NCBI GenBank assembly: GCA_030144725.1
Contig: JASKMD010000012.1
Location: forward strand, 4,051,848 to 4,115,847
DNA from: Haematococcus lacustris
Lineage: Eukaryota > Chlorophyta > Chlorophyceae > Chlamydomonadales > Haematococcaceae
DNA: 64,000 nt
Reading direction: 5' to 3'
Under the pieces are notes generated by a model. The model was not told the DNA's origin. It did not search any database and worked only from the letters and a program-made list of their open reading frames with translations. The position numbers and the translations under genes are program-made. Positions 1-64,000 of this stretch are shown here, in pieces (position 1 is the stretch's first letter; every line of letters begins with the position of its first letter).

Positions 1-1436
1 CTACAGATGGTCGGGCACGATGTGAGAGACACTCTTGGTCTGTTGAACGATGTGTTTGCTTGCGACTGCTTGCAACCGTGCATGCCGACATGTGTGCAGG
101 TCGCCTTGTGGCTCCAACATGAAGCTGGTGTCACCCCTGTTTGCTTTGACCCCTGGCTGCACCTCCTCCTCTCCCTGCCCCCATGCCCCACCCCTGCCAC
201 GCCGGTCCTCCTCCCCCACCGGGGTACAGCAGCAGACCCAGGCCGGCCCCCTGGCCACCCTCCCTCCCCCGCCCAAGGCCCCCTCCACCCTCAGTCCCCA
301 TGCCTGCTGTTTCAAAATGGGCACTTCCAGCTGCCTGACCCAGCCGGACGCAATGAGCCCCAGCCAAGCAGGCCCTGTTACTCATCAGCTCACTCACCCT
401 ATGAACTCTGCTGCATGCATGCTCCATGTGGGGTGTGAACAACCTGGTGTGGGGACTGCAGCAGCGGGCAAAGGCACCCTGGAGGCTGCAGCATGGGGCC
501 AAGGGGGACCTGCAGCAGCAACACACTGGTGAGCGACAATGATGTACCCAAGTTACACGTTTACATGATGTGCATGTGAGGTCACACCTACATTATGGCA
601 AAGCTACCTGCATCCTGTACAGTGAGGCCATACGGTAATGATGAAGGATGGATTTAGCTGCATGCAGTCCCATGCATGGTGAAATGGAGTGCGTGCTTCG
701 CACAACAGCCAGGGGCAACCTTCATTGACATGTGTGCGATGATGCTAGTGCCACTACCCCTGCCTATACCACCCTTGCCTTTACCACCCTTGCCGCCAGT
801 GCCCTTGCCGCCGGTGCCCTTGCCGCCACGGCTACTTGCTCGCCTGCAGGCGTCTCATGTGGGCTGTGTTTGACCACGGTGACAGCCAAGTGTCGTTGTA
901 CCTCATGCGCCAGCCCTCCCCGCTGCCCCAGTCCTATGACCCTGCTGGCCCTTGCCCTCCACCAGCAGCACCGCCTGGGGCTAGCCCTGGGCAACCTGCA
1001 GCAGCAGCAGCAGCAGCAACAACAACAGTTGGAGGGACAGCAGCGGAGGGTTTAGAGCTGTCCTGGCAGGTGGTGGTTCAGGGCCTGTCTGGGCAGGAAG
1101 CCTCACGCTGCTCACCTGCTTACGAAGGTGCGGGGAGTGGCAAGTGTGAGACCCCACCCACACTCTTTGTTGGCCCTTCATCACCATCATCATCATCATC
1201 ACATGGCATTTCTCTGACATAAGGTCAAACAGCTTGCTGCTAGCGATGCTGCAGCACTCGAGGCTCACACTTCCACTCATTGACACTGTACAGCAGCACT
1301 GAGCATAGAGAGGGGAGCATACACCCAACTCATCGGCTGACACAGGAGTGCATGAGGATGTGAGCTGCCTTCCAAGTGCAGTGAGCTGTCGTCCCTCGCA
1401 CATCATGAGCGTACAGGCTCCTGCTGAAGTGGACCA
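1..1436. other. No confident gene; low-complexity sequence
   Basis: I see no recognisable domain here. Around 760-830 there is a short tandem motif giving Pro/Leu-rich translations, and at 1000-1030 a CAG/CAA run that would code for about ten Gln. A stretch near 845-960 on the + strand (translation with DHGDSQVSLYLMRQ) could be an exon of an upstream gene, but no conserved family is evident. Confidence 0.3.
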
Positions 1437-2471
1437 ATGGTGCTGCTGCCGCCGAGTCTGCATGGGACTCATGCGGGGCCAGGGCTGCCTGCTGCCGCTG
1501 ACACCGCAGGAGCTGTGGGGCCCTACTGCTACACTGCGCCCACCGCCTACCTGGCCCCATCCCCTGGCCAGCCTCCGCGCACTCCTTCACCCCACTCACC
1601 CCCCACCTCCCCACCTCATCCTCATGCCTCGCCACCCACCAAGCCGTGTCACACTGATGGCAGCCCCCTCGTGGGCAGTGGCCTGAGTGACGGTCACGCC
1701 AGCCCCACTGGTGATGGGAGTCATGGCGCCAGCAGCAGCAGGAGCAGCAGTAATGCATGGGGCCTGCAGGGGCTGCTGTCCGCTGACCAGCTGGACACCC
1801 TGGTGGTGCATCAGGTGCTGCGGGTAGCGCTCACCCTGGACTGCCCCCCCGCATGGGGCCTGGGCTGCCCTGCTGCCGCCCCCGCCACTAGCTTGTCTCA
1901 GGAGGCCGCCTCTGCTCCTCCCTTAGAGCCTGGGCAGGCAGCAGTGGGTGTGGCAGCAGCCCCCACCACACAGCCCCAGAGTGCAGGTCAAGCACAGCCT
2001 GGCAGCTTGGCACCTGGGCAGCTGGCAGGGCAGCAGCCGCAGCAGCAGCAGCAGGTGCCTCAGGAGGCTGTTCAGAGCTCGTCATCGGGGCTGCCAGTTC
2101 AGGTGCTTAGTGCAGGTGGTCAGGCTGATAAGCTGCGTGAGCAGCAGCTGATGCATGGCGCTGCAGCTCCTGCCACGGCGGCTCCTGCAATGCCCACCAA
2201 GCTGGCCTGTGCTGAGGCTGGCCTGCTTGCCACCGCCACCACCACAGCCGCCCACCCAGTTCAAGCCCCCACAGCGACAGACGTGGCAGCAGGGCTGTCA
2301 AGACTGCAGCTGGGGCAACAGCCAGGTACGCCACCTCCTCTGCCCACCACCCAGGGGTCAGTGTTTCCCCCACAGCTCCACTGCCCTAGCTGCAACACCT
2401 GCCTGACTGACTACCTGCCTGACTGCTCTTCTGCTCCCTCAGACGCCTCCCTACCCACCCACCCCACCTAA
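1437..2471 (+). CDS. Ala/Gln/Pro/Ser-rich open frame, possible exon(s)
   Basis: A 344-codon ATG-initiated frame without a recognisable domain, rich in Ala, Gln, Pro and Ser with a short Gln run near 2040. It lies in the same reading frame as the first exon of the downstream prolyl 4-hydroxylase but ends at a TAA (2469-2471), 12 bp before that gene's likely ATG. It may be an exon of a separate gene, a 5' leader, or spurious in GC-rich DNA. A donor-like CAG/GTACGC at about 2328 suggests an internal splice. Function unknown. Confidence 0.25.
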   Translation: MVLLPPSLHGTHAGPGLPAAADTAGAVGPYCYTAPTAYLAPSPGQPPRTPSPHSPPTSPPHPHASPPTKPCHTDGSPLVGSGLSDGHASPTGDGSHGASSSRSSSNAWGLQGLLSADQLDTLVVHQVLRVALTLDCPPAWGLGCPAAAPATSLSQEAASAPPLEPGQAAVGVAAAPTTQPQSAGQAQPGSLAPGQLAGQQPQQQQQVPQEAVQSSSSGLPVQVLSAGGQADKLREQQLMHGAAAPATAAPAMPTKLACAEAGLLATATTTAAHPVQAPTATDVAAGLSRLQLGQQPGTPPPLPTTQGSVFPPQLHCPSCNTCLTDYLPDCSSAPSDASLPTHPT

Positions 2472-2483
2472 TCCCGGCTTGTG

Positions 2484-5192
2484 ATGCCTGCTGATGCAGC
2501 CCTGACCCTACCAACGCCCTGCCCCTCCCCTGGGGGGGTCCTCAGGGGAGCTGGTCAGCCACCGCTGCGGGTGCTGCTGGCCAGCCTGTCCCCACGCATC
2601 CTATTGGTGGATAACTGGCTGCCGCCTGAGCTGTGCCTGGCGCTGATGCAGCTGGCGGACCCCCGCCTGGTCCGCAGCCGCGTGTCAACAGGTCAGTCAG
2701 GGGGGGTGGCAAGGGGGCCAGGGGGTCGCAGGGAGAGGCAGGGGTAGGGTGGGTGGGTAGCAAGTGGGTCAGGGGCTCTGCAGGGGGAGGCAGGAAGCCG
2801 GCAGGATTGGGAGGAGGGTGTGAGGGTGAGGAGGGGCCCAGGAGGGAGCGAGGGAGGAGAGGGGCTGAGCGCTGAGAGGTGTCAGGTTCAGGTGGGTCAG
2901 GTTCAGGCGCACTGGGTATGGGCAGGGACGGTGGGGCAGGTAGAGAGTGAGGTGGCGTGAGGTGGTGTGAGGGCTGGTGGGGTGGGGTGGGCTGTCACCA
3001 GGTTGAAGGCAGCACTGAGAGGCCAGGCTGGGTGGGCAGGTTGGTTCAGGGGCTGTGGGGTGGGGTGGGGTGGGTGGAGGTGCTATGATTGCAGTGGGTT
3101 GTGTGGGCGCAGGCACTGAGACCCCCAGCCGCACCTCCCGCGGCACCTTCTTCACGGGCGACTCTGCACGCCACCCTCTGGTGGTTGAGGTGGAGCAGCG
3201 TATCCAAGACTTGGTCAATCACCCAGCTGTCATCGGTGGCAAGAAGGCCCTGGTCAAGAGTGAGGCACTCCAGGTGAGGCAGGGGCGGGGCCAGGGGCAG
3301 GGAGAGGGGAAGGGAACAGGGGTGAGGCACAGCAGGGGCGGGTGGACGAGCAGCAGGGTCAGATGAAAAGCAATGGTGTTAATGGGAGGGAGGGGTGGAG
3401 GGCAGGGGTGAGGCTAGGGGCAAGGCAGGGAAGAGGGAAGGGTGAGGGGCAGGGGCTGTGCAAGCTGGGGTGGGGAATAGGTGAGGTGTACAGCAGGAGC
3501 AGGAGCAGAGTGCATGTGGGTTGGCGCAGGGAGGTGGGGCATGTTGGCCTCCAACAGTGGCAAGAGGTGGAGTTCAAGGGCTCAGCTGAGTCTGGTGCCT
3601 TCACTACCCATTTTATATTTTAGCGTCGGTCAACAGGGGAGCAGGGTTAGGGCCGGGGTGTTCAGCTGGGACAGTGGTGAGAAGCTGCTGGCTCCTGAAG
3701 CTAAGCAGCACTTGCCATCATGGTGAACACAACAGTGGGTGTCTGGGCCTTGTCAGGGCCTGGCTGTAGTGGATTAGCCTGGGGCGTCCTGAGGCAACAC
3801 CTGTCCCAGTGCTGCGTGGCTGCCACCAGTGTTTGAGTGCTCATCACTGGCGCATGTGCATGCAGGTGGTCAGCTATGGCCTCAACGACTTCTATACAGA
3901 GTGAGTTGCTGCTTCTGTAGATTTCTACAGATGTTCACACTTTCCTACACTATTTACACATTTCTATAGGATTCTACAGGTTTCCACACATTCTCACTGC
4001 CTCACATCACTGCCAGTGTTGCCTGCAAGCGAGCTGTCACTGCTGCCAGTGTCGTCTGGAAGCTGCAGCTGCAGCTGGTGCTAATTGCGGCTGCTACGGC
4101 TGTGTCACTGCATAGCGTTGCTGACTGCGGCTGCCACGGCTGTGTCACACAGGCACTACGACAACAAGGCGGGTGGCATTGTGACCCGCTCAGCCACAAT
4201 CATCGTGTACCTGTGCGATTGCCAGGAGGGAGGCTCCACTTTCTTTCCCAGGGCTGCGGGTGAGGCGGCCAGCCAGGCACACCCTGGGTAGCTGCTGAGA
4301 AGCTGTTGCTCACATGCGAACATGTATTTCATGCCAACGTCTACCACCCCACCTTCGTGATTGTGATGGGATGGTGGCTCACACCATTGGAGCCATCAGC
4401 CATGAGGCTGCTTGGCTGCCCCTCTGACAGCATGGAAGCCTGCATGCAAGCCTTGTGTGAACAGTTTGAGACTCAACCTCCGCCAAGCTGCACCGTGCCT
4501 TTCACACTACAAAAGCAGCTTCATCCTCTTATCAACCAAGTGTGAAGGTGCCTGCCCCCTGTCACCTGTGCACACTGACTGGCTGTGCAGACGCATGTGC
4601 TATATGTGCTGTATCCATACGTGTTTTGAGTGGTCCGCGTCTGCAGCCATGCCCAGTGAGCTGGACGTCGCAGTGACCGCCTCCCCGGCCCAGCTGGCCC
4701 AGCACAGCAGCATGCTGCATGAGGACCCCAGCGTGGCTAGACCTGGCATTCGCATCTCTGCTGTGGCGGGCCGAGCGCTGATCTTCTGGTGGGCAGAGGC
4801 AGCAACGGTGGCAGCAGGGGCTGAGAGGTTGGGGACAAGGCCAAGAGGGGTCTGGGGTAAAGATGTGCCCGCCTGCCTGCCTGCCTGCCCGCCTGCTTGC
4901 TTATTTTGCCCTTTGCAATAGTAAGGCCCGGGGCTGAGGCTAGGGCTATTCTGAGCTTGCTTTGAGCCACATGCTGCCATGCGGCCCAATTCGCATGGCA
5001 CCATGCAACAGCGGCACCATGCAAGCTGATGGCTGCTCCCCTGTACCCCTGCACCCCTGGCTACCCTGCAGGTCAGCGCTGCCAGATGGCACTGAGGACC
5101 TGGCCTCCCTGCACGCGGCAGAGAAGGTGGTGCAAGGCAACAAGTGGATCGCCACCAGGTATTTCGACACACTCATGCAGCCTCTGGTGTAG
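2484..5192 (+). CDS. Prolyl 4-hydroxylase alpha-subunit-like 2OG-Fe(II) dioxygenase
   Basis: Six exons join in phase: 2484-2691, 3113-3273, 3866-3900, 4153-4259, 4647-4788, 5072-5192, giving about 257 aa. Family hallmarks are visible in order: N-terminal PRILLVDNWLPPELC, then the RTSRGTFF segment, the metal-binding H-x-D as HYDN at the start of exon 4, CQEGGSTFF, GRALIFW at the end of exon 5, and the distal histidine plus 2-oxoglutarate-binding lysine in LHAAEKVVQGNKW. The family hydroxylates proline in secreted and cell-wall glycoproteins in the ER/Golgi; green algae use it for hydroxyproline-rich walls. The catalytic set looks complete. The start is the first ATG after an in-frame TAA; a signal anchor is not obvious, so an upstream exon may be missing. 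Introns are GT-AG and G/T-rich. Confidence 0.88.
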
Positions 5193-6179
5193 ATGCTTGG
5201 CTCATGACAGCAACACAGCAAACGCAGCAGCAGGAAGATGTTTAGGAAACCAGGGAGCCAGCACAGTGATGGTCGTCGCAGCAAAGCCCAGGTTGGCCAA
5301 GGCTGCCTGGGTTGAGGGTTCAGTGCACTGCAGTGGACCCATAGTGGGTGTCACAAAATGGGTGTAGGGGTTGCAGGCTCAGTGCACGGGCTGTAGTGGG
5401 TGTCACGAGCTGCTCTGCTCCCAACACTGTGCCTTGTGCATCATCGGGCCCTTACCAGCCATCATGTGGCACTCTGCCTGGACCGCAGTGTGACCCACAT
5501 GCAGCTGTGCAATGTGGGATGCCTTAGCTACTAGCAAGGGAGTTGAGCAGCTGCACCTAGACCAGCAGGATTGAGCAAGCAGCAGAGCATCGCCACCCAC
5601 ACTGCCATGTCATGTGAAGCACCTGACGACACTGTACTGTTGCTGCATGCAGGTGGTTCAAAGAAGTAGCGTAGTGTGGTTGCATGCAGTCATGCATGCA
5701 TGGCACACCCAATGTAAGGCGGACATGGTGTCCCTTGGTGGCTAGGCGTGGCATCCACGTAGTGTTCACGTTATGGTTTGGCTGTTCGTTTGTGGGTAGA
5801 AATGTTTCAGACGTGCGCAAAGCTATCAGAACTGTCAGGTGGGCGCTTTGAGGCATGGTTGTTTGATTTATGCAGGCTTACGCATGGCTCTCCTTTGGGT
5901 TCCCGTCAGAACGTATTGTTACAAGGCTGGTCAAGCGTGCGTCGTTCTTTGCACGTGACAATGGTTGCTTTACATGGTGATAGGAAGACGGTTTAATGAG
6001 GGAGGCCGGAATTAAATGTTTTCGAATACATCATGGGATAAAGTATGTAGACATGACGACGTGTAAGGTGCATTGCGTGGGGGAATCCAGCTTGCATCCA
6101 GCCAGCGGTGATACAGCCAGCCTACCAGCCTGCAGCCAGCCACCCCACCCATGCAGCCCTACCAGCCCATGCAGCCAGC
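5193..6179. other. Intergenic, 3'-UTR-like sequence
   Basis: No coding signal was found. TGTAA motifs (the usual green-algal polyadenylation signal) occur near 5713 and 6061. The 5760-6075 stretch is T-rich and looks like an algal 3' UTR. It holds a ~62-bp sequence (5926-5987) found again at 16628-16690. Around 6110-6180 there are CCAGCC-type repeats. Confidence 0.4.
5926..5987 (+). repeat. 62-bp dispersed repeat, copy 1
   Basis: This segment, from TTGTTACAAGGCTGG to GCTTTACATG, recurs almost unchanged at 16628-16690 in the same orientation. Flanks differ beyond a few bases. No coding potential is evident; it may be a shared 3'-UTR piece or a short mobile-element remnant. Confidence 0.7.
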
Positions 6180-6690
6180 CTACCCAGCGGTCATGCTCAC
6201 GTAGTAGCGCCGCACGTCCTTGTACATGGGTGATGGACTGCTGTACCCCTCGAAGAAGCTGCGCACGTACTCAGTTGCTCCTGGCTGAGACAGGGGCGGC
6301 CGCGCCAGAGGAAGCGCTGCTGTCCAGTCTGCGCCAGTTGCTAGGTTGGACATGTGGCTCCTCCCGGCACGCTTGACTGCCTTGGGCGTGATGCCCAGCT
6401 GCCTGGCCGTGGTCTTAATTCCATGCTGCTCAACGCACCTGCCCACAATCATGGCCAAGGCGGTGTTGCATGGCTGCTGGTTTGTTGGGCTCTGCCCACC
6501 CGGGGCGGGCTTGATGCTGGCAAGCATAGGCCTAAGCGACTTCACCATGATGAGCCCCAGCACCTGGTCAACGGTGGGGGGGACCAGGCCAAGAGCCAGG
6601 CTGACCACGGACCGCATGCGACGGTGCTGCTGCAGCCTCTCCAGCAGCTCTGCACCCTCCTCCACCGGGTACTTCTGAAAATCATCCAGC
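6180..6690 (-). pseudogene. Mobile-element-like protein fragment with a helix-turn-helix
   Basis: An open minus-strand frame of about 165 codons with no clear ATG; an in-frame TAG lies just upstream, so this is an exon or a broken fragment. The middle (CVEQHGIKTTARQLGITPKAVKRA) looks like a helix-turn-helix. The C-terminal stretch ATEYVRSFFEGYSSPSPM has the feel of algal transposon proteins, but I cannot name the family. The coiled-coil frame at 7870-8500 on the same strand may be an upstream part of the same element. Confidence 0.35.
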
Positions 6691-7869
6691 AGCGGCTACA
6701 GCCTCAGCTGTCAGGCCTGGAGGGAGGTGCTGAGGGGCTGTGGCTGCCGCTGCCGGTGCAAGCGCAAGTCCCACACCGGACGTGGGGAGAGCGCCTGTGC
6801 GGGGCAAGGCGGGGAAGAGATTGCTGGGGTGGGGTTGCCCCTTGCCCTGCGCATGGCCTTGTCCCTGCCCTTGTCACCAGCACTGGCCTGTGCCCGTGCC
6901 CCTGAACCTCCTGCCCCTGCTCGTGCTGCCCTTGCCTCCCCCCTTGCTGTGCCTGCCCTTTTTCCCCCCCCTGCTGCCCCTGCTGCCTCTGCCTTTGCTG
7001 CAGCTCATAGCACAGCAGCCACTGCTGCCACAGCAATTGCTGCTGCTTGGTGCTCATTCAACCTGCATAGCAGCAGCAACAGAGGACTATGAGGCTGGTG
7101 ACAAGCATGACGGTAGTAATAGTACAATTGCTGGTGGATGGTGGGGGCAGCACTCACTTCGCAGGTTGGGAGGGCAGTTGCTGCTCCTGTAGATCGGCCA
7201 CTGGCAGCGCGGCAAATCTGTTGCTGGTCGTCAGCAACACAGTGGGGGCTGCACGGTGCACCCGCTGAGCTGTGGCGCGTGTAGCCGTAGTCTGCGCGGC
7301 TGGCTGCCATGCGCGCTCTCATCATCTCATCACAATCATCCCACAAAGGCCATCCAGCACGTGGTAGCGGGGGTGTTGTTAAACACTTGGTGGCTCCACC
7401 ACACCTCTGCAACCCCAATGAGACGAGCAGCAGCATAGGGGACCCACTGGCGCACATGCATGCGGCATGCGCTGAAGTACTCCGTCGATGACCGCCCCCA
7501 GGCCCTCACGGCCAACCCAGTGGCTGTACCCCCATGCAGGGGTGGTGGGGGCAGGCAGGAAGGGCTGCATGGCGGTGGCTGGGTTGGATTGGACTGAGGT
7601 TGCTGCGCTGGCCTGGGCTGAGGGGGAGGGGGCGCGGTTGCCAGCAGCAGGCGTCGGTGGGCACCCACCACAGCTGAGTAGGGCAGCCCAGGGATGCGCA
7701 ATGCATGGGCCACAATATGATGCCTACACATGCACACATGCATCCCACAATGGTTTGTGGGAGGTGTGGTGGTGGGTGCTTGAGAGGGCATGCATGGGAA
7801 GTGCGTACCTTGGCGCTAGTGTTGTGTCCTGGCGTGGGCGCTTGAAGAGGGGTGACCTGAGGGACCCAG
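6691..7869. other. No supported gene
   Basis: GC-rich and low-complexity: CTGCCCCTGC-type runs at 6840-7000 and CAG-rich patches. Nothing recognisable was read on either strand. Confidence 0.35.
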
Positions 7870-7872
7870 GGA

Positions 7873-8440
7873 CGTGGGGAGAGCATGCAAGATGGTTTGG
7901 GAGGGGGTGGTTGGTGCTGAAAGCCTGCTGCCGCCTCTTGCATCTGCCTCTCCACCTGCTGCTGCTTCAGTAGCAGGTCTGCTTGCCGCTGCTGCAATAG
8001 GTGTTGCTGTGCAGCCAGCTGCTGCTGCACCTGGCGTTGCAACTCAGCCCCACTCTGTGCCTCGAGCTGTTGCTGCAGCCTGCTGCTGCTGCAGTTGGTG
8101 CTCCGCCCACCTGCTGCTCCGCCCACCTCCTGCTCCCTCAGGTGCAGGTTCGCCTGCTGCTGCTGCAGTTGGTGATGCTGCTCAGCCACCTGCTGCTCCC
8201 GCTGTAGCAGAGCTGCCAGCTGCTGCGCCACCAGGTCTGCTACCTGCTGCTCTTTGCGTTTATGTTCATCCTGCTGGAGGTCCTGAGCCTGTTGTTATAG
8301 TTGCAACAAGCGCTGGTTGTATGCAAGCTGTTGCTCCCTCTGCTGCATGTCTGCCTGCAGCCGGTGTAACTGTGCCTCATAAGATCCAGCCTCAGCCTGT
8401 GCCTGTGCCTGTGCCTGTGCCTCAGCCTCAGCCTCACGAA
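7873..8440 (-). pseudogene. Gln-rich coiled-coil protein fragment with an in-frame stop
   Basis: The minus strand encodes heptad-like, Gln/Leu/Ala-rich sequence (for example QREQQVAEQHHQLQQQQ, and an EAEAEAQAQAQAQAEA run). The pattern runs on from ~8437 through ~8230 to ~7873, but an in-frame TAA interrupts it near 8295, where CAA would be expected. This looks like a nonsense mutation in a decayed element-borne or host coiled-coil protein. A canonical donor follows the Pro-rich end near 7870. Function unknown. Confidence 0.4.
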
Positions 8441-8951
8441 AGACGTTCGTTCCCTGATGGACCTCGTGGCGGAGCACTAAAAAAATAATGTTCAGAATCA
8501 TCAAGCACTCCAGCAGAATGTATACAACAGAAGATTGAAAGCTCCCCACTACTTTCCCAGCTTTTGTTGCTCTTCCTCATCCTGACCATTCACCCCAAAC
8601 CCAATTCTTCTCCCTCTTTCTCGACCACGCAAGGCTGTCCCTGCCAGGTTGTTGGGTTGTGGGTAATCTCCCTTCACCACTACCATTCCATCCCTTGACA
8701 GCTATACACCCCATGCCTGGTGGCCCATTTCATCCCTGACCACTGAGCTCCCTGTCAAGCTCGACAGATATTCCGCCCGCAATGCAACTGTGGCTGAGCA
8801 ATCTATTCATCTACTTGCTGTGAAGTCCTTCCATAATCAGCATGGAAACCACCCACAAGATTGCACACATTCTGCGTAGCTGCCAAGAGTCACCTCTCGC
8901 ACCAAAAACCATTGGCTAATCCTAAACACCCCTCCCAGGCATGTCGGGGCC

Positions 8952-9931
8952 TTGTCAGGCAAACAAAACTCATTCAACAGGGAACAACATGTTTGACTGT
9001 GGGTAATCTCACTCAGCTACTCCAATCAAGTCGAAGCGTCCTCGGTCGCACCCTTGATGACTACAAACCCCACACCGGTGGCACGTTCGTTGCAGCCAAC
9101 TGGAGACCACTGGGCATCCCATCAAAGCTAACAGCTTAATGCTCTGTAAGGCTAACAGCCTGCTCAAACTACAAGGCCCTAAGCATTGTTGCGGGCCCGA
9201 CCATCAATACCCCGCCGGTACTCTGCAGCCCGGTGCAACCTCTGCCTGACCTTGGGCAGCCGGTCATTGACCCGCTTGTAGCGCTGCTGGTACTCCTTGC
9301 CATGGGGGGGAGAGCCTCCCTGTCCTTCCAGCTGCACAACTCCAGGGGGCGTTGCATGCTCTCCCCAATGCGGTGGAAGTTGAGGCACCCGTTGGTGTCC
9401 CGGTCCAGCCACCTGCCCCATGGGGGGGCCTGGGGTCGTGGGTCTGGGTCAGGTGGGGGCTGGGCAGGGGCAGGTGGCTCCTGGGCAAGGAGGGCCGGGC
9501 AGGGGGGTCCTGGGCAGGGGGGTGCTCAGCTGGGGGAGGGGGAGGGGGGGTTGAGCGATGGCACCACTTCAGGCCCCGCACATCCTTAGCATGCCGCAGG
9601 CTCCAGGCTGGGCGCAACAGCCGCTGGTTGACCTGGCCTGCTGGGGGTACCCAGTCTGCGGGCCTAGGCCGGTCATTTGGCAGTGCAGCTCACAAGGCTG
9701 GCGGGCATGCACGGACGAGCTGACACGGACGGTGCGGAACTCATCCACAATCACCAGGCTGTCATCCGTGCCGGGCCTGCTTGGCTGCTCCACCACCTTG
9801 CGAAACCCCTCCCGCACCGCCCCCGCCTTCTACCCACCCTGGCTGAAGCAGCCCGCTCCCAGGAACACCGCCACCCCCCTCTCCTGGTGGTAGTGCTGCC
9901 TGGACACCCACTTCATGCCCTCCACCACCTG
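8952..9931 (-). mobile_element. F2-family Fanzor-like element, decayed copy 1
   Basis: The minus strand carries pieces of a TnpB/Fanzor-like nuclease: GVAVFLGAGCFSQGGW, then VDEFRTVRVSSSV, then VRGLKWC, then the RuvC-III-like WLDRDTNGCLNFHRIGES, ending RRGIDGRARNNA at a TAG (9179-9181). The same order occurs in the F1 family. Reading needs frame changes, and an in-frame TAG follows FSQGGW, so this copy is dead. The 5' edge of the exon meets CTGCAG directly after the (CAGGT)n array. Downstream of the stop (9178 to 8952) is a ~220-nt non-coding block shared with the copy at 27.3-27.8 kb. Fanzors are eukaryotic RNA-guided DNA endonucleases; family assignment here is by motif reading. Confidence 0.6.
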
Positions 9932-10200
9932 CAGGTCAGGTCAGGTCAGGTCAGGTCAGGTCAGGTCAGGTCAGGTCAGGTCAGGTCAGGTCAGGTCAGG
10001 TCAGGTCAGGTCAGGTCAGGTCAGGTCAGGTCAGGTCAGGTCAGGTCAGGTCAGGTCAGGTCAGGTCAGGTCAGGTCAGGTCAGGTCAGGTCAGGTCAGG
10101 TCAGGTCAGGTCAGGTCAGGTCAGGTCAGGTCAGGTCAGGTCAGGTCAGGTCAGGTCAGGTCAGGTCAGGTCAGGTCAGGTCAGGTCAGGTCAGGTCAGG
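9932..10200 (+). repeat. (CAGGT)n microsatellite, about 54 units
   Basis: An almost perfect pentanucleotide array of about 270 bp. On the minus strand it reads (CTGAC)n, matching the eukaryotic branch-point consensus, and it ends at a CTGCAG acceptor bordering the F2 nuclease exon. Both strands are fully open in all frames, which creates spurious ORFs. Confidence 0.97.
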
Positions 10201-10240
10201 GGCGTCAGGTGTGCCCTTGGGCCTCACACTCACATGCAAG

Positions 10241-10808
10241 TCAGCTAGCCTTCTTTGCTGCGGTGATCGTGTCCGTCCCTGCCACTGTCACTGCTGAGCT
10301 GAAGCGGGAAGGGGGCAGGTCGTAGCGGTCCCGGCGGTTCCCTATGTCAATCCAAATCCAGATGCCAATGCTCACTGCCATCACACTAATGGACAAGATG
10401 AGCATGAGGCCCTCGTAGTAGGGGATGCTGACGCCAAACAGCCTGTGGAACAGGGCGGCTGTGGACTCCCCAAGGTGAACCCAGAATTCAGGCAGAGGTG
10501 CACGCGCCACATAAGCATGTGATGCTTGCTGCTCCTCAGCTAACATTGCTGCGGTGTTGCGTTAGGGAGCCGCTGCTACTGCTACTAGGGATGTTGAGGG
10601 GGGAGGCTGCCTGCGTGGTCGATGGCAATGGCTTGGGTTGGCTGCACTGCAGCTAAGGGCCCAGGGATATTGCCTAGGCATGCATTCTATAGTCTATGAT
10701 AGCTTACGTGCGGGGTTAAGCTTGGAGAGGAGGGCGGTGGTAATGGCGATGGCAGCAAGTACGATGAATGGCACACACAAGCGCCTAAACTCAGTGCGGC
10801 GTTGAGGG
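10241..10808 (-). CDS. Small protein with two membrane segments
   Basis: Two exons splice in phase. The upstream one (to a GTAAGC donor at 10702-10707) encodes a hydrophobic helix, CVPFIVLAAIAITTALL. The second, 10548-10241, encodes EGLMLILSISVMAVSIGIW plus a polar tail ending TITAAKKAS and TGA. If translation starts inside exon 2 (ATG 10546) the product is 101 aa with one helix; with exon 1 it has two. An upstream start for exon 1 was not found because a TGA precedes the frame. No family recognised. It is divergent from the GNAT gene that starts at 10987. Confidence 0.5.
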
Positions 10809-10986
10809 CAATGCGGGTCTCAAAGCATGACTTGCGTTCTCATGATCGCCCTGTTTTGCGCATACCGCACCCAAACTAACTCCTCACAAAGGGGATGTGT
10901 GTGAGCTGAGCTATGGGAGCCACCGCAGCCACTGTAGCTATACTCGCTTGACCAGTCACCCGGCTTCCCGCCCTCCTTGAACTGCT

Positions 10987-13900
10987 ATGGGCACTGCAGG
11001 ATGGACCGCAGAGATGCGCCAGCTTCTCGACAAGCTTCCTCCTGGGATACGGGCAGAGGTGCAACAGCTTCCCGCACATGTCGTTAAAGACCTGCTGCCG
11101 AAGCTGGTGCAAAGTGCTGAGCTGGACATCAGGCCCTTGACACACACTGATATCGAGCAGATTCACGTGAGGTGCTGCTGCTCTGGGTGTGTGCCGGGCA
11201 GCTGGGTCAACAACTGCAGTGCAGTGCAATCCTGATCTTGCACTAGTCCCCATTGTGCAGGCTCGAACTGCAGAATCCAGCCAGTTTGGCTTCTTGTCCA
11301 ATGACTTGGATCTAAGCTGGGACCAGCTGAGTGGGCCTAAGTGGGTCAAGTGGCATGGCATGCAGCATGCAGCACTGGCCTCAGGCTCGCCCTACAGAGT
11401 CAGGCGCCAGTGTCGCTTAGTAATGCTGCTGCAGCCCCCTTGTCCCTCACTAGGGCCTCCATTTGAGCCGGACCAGTAGTGGCCACTAGCAGCCACTAGC
11501 GGGAATACTAGGGACCACTAGTGGCCCGACTCAAATGGTGTTACTGGGCTGTCTGGAGTATACCCAGTGCACATGGACATGGTGCATGAGTGCCTACCAC
11601 CTACATCATTGCCTGACCCCTGAGGGCTACTGTGTAGAGTTGGCATGACAAAACATGCGCTAGTCTGCAGCCACCAGCCCAGCCATGTGCAATTGCACCA
11701 GTTACACACTCAGTAGCTACCCCAGAATACAACCTAAGTAGCTGACTCAACCTTATCCTCACTCTTATCCAAACACTGGGATCAGCCCTACTGATCCCCT
11801 ACAGAGGGTCGTACTGCCTGTCCCTCTGCTCAGGTCCCTGGCCCTGGGCGCTTTCCACAGCCGGGGCGCTACAGATGTGTGCGTGGCCTTCATTGTGGCC
11901 CATGTCGTCCCCGCACTTGAGCTTCAGGTTAGCCCTTCCCACCCTCCCGCGCCCAACCCTTCCCGCCCTCCCTCGCCCCGCCCCTCCCGCCCCTCCCGCC
12001 CCTCCCTCCCTCACCCACCCCTCCCTCCCTCCTTCCCTCCCTCGCCCCCTGCCATCCCATCCTCCCTGAGCAAAAAACAGCGCGCTTAAACCCACCCTGC
12101 TCCATGCCCAGCTCCATACCCTTGTGCCCGGCCCAACCCTGCCAAGGCCCACCTCTGCCCAGCAGCCTCTGCACCAAGTTGACTACCCAGGGGCGGCCTC
12201 CCAACCACCTTGCAACCACCTTCAACTGGGTTCTGGCCTGGACCCTGCTGCTGTCACCTCAGCCGCATCCCAGATTATCCCTGCTCATCACCCCCAGCAC
12301 CCCTCCGCTCCTGCTGCTGCATGCCCTCCATTGCTACTCTGCCTACTGCCGCCTAACACCTACCTGCTACCACCTACTGTCTACTACTACCTACTGCTGC
12401 CACCCTGCCCTCCACCACCCTGCTGATTTACCTGCGGCGTGCCTGATGTGTCATGCAACCCACAGCTAGAGCACCTTGCTCCTACACATATGACAAGGTG
12501 GGCGCAGCACCACCCTGAGTGTCTACCTGCGGCATGGTGGATGTGCCATGCAACATACAGCTATGCATACGACAAGCTGGACACAGCACCTGCGCTAGCG
12601 AGCGCAGCACCAGCACCTGTCCCTGCCTCCCTGCTGGTGGCTGTACAGGAGGCGCTGGGCGTAGCTGGGGCCCTCGAAGCCAACCCCGCAGCAGTGCCTG
12701 GTCAATCAGGAGCACTGGACACCCCACCAGCAGCAGCAGCAGCGGCTGCAGCAGCAGAGGGCGGCAGGGTGGCAGTCCAAGGTCTGGACAGGGAGGCCAT
12801 GGCTCCTTCCATGGAGGTTATCAGCAGCCAGTTGGATGACTTGCTCAGCACCCCATCATCTCTTCCTGCCCATAGCCAAGACTGGCCATGGATGGACAGC
12901 GCTAGCACCAGCACCAGCCCTGACGTGAGCTCCAATGGCAACAGCCCAAGTGCTAGCACCTCCAGCCTTGGCCTCAGCAGTGGCAACCCAGACAGCAGCA
13001 GCGGCAGCAGCAGCAGCTCCTTGACCACACACTCAGCCAGAACGAGTGATAGTCACGTGGCGACGGACAGCCAGGCAGGAGCAGTTCCACAGAGTGAGGA
13101 GAGTGAGGCGGGTGGGCAGCATGATCAGGGTGATGGTGGGCACGGCAGCCAGTCTGCCTTGCCAGCCCACATCCGTGGAGGCGGACAGAGTGACGGGTCA
13201 GACCTCACCACTGCGGCTGCTGGCCATGAAATGCTGCTCCAGGGGTTAAAGCCCATGGACCAGGTGCGGCCGCCCACACTCCCTATCTCCCCTAGTAGCT
13301 GCAGGGGTAGCTGGGCTGTGTTGAGAGCATGCACCATGCATTTTGCAGTCCCATGCCATCAGTGCTGCCAGACTGGTGTGAGGTGTGAGTTATGAGGTTC
13401 ATGCAAACCTCACCACCACTTGCGTTTTGGGCAGTCTGCTGCAGTGTATCTGATCCCCCCTGCTCCTCCTTCTTGTCAAACTCTTCTGGCGGCGCAGGAA
13501 AGATAGGCATGCCCCCTGCCTTGCTCTGCCTCGCTTGCCCTGGCTAAGCACTGGCATTGCTGCAAGACCCACCCACTGATTACCCAGGTATTGGGCTGCC
13601 AGCTGTGGCTGTCCCTCTCCACTGTGCTGCCACCCAGCCCTGGCTGCTGCCCGCTGTTCTGTTTCCTGCAGGTCATGGCTGTACCTTTCCTAGGTGTGGA
13701 CTTTGAGTTCAGGCGCCAGGGGCTGGGCAAGCAGCTCATGGACGTTGCCCGGGAAGTGGCTCAGCAGGCAAAGTAAGCATTGGAATGTGAGAGAGGTTGG
13801 GAGTGGCACCCTATCACATTTGACACAGCGTCATGGTTACACTCATGCTTGTCACACACATGCAGGTTGGACCTGCATGCTGTTGCAAGCCCTCACATGT

Positions 13901-14485
13901 GCTAGACACAAGTGGTCTGCCGCAGGCAGTCTGCTCATTGGTGCAGCAAGACAGGGCCAAGGTCAGCTGCAGCCTGTCCTGGTCCTTGAGCCCCCTGCCT
14001 GTGCTATAGCCACAACACCCTGCTCCTGCCCACCCTGGCCACCCCTGTGCATCCCTGCCCCTGCTCACCCCTGCCCACGCATGTCCACCACCACCCATCG
14101 CCCTCTGCCTCCCTGCAATGCCCTAACCCCACTCTTTGTGGCAGCAGCCACCCAAGTGGCCCCTGCCACCCTCACCCGCCGCAGCTCAGCCAATACGAAG
14201 CCGACAGCTACTGGCCATGCTGCAGCCTCACATGCTGGTAGCGGCTGCCTGCTTTTGAGGTTGCTGCCTTACACGCGCTGCTGCCCTGGCCCACACCCCG
14301 TCAGGGTCAAGCTGCTGTGCCTCACCATCGCGGAGCACAACCAGGCCGCGCAGGCCTTCTACTCCCAGTATGGCTTCAAAGAGCAGCAGCTGGTGGCGCG
14401 GGGAGACAGTACTCGCCATGTGCTGTACACTATGAAACCAGGGAGTGGAGACAGCAGCAAGGCACAAGGGCAGGTGAGGGGCTAG
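10987..14485 (+). CDS. GNAT-family N-acetyltransferase with long Ser/Ala-rich insert
   Basis: Exons I can support: 10987-11166 (MGTAGWTAEMRQLLDKLPPG...), 11261 to ~11400, 11834-11927 (GATDVCVAFIVAHVVPALE), ~12555-13263 (Ser/Ala/Gly-rich linker), 13672-13772 and 14305-14485. The last two carry the GNAT core: motif A FRRQGLGKQLM (the Q-x-x-G-x-G/A acetyl-CoA pyrophosphate loop) and motif B HNQAAQAFYSQYGF. The phases of the last two exons match. The acyl acceptor cannot be told from sequence. Exon 2's donor and the linker's acceptor are uncertain. An F1 3'-end element lies in the intron after exon 2, antisense to the gene. Confidence 0.75.
11432..11670 (-). mobile_element. F1 element 3'-end copy a (intron of GNAT gene)
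   Basis: Only the conserved 3' block of the F1 Fanzor-like element is present. The 3' terminus is at 11432 and the copy stops near 11670, before any nuclease codons. It contains 24-nt inverted arms at 11459-11482 and 11515-11538, and two palindromes, AGTGGCCACT and CCACTAGTGG. Confidence 0.85.
12425..12600 (+). repeat. Diverged ~100-bp tandem duplication inside GNAT gene
   Basis: Two related blocks begin CCTGCGGC at ~12431 and ~12530; each runs through TCATGCAACC/GCCATGCAAC and a TAYGACAAG motif. The second block leads into the Ser-rich exon, so the duplication may have copied an exon start. Confidence 0.5.
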
Positions 14486-14788
14486 GTGGGCTGGGCTAGG
14501 CTGGGCTGGGCTGGGCTAGGGGTAAGGGTCAAACGGAGGGGGAACAAGGCAGGGGTTGGGCAGGGTGAGATGGTGGAGGGTGTGCAGGCAGCTGAGGTCA
14601 TATGAGGGGCCCTTCACTCTCCCTCGTTGCCACAGCTCCTGCTCCTACTCTCAACAACCCCTCCCTTACCCACCAAAGCTTACTTCCCGGCCTTCCTTAA
14701 CAACCCTTCCTAGGAGGAGTGTGCGGCACGACTGCCTTGAATGGATCAGTCTGCATGCAATGTAGCTAAGCTCGGTAGCTTTCTTTTA

Positions 14789-14902
14789 TCTTGCTGATGG
14801 TGTAGTGCCACCGACCTATGCAGGGGCAGACACCGTCTAAGAAGATCTTGCTGATGGTGTAGTGCCACCGACCTATGCAGGGGCAGACACCGTCTAAGAA
14901 GG
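14789..14902 (+). repeat. 57-bp perfect tandem duplication
   Basis: Units 14789-14845 and 14846-14902 appear identical. On the minus strand each encodes DGVCPCIGRWHYTISKI in an open frame; on the plus strand the second unit supplies the ATG of a small basic ORF. Confidence 0.9.
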
Positions 14903-15186
14903 GCGGGAAGCGCAATGGCGGCGGCAAGCCGGTCACTGGAGCGAAGCGCGGGCACAACAATGGCAAGGGGTTCGGCGTCAAGGCCTGCTTGAATGTTGCT
15001 CAGCGCTCGTGTCCCGGGCTGAAACCGGGGCAGCCGGCGGGATTGGGGCCGCGTCTTCCGGGCTGCAAAACGCAGGCTGCCAGGCCGGTCATCGCTGCCG
15101 CAATGGCGCAACCTGTTCTCGGCCGTGTGGCATGGAACACTAGGCATCCAAGTGCCGCATGGCCACGAAAGCTTGTGCTGTTGTAG
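14875..15186 (+). CDS. Small basic ORF of unknown function
   Basis: A 103-codon frame starting MQGQTPSKKGGKRNGGGKP, Lys/Gly-rich at the start. It begins in the second unit of the 57-bp duplication and lies between the convergent 3' ends of the GNAT and CNX1G genes. No family recognised; coding status is doubtful. Confidence 0.2.
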   Translation: MQGQTPSKKGGKRNGGGKPVTGAKRGHNNGKGFGVKACLNVAQRSCPGLKPGQPAGLGPRLPGCKTQAARPVIAAAMAQPVLGRVAWNTRHPSAAWPRKLVLL

Positions 15187-15333
15187 CGTGCCCGATTCTA
15201 GAAAGAGACCAGGAAGAATAAGCGCGCTTACTTCTACGATTTGGAAAATGGAATTTGAAAAGAAAGTGGCGCTTGCTCGAGCCGCTAAATCGATTGTCGC
15301 TGCCCACTTGGTTTTGAAGCGTTACAAACGGAG

Positions 15334-18300
15334 CTATACAAGCTTGGCAGCGCGCTTGTCCGCAGGTGGCCTGAACGCATCCACCACCCCTTTCACGGTC
15401 TCAATGTAGGGCCCCTCCGCCAGCTGAATGCAGTACGGGATGGACTTGAACACCTGGGGGGACAAGCAGTGTAGACCACCTGCCAGCACTACCTCATGCA
15501 TTGGCGCAAAGACAATACCTGTAGGTCTACGAGCAGGTCGGCTAGCGGGCAGAATGAGCGCTAGCACCAGCATCACAACGGGTAGGATTGCCGGACACAA
15601 GCCAGACCGGCGTCGCTGCCACGCGGCGACAGCGGCGGCGGGCAGGTGATTGGCAGTCGCGGTGTGTCGCGGGGCTGCCGCGGCTTACCCCCGGGGGCAC
15701 CTACCTCGTCAAATGTCTCGCGTATCGACTTCGGCTTGCCCGGCAGGTTGATGACGAGCGCCTTGCCGCGGATGCCGGCTGTTTGGCGCGACAAGACGGC
15801 CGTGGGCACGTAACGCAGGCTAATGGCGCGCATCTGCTCCCCGTACCTGTGCGTATCGACGAAGAAGCTGGTGTCGGCGACGGGACAGTGGTGGCTAAAC
15901 AGGCTGACAGGCTGGGCAGGCCGGGCAGGTGCCATGGCGGCCTATGGGTGGAGTGCGCTCGACCTGGAAGTCCGTGTCCTTCCTGGCGGTGCATGTGCTT
16001 CGCCACATACAGGCGGATGCCATGTAGTGATACCGGATTTGATGATGATGACGAGGATGATGATGAGGATGTGATGATGATGACGAGGATGATGATGAGG
16101 ATGACGAGGATGATATGTGTGATCAGCCATGGAGGTGCCCATCAAAGCATCCTTGTCAGCATGAAGACTAAACCCCTCCAATGCAGCAGCACAGCTGCCA
16201 TCAGGGTTTTCCGCTGAAGCAGCAGCGGCATGCAACACGACACGCACAGTGCGGCTGCAACACTCCCAGCAGCAACACATCATGGGCAGTGGTGCCAGGC
16301 CCTACTATTGACCCAGCAGCCAAATGTGTCCCCACACGAGCAGCACGCAGTGTGTATGTTGTGTGCTGTGGCCAACGCAAAGGTGTCCCAATCCAGTCTG
16401 GGGCAAGGGGTACCCGGAACATGCGCACGAGAAACATATCACTGCATGCTCCCCATGTGCCTGCCACCCACAACACAACAGACCTGCGGGGCAGCATATG
16501 ACCGCAGCAGTCGTTCACAAGGGACACCCGCCTACCTGCGCTTGCGCGTAAATGCTACCACTGTTCATGACAGCTCCCTGATGCAGGCCTAGGCAATGCC
16601 AGGGCCCAGGCTGTGCCCTGCTGCTCCGTGTTGTTACAAGGCTGGTCAAGCGTGCGTCGTTCTTTGCACGTGACAATGGTTGCTTTACATGCTGGTAGGA
16701 AGATAACACGTGATGTGGCGGGGCTGACGTGATGTGGCGGGGTAATGAATCACACATAGTCTTTTACAAAGCGACAATCACACGACAGCTCATATAGCGT
16801 TATGGCTAAGAAGAAGCAGAAGGGCAGCGGCAAGGAGAAGAAGGGTCCGCCAAAGAAACCGAAAGGTTCGCGTCCCTAGCCGACTGTGAGTTACGCGCTG
16901 TGTAATAACCCGTCGCTCCTGTTTGCAGCGTCTCGTTCCCCTCAAGGGAAACAACGACAGGAGCGCCGGGATGGCTGGGACACGCACAGACGTCAGGTGA
17001 CAGGCCACGCCCGTCTTGTGTGTCCTGGCAATGTTTGTGTTCCCACATCTTGTCTTGGCCTCTCAAAGTGGCCTGTCAAAATGTCATTTGTGCTTGTCCG
17101 CGGGTTATCAAGGTCCCGGAGGGCGCTGTGCTGCGCGGGTGCAAGAAGACAAGGCGCAAGCTACGGGAGCACCTCCGGCTGCGGGCTGAGGTGCATTCCC
17201 AGCTCCGCGTCATCGCGTCGCTTTTTGTTCTGCGGATCTTACCCCACCCCGGGCTTCCCCAGAGCCACTCAGCCTCCAGCCGTGCAGCCCCCCCAAGCAC
17301 CAGATGCACCCCCCTTATCCCCACTACCCCCTCGTGCCCCTGCCCAGCCTGCCCCTGCCCAGCCTGCCCCAGCCCAGCCTGCCAGCATGGAGTGGGACTG
17401 TGACTCTGACTCCGAGTCGGACTGTGACTCTGAGCCAGAGCCACAGTCTGACTCGGAGTCAGAGTCAGAGCCTGAGCCAGTCACGCAACCCCCCCAATGC
17501 GCTGCAGCGCCCGTCTGGCAGCCCTTGCACCAGCAGCACCCACTGGCCCTCCTTTGCCCCTTGACTGCGATGCCCCTTGACTGTGAGTGATGCTGAGGCA
17601 GCTCAAGGAATTCAGCAAGTTCTATGCCAACCCCAACTTCCTCACAGTCTACAACCAGCTGCAGCGGCGCCTTGTGCGCCCAAGACAGCGCCGCCACCCC
17701 ATGCTCATGCCCGTCTTTGAGGACCCCAGTAACCAGGCGCTGCTGGCCAAGCTGCAGGAGCTGGGCAACATCGATCTGAAGGGTGACACCAACACCATCG
17801 GAGCGCACTCAATGCAGCTGACGGTGGCCATGCAGCAGCACTACTCCGGGCTGCACATTGTGTTGCACAAGGGTTGCAGCAAGGAGCTGCTTTGTTTCAA
17901 CAAGGAGCTGCAGATTGCTGGGGTAGCGTGCTAGTCAATCAGGCCAATCAATCCTTGTTAAGGGGTTGTGTGGAGTATACCCAGTGCACATGGACATTCC
18001 TTGCCTGGCAGGCTGAGAGGCGTAACTTGCATGTAAAGTAGCACCTTGGACCATGGTGGGATAATCATCACTCCATGAATCTCTCGGGAAACTCAAGGTG
18101 CTAGAAAAGGCCACCTCCCGGCTCAATGCATATTGCGTGATGGCTAAGAAGAAACGGAAGGGCAGCGACAAGCACAAGAAGGGCTCGTCAAAGAAACTGA
18201 AAGGTTCGTGTCCCTAGCCGACTGTAAGTTACGCGCTGTGTGATAGCCCGTCGCTCCTGTTGGTTCCATTGCAGCGTCTCGTTCCCCTCAAGGCAAGCAA

Positions 18301-19603
18301 GGACAGGAGTGTCGGGATGGCTGGAACACGCGCACACGTCAGGTGAAAGGCCGCGCCCGCCTTGTGTGTCCCCGCACTGTTTGTGTCCCCGCATCGTGTC
18401 TTGGCCTCTCAAAGTGGCCTGTCAAACTGCTGATTGTGCTTGGCTGGAGGTCATCAAGGTCCCGGAGGGCGCCGTGCTGCGCGGCTGCAAGAAGACAAGG
18501 CGCAAGCTACGGGAGCACCTCCGGCTGCACCATTGCGTCGCTGTTTGTGTTGCGCATTTTCCTGACCTTCCTTGTGGGCTACCCCACCATTGAGCTGTCA
18601 TCAGCTTACATTAGCGTATGTTTTGTCATGGCAACTCTACACAATAGCCCTCAGGGGTCAGACAATAGTGTAGGTGGTAGGCGCACATGTACCATGTGCA
18701 CTGGGTTACTCCACACAGCTCAATTACACCACTTGAGTCGGGCGACTATTACCCACTAGTGGTGCCTAGTATTTCCGCTAGTGGCCACTAGTGGGCCCTG
18801 GTGGTCCGGCTTGAATGGAGGCCCTAGTGAGGGACAAGGGGGCTGTGCCCTGCTGCTGCTCTATGAGACTGAGACCCATGCTAGGAAACACCCACTCACC
18901 CACCCAGCCACCCTTTAGCTACCAACCTGAAAACCTTGCCATTCCACCCCAGCCCCAGGCCCCAGGCCCCACCTACCCTGGCATCATCCTGTCACACACT
19001 GCTTGAGTTGCCTCAGGTGTGACATCCCTTGGTGCTGGACCAGTACCACCAGTGGTGACCACCAAGCAGCAACCCTTATGGTCCACCTGCAGCAGCCAAA
19101 ACCACTAGTCACACGAGCCACATAACGGGCAAAATGAGCCAGGTGGCGACACACACTATGTAATGCCAGCATCCCAAAGTGTCTCATAATGCACCTGTTG
19201 TTACATATGATGTGTTTCAGCCAGGGATGTTTATCAACACAGAGCATGCTCTATTGCAGGCTAAGCTTGCCTCCTATGAGTCACGGCAGTGCCACCTCTG
19301 AACCTGGCCTACCAGGTCAATGATGGCTTGCTCAATCAGGGGCTGCTCATCTGGTACTAGCTGGTATTCTGCCCGCCACGGTGATGCGATGGCATCGTGG
19401 AAGAACTGCACGATAGCAGGCCCGCTGAGGTCCTCGTACACACCGGTGCTGGCGCGGTCACTAACTGTCAACACTCCAAGTACGGCTGAATCGCCAATGC
19501 TTTCAGGGCTTCCGCCTTGTAAAGGTAGCATCCGCCGATTCCTGACGGCCCTCCCTGAAGTTGGACACCCTGCCGCACCATCATTAACGGCCAAAACCAC
19601 CAT
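15334..19603 (-). CDS. CNX1G: Molybdopterin adenylyltransferase (MogA / CNX1 G-domain)
   Basis: Four exons join in phase on the minus strand: 19603-19304, 19086-18977, 15846-15705, 15453-15334, about 223 aa. It adenylylates molybdopterin before molybdate insertion in Moco synthesis. Visible family motifs: [40 protein letters not shown] with the TTGGTG nucleotide-binding loop, [37 protein letters not shown], and [16 protein letters not shown]. The layout follows bacterial MogA and the stand-alone CNX1G known from Chlamydomonas. Intron 2 is about 3.1 kb and packed with repeats. The ATG at 19603 leaves only 80 bp to the divergent SNF7 start. An internal Met at about residue 25 is an alternative start. 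Confidence 0.88.
16036..16112 (+). repeat. (GATGAY)n-type microsatellite in CNX1G intron 2
   Basis: Irregular GATGATGAC/GAGGAT units. The acidic translation (DDDEDDDED) is a by-product of the repeat. Confidence 0.85.
16628..16690 (+). repeat. 62-bp dispersed repeat, copy 2
   Basis: Same sequence and orientation as 5926-5987. Here it sits about 110 bp upstream of the Lys-rich gene fragment at 16802, inside CNX1G intron 2. Confidence 0.7.
16802..17262 (+). pseudogene. Lys-rich gene fragment, tandem copy 1
   Basis: It starts [20 protein letters not shown]; an in-frame TAG follows at 16877-16879 unless spliced. A downstream segment after a TTTGCAG acceptor reads [17 protein letters not shown] and a further one [20 protein letters not shown], then a hydrophobic start ASLFVLRI. 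The same ordered segments recur at 18139-18592, which argues for a duplicated gene rather than chance. I cannot name the family. It lies inside CNX1G intron 2 on the opposite strand. Confidence 0.4.
17280..18078 (+). mobile_element. Unclassified element (X), copy 1
   Basis: It contains a Pro-rich then Asp/Ser/Glu-repeat frame ([14 protein letters not shown], 17390-17480) and an ORF at 17590-17934 ([20 protein letters not shown]..., 114 codons, no family recognised). The end of this ORF and following ~90 bp (17867-17960), plus 18005-18078, recur at 23963-24053 and 24240-24311. A ~30-bp piece of the F1 3' block (17968-17998) lies between them. Confidence 0.45.
18139..18592 (+). pseudogene. Lys-rich gene fragment, tandem copy 2
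   Basis: A second copy of the 16802 segment: [20 protein letters not shown], an in-frame TAG, then [15 protein letters not shown] and [20 protein letters not shown] segments. Relative to copy 1 it lacks about 30 bp after REHLRL, and its hydrophobic run is longer ([18 protein letters not shown]). It is cut by the F1 copy b boundary near 18592. Confidence 0.4.
18592..18845 (+). mobile_element. F1 element 3'-end copy b (intron of CNX1G)
   Basis: The conserved 3' block of F1 in sense + orientation, with the 3' terminus at 18845. The stem arms are diverged but still pair: several changes convert Watson-Crick pairs to G-U in the sense strand. It is antisense to CNX1G. Confidence 0.85.
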
Positions 19604-19683
19604 GGCTTCCTGGTGCCTGCCTCGTGGGCTACGTATACGACGCTTCCGTGCACTAGTGCCGACCTTCGCAGCGAACAGCGGTC
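19604..19683. promoter_or_regulatory. 80-bp bidirectional CNX1G/SNF7 promoter
   Basis: The likely ATGs of CNX1G (minus, 19603) and SNF7 copy A (plus, 19684) are only 80 bp apart, so both promoters and 5' UTRs must share or overlap in this interval and the neighbouring coding sequence. About 100 bp including most of this interval is retained upstream of SNF7 copy B (from ~22880). No TATA box stands out. Confidence 0.55.
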
Positions 19684-20561
19684 ATGTTTAAGAAGCTTTT
19701 CGGTGCCAAAGACTCTCAGCCCCCCTCGCAGCCCAGCTCCTCATCAGCGAACAAGACTATCAACACTATTCAGCAGCTGACTGAGCATGAGGAGCTGCTG
19801 GAACGCAAGAAAATCCTGCTCGAAAAGCGGGCAGAGGCAGAACTCCAGAGGGCTCGCGAGTTCACGCAGCAAAAGAAGAAGCCGCAAGCTCTGCAGGTGT
19901 GCGAGCCTGGGAGAGACATCCATCAGAAAACCCTCGTGATGCTCAGGAGCAGATGTTGATCATCATTGGCTCAGCGGAAGGGCGTAGAGCTACATTTGGC
20001 ACATGTGTGTGACTGCGAGCCTTACTGGGCGTTGCCCATGTCGCACTGCTGTTGCCTGTGCAGTGTCTCAAAAAGAAGAAGCTGATTGAGAATGAGATAG
20101 CCAACATGGACAACATGATCATGCGTGTCATTGAGCAGCGCAGCATGCTGGAGAATCAGCGCACCACTGTGGAGGTGGTCAGCACCATGCACCAGGGCAC
20201 ACAGGCCATGAAGGACAACATGAAGGCCATGAAGATTGACAAGGTGGACAAGGTCCTGGATGAAATCAACGAGACAGCTGACCAGATGCGCCAAATCAAT
20301 GACGTGTTTGCCAACCCCATTGGTTCCGCCGTGGACCTGGATGAGGATGAGCTCAATGCTGAGCTGGCTGAGCTTGAGGAGACACAGCTGGACACTGAGC
20401 TGCTGCAGCCAGCGCCAGTGCCCACCACTCGGGTACCAGCAGCAGCAGCATCGACAGCGGCTACTGCAAAGATGCCCACGGTGCCAGCACGCAAGGCAGC
20501 GCCAGCGAAGACACAGGAAGAGTTGGAGCTGGAGCAGTTGCAGGCAGAAATGGCATTGTAA
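19684..20561 (+). CDS. SNF7: SNF7/VPS32 (CHMP4-type) ESCRT-III subunit, copy A
   Basis: Two exons, 19684-19896 and 20064-20561, joined in phase 0, give 236 aa, normal for the family. ESCRT-III SNF7 polymerises on endosomal and other membranes to drive budding and scission. Visible: MFKKLFGAKDS start, the basic helix 1 hairpin region (EHEELLERKKILLEKRAEAE), KKKLIENEIANMDN and MDNMIMRVIEQR in helices 2-3, DEINETADQMRQINDVF, and the acidic C-terminal region ending ELEQLQAEMAL. The start is fixed by conservation with copy B. The intron is 167 bp. Near-identical to the gene at 22987. Confidence 0.93.
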
Positions 20562-20825
20562 GGTCATGGTCCTGTCAAGGTGCTGCACCAGGAATGTGAG
20601 TGAGCAGCGCGCCCATGTGCTGATACTGATTAGGGCCCCGGAGCTCAGCTATGGCAGATGCTAGGGCATCAGGCCGCGGGGTCCAGTGCCTCAGGTCACC
20701 AGCACGGAGCTGCTCCTACTGGTGAGGCAACAAGTTAAAACACGACTGATAGCCAGGTTTTGCTGCCAATTGGGAAGGAAGTTAGCTAGGCGCTGATGTA
20801 TGCTGCAAGCAGAAATGGCATGTTC

Positions 20826-20977
20826 CATGCGCACTGGGTTACTCCACACAGCCCATTAACACCACTTGAGTCGGGCGACAATTGCCCACTAGTGGTCCCT
20901 AGTATTTCCGCTAGTGGCCACTAGTGGGCCCTGGTGGTCCGGCTCAAATGGAGGCCCTAGTGAGGGACAAGGGGGCT
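20826..20977 (+). mobile_element. F1 element 3'-end copy c
   Basis: About 150 bp of the F1 3' block ending GGGACAAGGGGGCTG at 20977, truncated at its 5' side within the block. The hairpin region is retained. Confidence 0.85.
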
Positions 20978-22986
20978 GATGTATGCTGCGCAGTGTGGGA
21001 ATGAGCTGCCATGGGGTGTGGCAGTGAGGAGGAGTTGCATGCCAGGGTAATCCCCCCTGCAGCTGATCACCCACAGCTGGCGGGCAGTGGCAGGCTATGT
21101 CCCTGCATGGCGTGGTGTGTGGGATGCACGGTAACTAGTGCATTAGCGGGGAAGCAGTGCAGGGTGGCTTGGGATATGTCATGTCAGTAGGTTTTGAGGC
21201 TGGCTTGTTTGCTGCAACTTGCCACGATCGAGTGAAGGTTTCAGTCCTGGATGCATATATGGCTTGATCTGTGTAATGCACCCAGCTAAACATCTACACC
21301 AGATCAGCTAAGCTAAGCACCCTAAACAGACACCCCTGCGGTATTGAAGGCCTAGCTTCAGGAGTCCCCAACATGGGGTTGGTAATCTTCATGCAAGTAC
21401 TCGCTACAGAGTGCACCGATTTCGATAGCGTTTGTTGCATTGGCACCTGCGAATTACTCCGCATCTGCTGGCAAGCGGCGCGTTAATCCTTGCATCAGAG
21501 TCCATGCCGGCGCAAGCGAGCGCGGACACACCTCAGCTGCTCACTATCGATTGTTCTGGTGGTGAGTAGCGGCACCAATGAGCGAACTGCGCTTGGCATC
21601 GAGCCGGAAGTACAATCACATTACAGCCCGCCAGGCTTGCTCCGCGAGCCTTTTGTTGATGCAGACGGTGTTGCAGGGCCATCGCTTGGCATGTGATGTA
21701 TCGACATTGCGGCAAAAGCGGGAAATGTGCGTCTCTCTCGCCAGTCACACAGGAAAAGGGACCCTCACCCTCTATTTGGCATGTTGTGAGCTGACCACTG
21801 TGACTTTACAGACTTTCGATACATAACTCTGTTCCTTACTCAACGTCACAACTGCAGGAAAAGAAAGCATGGCAGTTAGTTGATCAGGCCTGCTCAAAAT
21901 GACTTTGGCGTGACCCGACTCTGCCTTGCAGGAATGACTAGCCCATCCGACCCTGCCCCTTGCAGGCCCCCCCCCTCCCGAGCCCAGCATAGCCTTCCTA
22001 CCTCCTCTCACCCACTCCCAACCCCAGCCCCGCCCTCCACCCCCCCTCCCACCTCCTCCCAGCCCCCCCCCTGCCCTCCCACCCCAGCTATTCCCTCCCA
22101 ACCCCAGCCCCGCCCTCCCACCCCCTTCCCACCCCCTCCCAGCCCCCCCCTGCCCTCCCACCCCAGCTACCCCCTTCCAATCCCAGCCCCCCCCTCCACC
22201 CACCTCCCCCTCCCTCCTTGTCCCGGACCTAGCAACTCCAGCCCACCCCAATGGGGCGCAGCCTGCAGCGTGCTCACCTTCAAGCCCTGAATAGTTCACC
22301 AAGAGCTGGTTATCTGCACTGCCCTAACGGCCTAAAAGCCACAGCAAGGAGGGCTAAGGACATTGCTCAAGAGGTGCAGGCCGAGAATGAGTTGTTGACG
22401 ACCGAGGCCAAGTTGCAACAGGCTTTCAGGGAGGTCCTTGAGGCTGCCTTACTCGACGTCAGTCGCGGCGGTCGATCGCGGCGAGGCCCGCATGAGCATT
22501 ACAAGCATAATTTAAAACGTAAAGATTTGAGCCGCCATAGCACTCAGCACAGTGCACAGTATTTAATTATACATGTTGCACCGCATAGCTGACGGAGTCC
22601 TCTATCCAGTGATGTGCGAAACAAAAATAGAAACCACGTGGCTGAGACGCGGCGTCGTTTTGATTACCAGGGGTCGGTTTCCTGTCATTTTATGTTAGTT
22701 GGGGACACCTGACCTAGCTGCATTGAGACCACAACTTGGCTTGTACAGCACCCAGTACCCTTGCATGCCGGGTGGAAGTAAGCTGTTTGCCACCCGTTAG
22801 ATGTCATGTACTGGTAATGACAGCGATCATCGTTGGGGTCCAGGCCCGCCTCCAACCACTTCGCCACCACCAGGTGTCATCAACCGCCATAACCATCACG
22901 GCTTCCTGGCGCCTGCCTCGTGGGCTCCCTGTCGCACACAATCCGCCGTAGCACGCCAGCGCAACGCGCTGCGAGAACAAGCTGTC
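20978..22986. other. Spacer between the two SNF7 genes
   Basis: No gene is supported. A TGTAA motif at 21272 could serve SNF7 copy A. At 21940-22240 there is a C-rich minisatellite (separate entry). A + frame at ~22320-22480 (ATARRAK..., QQAFREVLEAALLDVS) is protein-like but unassigned. From ~22880 the sequence matches the CNX1G/SNF7 intergenic region, including the first codons of CNX1G on the minus strand, so the duplication that made SNF7 copy B began there. Confidence 0.45.
21940..22240 (+). repeat. C-rich minisatellite
   Basis: Irregular units built from CCCTCCCA, CCCCAGCC and CCCGCCCTCC motifs, strongly strand-asymmetric (C on +, G on -). It yields Pro-rich frames that I do not regard as coding. 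G-quadruplex potential on the minus strand. Confidence 0.8.
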
Positions 22987-23867
22987 ATGTTTAAGAAGCT
23001 TTTCGGGGCGAAAGACTCGCAGCCCCCCTCGCAGCCCAGCTCCTCGGCAGCGAACAAGACTATCAACACAATCCAACAGCTTAATGAGCACGAGGAGCTG
23101 CTGGAACGCAAGAAAATCCTGCTCGAGAAGCGGGCAGAGGCAGAACTCCAGAGGGCTCGCGAGTTCACGCAGCAGAAGAAGAAGCCGCAAGCTCTGCAGG
23201 TGTGCGAGCCTGGGAGAGACATCCATCAGAAAACCCTCGTGATGCTCAGGAGCAGATGTTGATCATCACCGGCTTAGCACAAGAGAGTACAGCTACATTG
23301 GGCGCACGTGTCTGGGTACGAGCCTGACTGGACGTTACCCATGTCGGACTGTTGTTGCCTGTGCAGTGTCTGAAAAAGAAGAAGCTGATTGAGAATGAGA
23401 TAGCCAACATGGACAACATGATCATGCGTGTCATTGAGCAGCGCACAATGCTGGAAACCCAGCGCACCACTGTGGAGGTGGTCAGCACCATGCACCAGGG
23501 CACACAGGCCATGAAGGACAACATGAAGACCATGAAGATTGACAAGGTGGACAAGGTCCTGGATGAGATCAACGAGACAGCTGACCAGATGCGCCAAATC
23601 AATGACGTGTTTGCCAACCCCATTGGTTCCGCCGTGGACCTGGATGAGGATGAGCTCAATGCTGAGCTGGCTGAGCTTGAGGAGACACAGCTGGACACTG
23701 AGCTGCTGCAGCCAGCGCCAGTGCCCACCACTCGGGTATCAGCAGCAGCAGCAGCATCGACAGCGGCTACTGCAAAGATGCCCACGGTGCCAGCACGCAA
23801 GGCAGCGCCAGCGAAGACACAGGAAGAGTTGGAGCTGGAGCAGTTGCAGGCAGAAATGGCATTGTGA
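22987..23867 (+). CDS. SNF7: SNF7/VPS32 (CHMP4-type) ESCRT-III subunit, copy B
   Basis: Same structure as copy A: exons 22987-23199 and 23367-23867, phase 0, 237 aa. It differs from copy A by a handful of substitutions and one extra Ala in the Ala run before STAATAKMPTVPARKAAP. Splice sites, frame and C-terminus are intact, so both genes look functional. Homology starts ~100 bp upstream and ends at or just after the stop codon, so copy B has a different 3' UTR. Confidence 0.93.
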
Positions 23868-23962
23868 GGCAGACCTCATCTCATAGCACTAGGAACGCAC
23901 AACTTTAGTGCACTTGCGCTGTAGAGCATGTCTGGTCATTGTGTCAATGCATTGTTTGAGGA

Positions 23963-24311
23963 GGGTTGCAGCAAGGAGCTGCATTGTTTCAACAAGGAGC
24001 TGCAGATTGCTGAGGTAGCCTAACAGTCAATCAGGCCAGTCAATCCTTGTTAAATGAGTTTTGTTTGTCTGAGGAGGGTTGCAGGGTGTGGGTGGTCGTC
24101 ATATATTAAGTGTGGGTGGTTGTTGCGGGTGGGGCTCGTATGGCAACATGGCTGGCCATGCTGCTGGCTAGCTGTGCTTACAATTGGCTAATCATTATTG
24201 ACAACTGGCTACCTTATCCTTAGCAGCCTTGTCTTGCCGGGCAGGCTGAGAGGCGTAACTTGCATGTAAGATAGCACCTTGGACCTTGGTGGGATAATCA
24301 TCACTCCATGA
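23963..24311 (+). mobile_element. Unclassified element X, copy 2 (tail only)
   Basis: 23963-24053 matches 17867-17960 and 24240-24311 matches 18005-18078, both in the same order. The interior (24054-24239) is longer here and includes GTGGGTGG-type repeats. It abuts F1 copy d. Confidence 0.6.
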
Positions 24312-24317
24312 AACTCA

Positions 24318-24772
24318 GGGACTGCAATGGAGCGCTGAACATGCAGCGCATTGGGGAGAGCAGGTGGCGTCCACTGGAGCTGTGCTTCTAGCCAGACCAG
24401 GGAGCTCTGCCAGCCGAGGGCAAGGAGTACCCTGGCCTGGGCTACAAGCGGCTGCGAGACAAGCCACCCAAGGCCCAGGAGCAGCAGCCTGCTGTGGCAC
24501 AGTAGTATGTGTCGCCATTTGAGCTTTCATCAGCTTACATTAGTGCATGCAGGTCATGCCAACTCTACACAATAGCCCTCGTGGTCAGGCAATAGTGTAG
24601 GTGGTAGGCGCTCATGTGCCATGTGCACTGGGTTACTCCACACAACCCAATAACACCATTTGAGTCGGGCGACTATTGCCCACTAGTGGTCCCTAGTATA
24701 TCCGCTAGTAGCCACTGGTGGGCCCTGGTGGTCCGGCTCAAATGGAGGCCCTAGTGGGGGACAAGGGGGCTG
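24318..24772 (+). mobile_element. F1 element copy d with nuclease C-terminus, broken
   Basis: It starts inside the RuvC-III motif (RDCNGALNMQRIGESRW, lacking the first Asp-Arg context), continues through RPLELCF and hits an in-frame TAG at ~24389 where Tyr-Trp is expected. The remaining frame KEYPGLGYKRLRDKPPKAQ runs to the normal stop at 24503-24505. The 3' block then runs to the terminus at 24772. Confidence 0.85.
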
Positions 24773-25375
24773 GCTAGCTGTGCTTTGTGGGTGGTGCTCA
24801 GCCAGGCTGAGCAGTCTTCATGCAAGGTATCCACGCAGGGGTGGCATGGAATAAACCGTGTTACAAAGGCATGCAAACGTGGTTGTGTGAGGCTGACGTT
24901 GGCCTGTTGTGCAAGTAGCAGCAACAGTCCAGCTGCATGACTAAAAGCCTTGCACTAGGGATGTATATGAGCATGAGTCCAGGGTAGGGGTCAAGTGGCA
25001 GGTACGCACACACCCAGTTGGCAGACTTGGAGCGGTGCCATAGGCTATGCTGATGACATCTCCTTTTTATAGACATTCCTTCACCGCCAGCGACTGGGAG
25101 CTGACAGCGAATTGGCCGTGCTGTGGGCCAACTCCAATGCTGTGGGCAGATCGACACTTGCAGTGAGAGGCCAGCACCTGAATGGAAAGCAGTGAAAGGA
25201 AAACGAAAGACTACGCCCTCTCCATCGTGCGTGCGTCATGATTAAAGTAGGTTCTAAAGTTCCTCCTATGTATCACTTCCGCCCCACTCCGGTTGCCGGC
25301 CCTCCGGTTGGACGGCGACCTGATGCACCCCCCAGCACGGCCACTCCGCTTCGATGGTGTTGCTCAGTCCCTGTG
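24773..25375. other. Intergenic, nothing recognised
   Basis: No coding or structural signal I can support beyond scattered short GTGCTGTG words near 25110-25145. Confidence 0.35.
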
Positions 25376-26130
25376 ATGTCCTTGATAAAGAACCGCAAGC
25401 GCCCCGTCTCCCCCGCACCCTCCGCAGCCGGTAAGCCGCAGAGCTTGAGGAAAGGCCCCGAAGCTAACTGACGACGCGGCGCAGTGTGCATCACGCGACA
25501 TTGCGACTCCGTGCATCAAGTCCCGCCGTGCGCGTGCTGTGCTTTCCCGTGTTTGCAGGTGCCAATGGCAGCGGGCAGCAAGACCAGGGGCAGGGGGAGG
25601 CTGTCAAGGTAGATGTCAAGGTGATTGGACAGCGGCGCCAGGTTATCAAGGCTGCCTTTCGTGGCCTTCTGGAGGCAGCGGCCTGATCTCAGCACAGCTC
25701 AAGTTGACGCAGTTGTGGCGGAGGTCAACAAGCGCATGACCATGGGCAGCAAGCAGTGCATCCTGGCAGCAGTCCTGTGTCTATGTTGCTCCAGTCCTTC
25801 ATAGGCCAGCCCAGTCAAGGCTTTCCCAGCAGCAAGCCCAGCCCCAGGGCCCTCCCCCCACCTGACCCAGCCTGCCCTCCCTATGCTCACCCCCGCCTTG
25901 CCACACGCAGCTCACCTCGCACTGCAGCCGCCCCAGCCCAGCTGCACCCCTCAAGGCAGCTGGACATCTTTGACCCACAGCTGCTGGCAAAGATCAAGGA
26001 TGCCGTGGAGCTGCTCACCAATGTCAGTGTGCTGGAGCACTCGATGTGTGGCCCCCATCACCGCAGTTTGTATGCGTGCAAAGCCGCCACTCCTCTGTGT
26101 GGCTTGCATCTTTACAAGAGCTGTGAGTAA
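25376..26130 (+). pseudogene. Unknown gene, apparently frameshifted
   Basis: Exon 1, 25376-25430 (MSLIKNRKRPVSPAPSAA), ends at a canonical GTAAGC donor; exon 2 starts after GTTTGCAG at 25559 and splices in phase to VKVDVKVIGQRRQVIKAAFR, stopping at 25684-25686. One base out of frame the sequence continues as DLSTAQVDAVVAEVNKRMT and later RQLDIFDPQLLAKIKDAVEL, so a one-base insertion near 25684 (or an unseen intron) would explain the stop. Family not recognised. Confidence is moderate that this was once coding and low on its present state. Confidence 0.4.
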
Positions 26131-26516
26131 AGCGCAGGGTAGGGCCAGAGGAAGGCCGCTGATGCAAAGAGGCTGTGATGCTGCCTGCTGCCTGCTGCAC
26201 AAGCTGTGATGCCCGCCGGAAGGTCAGCAGCTGTAGCACATCTGCGACATGGGATAGAAACTGGTTAAACCTCACCAATGCGTTATATACATACAGTGAT
26301 TACCGGGACTGTTAGTATAGGAACGTTGCCATGGATAATGTGGCACAGGTAGGGGGGTTTCCATCTACGTAGATCTGCATTAGCTGTTAGGTCTGTTAAG
26401 TCTGCTCAAATATGGCCAGCAGACTGTAGGAGCTGCGTTGGTGGAGAGTGGATGCGTTGTCCACACCAGCATCAGTAAGATTGGGAAGAACAGCACCGCC
26501 GAGGCTCCTCCTCCTT
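26131..26516. other. Intergenic, nothing recognised
   Basis: No supported coding sequence, repeat or RNA gene. Confidence 0.35.
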
Positions 26517-26603
26517 TTGGTCAGCAGCACCGATTGCGTCCCCCAAAGCGATTGAGCAGGCACGTCTGGAATCCAAATTGTACGCTAACCATGCATCACA
26601 CGT
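26517..26603 (+). repeat. 87-bp sequence flanking F1 copy e, shared with copy g
   Basis: The 87 bp from TTGGTCAGCAGCACCG to the F1 terminus recur at 37129-37215, again ending at an F1 3' terminus. Sequences further out differ. Confidence 0.85.
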
Positions 26604-27165
26604 CAGCCCCCTTGTCCCTCACTAGGGCCTCCATTTGAGCCGGACCAGTAGTGGCCACTAGCAGCCACGAGCGGGAATACTAGGGACCAGTAGTGGCCTG
26701 ACTCAAATGGTGTTAATGGGCTGTGTGGAGTATGCCCAATGCACATGGAAATGGTGCATGAGTGCCTACCACCTACATCATTGCCTGACCCCTGGAGGCT
26801 GTCGTGTAGAGTTGGCATGAGACACATGCACTGATTGTAAGCTGATGGCAGCTCAACAAAGGGGGGCACACACTACTGTGCCACGGCAGGCTGTTGCTGC
26901 TGCTGCTGCTGGGCCTTGGGTGGATTGTCTCGCACCCGCTTGTATCCATGCTCAGGGTACTCCTTTCCCTTGGCTGGCAGCTTCCCCTGCTCTGGCCAGT
27001 AGCACAGCTCCAGTGGACGCCACCTGCTCACCTGTCCAGCAACCTGCCTGTGGTGCTGGCTTGGCTTTGGCAGCCTTGGTGGGCTGGGTTGGCTCAGCTA
27101 CCTGCTCAGCCTTGGTGCGCTTGCTGAGCTTGGCTGGAGGGGGAGTGCTGGGAGCTGTTGACTGT
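26604..27165 (-). mobile_element. F1 element copy e with RuvC-III deletion
   Basis: The 3' terminus is at 26604, the block runs to ~26840, and the nuclease C-terminus follows on the minus strand with stop TAG at 26873-26875. Compared with the copy at 30 kb, about 40 bp are missing between the codons for GRWL and RWRPLEL, exactly removing the DRDCNAALNMQRIGES motif. The upstream Lys/Pro-rich linker is retained to ~27165, where the copy ends. Confidence 0.85.
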
Positions 27166-27299
27166 TGAAGCTGTCAGGTTCAGCCGCTATCTGCTATCAC
27201 TTCATTCATGGACACCCTTCCATGGAGCATCACCGCCAAAACTAACAGCTTGATGCCTGGAAGTAGTGCATCGCTCAAGGCATCGTTAGTTACGCCCAG

Positions 27300-27832
27300 G
27301 ACCAGCTATGTGCCCAGGCCCCAACCTCCCCCAGCCCAAGACCAGCCACTTGCTGCACCTTGCCCGGGGCCACGATCCTCCCCCCCCCATGGGGCAGGTG
27401 GCTGGAGCTGTGTGAAATGGAGCTGGGACACCAACTCATGCCTCGATTTCCAGCGGACCTTTAGTCTCTGCCCCCCACAGGCAAGGAATACCAGCAACGC
27501 TACAAGCTGGTCAATGACCGGCTGCTCAAGGTCAGGCAGAGGTTGCACCGGGCTGCAGAGTACCGGCGGTATGGCTGGGTCTGTAAGCACCCATAGGGCC
27601 TAGCAGTTTGGACAGGCTATCAGCCTCACAAGCATCGAGCTATCAGTTTTGATGAGATGCCCAGTGGTCTCCAGCTGTTTGATGCAAACGTGCCACCGGT
27701 GTGGGTTTTGCGGCCATAATGGTACGACGGAGGACGTTACAGTCAACTGTGAGATTACCCACAGTCAAACATGTTGTTCCATGTTGATTTAGTTGCTTCA
27801 GTCTGGCCTGTCCGGTATGGTCAGGTATGGTC
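27300..27832 (+). mobile_element. F2-family Fanzor-like element, decayed copy 2
   Basis: Plus-strand remnants of the F2 nuclease C-terminus: GAGGWS..., WDTNSCLDFQR in place of DRDTNGCLNFHR, then KEYQQRYKLVNDRLLKVRQR and HRAAEYRR, stopping at TAG 27594-27596. The RuvC-III Asp-Arg-Asp is destroyed and the frame is broken. The ~230 bp after the stop (27600-27832) align with the block downstream of F2 copy 1, for example GATGCCCAGTGGTCTCCAG, CGTGCCACCGGTGTGGG and GAGATTACCCACAGTCAAAC. Confidence 0.65.
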
Positions 27833-28155
27833 ATGTATGGTCACGTGTGTGTGATCAGACCACGGTCATCGTTGGCATAAGAGCTCTTCATCTTCGAGTC
27901 ACTCACTGAGGCCCGACCAGATCTCACTTGCCGGGCAGGGAAGAGAGTGCCGCTAGGCCTACACCCAGGCAGTGTCAGCTTGGCTAGTTGCGCACCACGA
28001 GATTGCACCACACGACAGCGCCATAACAGGGCTAGTGCTCCCACCACTACTGGCCTAGCCTGTGACCATGCTCCGTGGGCCAACGCAGCAAGCTGCACCT
28101 CTTCCAACAGCACACAGTACTGGTAGCACGGCTGACTGACTGGCTAATTGCTTGC

Positions 28156-29380
<1,225 letters not shown>

Positions 29381-30035
29381 TTCCTTACGATTTGCCGGCA
29401 CGCAAACAAAGGGGGTTAGCAGCACCCGCCGAAAGTTTTGGGATGTAACATGGAGAACATGCCATGAAATCATGCATCAGGAACTGCCTACCTTGCTTGG
29501 TCCAAACTGCCATCGAGGCAGCCAGGAACTAGACGTAGTACCCACTGCCAGCATAACAGCATACTATCAGGCTACTGCTCACAAAAAATAAAAATGTGAT
29601 GTACCCCAGCCTGAACTACTCAACACCCGAGCACGGGTCGACAGTGTCGCCGCACTGAAACCTGTCGCTGTCGCTCCCTCACTGAATCCCAACACCTGGT
29701 TACTAGCTAGGCGAAACAAGGAAAGCGGGGTTAGCAGCTAGGTCTCGCGACTACACTCGTCGATGTTGGTGAGCATTCTACAGGCGGTACCTCACGGTGC
29801 GCGCCCTGCTGCAAGCAGCCGCCTTACACCCGGTACCGGTAGCTGGAAATCGGTCCCGCTTCGACATGGATGTTGCTGATGCGGTTGACGGCCTGACCAA
29901 CGCACCCGTAAATGCTTGTCGCGTCTTTCCTAGGTACAAATGCCAGAGTGACTAGCAACGTAGCTGTGTTGTGTTGCTGTGGGTATCAACGCTCTCAAAC
30001 CCACGAAAGCACCCTCACTTTAAAACGGCTATCTA
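29381..30035. other. RPL23A upstream region
   Basis: It contains the RPL23A promoter and 5' leader. An A-rich run lies at 29580-29600. A possible divergent + exon starts at 29866 (separate entry). Confidence 0.4.
29866..29933 (+). CDS. Possible first exon of an unknown gene
   Basis: ATG at 29866 opens MDVADAVDGLTNAPVNACRV and reaches a canonical donor (CCTAG/GTACAA) at 29933. No downstream exon could be assigned; F1 copy f begins 100 bp further on and may lie in its first intron. Very tentative. Confidence 0.2.
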
Positions 30036-31440
30036 CAGCCCCCTTGTCCCTCACTTGTGCCTCCATTTGAGCCGGACCAGTAGTGGCCACCAGCAGCCAC
30101 TAGCGTGAATACACTAGTGGGCAATAGTGGCCCGACTCAAATGGTGTTATTGAGTTGTGTGGAGTAACCCAGTGCACATGGCACATGAGCGCCTACCACC
30201 TACATTATTGCCTGACCACGAGGGCTATTGTGTAGAGTTGGCATGATAATACATGCACTAATGTAAGCTGATGAAAGCTCAACAAAGGGGGGCATACATC
30301 ACTGTGCCACAGCAGGCTGCTGCTGCTGCTGCTGCTCCTGGGCCTTGGGTGGCTTGTCTTGCACCCGATTGTAGCCTAGGCCAGGGTACTCCTTGCCCTT
30401 GGCTGGCAGAGCTGCCTGGTCTTTCCAGTAGCACAGCTCTAGTGGACGCCACCTGCTCTCCCCAATGCGCTGCATGTTCAGCGCTGCATTGCAGTCCCTG
30501 TCCAGCCACCTGCCTGGCTGTGGTGCTGGCTTGGCTTTGGCAGCCTTGCCTTGGGCCTTGCCTTTGCCCTTGGTGGGCTGGGTGGGCTCAGCTGCCTGCT
30601 CAGCCTCAATGCGCTTGCTGCACTTGGCTGATGGGGAAGTGCTGGGCCCAGGGTCTGAGACTGCTGCCGGTGTTGCTGCCTGGCTGCTGCGTGGGGCCTG
30701 TGGGGGCTTGCGGGGGGCCCCTACTGGGCACCACATCAGGCCCCGCACTGGCTGGGCACGCTGCTGGCTCCAGGCTGGGCGCACCAGGCGGGCTTCCACC
30801 TGCCCTGCTGGAGGCTTCCTGCCTGCAGGCCTGGTGGCACTGAGTTTGTTCAGCTCCTCCTCACATGGCTGCTTCCCATTCACTGCTGAGCTGACCCGGG
30901 TGGTGCGGTGCTCATCCACAAGCACCACCCTGCCCCGCAGCTGGCCTGCGCCCCTGGGCCTGCACACCACCTTGCAGCAAGCACGCAGCACCGCATCAGC
31001 ACCCCACCCTCCCGTTGTGCCAATGCCAGCTGCGCCAAAGAACACCACCACCTGCTTGGCACAATTGTGGCGCTTCATGGACAACTCAGCCATGTCCTTC
31101 TCCAACTGCAGTCATGCACACAAGGCACACACATGGTGACTGACATGGTGGCACCAGGTTAGGCATGGCACAGTCAAATACTCTTTCATGTCATGCACTA
31201 CCCACCACCTCCCAGTCCCTGACCCCCCCTCCCCTCCATCCACCCTCACCTTTTTGAAGAACTGCTCCAGCGCCCGGTCCTGGGCTCTGTACAGCCTCAG
31301 CCGCTGCCGTGTCCACTTGGGGTCCAGGTACACCTCCCACACCGCATTCCAGGTGGCCAGGGTGACAGTGATGTGCTTCAGGTTGGCCTCCAGGGAGGTG
31401 CCGGCTGAGCTTGCTGGACTCTTCAGCCCTGCGTCATTGG
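30036..31440 (-). mobile_element. F1 element copy f, longest copy in the window
   Basis: The 3' terminus is at 30036. The conserved non-coding block runs to ~30298 and the nuclease C-terminal half from 30299 up to about 31440, where homology to the family (AGTSLEANLKHITV) begins. The N-terminal half with RuvC-I is missing, so this copy is 5'-truncated. Confidence 0.85.
30299..31440 (-). CDS. Fanzor-like RuvC nuclease, C-terminal half (F1)
   Basis: Two exons splice in phase 0: upstream ~31440-31250 (HITVTLATWNAVWEVYLDPK, RQRLRLYRAQDRALEQFFKK) and 31105-30299 (268 codons). The second contains KQVVVFFGAAGIGTTGGWG, VVLVDEHRTTRVSSAVNG and VRGLMWCP, a long Ser/Pro/Lys linker, then RuvC-III GRWLDRDCNAALNMQRIGES and a conserved RPLELCYW tail. 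D-R-D-x-N-A-A-x-N is the TnpB/Fanzor RuvC-III signature, and VDE-x-R-T matches the segment before the zinc region. The zinc-finger cysteines are mostly absent. No stop interrupts this half. It could be a remnant translated only if fused to an N-terminal half. Confidence 0.7.
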
Positions 31441-31903
31441 CTAAGGGACTCAATTGGCATCACACGTCAGTTGTTCAGCTGTTGTAGCTGTTAGCACCAC
31501 CATGAGCATCACCACCAAAACTTGTCATGACCTAGCAGCCTTGTCTTGATCAAACAGAGCCGCTGTCACACTGGCCGTCCTTTGACAGCCGTTACTGCCG
31601 TTGTTTGGGACTCCAGCGGAGACTGCAGTGGGGTGGGCGCAGCGGACTGTTTACAGTTGGCCCAGTCAGGCAGGCAGGCAGGCAGCCTCACAGGTGCCTC
31701 ACAGTCCAAGTCAGCCTAACCCCAGACAACAGTCAAAGCCAGCCCTAATCTGGGCCTGCCAGCCCCCTACTGCGCGTTAACAGCGGCAGGCTGCTAGCCA
31801 AGCCTAGTCTGCATAGCGCCTCTGCCACACTCCGTTGCTGCTCGCCACACAGCGCACCATCTAATGTGCATGACGAGCAAGCCCTTCCCTCTGCCTGGGC
31901 CTG
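31441..31903. other. Intergenic
   Basis: No gene was seen. There is a short (CAGG)n run at 31666-31685. Confidence 0.35.
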
Positions 31904-33942
31904 CTAAGCTGGTAGAGGTGATTCCCGCTGCAACTTCTTGTTCACATATCTGCCGAGCCACCAGCCCTCAAAGTCGTGGGACTCATCCCACAGCGGTTGC
32001 CCAGTGGACTGCAGGCAGCGGTGACAAACATGGTAAGTACAAGAGCAGGGTGAGGGAAATGTAAGGGAGATGTGGGCATGATGTGACGGCAGTATGTGGG
32101 CAGTGTGATTGCTGTGTTGCAGCAACGCCTCAGACTGTGAAGACGTGACCCCGGGGTGTTGGAGGCTGATTTCAGATGCGTACACATTCCACACATTGCA
32201 CAAACAAGCAGAAGAGCAGGGTATCAGTTGCAGGCAACAATGCAGCAGGCACAAGGTGAGGCTATGGGTGGCACACCACAGGTACATCAGCAAGCCGGTC
32301 AGGCGCCTCTGTTTTGCAAGCCAGCCCCTCCTGCCAGGCCAGCACCCCATTCAACCATGACCCTCTTTGCCCACAAGGGCCTCCTCCCTCTTTGCCACCT
32401 CACCCCACCCTGCAGCTCCCACCCCCACCCCAACCCCCACCCCCACCCCCACCCCAACCCACCAACCCCCACCTCACCCCACCCTGCAGCTGTGAATCCT
32501 CCCTGAGCCGCCTCCCTCTACCAACACATCCAAGCCCTGCCAGGCTTACCTGCCACAAGCCAAAGGGCAGCCCAGCACTCGCTCCCAGGCAGCATGCCAG
32601 CGCTGCCTGCCTCAACCCAAAGGGCTGCAGCTTCATGGCAGCAAGGGGCAGGGCGGCCAGCACGCCCGCGGCAGAAAAGTTGAGCCATTCATGTACACCC
32701 CGCAGCTTGCCCAGGTAGTAGGCGCCCGCAAAGAAGACGGCTGCGACAGGAGCACAGCTGCTGCTGTCATCGTAAGCCATCATCAAACACCATCAACAAT
32801 GTAGCAGCAGCAGCGAGGACAGCGACACTGATGACAGATGACGCAGCTGGGTGCTGTTGTGGGCAGCAGCAGGGTGGAGAGGGTGCGGGAACAGGGCAGG
32901 TACCCAGATGGTGGTGACCCAGGGTCCCACCAAAGCAACGCCAGCAGCAACAGCCGTCAGCGCAGCGAGCGGTGAAGGAACAGAAGGCGGCTGGGTTCAG
33001 CTGTGGGGAGGTGTTTGCTTGTGCCTTGCAACGCGCTGTACTGTGCATTTACTGCAGCACTGTGCCCATACTGAGGTGCAGGGGTGTGAGCAGTCGCTGG
33101 GTGGGCGGTCGCTGGGTGGGCAGCATCAGGGTGATCAGCAGCTGCATGGGCTGTGGCCTTGCTGCTGCCCTGACCTGAGGTAGCGCCCACCACTGCCGTC
33201 TGCTGGCTGACCTTGTACAGCCCTGCCCGCATGAGCTGGGCCATGCGGTAGTCATACTGCATGCTGGCTGGCAGCATGCGGGCGCGTGGAGGCAGGAAGA
33301 TCTCCAACTCATGCCTGAGGGGAACAACAGGGGTGCATGACAGAGTGAGGAACTGGGGCTGGGGCTGCAGGAGGGAGAAGCTGGAGCTGCAGAGGCAGGG
33401 GCAGGGGCAAGGGGAGGATTGACTGAGGTTGGGCTGGGATCATGAGGTCTAAGCACAGGGCTTACCATTCCTGGCTGCCACACACGCAGTGGCCTACCCA
33501 CTGTGCTCTAGACAGGGCACACGTGGGCTGCATTGTGCAATGGTGGTCAGTGATGCCCACCCTCATCTGCTTTCTGCTGGTTCTCCTTCACCTGCAGTGA
33601 CACTAACTCACCCCCTCAACTGCCAAGCTGTCTGCCTGCCTACCTGCCTGCTGGCCTACCTACCTTCCTGCTGGCCTAAATACCTGCCTGCCTCGCACCC
33701 CATAACCCAGCTGGTTTTCCATTTTCTGGCTGACTAACTGACTGGTTGAAGACGCACAAGTTCAGGTATTGCCGTAATGTGAAATAGCTCATGCCAAAGG
33801 CGGTAGAGGAGATGCTCCTATAGTACCAGTCAGGTACATCTCGCCACAACAAAAGGTCGGAGAAGTAGAAAGCTATACGTCCCTGCACACAGTACACCTC
33901 AGAGTATTTGGTGGGTGGTGGTGGGCAGCCTGGGCAACACAC
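31904..33942 (-). CDS. Multi-exon membrane protein, family uncertain
   Basis: Exons with protein-like sequence and canonical splice sites on the minus strand: ~33880-33730 (GRIAFYFSDLLLWRDVPDWY, STAFGMSYFTLRQYLNLCVF), ~33310-33211 (HELEIFLPPRARMLPASMQY, DYRMAQLMRAGLYK), one around 32985-32900, 32740-32550 (VFFAGAYYLGKLRGVHEWLN with Gly/Ala-rich helices LPLAAMKLQPFG...) and 32008-31904 (STGQPLWDESHDFEGWWLGR, ending SPLPA and TAG). The last two join in phase. The Gly/Ala-rich helix pair loosely recalls the Tim17/NDUFA11 fold, but I would not assign it. The first exon is not located and the middle exon's frame is unresolved. Confidence 0.5.
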
Positions 33943-34844
33943 ATGAGAAGCGGGTTCAGGCCATCCTTGGCACTGCTGTTGAACGTTGGTGTCGACAACT
34001 ACGAAAGATATGCCAGCACTGGTGCGTTGTGGTGCCCCCTTGCGGTCTTCCTTTGTGTTCGCACCTGATCAGCTGACTCGTCAGGGAGCTCGTCTAAGGA
34101 TATATCCTTATAATCCACATCTTGACGAGTCTCCTCCTCGCGCGACGAGCCAGACCCCATGCCTGTCGCCTCACCCCCGAAACCTCACCCTCCGAAGACA
34201 TGCTTGTGCAGGCATGCAAACATGCAATACAAATCTATACTATTAAAACTGCTAGGGGGGGGGGGGTCGGCGGAACGGCCTGCGATTGCGCGCACAGCCT
34301 CGCAATAATTATGTAAGGACTCCCTCCGCACAGAATCGCGAAAGATGCACTGTGCCGTGAGATCGACTTCCGATCTGCGGTTCTAACGCCCCACAAATAG
34401 TAGATACCAGCGAACCTGGCTCAGCAAACGATGGCGATGCAGCTTGCGCAGAGATAGTTCAAAGTCAGCGGACGGTCTAAAAGTCAAACGGTTCACAGCC
34501 AAAAAGTCAAACGAGTCAAGTCCAACGATGGCTGCGGCCACATTTGGCTGCGGCTGCTGACGAGCTACAGCGTAGCCCCCTCATGCGACACTCCTCCGTG
34601 CCGCTCTGAAAGGGCATTGCTACAAGTAGGCTGGATGATTGCAGTTGGCCTTCAAGCCGTGCCATGCCACGATGTAACGATGAGGCTTTGTACACAGGTA
34701 TACGTAGCGTACCCTAATCCCGTAATCGCGGGTCAAATGCAAGTCGCTGCGATATGCAGCCAGCCAGCCATGACAGTCATTGCACGGGAACCACCCGATG
34801 ATGCATACGAGGAATGTGGCGACGAGACCCGGACATGGCAGCCG
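33943..34844. other. Intergenic, nothing recognised
   Basis: AT-richer than its surroundings, with a poly-G run at 34254-34265. No coding or RNA gene is supported. Confidence 0.35.
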
Positions 34845-36555
34845 GGCAGCCGGTCGAGCAGCAACAGGGCATCAGGGCAGCCATCAGGGTAGGGCAGCAG
34901 CAGGGCAGCAGGGAAGCCCGTCAGGGTAGGGCAGCAGCAGGGCAACAAGTCAGGGTAGGGCAGCAGCCGGGCAGGGTAGGGCAACAGCAGGGCATCAGGG
35001 CAGCCGGTCAGGGTAGGGCAGCAGCAGGTCAGCCGGGCAGCCATTAGGGTAGGGCAGCAGCAGGGCAGCAGGGCAGCCATCAGGGTAGGGCAGCAGCAGG
35101 GCATCAGGGCAGCCGGTCAGGGTAGGGCAGCAGCAGGTCAGCCGTGCAGCCATTAGGGTAGGCGCAGCAGGGCAGCCGGTCAGGGTAGGGCAGCAGCCGG
35201 GCAGGGTAGGGCAGCAGCAGGGCATTAGGGCAGCCGGTCAGGGTAGGGCAGCAGCAGGGCATCAGGGCAGCCATCAGGGTAGGGCAGCAGCAGGGCAGCC
35301 GGTCAGGGTAGGGCAGCAGCAGGTCAGCCGGGCAGCCATTAGGGTAGGGCAGCAGGGCAGCCGGTCAGGGTAGGGCAGCAGCAGGGTAGCCATTAGGGTA
35401 GGGCAGCAGCAGGGCATCAGGGCAGCCGGTCAGGGTAGGGCAGCAGCAAGGCATCAGGGCAGCCATCAGGGTAGGGCAGCAGCAGGGCATCAGGGCAGCC
35501 GGTCAGGGTAGGGCAGCAGCAGGTCAGCCGGGCAGCCATTAGGGTAGGGCAGCAGGGCAGCCGGTCAGGGTAGGGCAGCAGCAGGGTAGCCATTAGGGTA
35601 GGGCAGCAGCAGGGCAGCAGGGCAGCCGGTCAGGGTAGGGCAGCAGTAGGGCAGCCGGGAAGCCGGTCAGGGTAGGGCAGCAGCTGGGCAACAAGTCAGG
35701 GTAGGGCAGCAGCCGGGCAGGGTAGGGCAGCAGCAGGGCATTAGGGCAGCCGGTCAGGGTAGGGCAGCAGCAAGGCATCAGGGCAGCCATCAGGGTAGGG
35801 CAGCAGCAGGGCATCAGGGCAGCCGGTCAGGGTAGGGCAGCAGCAGGTCAGCCGGGCAGCCATTAGGGTAGGGCAGCAGGGCAGCCGGTCAGGGTAGGGC
35901 AGCAGCAGGGTAGCCATTAGGGTAGGGCAGCAGCAGGGCATCAGGGCAGCCGGTCAGGGTAGGGCAGCAGCAAGGCATCAGGGCAGCCATCAAGGTAGGG
36001 CAGCAGCAGGGCAGCAGGGCAGCCGGTCAGGGTAGGGCAGCAGCAGGTCAGCCGGGCAGCCATTAGGGTAGGGCAGCAGCGGGCAGCCGGTCAGGGTAGG
36101 GCAGCAGCAGGGTAGCCATTAGGGTAGGGCAGCAGCAGGGCAGCAGGGCAGCCGGTCAGGGTAGGGCAGCAGTAGGGCAGCCGGGAAGCCGGTCAGGGTA
36201 GGGCAGCAGCAGGGCAACAAGTCAGGGTAGGGCAGCAGCCGGGCAGGGTAGGGCAGCATCAGGGCATCAGGGCAGCCGGTCAGGGTAGGGCAGCAGCAGG
36301 GCATCAGGGCAGCCATTAGGGTAGGGCAGCAGCAGGGCATCAGGGCAGCCGGTCAGGGTAGGGCAGCAGCAGGGCAGCCGGGCAGCCATTAGGGCAGGGC
36401 AGCAGCAATGCAGCAGGGCAGCCGGTCAGGGTAGGGCAGCAGCAGGGCATCAGGGCAGCCGGCCAGGGTATGGCTGCAGCAGGGCAGCCGGGAAGCCGGT
36501 CAGGGTAGGGCAGCAGCAGGGCAGCCGGTCAGGGTAGGGCAGCTACAGGGCGGGA
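34845..36555 (+). repeat. 1.7-kb G-rich minisatellite with higher-order structure
   Basis: About 45 degenerate units of ~30-37 bp built on CAGGGTAGGGCAGCAGCAGG followed by GCATCAGGGCAGCCGGT or variants (AGCCATTAGGGTAGGG, GGCAACAAGTCAGGG). Blocks of variants recur in the same order, e.g. the AAGCCGGTCAGGG...AACAAGTCAGGG set at ~34904, ~35650 and ~36175. The G-rich strand is +. The reverse strand gives Cys/Pro/Leu-rich spurious frames. Confidence 0.95.
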
Positions 36556-37128
36556 ATTTTTATGGTTGTTGTGCACCAAACTGCATACTCACTTTCTCAA
36601 AATGATGACCTTGCACCTACGGTTCGCCCTACGGACCTATGCATACAGTATATACATACGTATTTACCATCATTTTAGTCGCCGCATACGCTTCAGGCCA
36701 ACCCTACAGGTAATGTTGTGTACAGTGAGGTGTTTGCTGCATAGCCTGCTGGCCCTGACACCGATGAGGGGTTGGTAGGGCAGACACAGTCATTGCTGTG
36801 ACAGTCGCACTCACTCACTCGGACTCACAACTCGGGCTAACTTACTCAGACTCAGCACTCAAACTCACACATCCAGCAATTAGACTCAGCTCTCAGCACT
36901 GTGGCCTGGTGCAAGAGCTGGTGCAAGGACTGGTGCAAGAGCATTGTGGCCGGAGGCCGCAGCTTGGTCCGTGTGCCCCGTCCGCTGTCGGACGGGCCCG
37001 CTGTACTAGTGTATTATACAATGAATCGATGTCGGCACAACCTGGTGTTCTCTGAATAGCCCTTAATTAGGTGTTTTTATCTATGCCAGTTCTGGCTACG
37101 CAGGTTGTGACTCAGCTGCTATGTCCAG
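36556..37128. other. Intergenic
   Basis: No gene was seen. CACTCACTCGGACTCA-type short repeats occur at 36810-36885 and GTGCAAGAGCTG-type repeats at 36905-36945. Confidence 0.35.
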
Positions 37129-37215
37129 TTGGTCAGCAGCACCGATTGTGTCCCCCAAAGCGAATTAGCAGGCACGTCTGGAATCCAGATTGTACGCTAA
37201 CCATGCATCACACGT
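37129..37215 (+). repeat. 87-bp flank shared with 26517-26603
   Basis: The second copy of the flank described at 26517, again directly abutting an F1 3' terminus; a few substitutions separate the two. Confidence 0.85.
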
Positions 37216-37710
37216 CAGCCCACTTGTCCCTCACTAGGGCCTCCATTTGAGCCGGACCAGTAGTGGACACTAGCAGCCACTAGCGGGAGTATACTAGTGG
37301 GCAATAGTAGCCCGACTTAAATGGTGTTAATGGGCTGTGTGGAGTATACCCAGTGCACATGGACATGGTGCATGAGTGCCTACCACCTACATCATTGCCT
37401 GACCCCTGAGGGCTATTGTGTAGAGTTGGCCTAAGAAACATGTACTAATGTAAGCTGATGACAACTCAACAAAGGGGGGCACACACTACTGTGCCACGGC
37501 AGGCTGTTGCTGCTGCTGCTGCTCCGGCCAGTAGCACAGCTCCAGCGGGCGCCACCTGCTCTCCCCAATGCGCTGCATGTTCAGTGTCGCGATGTAGTGT
37601 CTGTTCAGCCACCTGCCTGATTGTGGTGCTGGCTTGGCATTGGCAGCCTTGGTGGGCTGGGTAGGCTCAGGTGCCTTCTCAGCCTTGGTGCGCTTGCTGC
37701 GCTTGGCTGG
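37216..37710 (-). mobile_element. F1 element copy g, catalytic motif mutated
   Basis: The 3' terminus is at 37216, the nuclease stop at 37486-37488, and homology ends ~37710. The RuvC-III region reads GRWLNRHYIATLNMQRIGES: both catalytic-site aspartates and the Asn are replaced. About 80 bp between CYWPEQ and the final Gln run are deleted. A dead nuclease with an intact 3' block. Confidence 0.85.
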
Positions 37711-37800
37711 GTTACCTGAGAAATAAAGTCCAAGCCAGCCCAACTATATCACACGCAGCCCGGCATCACACGTCAGCTTCAACTTCAAACCGACAACATG

Positions 37801-38599
37801 TCATTTGTAGCTGACCGTTTTATTTCCTGAACGTGGCATGACCGAGCTGCGCTTGCCGGCCTTTACCAAGTTCTCGTCGGGAATTGCATATGGGTTGAAA
37901 GCAGGTCGCCGACCCTTGTCACCTCGCCCCCTGTCGCCTCGCCCTCCGACCGTGCCTCCGCGCCGGCCTCGCCGGCCCCGATCTCCTCCCCGCCCTCTCC
38001 CGCGCCCGCTGTTTGCCTCTTCCGATGTACGCTTTCGTTGCTGTCTCATTGCTCCAGCAGCAGTTGCGGCAGCTGCGTGCGCTTCGTCGTAGTCGAAAGG
38101 CACAACAGCTGGCCTAGCATCTTCTGTTTCCTGCTCTCCTTCTTCACTCAAACCACTCTCGTCACTGCCAGCAACACCAGCTCCCACCCGTGGGACCTTC
38201 GTTTGCGATGGCTGCCGAGTCGTACCGGCCATCGCTGTCCGCGACACGCCCTGAGCCACCATCTCGTCCTCGCTACTACTGCTGCTCGCGAAGGCATCTC
38301 CAAAGTCCTCATCCGTTTCCTTGCTGAGTACAAACACCCCGGCCGGCCCCTTCAAGCCCACCGCTTCCTCCCCTGCCCGTGGGCGCCCCGACGTGCCCTG
38401 TCCCTGCCCCGCCTCCTCCACCTCCATGATGTACTTGCCCTTGAGAGCAGCCTTTCCGGCCTTGTCCTGCGGGTTGATGCGCAGACGCCCGGCCCCCCCT
38501 CCCTTGGCCCCCTCGCTGCCTTGCTGCCTTGCCCCAGCCACCGAGGCACTGCCACCAGGGTGGTCCGCCTCAGCAGAGCCAGGGTCTGGGAGGTGAGTC

Positions 38600-38640
<41 letters not shown>

Positions 38641-41600
38641 GGTAGGCTGGGAGGCAGCGGCTCGAGCTGCTTGGCGCTGCTGCTCCCGCCGCTCCCGCTT
38701 GATCTGTACCAGGGCAGGCAGGGCAGGCTGTGTTGAGGCATGGGCAGGGGTAGAGGGTCATGCGACAGGAAAACCAGTCGGCAAAGCAGGGGCAGGGGGG
38801 TGACGGCGGCGGTGACGGGTAAGGCTAGGGGCAGGGCCAGCTATAAGGCCTGAGTCAGGGGTTCCTATAAGGGAGCGTCCAGCGTGTTCCATCCGTGGCC
38901 CAGAGACACAGGCAACTCCCCTGTCCAGTCACGTGCTGGCACGCACCTCGCTGAGGGGCATGGGCACAAAATCCAGGACAGGCAGGCCCACGTCCTGACC
39001 CACAAGGAGTCTGGGTGGATCTGCCTGCCGCCGCCCCCCTCCACCACTGGCCCCCTCTCCTCCCCCTTCCTCTTCCTCTGCTTGCCCCTCACACCCTGCT
39101 GCTGCCGCCTGCCCCTCCCCTTGTGGCATCCTGCTGCCGTCTAAGGCGATGTGCAGCACACTGTCCAGCGCTGCATCAGGGCCAGGGGCTGTCAAATGGT
39201 TCACCAGGGAACGAATACCTGCATGGACACAGGGGGGCACGACAATGGACGACGGATGCAAAGAGGGCGGGGGTGCAGAGGGGCAGAGAGGTAGAGGGGC
39301 AGGGGGGCAGAGGGGCAGAGAGGCAGAGGGGCAGGGGGGCAGGGGGGCAGGGGGGGGGCAGAGTGGCAGAGGGGCAGAGTGGCAGGGGCAGAGAGCTGGG
39401 GTTGACCCCAGGTTTATGGGCAGAGTGTGTTAGTGGCAGGCAGGTGGTATGTTGAGAGAGGCCAGGCGTCAGCCAGGGCTGCGTACCTGCTGCCTGCGCC
39501 TGCCTTGCCTCAGCCCCTCCCTCCTCCCCTCCCAGCCGCACCCCCTCAGCCCCCTGTGAGGGCTCCCCTGTGCCAGCCCCCGCCTGGCCCCCTGCCCGCT
39601 GCCCTGCACCCAGCTGCGCACTGCCCAGGCTGTGAGGGGAAGCCACAGCCGTGGGGGGCGCTGCAAAGGGGAGCGTGAAGGAAGCTTTCAGGCGCTTCAT
39701 CTTCTGCACCTCAGCTGCCCCTGGGACTGGCCCCACCCCTGCCTCCACCCCTGCCCCTGCCCCTGCTCTGGGTGCTGTAGCCTGCTGCCCCCAGAAGGCC
39801 GATCCTGCGCTGCGCTTGGGCAGGGGTAGGCTGGGGCTGTGCAGCTGCCGCTGCTGGGGTACCGCGGGGGCGTGGGGGCCGGGGGCGGGGGATGGGCAGG
39901 GGTCATGGGCTGCTGATGCCTGGCTGGATGTCTGCACAGGTGGACAGATTGACCTGGTGGCAGATGTGTCCATATCAGCAATGGTGGCGGCGGCAGTGGC
40001 AGCAGGGGGAGGAGGCATGGACAGGCCCATAGCCGCCCCCCCTGGTGCTGCAGCCCGGGCGGTCAAGGCGCAGGGCTGAGCCATGTTTGCATGATGCTGT
40101 GACGGTGTTTGCGCTGCTGACCTGGACCCCTGTGGGGCACCCTCAGGAAGGGGTGCGGTGGTGGTCGTTGTGGTGGAGGCTGGGGGTGGGGGAGGGGCCA
40201 GTGGGGCGCCCCCTGCCTCACTGGTGGCGTGTGGGGGACTGGGAGGGTCGAGGCCACTGGCTCCAGGGGGGAGGGCAGGGGTGGAGGGGGCCGGGGGGGC
40301 TGTGCTGGGTGCCACCTCCATGGAAGGGCTGGGGGACTTCTCAGCCGCCTGGCTGGTAGGGGGTAGGATGGCTGTAGGGGCAGCTGAAGGGGCGGCTGGC
40401 GCTGGCGTGGCATCCAGCAGCCAGGCAGGTCTGGGTGCAGGCCTCACTGGTGCCCCTACACCCGCCCCGCCCATCATGCTGCCACCTTTCTGCTTCACTA
40501 CAGGCAGCTGCTTCGGGGTGAAGGCAGCAACTGCTGCCCCTGCTGCCCCTGCTGCCCCTGCTGCCCCTACTGCCCCTGCTGCCCCTGCTGCCCCTACTGC
40601 CCCTGCAGCTGGCACCAGCCCCTCCACAGGAGCAGCAACGGCAGGGGTGGAGGGGCCCACACCACCCGGGCACTCTGTGTCCATTTGCTGCGTATCGCTG
40701 GTACTCTGTGTCACACCCTGGCTCACACCCTGTGTCACACTCTGTGTCACACCCTGCTTAGCTGCAGTCTCGGCCCTGACCGCTGCTTGCACCGCTTCCA
40801 TCACCCATCCCATCACCCCCGCTCCCGCCCCCTCCAGTGCTGCCCCTGCTGCCACCTGACCTCCTCTGGGACCAGGCATGAGACCGGGCAGGCTGGACCC
40901 CACTCCTAGGGTGGAGGAGGGGGTGTGGGCAGGGGGTGGAGGGGCAGGGGTGTGGGGCCCTAGCAAGCTGTCAGCTGCCTGTCGTCCCATAGCAATGCAA
41001 GCTAACAGCTCCGGCAGGCGTGAGGCGACGACGGAGGAGAGGGCTCGGCCTAGCAGGCGGCGTGCTTCTTTGGCTGTAGCTGCAATGGGCAGGGTGGCAG
41101 GCAGCGGGGCAGGGTAGGAGAGGTCAGGGTCAACTTTCCGTGGGAATAGAACCACCGGCAAGGGCTTGGCAGAGAATAGATGACAAAGGAGCTGGAGAGG
41201 GACTGAGGTCAGTGCCTGGGTCAGTGCCTGGGTCTGAATCTGTGTCTGGGTTTGGGTCAGTGCCTGGGTCACTGTCAGTGTCAGTGTCAGGTTCAATGTC
41301 AGGTTCAGGTTCAGATTCAAGTGCATGGCCAGGTTCAGGTTCAGGTTCAGGGAGCTAGGTCTGCCCCATTACCAGGCATGTTCTTGGCCAGCAGCAGCAG
41401 CTGGGCCTTGGGCAGCACGTAGCCACCACTCTCATCCAGTGCCCGGCACACATCGTCCCGCCAAGCCAGCAGGCCGGCCAACACGACGCGCTGGGGTGGC
41501 AGCAGGCTCACCTCCCACCTGTGGTGGTGGTGGCGGCAGCGGCAGTTGAGCTACTAAGGGGAGCAGAGGGTGTGCAAACACCCCTAGTCTAGCAGCAGGA

Positions 41601-44600
41601 ACGGCAGCAGCAGGCTCGTGGAGATGAACGATAGGCGCAGCAAGTTGGTGGAATACTAGGAAAACACAGAGGGAACACTGTAGCAAGTTTGTCGCAAACA
41701 ACCACCATGACCGCCACCAAACCCCCAGTGCACACGGGGACCTCAGGTGGGGTCAGTGCAAAAGGCCTACAGTGTTGAGGTTGCATTCAGGTATGTCTAG
41801 GTTTGTGAGAACGTGCATTCACTATGTCATTCCGACTAAGAGTCGTTCCCTGGTAGGACTGCAGCTGACGGGTGGTAAGGCAGTGGGCTGATAGTGGGCA
41901 GGGACCCCTACTAATGCACTCCCTCCCCCACACACCCCCTGGCCTCTCCACCTGACCAGCATGTCCTGGTATGCCACTGGTGACCACTCCTCCTTGTGGT
42001 ACAGCACCAGGGTAAGGCGGCGGCTGCGCTCCAACACCAGCGCCAGGGGGGTGGCCGGCTGACCAGCTGGGAGGTCGACTACTAGGGAGGGAGGCGCCTG
42101 CAAGGGGTGGGGTAGGGGCCTGCCTGGAGGGGGAGGGGGAGGGGGAGGGGGAGGGGGAGGGGGAGGGGGAGGGGGAGGGGGAGGGGGAGGGGGAGGGGGA
42201 GGGGGAGGGGGAGGGGGAGGGGGAGGGGGAGGGGGAGGGGGAGGGGGAGGGGGAGGGGGAGGGGGAGGGGGAGGGGGAGGGGGAGGGGGAGGGGGAGGGG
42301 GAGGGGGAGGGGGAGGGGGAGGGGGAGGGGGAGGGGGAGGGGGAGGGGGAGGGGGAGGGGGAGGGGGAGGGGGAGGGGGAGGGGGAGGGGGAGGGGGAGG
42401 GGGAGGGGGAGGGGGAGGGGGAGGGGGAGGGGGAGGGGGAGGCCCCCAAGCCTTGGTCCCTGCCCCACCTGCCTGCCCTCCTCCAGCAGCATCTGCTTGA
42501 GCCGGTCGTAGATGTAGAGGAGGTAGTGTGTGTCGCAGCGGGCGTAGTGCAGCATGGGAGGGGAAAGGGGCCGCACACGCCAGTCAGCCAGCTGCCAGCG
42601 CTTGTCCGCTGTCACGCAGCAAAAGTGGTTTAGGAGGTGCGCCAGGCCAAAGGAAGGCAGGGCCAGCACCCGAGCAGCCTGGACAACACAGCAGGCAGGG
42701 GCACGGGACGGGGTGGACTGGCCAGTACAGCAGCAGCAGTCATAGGACGCTCAGTGGGGCAGCAGTAGAAGAGAAGACAAAGCCCAAACATCTATGTCTA
42801 TGGATCACAGAAGCAGGAGTGTTGCTTACACCTCCCCTGCACCCCTCTCCCCTGGCCTGGCCACTGCAGCTCGCAGCAATGCGTCATACAGAAGATGATC
42901 AGGGCCACGTTGCCACACCCCGGCCTCTACTGCTTGGGACCCCTCCCTGCTGCTCCCGCATCTGCCGCCACAAACGGCTTCCTGCTCCCTATCACCCTGC
43001 ACCAGCCCTGGCCCTCCTCCACCTCTGGCCTTGCCGCTGCACAGAGAGGGGTCAGGCTTCGGGTTGACCTTAACCCTAACCCCACACGCCTTACTCAGCA
43101 CCATGGGCGTGTCCAAGGAAGTCCATGGCACGCAGGTTGGTTGGCTTGGTTGCTAGGGAGGAGGGATGAGTTGGCTAATCCGGCCACCATGTTTGTTGTG
43201 TTCTCTTCATACTTCGCCGTTTCTTTTTCGCGCATCGCATCCGTAGGTCGTTGCTTGGGTGCTTGTCGGGTCGCGTCATGTTTGCGCGCTGTGTGTGGCG
43301 AGGTTAATTTCTGACTGGAACTGGGAATACCGGGATTATGCAACTCTGTGTGTACACCGTGGACGTAGCCCTGGCCGTCCCCCACCTGCCCAGTGTCAAA
43401 CATGTTGACCAGGTAGAGGTGGAAGTCGCGCTGCAGCCACACCACGTCGCGGTCTGCTCCATGCAGCACCTGCAGCAGCACTGTCCGCCGTGGTGTCGCC
43501 CACGCTACCGCCGTTCAAGCATTGCGGCAGCAGCAATAGAAGCATCACGGCAGCAGCCTCAACGCCACAGTGAAGTAACCACAGCAGCATGACAGCAACA
43601 GCAGGAGAGCAGCAGCCGCAGCAGGGCAGCAGCCTCAAGCAGCTTTGGGGCGTCACCTTGACGATGCCAGGGTCGGCCAGCAGTGGCTGCAGGGCAGGCC
43701 CCAGGTGGGCTCTCAGAGCAAGGCAGTCTACCACCCAGTCCGCATCACGGCTAGACAACTGCATCAGGCAGGTGAAGCCCTGAAAAGACCTGCAGCCAGC
43801 AGCAGCAGCAGCAGCAGCCTAAGGAGTCAGCACCAGCGCCAGCGCCAGTCCAATGAGCACTAGGTCCAGCAGCGTAGGGGGTCAGCACCAGCATCAACAG
43901 CATGATCAGCAGTAACGGGGACGGCGGTGGTGGTAGGAAGGTAAGCATGCATGCATGCACATGAAGATGGCAGGAAGGCAGCTGGTAGCTGGCAGGAAGG
44001 TGGCTAGTAGCTGCTGCTGCATCACCTGAAGCTGTGGTTCTCCAGGTCCAGGGCCAGGTGGCGGCAGACCTGCAGCTGCTCCACCATGGCCTGCAGCCCC
44101 TCCGGAGTGTCCACCCAGTGAAGGGGGGTCAGCTCCAAAGACCTGCGTACAACAGCCATGCACACACACATGGAAGCATGCAAGAAAACAGCTGATGCTG
44201 AATGAGGCTGGGCAAGGCGGGGTGAGGCGGCAGGGCGGGGCGGTAGTTTCACCTACTTTGCGGGCTGAGGCTGAGGCGCCTCCAGCTGCCAGTCTGGGTA
44301 GCGCAATGCAGCCAGCTCCTCAGCATACGGATGTACGGCTGCATCCGCGCTTCCTCCTCCACGCTTGGGTCGCCCATGCGCCCAGTGGGGGAACGGCTCC
44401 CGGCTGTTGTCCACAGCGGGCTGGAAGCCAGCCTGAGCAGGGCAGGGATGGAGCAGCAGCTGTGCAGCGCAGCATCCACATGCTCTGAAGAATAGAGCCC
44501 TGGGTGTCAAGGCCCATGGGAAGGGTCCCACGCTTAGGCCCTGCTGAGGGTCATGAGGTCGCCTGGTGTGGGCCCTTGCTTCAAGGATTCAGGTGCACAA

Positions 44601-46835
44601 CTACATCCTAGTCACCAGCATCAAGCCTCAGTCCAGGGTCAAGGTGGTCTTGCACAGTCAAGACAAAACACTGCCCCAGGTGTCAGAGTCCAAGGGCTCC
44701 TCTAATACCCAACACATGTTGCCCCCAGGGGTGATGAGGAGGGTGCTGTGCACCAGCGCATGATGCAGTACCAGCAACCTATGCGTTGCATGCAGCCTAT
44801 GCGTTGCTACCTATGCGTTGCAACCTATGCGTTGCATGCAGCCTCAAAATGACAAGGTGATGACATGGCGCTATGCCAACAGTATTTGAGCCCAGCACAT
44901 CCGAAAAGAAAGGGTCCAAACACGGCCAACCACCGCACTTCCCTCCCTGCAAACTTGACAAGGTAGGTGCTGTTTGTTTGTTAGGTGTGTCGTGACAATG
45001 TGCATGAGTGAGGTGTGTGAGGGGGAGTGGTGTAGTGGGGGAGTGAACCACAGGTGAAAGGTAAGGGGAAGGTCACCTGGGGACGCAGGTCCACGCAGCC
45101 AGCTTTGTCAGAGGCAGGCTGGGCAGAGCCACCGCCCGCTGCCTTAACCTCCGCTGCGCCCCCGCACAGGCCCCACACAGGCCACCATGGGTGAAGGGAT
45201 GTGGCATCATTATCACCATCCTTACAACAATAACTATACTGATGCTAATGATAGCAATGATGATCATTAGACCGACAATGACAAACCAATACTGCACTGC
45301 CACGATATTCACATTATACTACTCTACGAAATCTAAAAGTCCTAAGGTTGTGGCCCACATGGTCTGACAAGTCTTGACAATGATGAACAATAAAGACAAT
45401 GAAAACTTGGAAAGCGTTTGGTGCACGCCAGGAAGTGTTCAAAGCTGCTTCAAACCCCTGAGCAGCTTTAGCGCATGTCTGCCTGTCTTGACTCTGTTCA
45501 GTACTGACAGTGTACAGGCCCTATCATCAGCGTGATACCAGCTGCTGCTGCTATTGCTGCCCCTGGCTCCATTGCTGAGCATCGCAATAAGTAAGTCAAG
45601 GCATGGAACAGCAGTGCATTCCAGACAGGCCCTGCCACCCTAAGTTGGCCATGTCAGAATGATTGAGGTAATGATGATGTCGGTAATATTTACATACATC
45701 ACAATAATGATAAAAACAATAAGAAGGTTGCAGGAACAGTTTGCTCCAGAGGAATCGCTAAGCACCAAGGGAGGAGATTCGGTCTGAGGAATGACATCCT
45801 CCCACCATCTACCCTGATTGCAAAGGTTCCATTGAATCCCCCGCCCTGACCCCTGCCCCGCCCTGCCCTGCCCTGCCCTGCCCTGCCCTGTCCTGCCCTG
45901 CCCTGCCCTGCCCTGCCCTGCCCTGCCCTGCCCTGCCCTGCCCTGCCCCGCCCCGCCCCGCCCCGCCCTGCCCTGGTCCCCCACCTCCACATGACACCAG
46001 GAAGCCTGGGTGGCCCTGCACCCCCGTCCCCTACCTGCCCCTCACCTGCAGTGTGGCCTAAACTGGCTGCGCTAGGCAGCACACCCATGTGGTCCGAGCC
46101 CGGCCGCACGTGCCTGTCCAGGCAGCCAGCTACCCCCTCCACCACATCGTCCAGCAGGCAGGCTATGCTCTCCTGTGCCTGCTCTGACTCTTCCCAGCCA
46201 CCAGGGCAAGTGCTGCCCTGGCGGCCTGCTGTAGCACTGGACAGGACTGACCCAGGACCACGGGCTCCCACTGCAGTCTGCGCAGGTGCATGAGCACCCA
46301 TGCAAACATGCTTGCGTGATTGCATGCATCCGCGGAAGATTGTCATGGACGGGCTTGCAGTAAAGCAAAGCTGCACTGGAGCATGGACGTCACAAATGCA
46401 AGCACGCCTACAAGATGCCGTATCTTGTGGAAATGGTGAGCCCGGTGTTGTCCTTTGCCCTCATAGCAGGGCCAGATATACACTAGCATGGTCACATGCT
46501 TTAACTGGTGGATGGTCCAAGCAAGTGCTTGGCAGCACGGCATCTCAATGTAGTGTGCCAGCCATAGGCAGCTACATGCCATACCTGTAGCCGACTTAGT
46601 GCTCCCGCAAGCGTGGCATGGGCCGTAGCCAGGTCGTCCTTGCATGGTGGCAACGACTTGTACAACTGCGATGGTGCGCTGATTGGCGTGAAGGGCGCTG
46701 CACCACTGCGCGCTGGGAGGTTCGCGTACCCACATGGAACTCAGTGCCGGCGGGCAAGCTCGCGTTGCACGCTTTCTCCGTCCTGCGACCTTTAGTGCGC
46801 AAGACATCTTGTAGCGTCGGCGTGGGCTTAGACAT
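37801..46835 (-). CDS. RRP6: RRP6/EXOSC10 nuclear exosome 3'-5' exoribonuclease
   Basis: Minus-strand exons joined in phase: 46277-46046 (PMC2NT-like, [17 protein letters not shown]), 45153-45077, 44432-44257 (AVDNSREPF), 44142-44026, 43789-43657, 43469-43386, 42678-42469, 42097-41952, 41518-41373, 41202-39487, 39218-38947, 38703-37801. DEDDy exonuclease: motif [11 protein letters not shown], motif [16 protein letters not shown], motif [17 protein letters not shown], all acidic residues present. The HRDC domain follows ([20 protein letters not shown]). Then comes a very long Pro/Ala/Ser-rich region (the 1,716-nt exon), an Arg/Gly-rich stretch and the tail FNPYAIPDE...GNKTVSYK. The N-terminal exon (46835-46585) contains ALYKSLPP-type PMC2NT sequence in a frame not continuous with its ATG, and one or more exons between 45.1 and 44.4 kb may be missing. 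It processes and degrades nuclear RNA with the exosome. Confidence 0.88.
38598..38640 (+). repeat. (CAG)n in RRP6 last exon
   Basis: About 14 CAG triplets on +, read on the minus strand as a poly-Ala tract (GCT)n in the RRP6 frame. Confidence 0.85.
41207..41352 (+). repeat. Short-unit repeat tract in RRP6 intron/exon boundary
   Basis: Degenerate hexamers (TCAGTG, GGTTCA) and a 12-mer GTCAGTGCCTGG. On the minus strand this is the intron immediately before the 41202 acceptor and contains many CTGAC-type branch-point words. Confidence 0.8.
42127..42442 (+). repeat. (AGGGGG)n hexanucleotide array, about 52 units
   Basis: A near-perfect array. It lies inside RRP6 between exons 42678-42469 and 42097-41952; in the transcript it is (CCCCCT)n, an extreme polypyrimidine tract ahead of the CTTGCAG acceptor. 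The + strand is a dense G-quadruplex candidate. The Leu/Pro and Ser/Pro frames it creates are not real proteins. Confidence 0.97.
44771..44845 (+). repeat. Short direct repeats in RRP6 intron
   Basis: The unit CTATGCGTTGCATGCAGC and shortened forms are repeated four times. Confidence 0.8.
45841..45975 (+). repeat. (CCCTG)n microsatellite in RRP6 intron
   Basis: About 24 units with CCCCG variants at the edges; on the minus strand (CAGGG)n, giving Gly/Gln/Ala spurious frames. Confidence 0.95.
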
Positions 46836-47140
46836 GGCCCTCTGACACCGGTCGCCCACAGTATCTCACGTTACATATATTACAACCATGTAACCCTTTT
46901 TTTTGATCCCTACAGCCCTCATGCAACTCATGAGTTGTAATCAAACACAGGCTGCGAGATCGCTGTTGTAAAGGCTACTGATAGTGTGCCTAGTGCCCAC
47001 TTCAGCTCAGCCTTCTGGTGTGTGTGCCTCCAGGCTACTACTAGCAAGAGCTCTACCCTACTCTATAGCTCTTACTCACACACATCCCCTTTGTGAGGGG
47101 TTTGGTATCTTGGTTTCTTGGATTGTCTTGCTTCTGCTGG

Positions 47141-47523
47141 CTACCGCTGCCCCTTGCGCCGCCACTTGCGCAACAGGGCCTTGTCAGGCAGGTACACCCA
47201 CTCTTGGCCTGGCCTGCCTCGCATTGGCATGGCTGGGCGGCCTTCCCAGTAGCACAGCTCAGTGGGGCTTGGCCCTGGGCTAACTGCACAGCGGCGGATG
47301 TTTAGCGCGGCTAAGACGTCCCGGTCGTAGAACCTGCATATGTGTGTAGGAGATGCATGAAGTCATTTCATGTGTCATGTCATATGTCATTTCATGTGGG
47401 ATATGTTGCAGCCATGCACATGTGCAGTGTCTGGTCAGTGCTTACTTGATGTTGTGGCTTGTTGAGCTCATCAAGCCCCTGACTTGGGAGCGCTTCGCCT
47501 TGTTGTACACTGGCCGCAACCAC
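47141..47523 (-). mobile_element. F3-family Fanzor-like nuclease C-terminus
   Basis: Two minus-strand exons join in phase: 47523-47446 (WLRPVYNKAKRSQVRGLMSS, TSHNI) and 47333-47141 (FYDRDVLAALNIRRCAVSPG, ELCYWEGRPAMPMRGRPGQE, LLRKWRRKGQR, TAG). D-R-D-V-x-A-A-x-N-I is a clean TnpB/Fanzor RuvC-III motif, and the LRP...VRGLM segment aligns with the region before RuvC-III in F1 and F2. The tail after RuvC-III differs from both, so it is a third lineage. Nothing further N-terminal was found upstream, so the copy is truncated. Confidence 0.7.
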
Positions 47524-47599
47524 CTGCATGGACACATGGGGCAATGCACATTTGTAAGATTCATTCCTTACCTTCCCAATCTTCAAGGGAGCCCGCTCC

Positions 47600-48925
47600 A
47601 AGTACGTCATCACCATCGTCATCAGGTATCCAGGATGTTTGTGTGCGTGGTGTGCCAGTACAGCCTGAACTCCAGCAGCTCCGAGCTGCGTGGCACCCCG
47701 CTAGAGGACCCCGAGTGGCAAGTGCAGATGGCATGCCATCGCCATGTGCTGGCAGGTGTGCCAGAGGAGGCAGACCCAGAGGAGGCAGAAGCCCTGGAGG
47801 ACCCAGTGGCGGACCCAGTGGCGACCCAGTGGACTCGGAGGAGCCAGTGGAACCAAGACACCCTGATGCGCCACCCCTCACGAAGCTGCTGTTGCACCGT
47901 CAGATCCTGTACGCCACTTACGTCAACAGGTGCCTTGAGGAGTGGCAGGACCCCCACCCCCAGCACCCCCACCCAAAGGCGAAGGCAAGGGCAAGGGCAA
48001 AGGCAAGGGCAGGGGCAAGGGTCCTCGGGTGCCAGCCTGCCCCCCACCCTTCATCCTCACCCCCATTGCTGGGTCAGGTACCCATCTCATCGCGATCGAT
48101 AGCAGGACCTTGCATGGGGTGTGCAGTCAGCTAGGCCTGACCATGGCCACAGAGGCAGCGTTGCAGCATGCTGCCCACAGTCATTGGGACAGGGTTTTTA
48201 AGGTAGGCAAGCTCGCTAACCAGGGGTTTGTGTGTGATAGACAAATCCTCACTGATGGGGTCACTGTGTGCGTCCAATACTAACGCCCACTGACCTACAC
48301 CCACCCCTTGGTCCCTCTGGCCCAGCAGAGGCCCCTCTGGCAGCAGCCCAGCAGCAGGCCCCTCTGGCAGCGGTCCAGCAGCAGGCCCCTCTGGCAGCAG
48401 CCCAGCAGCAGCCCCCTCTGACAGCAGCCCAGCAGCAGCCCCCTCTGACAGCAGCCCAGCAGCAGCCCCCTCTGACAGCAGCCCCCTCTGACAGCAGCCC
48501 AGCAGCAGCCCCCTCTGACAGCAGCCCAGCAGCAGCCCCCTCTGACAGCAGCCCAGCAGCAGCCCCCTCTGACAGCAGCCCAGCAGCAGCCCCCTCTGAC
48601 AGCAGCAGTAGCAACAAGCGCCAACCAGATGACATAGGCAGCAGCCTGGCTGACAAGCGGGTGTTCCAGTTTGACCCAGCCACTGAGATGGGCATGGGGC
48701 TGGACCCCGGCGCCATCCAGGCAGTCAGCGCAGCCTTGGGGGTGTGGGATGAGACTGGCTGCCTGGAAAGCTTCCACAACAGCAGGCTGACCTGGAGCCA
48801 GGTACAGCATGACAGCGGCTTGATCCAGGCTCGCCGCAACACTTAGCGGTGGAATGATGACATCAAGCTACAGCACCTGGCAGCAGCCACCCCAGCAGGC
48901 ATCTCCCAGGTGGCCACACGCTAGC
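47600..48925 (+). pseudogene. Fanzor-like nuclease, N-terminal half with RuvC-I (F1-type)
   Basis: Plus-strand pieces: LLLHRQILYATYVNRCLEEW (~47890-47940), a Lys/Gly-rich stretch, then HLIAIDSRTLHGVCSQLGLT and RQILTDGVTVCVQY (48060-48283), which resembles the TDGV(S/T) segment before RuvC-I in TnpB/Fanzor proteins. After a Gln/Pro or Ser/Ala repeat region comes KRVFQFDPATEMGMGLDPGA with the RuvC-I Asp, then SFHNSRLTWSQVQHDSGLIQ. An in-frame TAG at 48844-48846 interrupts the frame, which otherwise continues RWNDDIKLQHLAAATPAGIS up to a CAG/GTGGCC donor. The C-terminal half is absent here; copy f starts at nearly this point. Frames change at 48283 and within the repeat, so it is not functional as it stands. 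Confidence 0.55.
48340..48606 (+). repeat. 27-bp coding minisatellite in the F1 N-terminal half
   Basis: Units of about 27 bp (CAGCAGCCCAGCAGCAGCCC plus CCTCTGA) repeated about nine times; one shortened unit shifts the repeat relative to the codon frame, so the translation changes from AAQQQPPLT to PSDSSPAAA repeats without a stop. Confidence 0.9.
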
Positions 48926-49343
48926 AAGGATTGAGGCGTATCGAGGCAGCATCTCCATGATGTGGCAAGGCACTTTCTGCAGTCTGAACCATGTTGTATT
49001 TACAGATGCATGCGACGAAACTGCAAAGAACATTTTTCAAGTGCAACGTAGATTTCATTTAAAGCATCAAAGTGCAACAAAAGCAATCGAAGCCATACCT
49101 GCCAGCTACATGCATGCAAGTGCAAGGAAGCAAAGGAGCGCTGCCTTGTCAGAACAACGAGACCCACGACATAAGCAAAGCATCAGCTGTTGTCTACTGC
49201 CTATGCTCTAGCCTCCAGGCCAAGGAAGGGAGCTAAAGTAGGAGGCAATCTTCACACGCTGCAGCCTGCACCTCTGAGCTTTTCATAGATCATTTGAGCT
49301 CACGCACGCCAGACTCATCACCACGTTAACACAAAACCACCTC
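48926..49343. other. Intergenic, nothing recognised
   Basis: No coding sequence supported. Confidence 0.35.
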
Positions 49344-49383
49344 CAGCCCCCTTGTCTCTCATTAGGGCCTCCATGTGAGCCCA
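49344..49383 (-). mobile_element. F1 element copy h, 40-bp 3' stub
   Basis: Only the last ~40 bp of the F1 3' end are present (CAGCCCCCTTGTCTCTCATT...). The most severely 5'-truncated copy in the window. Confidence 0.7.
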
Positions 49384-50858
49384 ACTCCAGGTCACAGTCC
49401 AAGCCAGCCCACCTCCAGTCCACCGTTCAAGCAATCCGGACTTCAAGGGAGCAAGCCAAGCAAGCCCATGCAACTACAAGGCAAGAAGCCTAGGACGAGC
49501 AGTAAGGTGGTGGTACGCTGCACCTGAACCAACAGGTTCCCAAGTAGTCCAAGGAGTATGCCACGTCTCCATGCTGTTCCTGATGCATGGTGTATGGTGC
49601 TATGCATGTGTTCCTAAGATGCCTCACCCCGTTCCCCCCTGACATATGGGATGCTTTGCTTCTGGCCATTGCTTGATGGTTCAATCAACTTCGCACGCTG
49701 TGACTGATCATCCGCCGTTTTACCCTGCTTACCTACTTGTTGCACCTTATCCACTGGCTAGCAGCCACCATCTGAGAGCTGTGTTCCTGGATGCACAAGC
49801 ACACAACAACTGGCAAACCCTGGTAGACTGCCCCCCTGTTGTACCTGCTTCGGGTGAAACTCCCACCACCTGGCATATTGCCACTACATCCTGACAACCC
49901 GCAGAGTGAGCGTGAAGGGCTCACGTACTCACCCGCTTCTGGCACTCTGCTGGCCACACACCTTGGCGTTGCGCTCATAGCACGACTACCCAGCCTCCCA
50001 AATAACAGCAAGCTGCATGGCGCACATGGGCAGCTTGGCGAGATCAATGCTGGCTACTTGTGTTGTGTGCAGCACAAGGCTCAGTGTGACCCTGCTGGCT
50101 GGCTGGTTCTAATTCAGCAGCCAGTCCAGGTCCAGGTCCACGTCATGGACCCAGGCCAGACAACCCCTGGCATGGAGATCAGGAACGGACACAGGTCCTG
50201 TTTTATCAACACCTGCCTTATCTGCTACAGGAATGCTGCTGCCCCAGGCCTACCCTGCTCTTGCTATGCAACTCTTGCCATGCAGTCGACGGTGGTCCTG
50301 TATGCCTGGTGGGTGAATGGAAGCAGGTGGCAGCTGTCTCGGACTGCTCTTCCTAAAAGCCCTTGTGACAGAGCAGCTGCTGTCACCCTCCTTGAGTGTA
50401 TTGAAGCGCAGTGGCGTGTCAATGTCAGTGCATGCTACCATGCCCGGTCTTGTTATTCATTCCATGGAAGCCTAGGGCCCCATGCATGCTGTTAAAGTGC
50501 CAGCCATGCTTTGTCTGGACTGCCACACGCAAGTGGTCAACTGAGACCCGGGCCCTGATGTTCCCGGGTCGCTCGCTGGGACAGGGAGGGTCAGGCTGGT
50601 GGGGCGGGGAGGGATGGAAAGCTGAGGCTGGGTGTGTAGCCAAACGCACGCTCCACTTGCAGCACACTGTGGCGCAAGTCAATGGTATTGTAATTGATGT
50701 AGCGAGCGAACCTGCAGGCACATAAGTACCATGCAGGATGAGGGTAACAATGGGGAACATCTCATTCAGCATCGTATGACCTTTCATGTCAGCAAGGGTC
50801 AAACAGCTGGTGGGATCAGGTAGCACACACAGCTGACTATCAAGCGCAGTGCCTACCC
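49384..50858. other. No confident gene
   Basis: A + frame at ~49839-50495 is long (218 codons) but lacks an ATG start, a recognisable domain or splice support. A sequence at 50375-50408 (GCAGCTGCTGTCACCCTCCT...) resembles 61286-61320 in the EF-hand gene's first intron. CCAGGTCCAGGTCCA-type repeats occur near 50125. Confidence 0.35.
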
Positions 50859-53242
50859 TCAGCCTGCAGTGCATGCAGATTTTAGCGCATTGGAGGCACA
50901 GGGGCTTACATGTTTGCAAAGTTCTGGTTGCGGGTGCAACAAAGGTTGCAAGTCTGGACACCTGCTACAGCTGGACACGATCCCTAGCCTGTAGGGTCCT
51001 GGTGCTGGGTCAGCCTTTTGTTGCCAACACTTACTTGAATGCCAGCGCTTGCAGCTCAGGCTGGCGTACAACATAGCTATGGGCAGCAGCAAGGGCGTGC
51101 ACGCATGGCACCAGCAAGCCAGGAGTAGGCTCTCCAATTGCCTTAGTCATGGCAGGGCTCCATGCAGGAAGGCCTTGAGAAGCTCGGGCCAGCACCACAG
51201 CAGCCGTGCACACCTGCAGCCAAGCAACAATTTTATTTCTTGCTGCTTCACTTTACCACGCAGGCAGGCCACAAAACCGAACCCAGCTTGTGCCATCCTC
51301 ACCACCGGCATCAGCTGGCATGGCAGAGCTGGCTGCAACAACAGCAGCCGTGGTGGATGGAGCCCCCTGCCTACCGCTAAGGATATACAAGGGACCACAA
51401 GAAGCAAAGGACCACAAGAAGCAAAGGGAGTGACAGTTGGCAGCAGGCATGTGGGCATGTGTGTAGGCATGAGCCAGGGGCGTTAAACGTGATGCAACCA
51501 CACCGGGCACACTCACAGTGGAGGCTTGGTAGGCCACCAAACGCACATCCATAAGGGAAGTCTCCATCAACAGGTGGGCCATGCGCACAAGTGCCCGGCA
51601 CCCCTGGGGTAACAGCAGGCTGGCGCTCACTGCTGCTGCAGCTGTTGAGGCCCTGCCGGAAACCCCAGGGAGTGTGTAGCCCAGGCAGGTGTCACAAGCA
51701 GTGCTGGTGTTGCTGTTGGTACCAGGATTGCTAGGGAGAGGGTCGGGGGCGTCGCTTATCTTCACCAGCCTTTGATCTGGCAGAGAAGCAGCCCATGGCT
51801 CATCATATGCGGCCATGGAGAGCTGGCAGTTTTGCCACGGCTCCGTGTCATACATGGCGGGCTTGTTCTGCTCTGACATGCTAATCTCCATGCAAGCATC
51901 CTCCAGGTTTGCAGTATCCATTTCATCAAAAGACCCCCAGGAGCTGCCATCTTTGGTCTTGTGGCCTGCACCGTTCTTGCCATGCAGAACGCATGGGATG
52001 GCCCTGGCCCACTCTGGCAATAGCTCACCAAGATGGTCAGGTAGCGGGCCACTGTCTGCGTTGCATGACTCAACAGAGCTACAGCGCCGGCTGGAGGGGT
52101 TCGACGTCATGTTCCATTGCTTGGTGGTGCTGTGTAGGATCGGGGGGAGCTCCATGCTGCAGTTGCTGTCAGTGCGGCTACAAAGCTCATGCAGCCACAG
52201 CTCACTGTCGTCTGCAAGCTCATCGCCTGTTCCACACCCCAACAAGCCAGGGACATGCTTAGAGCCAGCAGCGTGCTGCTTGTCAAGCATGCATTGACTC
52301 AGCTGGGTCGCCTTCCCACTGCCTGCTGCCTGCTCCTGGAAGCTCAAAAACTGCTCCTGGGCCCAGCACAGCTGACAGCCAGAGGGTGGGGTGTGGCCTG
52401 GGACCATCTCTGCCTGGCAGCTGGCAAGCACGACTGCTAGCAAAGCGCTGACGGTCGGCTGTGCGACGGCGTGTCCAAGCGCCAGCATGATGTCCTGCTC
52501 ACAGCTGATCAGCTGGGCTGAGGAGAAGGTGTTGGCGGTGATGTGCACCATGCTGGCCACACTAGGCACTGCCGCTTCCTCAAGCTTGCATGCCAGCCAA
52601 AGGCAAGTCAACCCTACCAACTGCAGTTTGCTGCATGGAATAACCTGAGAAGCAGAAACAGTAGCACAACAGTAGCTTGTGGGATACCTTTGCTTGCTAA
52701 CTGTGCATACAGCATTGCCTGGGTGGTAACATGAGGAGGAGGATGCAAGCCTCATGTGCATGCCACACCTTTACATCGGTGTAGCAATTCAGCAGCTGCA
52801 CTGCCAGGAAGATTGTCTGTTCAGCCAGCCTGAACTCCTGGGTGACGTCCAGCAACCAGTCGACCTGGATACAGCAGACGTGCGCACATAGACTCCTGAC
52901 TCTTGACATTGACACGTTGCCTCATGACTTTATGTATCATCTTCATGCATGCGTGCCATCTCTAATGGGCATCACGCACCAGCACGGCTCGCATCTCCGT
53001 GTAGCCGGCAGGCTGCGGTGCCGAGCGTGCCTTAGGACGGGCCTGCACAGCCGTCTACCAGCTGTCATTGACGATCGACAGCCAGGTACAAATCGAGGAG
53101 GTTTGGATACATCAGGCACCTCTGACTCCAAAAGACAGGGGAGAACGTGCGAGCAGTAGTGGGAGCATCTTGTGTTCAAGAGACCGGCCTTCTTCCGCGG
53201 TTCCGGGGGTCCAGCTGGTCCATTGGGCCAGCTGGCAAACAT
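50859..53242 (-). CDS. Mitotic (A/B-type-like) cyclin with long insert
   Basis: Minus-strand exons in phase: 53042-52980 (PQPAGYTEMRAVL), 52864-52769 (VDWLLDVTQEFRLAEQTIFL), 52644-51517 (LQLVGLTCLWLACKLEEAAV...), 51213-51035 (VCTAAVVLARASQGLP) and 50961-50859. The cyclin-box signature M-R-x-x-L-V-D-W-L spans the first junction. The C-terminal fold starts at LVRMAHLLMETSLMDVRLVA. Between the two folds is an acidic/Ser-rich insert of roughly 260 residues, far longer than usual. The first exon is uncertain: candidates lie between 53242 and 53060 but no clean donor was found. Cyclins of this kind activate CDKs at mitosis. Confidence 0.78.
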
Positions 53243-53447
53243 GGCGCTGCTTTAGTAGGGACGCTCTTGCGTTTACGTCAAGAAAAGCTGACGATGGTGG
53301 GCGGTAGCACAAGGAGTGGGAGGGTGGTGCGCGGAAGCTGGCACTAATTTTGCAACACTAGATGTTGCAAGGCCGATATGGGGGCGATGGTTGAGACGCA
53401 CGAAAGCAAAGGTCAACCTTTTTGTCATCAATCTTTGCTGAGGCCGT

Positions 53448-53930
53448 CAACCCCCTTGTCCCTCACTAGGGCCTCCATTTGGGCCGGACCAGTAGTGGCC
53501 ACTAGCAGCCACTTGCGGGAATATACTAGTGGGCAATAGTAGCCCGACTTAAATGGTGTTATTGGGCTGTGTGGAGTATACCCAGTGCACATGGACATGG
53601 TGCATGAGTGCCTACCACCTACATCATTGCCTGACCACGAGGGCTATTGTGTAGAGTTGGCATGAAAAACATGCACTGGTTGTAAGCTGATGACAGCTCA
53701 ACAAGGGGGGCACACACTCAGTACTGTGCCACAACAGGCTGCTGCTCCTGGGCCTTGGGTGGCTTGTCTCGCAGCCGTTTGTACTCCAGGCCAGGGTAAA
53801 CCTCCTTGCCCTTGGCTGGCAGAGCTCCCTGGCCTTTCCAGTAGCACAGCTCCAGTGGACGCCACCTGCTCTCCCCAGTGCGCTGCATGTTCCGTGCCGC
53901 GTTGCAGTCCCTGTCCAGCCACCTGCCTGG
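53448..53930 (-). mobile_element. F1 element copy i, 3' part (split by LTR element)
   Basis: The 3' terminus is at ~53448, the block to ~53717, and a nuclease tail with stop TGA at 53718-53720 (a base change replaces the usual TAG, adding one residue). RuvC-III is intact: GRWLDRDCNAARNMQRTGES. Split by the LTR retrotransposon; the rest continues at 60575. Confidence 0.85.
53926..53930. repeat. 5-bp target-site duplication (left)
   Basis: CCTGG directly precedes the left LTR and is repeated at 60575-60579 after the right LTR. Confidence 0.9.
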
Positions 53931-54124
53931 TGTAGCATGTCCATGCGGTCATGCAAATCTGGATCTGAGATCTCCTCATGCAAGTGTAAGATCTGAACTG
54001 GTGGTGGTGTTCTGAGGCTGGGTTCAACTCCCAGGCAGACTTGACATCGTTGACATCCTTGACTACGCCCTAGTCTGCTCAGGCGACCTCTTAACACTAT
54101 TGACCGCTGTAGCCTCACGCTACA
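53931..54124 (+). repeat. Left LTR, 194 bp
   Basis: It begins TGTAGC and ends GCTACA, a perfect 6-bp terminal inverted repeat. It includes TGTAA at 53985-53989 (green-algal polyadenylation motif) and a hairpin at 54018-54034 resembling a tRNA T-arm. Confidence 0.96.
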
Positions 54125-54379
54125 GTGGTTTCCGACCGATACCCTGGCTGTGGATGGTTCTTGGGTAGGTCGTGCGGCATTGTGCGATTCGCTACAAGGA
54201 GAAGACTACGTGGGCTGGTGGAGACAGTCCGGTGGATTACTCGAGTTCCCATTTTCACCGGATCAGCAACGCGAGATGGAGGCTGTTCGCCAACAACTGG
54301 CCGGTAACGTTTGAGCAACACAGCAGCCATCGCAGCAGTGACACGCTCTCTATAGCAGCAGTCGCTTAGTGTCTCTAGA

Positions 54380-55918
54380 ATGTCCGCGACACAGGCGGCG
54401 CAGCCCGCAGATATGCAAAGCTTGTTGCAACGACTTGCAAACACGTCGGATGCAAGTGAGGTTGCGCGCCTGCTCAATGATGCTGGTGTTTTGCGTCGCA
54501 CAGATACTACTATGACTGATCCATCCGGCCCGGGCGACACATCCGTGCGCGGGGCAAACGGCGGTCAGGATACTGAGGCACTGCGGAAGCAGGTGGCCGA
54601 GCTGCAGGCTCAGCTGCGGCGTTTGGAAAGAGGCGGTGATACAAGGCCTGACGGTGGCAGTCCGGGGCAGAGCAATGAAAATCGGGCGAGGCCCGTGGGC
54701 AATGGAGGCCCTTGTGGTGGAAATGTGGGCAATGGAGGCCCTTGTGGTGGAAGTGAGGCCAATGGCCGTGAGGAGGCCAGGCAAGGGCCGAGTGGTGGCC
54801 CGGTGTGGCCCAGTGGCATTGAGGCGAGTGCAAAGCAGCTGTTTGGCGCTGTGGGACAGCATGTTGTGAAGACCACAGTCGTGCCACCTGAGAAATGGAA
54901 ACTTGATGATGCATTGCACGGCAGAGATTTTGATGCATGGCTGATGGAGCTTCGTGCCTACTGCTGTGCTGCACAGCAACCATTGCTGGTGGGCGTAATG
55001 ACAGCGACACAAGGTGACCTCAAGAGCGCTGTGATCCAACTGGTGAGTAACCTGAAAGCTCAAGGGAAGGAGCTGACTGATGATGAGCTGGTGTCATACT
55101 TGAGAAAGGCTACTGGCAGTAGTGGACAAAATACTGAGGAAGACCTGATGGAGAAATTGGTGAAGGGAGAGTACCAGCAGAAGGGTAGTGAGCTGATGTC
55201 CTACAACCTGCACTTCAGCTTGCTTGCCATGCGCCTGCACAAGCTGCCAGAAAAGCTGCTGTGCATGTACTACGTGAATGGTCTGAGGCCTGACTTGAAG
55301 CGTGACTGTGCTCGAACCCAGGAGGGCAAGCGATGGGACTCAGTGGATGCATTGATGCAGTTTGCTCGGGGTCGTGAAGTGGCTATGCGCACTGCGAAAT
55401 TGGCTGCAAGTTTCTCGCCCTCTGCTGCTCCCATTGCTCAAGTGACGGAGAGTGTTGACGATGCTGATGAAGAAAATGGAACTGCTGCAGTGTTTGTGCG
55501 ACGAGGAAGAGGCCGGGGTGCTTTGAGAGGCCGTAGTGTTGGCCGTCCTCCCTCGCAGGCACTGATTGACAGCAAGGTGGAGAGCATCCTGCGTGAGGTG
55601 CAGGAGCTGCGCAGAGGCTGGCAGAGGCCACGTGAGGAAGAGGAGCGCAGAAAGAGGCCTAACCATGGCAGTGGCAGTGGCTTTGGTGGCAACAGCCATG
55701 GAGGCAGTGGCAGCGGCCATGGAGGCAGTGGCAGCGGCCATGGAGGCAGCGGCAGCGGCTATGGAGGCAGTGGCGGTAGCGCCAGTGGCAGTGGCCTGGG
55801 TGGTGGATGGAGCCATGGTCACCAGCCAAGGGCCAGGCCAGCCTTCATTGAGGGGCCCAAGTGCGAGGCATGCAAGGGCTGGGGGCACAGGACTGAGGAC
55901 TGTGCCAACAACAAATAG
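54380..55918 (+). CDS. gag: Gag polyprotein of LTR element
   Basis: 512 codons from ATG 54380. The N-terminal and central part includes PEKWKLDDALHGRDFDAWLM, typical of Ty3/Gypsy capsid; then come an Arg-rich stretch and Gly/Ser repeats (GGSGSGHGGSGSG). The C-terminal zinc knuckle is CEACKGWGHRTEDC (C-x2-C-x4-H-x4-C). It forms the virus-like particle and binds RNA. It ends in a single TAG, after which the same frame stays open into pol. Confidence 0.92.
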   Translation: MSATQAAQPADMQSLLQRLANTSDASEVARLLNDAGVLRRTDTTMTDPSGPGDTSVRGANGGQDTEALRKQVAELQAQLRRLERGGDTRPDGGSPGQSNENRARPVGNGGPCGGNVGNGGPCGGSEANGREEARQGPSGGPVWPSGIEASAKQLFGAVGQHVVKTTVVPPEKWKLDDALHGRDFDAWLMELRAYCCAAQQPLLVGVMTATQGDLKSAVIQLVSNLKAQGKELTDDELVSYLRKATGSSGQNTEEDLMEKLVKGEYQQKGSELMSYNLHFSLLAMRLHKLPEKLLCMYYVNGLRPDLKRDCARTQEGKRWDSVDALMQFARGREVAMRTAKLAASFSPSAAPIAQVTESVDDADEENGTAAVFVRRGRGRGALRGRSVGRPPSQALIDSKVESILREVQELRRGWQRPREEEERRKRPNHGSGSGFGGNSHGGSGSGHGGSGSGHGGSGSGYGGSGGSASGSGLGGGWSHGHQPRARPAFIEGPKCEACKGWGHRTEDCANNK

Positions 55919-58900
55919 GGCTTTGCCTGGCTGGTAGATGGTGCTGAACCGCCAGGATGTGAGTCAATGGTTCTGTTCAATGAGGGCTCAATGTGTAAGA
56001 TGCTCATTGACACCATGGATGCACCTACCGTGGCTGCAGCAGGAGCAGAGCTGCAGTTACCTTTTCTGTTCTGTGGAAGATATGGAGGAAAGCCGTGCAG
56101 GATAATGATGGACACAGGTGCTACTCATAGCATCTTGAGCAAAGAGTGGTTGGATAAGCAGAAGAACCCAATGCTGACAAGGCACATCTTGGAGAGACCA
56201 CTAAACTTGCTAACTGCAAACAACGACACAGTGCACATTCGTGAGCAGTTTGTGGGACCATTGGAGATACAGAAGAGCAAAGTGGGGTGCTTCGCCAAAA
56301 TCATGCCAGGCATGCTGGCTGGTGTGGACTTGATTCTGGGGGCAGACTGGCTGTCCTACTATGACGCGGTGTTAAAGCCAAAGCACGGAGTCTGCACCTT
56401 GCAGGCTACAAATTCGGGGAAACCGGAGAACTTGTTTGCGCTGCGGCCCAAGCATCTGCCGGGTTTTGCAGCTGTGGCGGAAATGGAGAAACAACGATGC
56501 AAAGAGGCTGCAGGAGTGCTGAGCGCAGGGCAGACTGCGAGGCTGTTGCGACAGGGCTGCAGCAGCTGGCTAATGCTCGTGCAGCCCAGTGATGGCAATG
56601 ATAAGGAGGGCTGGCACACAGGCAGCTTAGCAGCTGCAGTGGTGGGCTCAGAAGGAGCCAGGAGTGCTGAAGTGAATCCTTGGCTGGTACCAGCAGCACA
56701 GTTGGAGGGGCTGCTGGCAGAGTTTGCTGATGTGTTTGAGAGCATGCCTGAGGGGCTACCACCTGACAGGAAGGTGGGGCACACCATTAGGCTGGAGCCA
56801 GGGGCGGTGCCACCCTATCGCCGCATGTACAAGCTGAGTCCTAGGGAGGACGCTGAAGTGAGAAAGCAAGTTGCTGAGCTGCTGGCTAAAGGGTTGATTG
56901 AGCCCAGTAGCAGTCCATATGGGGCACCCATCCTGTTTGTACAGAAGAAGGATGGCACCCTGAGAATGTGCATTGACTATCGTGCCTTAAACAAGTTGAC
57001 AGTGAGAGACAGATACCCCCTACCAAGGATTGATGAGCTGTTTGACAAGCTGGCTGGCAAGAAGGTCTTCAGCAGCCTGGATCTGCAGGCAGGCTACCAT
57101 CAAATCAGGATCACAGAGGAGGACGTGCCAAAGACGGCATTCTTGACGCCTGTGGGCCAGTTCCAGTTTAAAGTGCTATGTTTTGGGCTGACAAATGCTC
57201 CTGCTACCTTCCAACGGGTTATGAACACGGTATTTAAGCCCCTAATCAACAAGTCGGTGCTGGTCTATATTGATGACATCCTGGTGATGAGTAACACCCC
57301 TGAAGAGCACCTGGTGCACCTGAGAGAAGTGCTGCAGCTCATGCGAGAGCACAAGCTTTACGCTAAAATGTCGAAGTGCGAGTTCAATCAGCCTAAACTA
57401 GTGTTCCTGGGGCACATCGTGGGCGGCGATGGTATTGCCGTTGACCCTGCGAAGGTACAGGTGGTGAAGGACTGGCCGGCGCCACGCAGTGTGAAAGATT
57501 TGCAGGCGTTCTTGGGCTTGGCAAACTACTTCCGAAGGTTCATTCCCAATTTCAGCGCAATCGCCGCACCACTCACAAATTTGACGAGCAAGGAGGCCGC
57601 AGCAAAGTATAACTGGGCAGTGTTCGCTGGGGCTGAACTGGCCGCTTTCAATGCTTTGAAGCAAGCTCTATGCTCCGCACCTGTATTGGCCCTGCCTGAT
57701 TTTACAAAAGCCTTTGTGGTGTGCACTGATGCATCCCTACTGGGCACGGGCGGTGTGTTGATGCAAGAAGGCAGGCCCATAGCCTACACCAGCAAGAAGC
57801 TGTCACCTGCAGAGACCCGGTATACCACAGGAGAGCAGGAGCTGCTGGCCATTGTTCGGGCAGTGAGAGAGTGGCGGTGCTATCTAGATGGAGCAGTTGA
57901 TGTTACAATTGAGACAGATCACAACCCTCTCATCTACCTGCAAACACAAACAACGCTGTCTAGAAGGCAGACGCGGTGGATGGAGGAGTTGTCACGTTAT
58001 AAGTATGAAATCAAGTACAAACCTGGAGTGCATAACGTGGCTGACCCTATCAGCCGCAACCCGGCTCTGGGCCATCAAGATACACCTGCTGGCTGTGACA
58101 ACATATCTGTGGCTGTGGCAGTCTTGTCTCCATGGGCTGATGGCCTCATCACGGTCATGACAACAAGAAGACAGGCCGCCCGGCTCCATGAGAATGCTGA
58201 GATGGAGCGGGTGATTGCCCGAGAGGCTGCGTACCGTGAGGGCAAGCTGGCGCCCCGTGACCTGTCTAGTGCCCGGCTGCTGCCTCCTGCGCGCCCAGGA
58301 GCACATTCAGGTAGAGACAATGACCATCGCTCGGGCTACAAGGTCCTACATGCCGACTTGGTTGAAGCCCGGCTGCATGCGCGCCCTAGAGCACAGCCAG
58401 GTGGGGAGGAAGATCTGGCTAGTGCCCGGCTGCTGCCTAATGCAAGCCCTGGAGCGCCCAAGCGGACCACCCAACATGCTGACTTGGCTGAAGCCCGGCT
58501 GCATGCGCGCCCTAGAGCACAGCCAGGTGGGGAGGAAGACCTGGCTAGTGCGCGGCTGCTGCCTAATGCAAGCCCTGGAGCGCGGTCGAGTCAAGCGGAC
58601 CACCCACCTGAGGACCTGGCTAGTGCCCGGCTGCTGCCTCCTGCGCGCCCAGGAGCACAGCCAGGTGGGGGGGAAGCCCTGCAGCGCACCACACCACAGC
58701 CAACCACAAGCAAGCAAGGTGAAGGCAAGCCGGGCAGTGACCCACTAACATTACTGCAGGCCATCAGGAGCGCGTATGTTGATGACGAGCGCTTCAACAA
58801 TGAGGCATACACGTCCCAGCTACACAGGCTGGAGGGGCTGTGGCTAACTGAGAATGGCAAAGTGGTGGTACCAAACAGCAAGCCCTTGAGGCAAAGGGTA

Positions 58901-60256
58901 ATGCGCACCATGCATGACAACCAGGCAGCAGGTCACCTGGGTGTATCGAAGACTCTTGACCAGGTGACACGCTGGTTTGACTGGGCTGGAGTGTCGGAGG
59001 ATGTGCGGCACTACGTGCGCAACTGCCACTCATGCCAAGTGAACAAAGCCAGCTCCTTGAAGCCTGCTGGCAAGCTGCAACCGCTGCCTATACCCTTGCG
59101 GGCCTGGGACAGTGTCTCCATGGACCTCATTGTCAAGCTGCCTGCAAGTGGGCCACAGAAGTATGACTCTATTCTGGTGTTTGTTGATAGGCTGACTAAG
59201 ATGGTGCACCTGGTCAAGACGTGGGAGAGCATCACAGCCCCTCAATACGCGAAGCTGTTCATTGAGCACGTGTTCAGGCTGCATGGCATGCCCAGAGACG
59301 TGATCAGCGACCGCGGGCCCCAATTCAAGAACCATTTCTGGGCTGAGGTGGCAAAGCTGCTCCGGGTGCAAGTGAATCTGTCTAGCGCCTATCATCCCCA
59401 AACAGATGGACAAACAGAACGCATGAACCGAGTGGTGGAAGAAATGTTAAGACATTACATCAGGCCGGACCAGAGGGACTGGGCAGATCACTTACCCCTG
59501 GTTGAATTCGCCATTAACAATGCGAGGCAGGAGTCGACCCGCTTCACTCCATTCTATCTAAATTACGGCTACCACCCGCGGAGAGCTGAGCTGCTAGACC
59601 TGCCACAGAAGGTGCCACGAGCGCATGACTTTGTCCTGAACATACGGCGAGCTGTGGAGCAGGCTAGGCTATGCTTAGAGAAGGCGCAGAAGCGCCAAAA
59701 GGTGTATGCGGATGGGAAGCGGCGTCATGCGACTTTTGCTCCTGGCGACATGGTGCTCCTGAGCACACAGAACATGAGGGGACATTCTGCTCAACCCGGT
59801 GTCCGTAAACTGAAGCCACGCTATGTCGGTCCCTTTGAAGTGCAGTACATGGTGGGAGAGGCAGCTGTGAAGCTGGAGCTACCTCAGCAGTGGTCTCGGT
59901 TCCACAACGTGTTTCATGTGTCTCTAGTGAAGCCCTACCGCTCTGATGGGTCAAGCGCAGTGCCTGGTGTCTCCAGTCCCCCTCCAGAGCAGTGGCTTGA
60001 CGGAGAACCTGTGTATACTGTTGAGAGGGTGCTGGACCATCGGCTGGTGAACACAGGCAAGCGCAAGGGCAAAAACAAGAAGAACGAGCCCAAGAAGCCC
60101 AGGCTGGAGTTCTTGGTGAAGTGGCAGGGTTATGGTGATGAGCACAACACGTGGGAGCCTAGGTCCCAGCTGACAGGCTGCCAGGAGCTGCTGAGGCAGT
60201 ATGCAGAGGAGTGCAACCTGGGAGCCGACATGGAGGAGGCTGATGATCAGACCTGA
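55919..60256 (+). CDS. pol: Pol polyprotein of LTR element (PR-RT-RH-IN-chromodomain)
   Basis: The frame is open from directly after the gag TAG; the first ATG is 55967 (1,429 codons from there). Residues from that ATG: protease MMDTGATHS (D49), reverse transcriptase with VLVYIDDILVMS (~434), RNase H CTDASLLGTGG (~585), integrase zinc H-H-C-C (CHSC ~1023) and a DD35E core with D1053, D1115 (ISDRGPQF) and E1151 (TDGQTERMNR), and a C-terminal chromodomain (EFLVKWQGYGDEHNTWEPRS). All catalytic residues are present. Between RNase H and integrase lies a repeat-rich linker with ASARLLP and ARLHARPRAQPGG units. Confidence 0.95.
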   Translation, partial: GFAWLVDGAEPPGCESMVLFNEGSMCKMLIDTMDAPTVAAAGAELQLPFLFCGRYGGKPCRIMMDTGATHSILSKEWLDKQKNPMLTRHILERPLNLLTANNDTVHIREQFVGPLEIQKSKVGCFAKIMPGMLAGVDLILGADWLSYYDAVLKPKHGVCTLQATNSGKPENLFALRPKHLPGFAAVAEMEKQRCKEAAGVLSAGQTARLLRQGCSSWLMLVQPSDGNDKEGWHTGSLAAAVVGSEGARSAEVNPWLVPAAQLEGLLAEFADVFESMPEGLPPDRKVGHTIRLEPGAVPPYRRMYKLSPREDAEVRKQVAELLAKGLIEPSSSPYGAPILFVQKKDGTLRMCIDYRALNKLTVRDRYPLPRIDELFDKLAGKKVFSSLDLQAGYHQIRITEEDVPKTAFLTPVGQFQFKVLCFGLTNAPATFQRVMNTVFKPLINKSVLVYIDDILVMSNTPEEHLVHLREVLQLMREHKLYAKMSKCEFNQPKLVFLGHIVGGDGIAVDPAKVQVVKDWPAPRSVKDLQAFLGLANYFRRFIPNFSAIAAPLTNLTSKEAAAKYNWAVFAGAELAAFNALKQALCSAPVLALPDFTKAFVVCTDASLLGTGGVLMQEGRPIAYTSKKLSPAETRYTTGEQELLAIVRAVREWRCYLDGAVDVTIETDHNPLIYLQTQTTLSRRQTRWMEELSRYKYEIKYKPGVHNVADPISRNPALGHQDTPAGCDNISVAVAVLSPWADGLITVMTTRRQAARLHENAEMERVIAREAAYREGKLAPRDLSSARLLPPARPGAHSGRDNDHRSGYKVLHADLVEARLHARPRAQPGGEEDLASARLLPNASPGAPKRTTQHADLAEARLHARPRAQPGGEEDLASARLLPNASPGARSSQADHPPEDLASARLLPPARPGAQPGGGEALQRTTPQPTTSKQGEGKPGSDPLTLLQAIRSAYVDDERFNNEAYTSQLHRLEGLWLTENGKVVVPNSKPLRQRVMRTMHDNQAAGHLGVSKTLDQVTRWFDWAGVSEDVRHYVRNCHSCQVNKASSLKPAGKLQPLPIPLRAWDSVSMDLIVKLPASGPQKYDSILVFVDRLTKMVHLVKTWESITAPQYAKLFIEHVFRLHGMPRDVISDRGPQFKNHFWAEVAKLLRVQVNLSSAYHPQTDGQTERMNRVVEEMLRHYIRPDQRDWADHLPLVEFAINNARQESTRFTPFYLNYGYHPRRAELLDLPQKVPRAHDFVLNIRRAVEQARLCLEKAQKRQKVYADGKRRHATFAPGDMVLLSTQNMRGHSAQPGVRKLKPRYVGPFEVQYMVGEAAVKLELPQQWSRFHNVFHVSLVKPYRSDGSSAVPGVSSPPPEQWLDGEPVYTVERVLDHRLVNTGKRKGKNKKNEPKKPRLEFLVKWQGYGDEHNTWEPRSQLTGCQELLRQYAEECNLGADMEEADDQT

Positions 60257-60367
60257 TGTGTGTGTGTGTGGGAACTCGAACACCAAGCGCTAGTATGCGC
60301 AAGTGACGGCACACCAGTGCCTGAGCGGGGCAACCACCAGTTGAGGTCAGCTGAGGACAGCTGAGCC

Positions 60368-60380
60368 AGGTGGGGAGGAA
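60368..60380 (+). promoter_or_regulatory. Polypurine tract of LTR element
   Basis: AGGTGGGGAGGAA immediately precedes the right LTR, the expected position of the plus-strand primer. Confidence 0.85.
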
Positions 60381-60574
60381 TGTAGCATGTCCATGCGGTC
60401 ATGCAAATCTGGATCTGAGATCTCCTCATGCAAGTGTAAGATCTGAACTGGTGGTGGTGTTCTGAGGCTGGGTTCAACTCCCAGGCAGACTTGACATCGT
60501 TGACATCCTTGACTACGCCCTAGTCTGCTCAGGCGACCTCTTAACACTATTGACCGCTGTAGCCTCACGCTACA
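60381..60574 (+). repeat. Right LTR, 194 bp
   Basis: Identical by eye to the left LTR; followed by the CCTGG duplication at 60575-60579. Confidence 0.96.
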
Positions 60575-60706
60575 CCTGGCTGTGGAGCTGGGTTTGCCTT
60601 GGCAGCTTTGCCCTGTGCCTTGCCTTTGCCCTTGCTGGGCTGGGTGGGCTCAGCTGCCTGCTCAACCTTGGTGCGCTTGCTGCGCTTGGCTGGCGGGGGA
60701 GTGCTG
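60575..60706 (-). mobile_element. F1 element copy i, 5' part
   Basis: It continues the nuclease linker interrupted by the LTR element: minus strand PPPAKRSKRTKVEQAAEPTQ then KGKGKAQGKAAKANPAPQPG, reading straight into GRWLDRDCNAARN across the target site. The copy ends near 60706. A fragment similar to element X (CCTAACAGTCAA...) follows at 60728-60765. Confidence 0.85.
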
Positions 60707-60944
60707 GGCGAGTGGGGAGTGACGTCACCTAACAGTCAAATATGTCGTTCCTTGTCAAATGAGTTATGTTGGGCTAATCAATGAACCTCGAAGTATGAGT
60801 CGAAGCTGTGCTTTGAGCCGGCAATGACATCACATGACCGGCAATGACCATCACCGGTCATTATCACACGCAGTGGTGATCTGCGCGCCTCATTGCGTGC
60901 AGCACCCTCCACCACCTGCTGCGCCCGCACCTAGTAACGCCGTC

Positions 60945-63076
60945 ATGGGTTTGTTCAACTGGTTCTTCGCGAAGGCGTGTCGCATTGTCTTCGACCGAGT
61001 CGACCACAACAGGGACGGCCATTTGGAGGTAAATCACCTGTTCATCGCGCTTCATTCCCGAAACCGGCAGGCGGCACAAACCCGGCTGCCCGCCCCATGC
61101 TCCAGAGCCGTCATGCTGGCCAGAGCTTGGGGCAGTAACTTGCAGAGGACACACCAGATGGTAGTGGACATACCAGATAGCAGAGCTGGCACCACACTCC
61201 TGGCTAAGAGTAGCAGAAGGCTTGAAGAGTCCAATCACATGCCAACAATTTTCTTATATTTTCCCAATATTCCCAATATACAGTGCAGCTGCTGTAACCC
61301 TCCTCGAGGGTGTTGAAGCCCTGGAATCAGAGCAGCTATTGTCACCCTGTTAGGGCCATTGTGATGGAAAGGGTTTAGGGCAGTGGCTCGTGTGTGAGGT
61401 AAAGCTGAAGCGGTGCGCTAAGTGGGCGTTGCCGGGTAGGCTGGTCTTGATTACGGCTCATGCCGCGCTTTGGAAGTTGAGCCCTTGGCTGGTAGATCAG
61501 GGCCAGATCAGCGCACAACCCCCTCTAGGTCAACAGTTGGGTCACTGTGCACAGGGTGTGCGAGGGGCACACTCACGGTCAGGAGCACACTCATGCCCTG
61601 CGCTCCACGCTGCTCATTGCCTTGGCACCTGGGAGGCTACACCCTCCCCCACACCCTGCTACATGCCCTGCTTTAAGCTCCTGTTCGCCTTGACGCCCAG
61701 GAGGTGTTAGCTGTAGGGGTTGCCAGCAACCACCAGGTGCTGCCCACCCACCAGCAACCACCTGCCAGCAACCACCCACCAGCGACCACCCGTCAGCAAC
61801 CACCAGGTGCTGGCATCACACCTGTCCTCTCACACCCCCTCTGCCTGTCCCTTGCAGCCCTTGGAGGTCGAGATTGCGGTGCTGGAGCTTTACAATATCT
61901 TCAACAAACGACTGCCTGGCTGGGTGGATCCACCCAGAAGGGCGGAGATCCAGGCAGCGCTGCGCAAGTATGATCTGAGTGAGCGCTGGAAGGGCAGCAG
62001 CAGGGAGATCAGCAGCAGGAAGAGCGGTAGCAGTGGCGGAGGCAGCGGTGGTGGCGGCGACAGCGACAGCGGCGGCGGCAGATTCATCAAGCAGCACAGC
62101 AGTTAGTGCCTCAAGGCAGCCCGCTTGTCCCTCACTAGGGCATCCATTTGAGCTGGACCAGTAGTGGCCACTAGCAGTCACTAGCGGGAATACTAGTGGG
62201 CAATAGTAGCCCGACTCAAATGGTGTTACTGGGCTATGTGGAGTATGCACAATGCACATGGACATGGTGCATGAGTGCCTACTACCTATATCATTGCCTG
62301 ACCCCTGGAGGCTATTGTGTAGAGTTGCTGAGCACGGGAAGGTTTGGCCATGCAGCAAACGCTCACAGGCATAGCAGAGTAAGCAATGGGCAGCTGCCCT
62401 GCTCGCACCCTCATTGGCGTACACTGCCCATGCTGCCGCTGCCGCCACTGCCACCTGCAGCAACTGCCTCTTGTTGACATGGCTAGCTGTTCACCCATGC
62501 TGCTGCTGCTGCTGCTGCTACCGCCACTGCCGCTGCATATAGATGGTAACGGTGCACTGGAGCCGCGAGAGTTTCAAGAGTTTGCAAAGACAATCATTCG
62601 ACATGGTCCAATGATGGTGTTGGGGCGGTTTGGTAAGTGCCCATGTCCCCCACTCCCAGTCTTCCTCCCTCACCCTCAAGCCTTGGCCTCTGCCCCTCAT
62701 TCACCTCGCCCAAGTACGGGTCAAGGCAAAAAGAAAGGCTGAGTCTAATGCCGGTCATTCTTTCACGTCGTGATGACCTTGAGATTCGCAACGGTGATGT
62801 TGTTGATGGGATGAGGTGTGACGGCTGTGTGATGTGCGGGTCAACAGGTGCCCCCAGCCATTTTTCTTTCTCAGCCCCTCCCAAATTCTTCTCCCAGCCC
62901 CTGCTCTTGCCGATGCCCCGGCAGGTGGCAAGGCAGCGCTGACCACAGCCATACTGCCCGCCCTGGGCTTTGCGCTGCACACCTCGCTGCCACTCACCAA
63001 GCGTATCCCTCTAGCCGTGCTCGCGCCGGTGCTAGGCAACCTGGCGGGTGTGGCTCGCATGCTGTTTAGGCTGTGA
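60945..63076 (+). CDS. EF-hand calcium-binding protein with C-terminal hydrophobic region
   Basis: Four exons in phase: 60945-61028, 61858-61978, 62543-62632, 62925-63076; 148 aa. EF loop 1, DHNRDGHLE..., crosses the exon 1-2 junction; EF loop 2, DLNGNGALEPRE, crosses the exon 2-3 junction and has full ligands at positions 1, 3, 5 and 12. The C-terminal ~50 residues are hydrophobic (LTTAILPALGFALHTSLPL, IPLAVLAPVLGNLAG), so it may be membrane-anchored. The N-terminus MGLFNWFFAKACR is amphipathic; Gly2 is present but not a clear myristoylation consensus. A TGTAA motif lies at 63800. Specific function unknown. Confidence 0.82.
62117..62326 (-). mobile_element. F1 element 3'-end copy j (intron of EF-hand gene)
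   Basis: Only the 3' block, terminus at 62117, ending at ~62326 before nuclease codons. It lies in intron 2 of the EF-hand gene, antisense to it. Hairpin arms retained. Confidence 0.85.
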
Positions 63077-63918
63077 GGCGCAGCGGCTTGGCCTAACACC
63101 TGGCTCAAGCACTGCCTCCCCTGGACGTATCCACCCTCACCCTTTCCTCCAATGGGCCTCCACACCTGTATGGCCCGCATGGCACTGGCATGGCTGTGGA
63201 TTTGGCTCAGAGCCTGATTAGGCACTGCCTTTCCCTGAACCTCCTCCATGCCCCGCAGCTGCTCAGCCAGCCAGCCACCCACACCTCCTCATTGGGCCTG
63301 CCACTAGCCAAGGAAAAGCTGGGCAGGCGGATGTGAGGGTGAAGGGGTGTGTGGTGCAGCCTGGCTCTGCCCGCTCACTGCTCACAAACAGCCAGCCTCG
63401 GCCAGCGCCGGCCGTGCCTGCTGCTTGTAGGGTGCCTGCTGCCTATAGGGTGCCCAGTCGGTGGCCTGCTGCCTAGCCGACTTGGCTTGCTGTGGCTGGT
63501 GGCAGCTTGCATAAGGGAATGCATGCGGATGGTCTGCAAGGTAGGCGCTGGCGGTTGTATTGGTTGTTGGTGATGGTTAACACCACTGAGCTGTTGGGAT
63601 GGTGGACTTGGCCATACATGCATTGACCTTGGCAAGCAGCCTATAGCCAGAGCTTACAGTGCATGATAGATTATGAGGATAACTAGCACTGTGAGCCTTC
63701 TTGGGGCGTGCGGCAATGTGGTGGTGGGTAGTTTTGACAAGCATGCAGGTGTGAAGTGCATGCTCAATAGTAACAAACACTCAGGATATCAACCCGTTTT
63801 GTAAGCATGGCTGAGTAGCTCTCACCCTAGAATTGCATTCCACCCCAGAGCTGTGGTGTTTGAAGCCAGGTGCTAGCAGATGAGCCCCGCACTAGCCGGG
63901 TCAGATCAGCTCCATGAC
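63077..63918. other. Downstream region, nothing recognised
   Basis: No coding sequence supported. Probably 3' UTR of the EF-hand gene then intergenic; GGTGCCTGCTGCCTA-type repeats occur at 63410-63475. Confidence 0.35.
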
Positions 63919-64000
63919 CAGCTCCCTTGTCCCTCACTAGGGCCTCCATTTGTGCCGGACTACGAGGGACCACTAGTGGCTACTAGCGGCAATACTAGGG
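63919..64000 (-). mobile_element. F1 element 3'-end copy k, runs off the window
   Basis: The 3' terminus is at ~63919 (CAGCTCCCTTGTCCCTCACT). Homology continues to the window edge with one deletion in the loop region. Confidence 0.75.

What the first reader, a model, noticed from the sequence alone, without database searches (positions are those of the whole stretch)
11432..11670. Conserved F1 3' block with an 80-nt hairpin: candidate guide-RNA scaffold
Every F1 copy carries the same non-coding sequence after the nuclease stop. In copy a, arms 11459-11482 and 11515-11538 form a 24-bp stem with 21 Watson-Crick pairs; in the nuclease-sense strand two of the three others are G-U wobbles. Copy b (18.7 kb) keeps the stem through further G-U substitutions. 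Two more short stems (ACTGGG/CCCAGT, TGCAC/GTGCA) follow on the nuclease side. Position and structure fit TnpB/Fanzor omega-RNAs, which lie at the 3' end of the nuclease gene with the guide taken from flanking DNA.
Basis: partly seen in the sequence, partly recalled or inferred. Interest (0 to 1): 0.88.

Follow-up and report, generated by a model that had tools for sequence, protein, structure and literature searches.

The report
Structured right end of algal Fanzor transposons
In a green alga, a very abundant family of jumping genes that carries a gene resembling an RNA-guided nuclease (Fanzor) ends in a folded segment whose fold has been kept by evolution; it is the end at which copies join host DNA and may also be the nuclease's guide-RNA scaffold, but the big hairpin that drew attention is an optional part of it.

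Summary
The hairpin is real and non-random (sense-strand RNA z = -4.9). The host is inferred to be Haematococcus lacustris (contig lengths). The block is the sharp 3' (right) end of a 3'-anchored, 5'-truncated element encoding a Fanzor1-like nuclease.

Across 82 copies the helices are kept: 73 of 142 single changes preserve pairing, about 39 expected; WC-to-GU changes outnumber WC-to-AC 62 to 28, so the nuclease-sense strand is constrained.

New: insertions follow GCTG. 12 of 67 copies show a target-duplication-like repeat of score >=10 (control 3 of 652), 11 of 12 preceded by GCTG. The element itself ends in GCTG: this suits a strand-nicking, one-ended mechanism (as Chlamydomonas CRe-1,2,3), and would make a flank-derived guide cut its own junction if GCTG were the TAM.

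Verdict: structured transposon right end, plausibly also omega-RNA; RNA unproven.

The parts
11432..11662 (-). Copy a of the 3' (right-end) block of the Fanzor element; sharp outer terminus at 11432, 5' truncation at about 11662
11459..11538 (-). 80-nt hairpin (arms 11459-11482 / 11515-11538): variable arm present in one class of tails
   Evidence: pair changes; absent from the other tail class
11546..11551 (-). 5' half of the closing helix (CAGCCC in sense), 7 nt upstream of the hairpin
   Evidence: consensus fold; at least 5 of 6 pairs possible in 82 of 82 selected copies; not chosen
11432..11437 (-). Terminal GGGCTG (sense): 3' half of the closing helix, element terminus, contains the same GCTG as the target motif
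11444..11455 (-). Small hairpin CCCT-AGTG-AGGG (sense), ending 12 nt before the terminus
   Evidence: helix 5: 98.1% of cells paired
16628..18845 (+). Copy b: whole insertion with two partial N-terminal exon sets (ATG at 16802 and 18140) joined to the 3' block
   Evidence: 14-nt direct repeats (1 mismatch) 16614-16627 / 18846-18859, both after GGCTG; similar N-terminal exons in annotated protein P0197
20807..20978 (+). 172-nt 5'-truncated copy of the block
   Evidence: 11-bp repeats 20796-20806 / 20979-20989 after GCTG
24180..24772 (+). Internally deleted copy (5' region joined to C-terminal coding piece and block)
   Evidence: 13-bp repeats 24167-24179 / 24773-24785 after GCTG; 5' region shared with copy b
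49344..49408 (-). Very short copy; about 38 nt match the terminus, the rest is unaligned
   Evidence: 7-bp repeat after CTG
30036..31416 (-). Longest nuclease-bearing window copy: block plus C-terminal nuclease frame 30302-31111
   Evidence: protein relatives
26604..27157 (-). 5'-truncated copy, block plus nuclease C-terminal remnant
37216..37710 (-). 5'-truncated copy, block plus nuclease C-terminal remnant
53448..53931 (-). 5'-truncated copy, block plus nuclease C-terminal remnant
62117..62327 (-). Truncated copy of the block
63919..64000 (-). Copy of the block cut by the window end

Best explanation
The block is the right (3') end of a DNA-level, 3'-anchored ('one-ended') mobile element of Haematococcus lacustris that encodes a Fanzor1-like nuclease. 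SHOWN: a sharp terminus, mostly ending GCTG; ragged 5' ends; in a subset of copies, insertion directly after GCTG with short target duplications; a GT..AG interval kept inside the nuclease gene of genomic copies; pairing of the nuclease-sense strand kept beyond expectation in an outer hairpin stem, a small hairpin 12 nt from the end and a closing helix between CAGCCC and the terminal GGGCTG. INFERRED: the sense strand at this end is recognised as a folded single strand. Most likely it has two uses: as single-stranded DNA it presents the terminal GCTG to a strand-nicking transposase acting in trans (Helitron2-like, the group proposed for the Chlamydomonas Fanzor elements CRe-1,2,3), and as the 3' end of the nuclease transcript it supplies an omega-RNA scaffold to which the first flanking bases are appended. 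The 80-nt hairpin is a dispensable arm, not the core.
For: Terminus: 37 of 42 hairpin-type copies end CTG; 34 of 39 rows end GGTGCTG, the other 5 being copies with another or a cut tail. Truncation: 5' ends from 37 to about 1,670 nt (hairpin type) and from about 1,600 nt to the limit of the DNA held, about 2,500 nt (other tail), from the terminus. Target: 12 of 67 copies have a direct repeat of score >=10 (length minus 4 per mismatch) starting exactly at the terminus, control 3 of 652 swapped pairs; 11 of 12 preceded by GCTG, CTG background 3.4% (p about 7e-16); one more by eye, L066, 13 bp after CTG. Pairing: covariation score 0.156, 0 of 500 shuffles as high; 2 pairs with compensatory double changes (GC to UA; CG to UA), 31 cells. 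Tree count: 73 of 142 single changes keep the pair, about 39 expected from unpaired columns; WC to GU 62, WC to AC 28 (p 0.0002), while unpaired C-to-T 130 and G-to-A 114 at tips are near-symmetric. Nuclease: DPG, VDEHRTT and DRDCNAALN in one frame; homologous to a second H. lacustris family with the same motifs (E 9e-41). DNA-level: GT..AG interval of 108-180 nt in 38 of 38 loci that hold both flanks. Precedent: PMC3627910 sections 8 and 9 read.
Against: No RNA data, so the omega-RNA half is untested. G-T pairs are also tolerated in single-stranded DNA (recalled), so the sense-strand bias does not separate RNA from ssDNA. If GCTG is the TAM, the element's own right junction (GCTG plus flank) would be a target of its own guide; in Spu-1 a conserved CA lies upstream of the left end, which I read as the left-end TAM arrangement. 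The closing helix is not in the RNAalifold consensus of 33 copies, not in the RNA fold of copy a, and in only 2 of 6 single folds; and the 82 copies were picked by likeness to strings that hold both its arms, so 82 of 82 is partly selection. Its two internal-branch changes both broke the pair. No Helitron Rep/helicase partner was found because that search did not complete; the target differs from the TTTT of CRe elements. 'Pair kept' proportions do not differ significantly between internal and tip branches (15/23 against 62/123, Fisher p 0.26). RNAalifold on the first 33 copies found no both-side change. 55 of 67 copies show no repeat of score >=10, and 2 of the 3 control repeats also follow CTG. 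The GT..AG interval is a multiple of 3 in 38 of 38 loci, so it may be partly coding.
Confidence: 0.55

Rival explanations
1. The block is only a single-stranded DNA signal for the transposase (nick site plus hairpins) and has no guide-RNA role; any Fanzor guide RNA lies upstream or is lost.
For: The terminus shares GCTG with the target, and an upstream CAGCCC can pair with the terminal GGGCTG, as expected of a nick site presented on folded DNA (the likeness to IS200/IS605 guide and cleavage sequences is recalled, from no call). The self-targeting problem disappears. The nuclease zinc-finger cysteines are replaced (SSAV).
Against: The WC-to-GU excess on the nuclease-sense strand fits RNA at least as well. 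PMC10432273 reports omega-RNA expression for 20 Fanzor loci from ten organisms (section 7 read).
Confidence: 0.3
2. The 80-nt hairpin itself is the essential Fanzor guide-RNA scaffold.
For: Position at the 3' end of the nuclease, strong fold, sense-strand wobble bias.
Against: About 40 of 88 long-frame nuclease copies carry another tail without it; it ranges from about 55 to about 90 nt and its interior turns over.
Confidence: 0.1
3. The copies are retrotransposed: a LINE reverse transcriptase recognises the 3' hairpin and primes at GCTG, as in SINE/LINE pairs that share a tail hairpin (recalled).
For: 5' truncation, exact 3' end, short target duplications and 3'-end/target microhomology all match target-primed reverse transcription.
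Against: The GT..AG interval stays in 38 of 38 loci and N-terminal GT..AG intervals with in-frame stops stay in the window copies; no poly-A or tandem-repeat tail at the terminus. Weakened by the interval always being a multiple of 3; odds raised from 0.12 to 0.15 for that.
Confidence: 0.15
4. The hairpin is a by-product of the palindromic repeat (C)CACTAGTGG multiplying in the tail, without selection on the fold.
For: The interior consists of repeats of CTAGTGG(C), which self-pair in any number.
Against: The outer stem and small hairpin are not made of that repeat and show compensatory and wobble changes.
Confidence: 0.1

Closest known systems
Fanzor1 elements CRe-1, CRe-2, CRe-3 of Chlamydomonas reinhardtii (Bao and Jurka 2013, PMC3627910; Helitron2 group)
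   Same: Fanzor1 gene with introns, intact 3' ends, frequent 5' truncation and internal deletion, TSDs of variable length directly after a fixed short motif, hairpin near the 3' end (sections 8 and 9 read).
   Different: Motif GCTG, not TTTT or T-rich; the terminal bases equal the target motif; apparently a larger family; at least two unlike tails behind one nuclease; Helitron partner and 5'-end structure not shown.
SpuFz1, GtFz1 and PpFz1 omega-RNAs (PMC10432273, PMC11423790)
   Same: Structured RNA-coding region between the Fanzor gene and the right end, extended into flanking DNA; variable stem-loops between SL1 and the guide (section 7 read; passages).
   Different: RNA proven there, not here; ends and TAMs differ; no 7-bp SL1 identified here; the right end here repeats the target motif.
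IS200/IS605 right ends with TnpB reRNA (recalled; right-end RNA mentioned in PMC10711439 passages)
   Same: Right-end hairpin serving transposition beside a TnpB-family gene and its RNA.
   Different: Eukaryotic host, no TnpA looked for or found, target duplications present.

Membership tests
Fanzor1 nuclease | DPG motif at RuvC-I (PMC10711439, passages) | tested here: met
   GVGIDPGVTQ in the L029 frame and in most of the 32 proteins of A3
Fanzor1 nuclease | Relocated RuvC-II glutamate six residues before the zinc finger | tested here: met
   VDEHRTTRV followed by SSAV in place of CxxC; the spacing of the glutamate is met
Fanzor1 nuclease | C-terminal zinc finger (worded as present in many TnpBs and Fanzors) | tested here: not met
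   CxxC replaced by SSAV; as the source says 'many', it was not treated as excluding
Fanzor1 nuclease | RuvC-III aspartate motif (DRDxNAALN; wording partly recalled) | tested here: met
   DRDCNAALN
Fanzor1 nuclease | Profile match to the TnpB/Cas12f TNB family | tested here: inconclusive
   PF07282 above its cut-off of 26.3 bits in P0015 (32.5) and P0146 (27.6), below it in the other matches; 14 of 32 members of A3 at E <= 0.1; genome scan with PF07282: 0 matches, 6 candidates scored; no useful PDB match; AlphaFold model too poor to use (pLDDT 34.8)
Fanzor omega-RNA | Discrete RNA from the right end with a flank-derived guide, bound by the nuclease | not testable with these tools
   needs small-RNA sequencing and pulldown
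Fanzor omega-RNA | Structured sense-strand region up to the right end | tested here: met
Fanzor omega-RNA | Same scaffold behind every copy of the nuclease | tested here: not met
   for the 80-nt hairpin: two tail classes
Helitron2 / CRe one-ended element | 3'-anchored copies with TSDs after a fixed motif | tested here: met
   TSDs found in a minority of copies
Helitron2 / CRe one-ended element | Insertion after TTTT or a T-rich tetranucleotide | tested here: not met
   GCTG instead
Helitron2 / CRe one-ended element | 5' hairpin with asymmetric terminal inverted repeats | not tested
   5' end not delimited
Helitron2 / CRe one-ended element | Rep-helicase partner sharing the 3' end | not tested
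   PF14214 search did not complete

The most novel reading that the evidence does not exclude
A Fanzor1 omega-RNA whose terminal bases are at once scaffold end, strand-nicking site and target motif: after each insertion the nuclease complex recognises its own right junction and every empty site alike, so cleavage at the junction would drive one-ended copying, with 3' tails being exchanged between nuclease lineages as modules.
Probability: 0.12. Interest if true: 0.8.

Novelty: new variant of a known kind. Interest (0 to 1): 0.5.

Why it matters
If the block is transcribed and bound, H. lacustris holds a very large natural set of Fanzor right ends, each with its own flank, in one genome: a ready data set for reading out a target motif (GCTG), scaffold-tail exchange, and the link between an RNA-guided nuclease and one-ended transposition. 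That link has been proposed for Fanzor-bearing Helitrons (PMC3627910; PMC10432273 discussion passage) but not settled. If it is not transcribed, the block is a clean case of a folded transposon end whose last bases equal its target motif.

Tried and rejected
Rfam scan of the window: no family at gathering score. PF07282 over the genome: 0 matches. PDB sequence search with P0001, the L029 frame and profile A3: nothing meaningful. AlphaFold on A3: mean pLDDT 34.8, not used. NCBIfam on 4 proteins: weak TnpB matches in P0015 only. An inverted 42-nt piece of the block at 17956-17997, which might have been a 5' terminal inverted repeat, is not seen upstream of the other 5' regions read and was dropped. 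First direct-repeat scan (9 of 67 with >=7 bp, control 1.9%) was superseded; both used 67 copies after removing 14 of 81 with a repeated flank. One search found 96 tails; 13 were dropped for a repeated flank (among them the window copy at 26604) and the false hit at window 17307 by eye, leaving the 82 rows of A2. Literature: the listings show no paper on Fanzor in Haematococcus; the only listed paper holding both words is on Auxenochlorella, and the passages seen of its preprint version name other green algae. Subscription journals are mostly not held.
Full report
WHERE IT IS. The window is G000:C22:4051848-4115847 of a 307.9-Mb assembly. C22 is 12,546,000 bases long, the same length as a contig that carries Haematococcus lacustris QJQ45 proteins, and C1 and C64 have the lengths of Chr1 and Chr17 in PMC10400597 (passages).

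THE OBSERVATION. The 24-bp stem with 21 Watson-Crick pairs is there; two of the three others are G-U on the minus strand and one is C-C. The 150-nt end is more stable than 200 of 200 shuffles as sense RNA. The window holds 10 copies of 82 nt or more, one cut by the window end, and one match of about 40 nt.

ANATOMY. The copies line up at one end. 37 of 42 end exactly in CTG, typically ...GACAAGGGGGCTG, and the DNA beyond differs except where loci are duplicates. The other end is ragged: 37, 38, 191, 211, 231 up to about 1,670 nt from the terminus. Copy a is such a truncated piece and has no nuclease sequence. Longer copies continue into a frame with VDEHRTTRVSSAV and DRDCNAALN on the same strand. 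A protein search gave 1,300 relatives at E <= 0.01, of which 120 are listed, all H. lacustris. A genome search with P0120 had 32,628 first-look candidates; 88 were scored and the table shows 88 C-terminal matches. First-look numbers are not counts of copies.

THE NUCLEASE. L029 reads 723 residues without a stop, including a GT..AG interval of 156 nt that most of the 32 annotated proteins in A3 lack (P0122 reads it through, P0181 and P0199 keep parts). It has DPG (RuvC-I), a glutamate in the Fanzor position (fingerprints from PMC10711439 passages) and the RuvC-III motif. The zinc-finger CxxC reads SSAV. Profile support is thin: PF07282 passes its cut-off only in P0015 and P0146 among the proteins scanned, there is no useful PDB match and the AlphaFold model is poor. 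It is clearly homologous to a second H. lacustris family with the same motifs (29% over 560 columns, E 9e-41). I file it as Fanzor1-like on motifs and architecture.

TWO KINDS OF TAIL. The 88 copies were all read at the 3' end (L029-L096, L109-L128; open frames of 445 to 1,453 residues, some with a stop inside). By hand tally, duplicates not removed, about 45 have an F1-like tail with a hairpin (L060, L072, L076, L093 rearranged), about 40 have another tail (L063 and L110 cut short, L078 altered at the end) and 3 neither (L071, L092, L117). The two share roughly 120-140 nt after the stop and GGGNACTCCACACAG further on; then they part. The second kind ends ...CTCAAGGTTGAGAGCCAAGGTGCTG (34 of 39 rows end GGTGCTG; the other 5 rows have the first kind of tail or a cut one). 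Both have a possible small hairpin ending 12-13 nt before a terminal GCTG. So the 80-nt hairpin is not needed by the nuclease as such. Within hairpin tails the stem comes in versions: TTTGAGTCGGGCC/GGTCCGGCTCAAA, TTTGAGTCGGGTC/GATCCGGCTCAAA, TTTGAGCCGGATC/GATCCGGCTCAAA and TTTTAGCCGGA/TCCGGCTAAAA.

IS THE FOLD SELECTED? Alignment A2: 82 copies, 27 pairs in closing helix, outer stem and small hairpin. The copies were picked by likeness to two tail strings. 96.1% of cells pair; covariation score 0.156 against 0.138 +- 0.003 in shuffles (0 of 500); two pairs have both-side changes in 31 cells; sliding the partners destroys it. Two shuffle measures go the other way (pairs with a both-side change 2 against 3.9; pair types 26 against 28.9). 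In the first 33 copies RNAalifold found no both-side change; the signal appeared only with the more diverse tails. Shuffling ignores relatedness, so I counted changes on a FastTree tree built from the other columns: at tips 60 of 121 single changes kept the pair, 32.6 expected from the spectrum of unpaired columns; on internal branches 13 of 21, 6.3 expected. WC-to-GU 62, WC-to-AC 28. Unpaired sites show near-equal C-to-T and G-to-A (130, 114 at tips), so the asymmetry is not mutation bias. Internal and tip branches do not differ significantly. Expected values are approximate: one tree, Fitch counting.

THE CLOSING HELIX. CAGCCC, 7 nt upstream of the hairpin, can pair with the terminal GGGCTG; all six pairs are possible in 56 and five in 26 of the 82 copies, and its tip changes are 18 kept of 25, 6.2 expected, but its two internal-branch changes both broke it. 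It is in the fold of the majority sequence, in the plus-strand DNA fold of copy a and in 2 of 6 folds; it is not in the RNA fold of copy a or the consensus fold. I regard it as likely, not established.

HOW IT INSERTS. Comparing flanks, 12 of 67 distinct copies have a direct repeat of score >= 10 that starts exactly at the terminus; swapped flanks gave 3 of 652. In 11 of 12 the upstream repeat follows GCTG; CTG occurs at 3.4% of positions; 2 of the 3 control repeats also follow CTG. Three of the 12 are in the window (16614/18846, 20796/20979, 24167/24773). The repeats run from 7 bp to 15 bp. L066, left out of that count because its flank repeats that of L060, shows 13 bp after CTG in a near full-length copy. 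L014 shows by eye about 22 bp with a small indel, its own terminus reading CAG. The element's last bases equal the target motif. The GT..AG interval inside the gene is kept in 38 of 38 loci with both flanks, 108-180 nt long; it is always a multiple of 3, so it could be an intron that is also readable, which weakens but does not remove the argument for DNA-level transposition. N-terminal GT..AG intervals, after an in-frame stop in the first exon's frame, are kept in two window copies (about 16.88-16.93 and 18.22-18.27 kb).

INTERPRETATION. PMC3627910 (sections 8 and 9 read) describes the same behaviour for Chlamydomonas Fanzor1 elements placed in Helitron2: intact 3' ends, 5' truncation, TSDs of about 7-19 bp after TTTT or T-rich tetranucleotides, hairpin near the 3' end. 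The present family is best seen as a relative in mode of life with target GCTG. PMC10432273 (section 7 read) shows that Fanzor right ends give omega-RNAs running 14-15 nt into the flank in Spizellomyces, and PMC11423790 (passages) says the part between SL1 and the guide is variable; a dispensable 80-nt arm fits that. But if GCTG is the TAM, the inserted element offers GCTG plus its full guide match at its own right junction. So either the TAM is something else, or this end acts chiefly as nick site, or self-cutting is part of the mechanism. The data do not decide.

VERDICT. On re-checking I raised the retrotransposition rival from 0.12 to 0.15 because of the multiple-of-3 interval, and left the other odds.

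Noticed in passing
L029-L128 (3' ends): The same nuclease coding sequence is followed by at least two quite different 3' tails, as if right ends were exchanged between element lineages.
   Followed up: partly
L029-L068, interval between the two large coding blocks: A GT..AG interval of 108-180 nt is a multiple of 3 long in 38 of 38 loci, so it may be an intron that can also be read through.
   Followed up: partly
P0129, P0131, P0256 and relatives: Both large H. lacustris Fanzor-like families read SSA where the zinc-finger CxxC is expected.
   Followed up: partly
P0256, P0293, P0251: A second Fanzor-like family (about 750-900 aa, DRDVSAALNIRRC) exists in the same species; its 3' ends were not read.
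   Followed up: no
P0125, P0128, P0180, P0258 and others: Several public H. lacustris gene models join Fanzor pieces to unrelated domains (for example PF00481, PF00416), so the annotation is probably contaminated by these elements.
   Followed up: no
window 19581-20563 and 22877-23869: A gene region duplicated at 92% identity, with a Fanzor element copy downstream of each; the protein looks Snf7/CHMP4-like (recalled, not searched).
   Followed up: no
window 9932-10200: Long array of a short GGTCA-type repeat beside stretches at 9.25-9.76 kb that match the nuclease region of the 30-kb copy.
   Followed up: no
window 17956-17997: Inverted 42-nt piece of the block inside copy b, of unknown origin.
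   Followed up: partly
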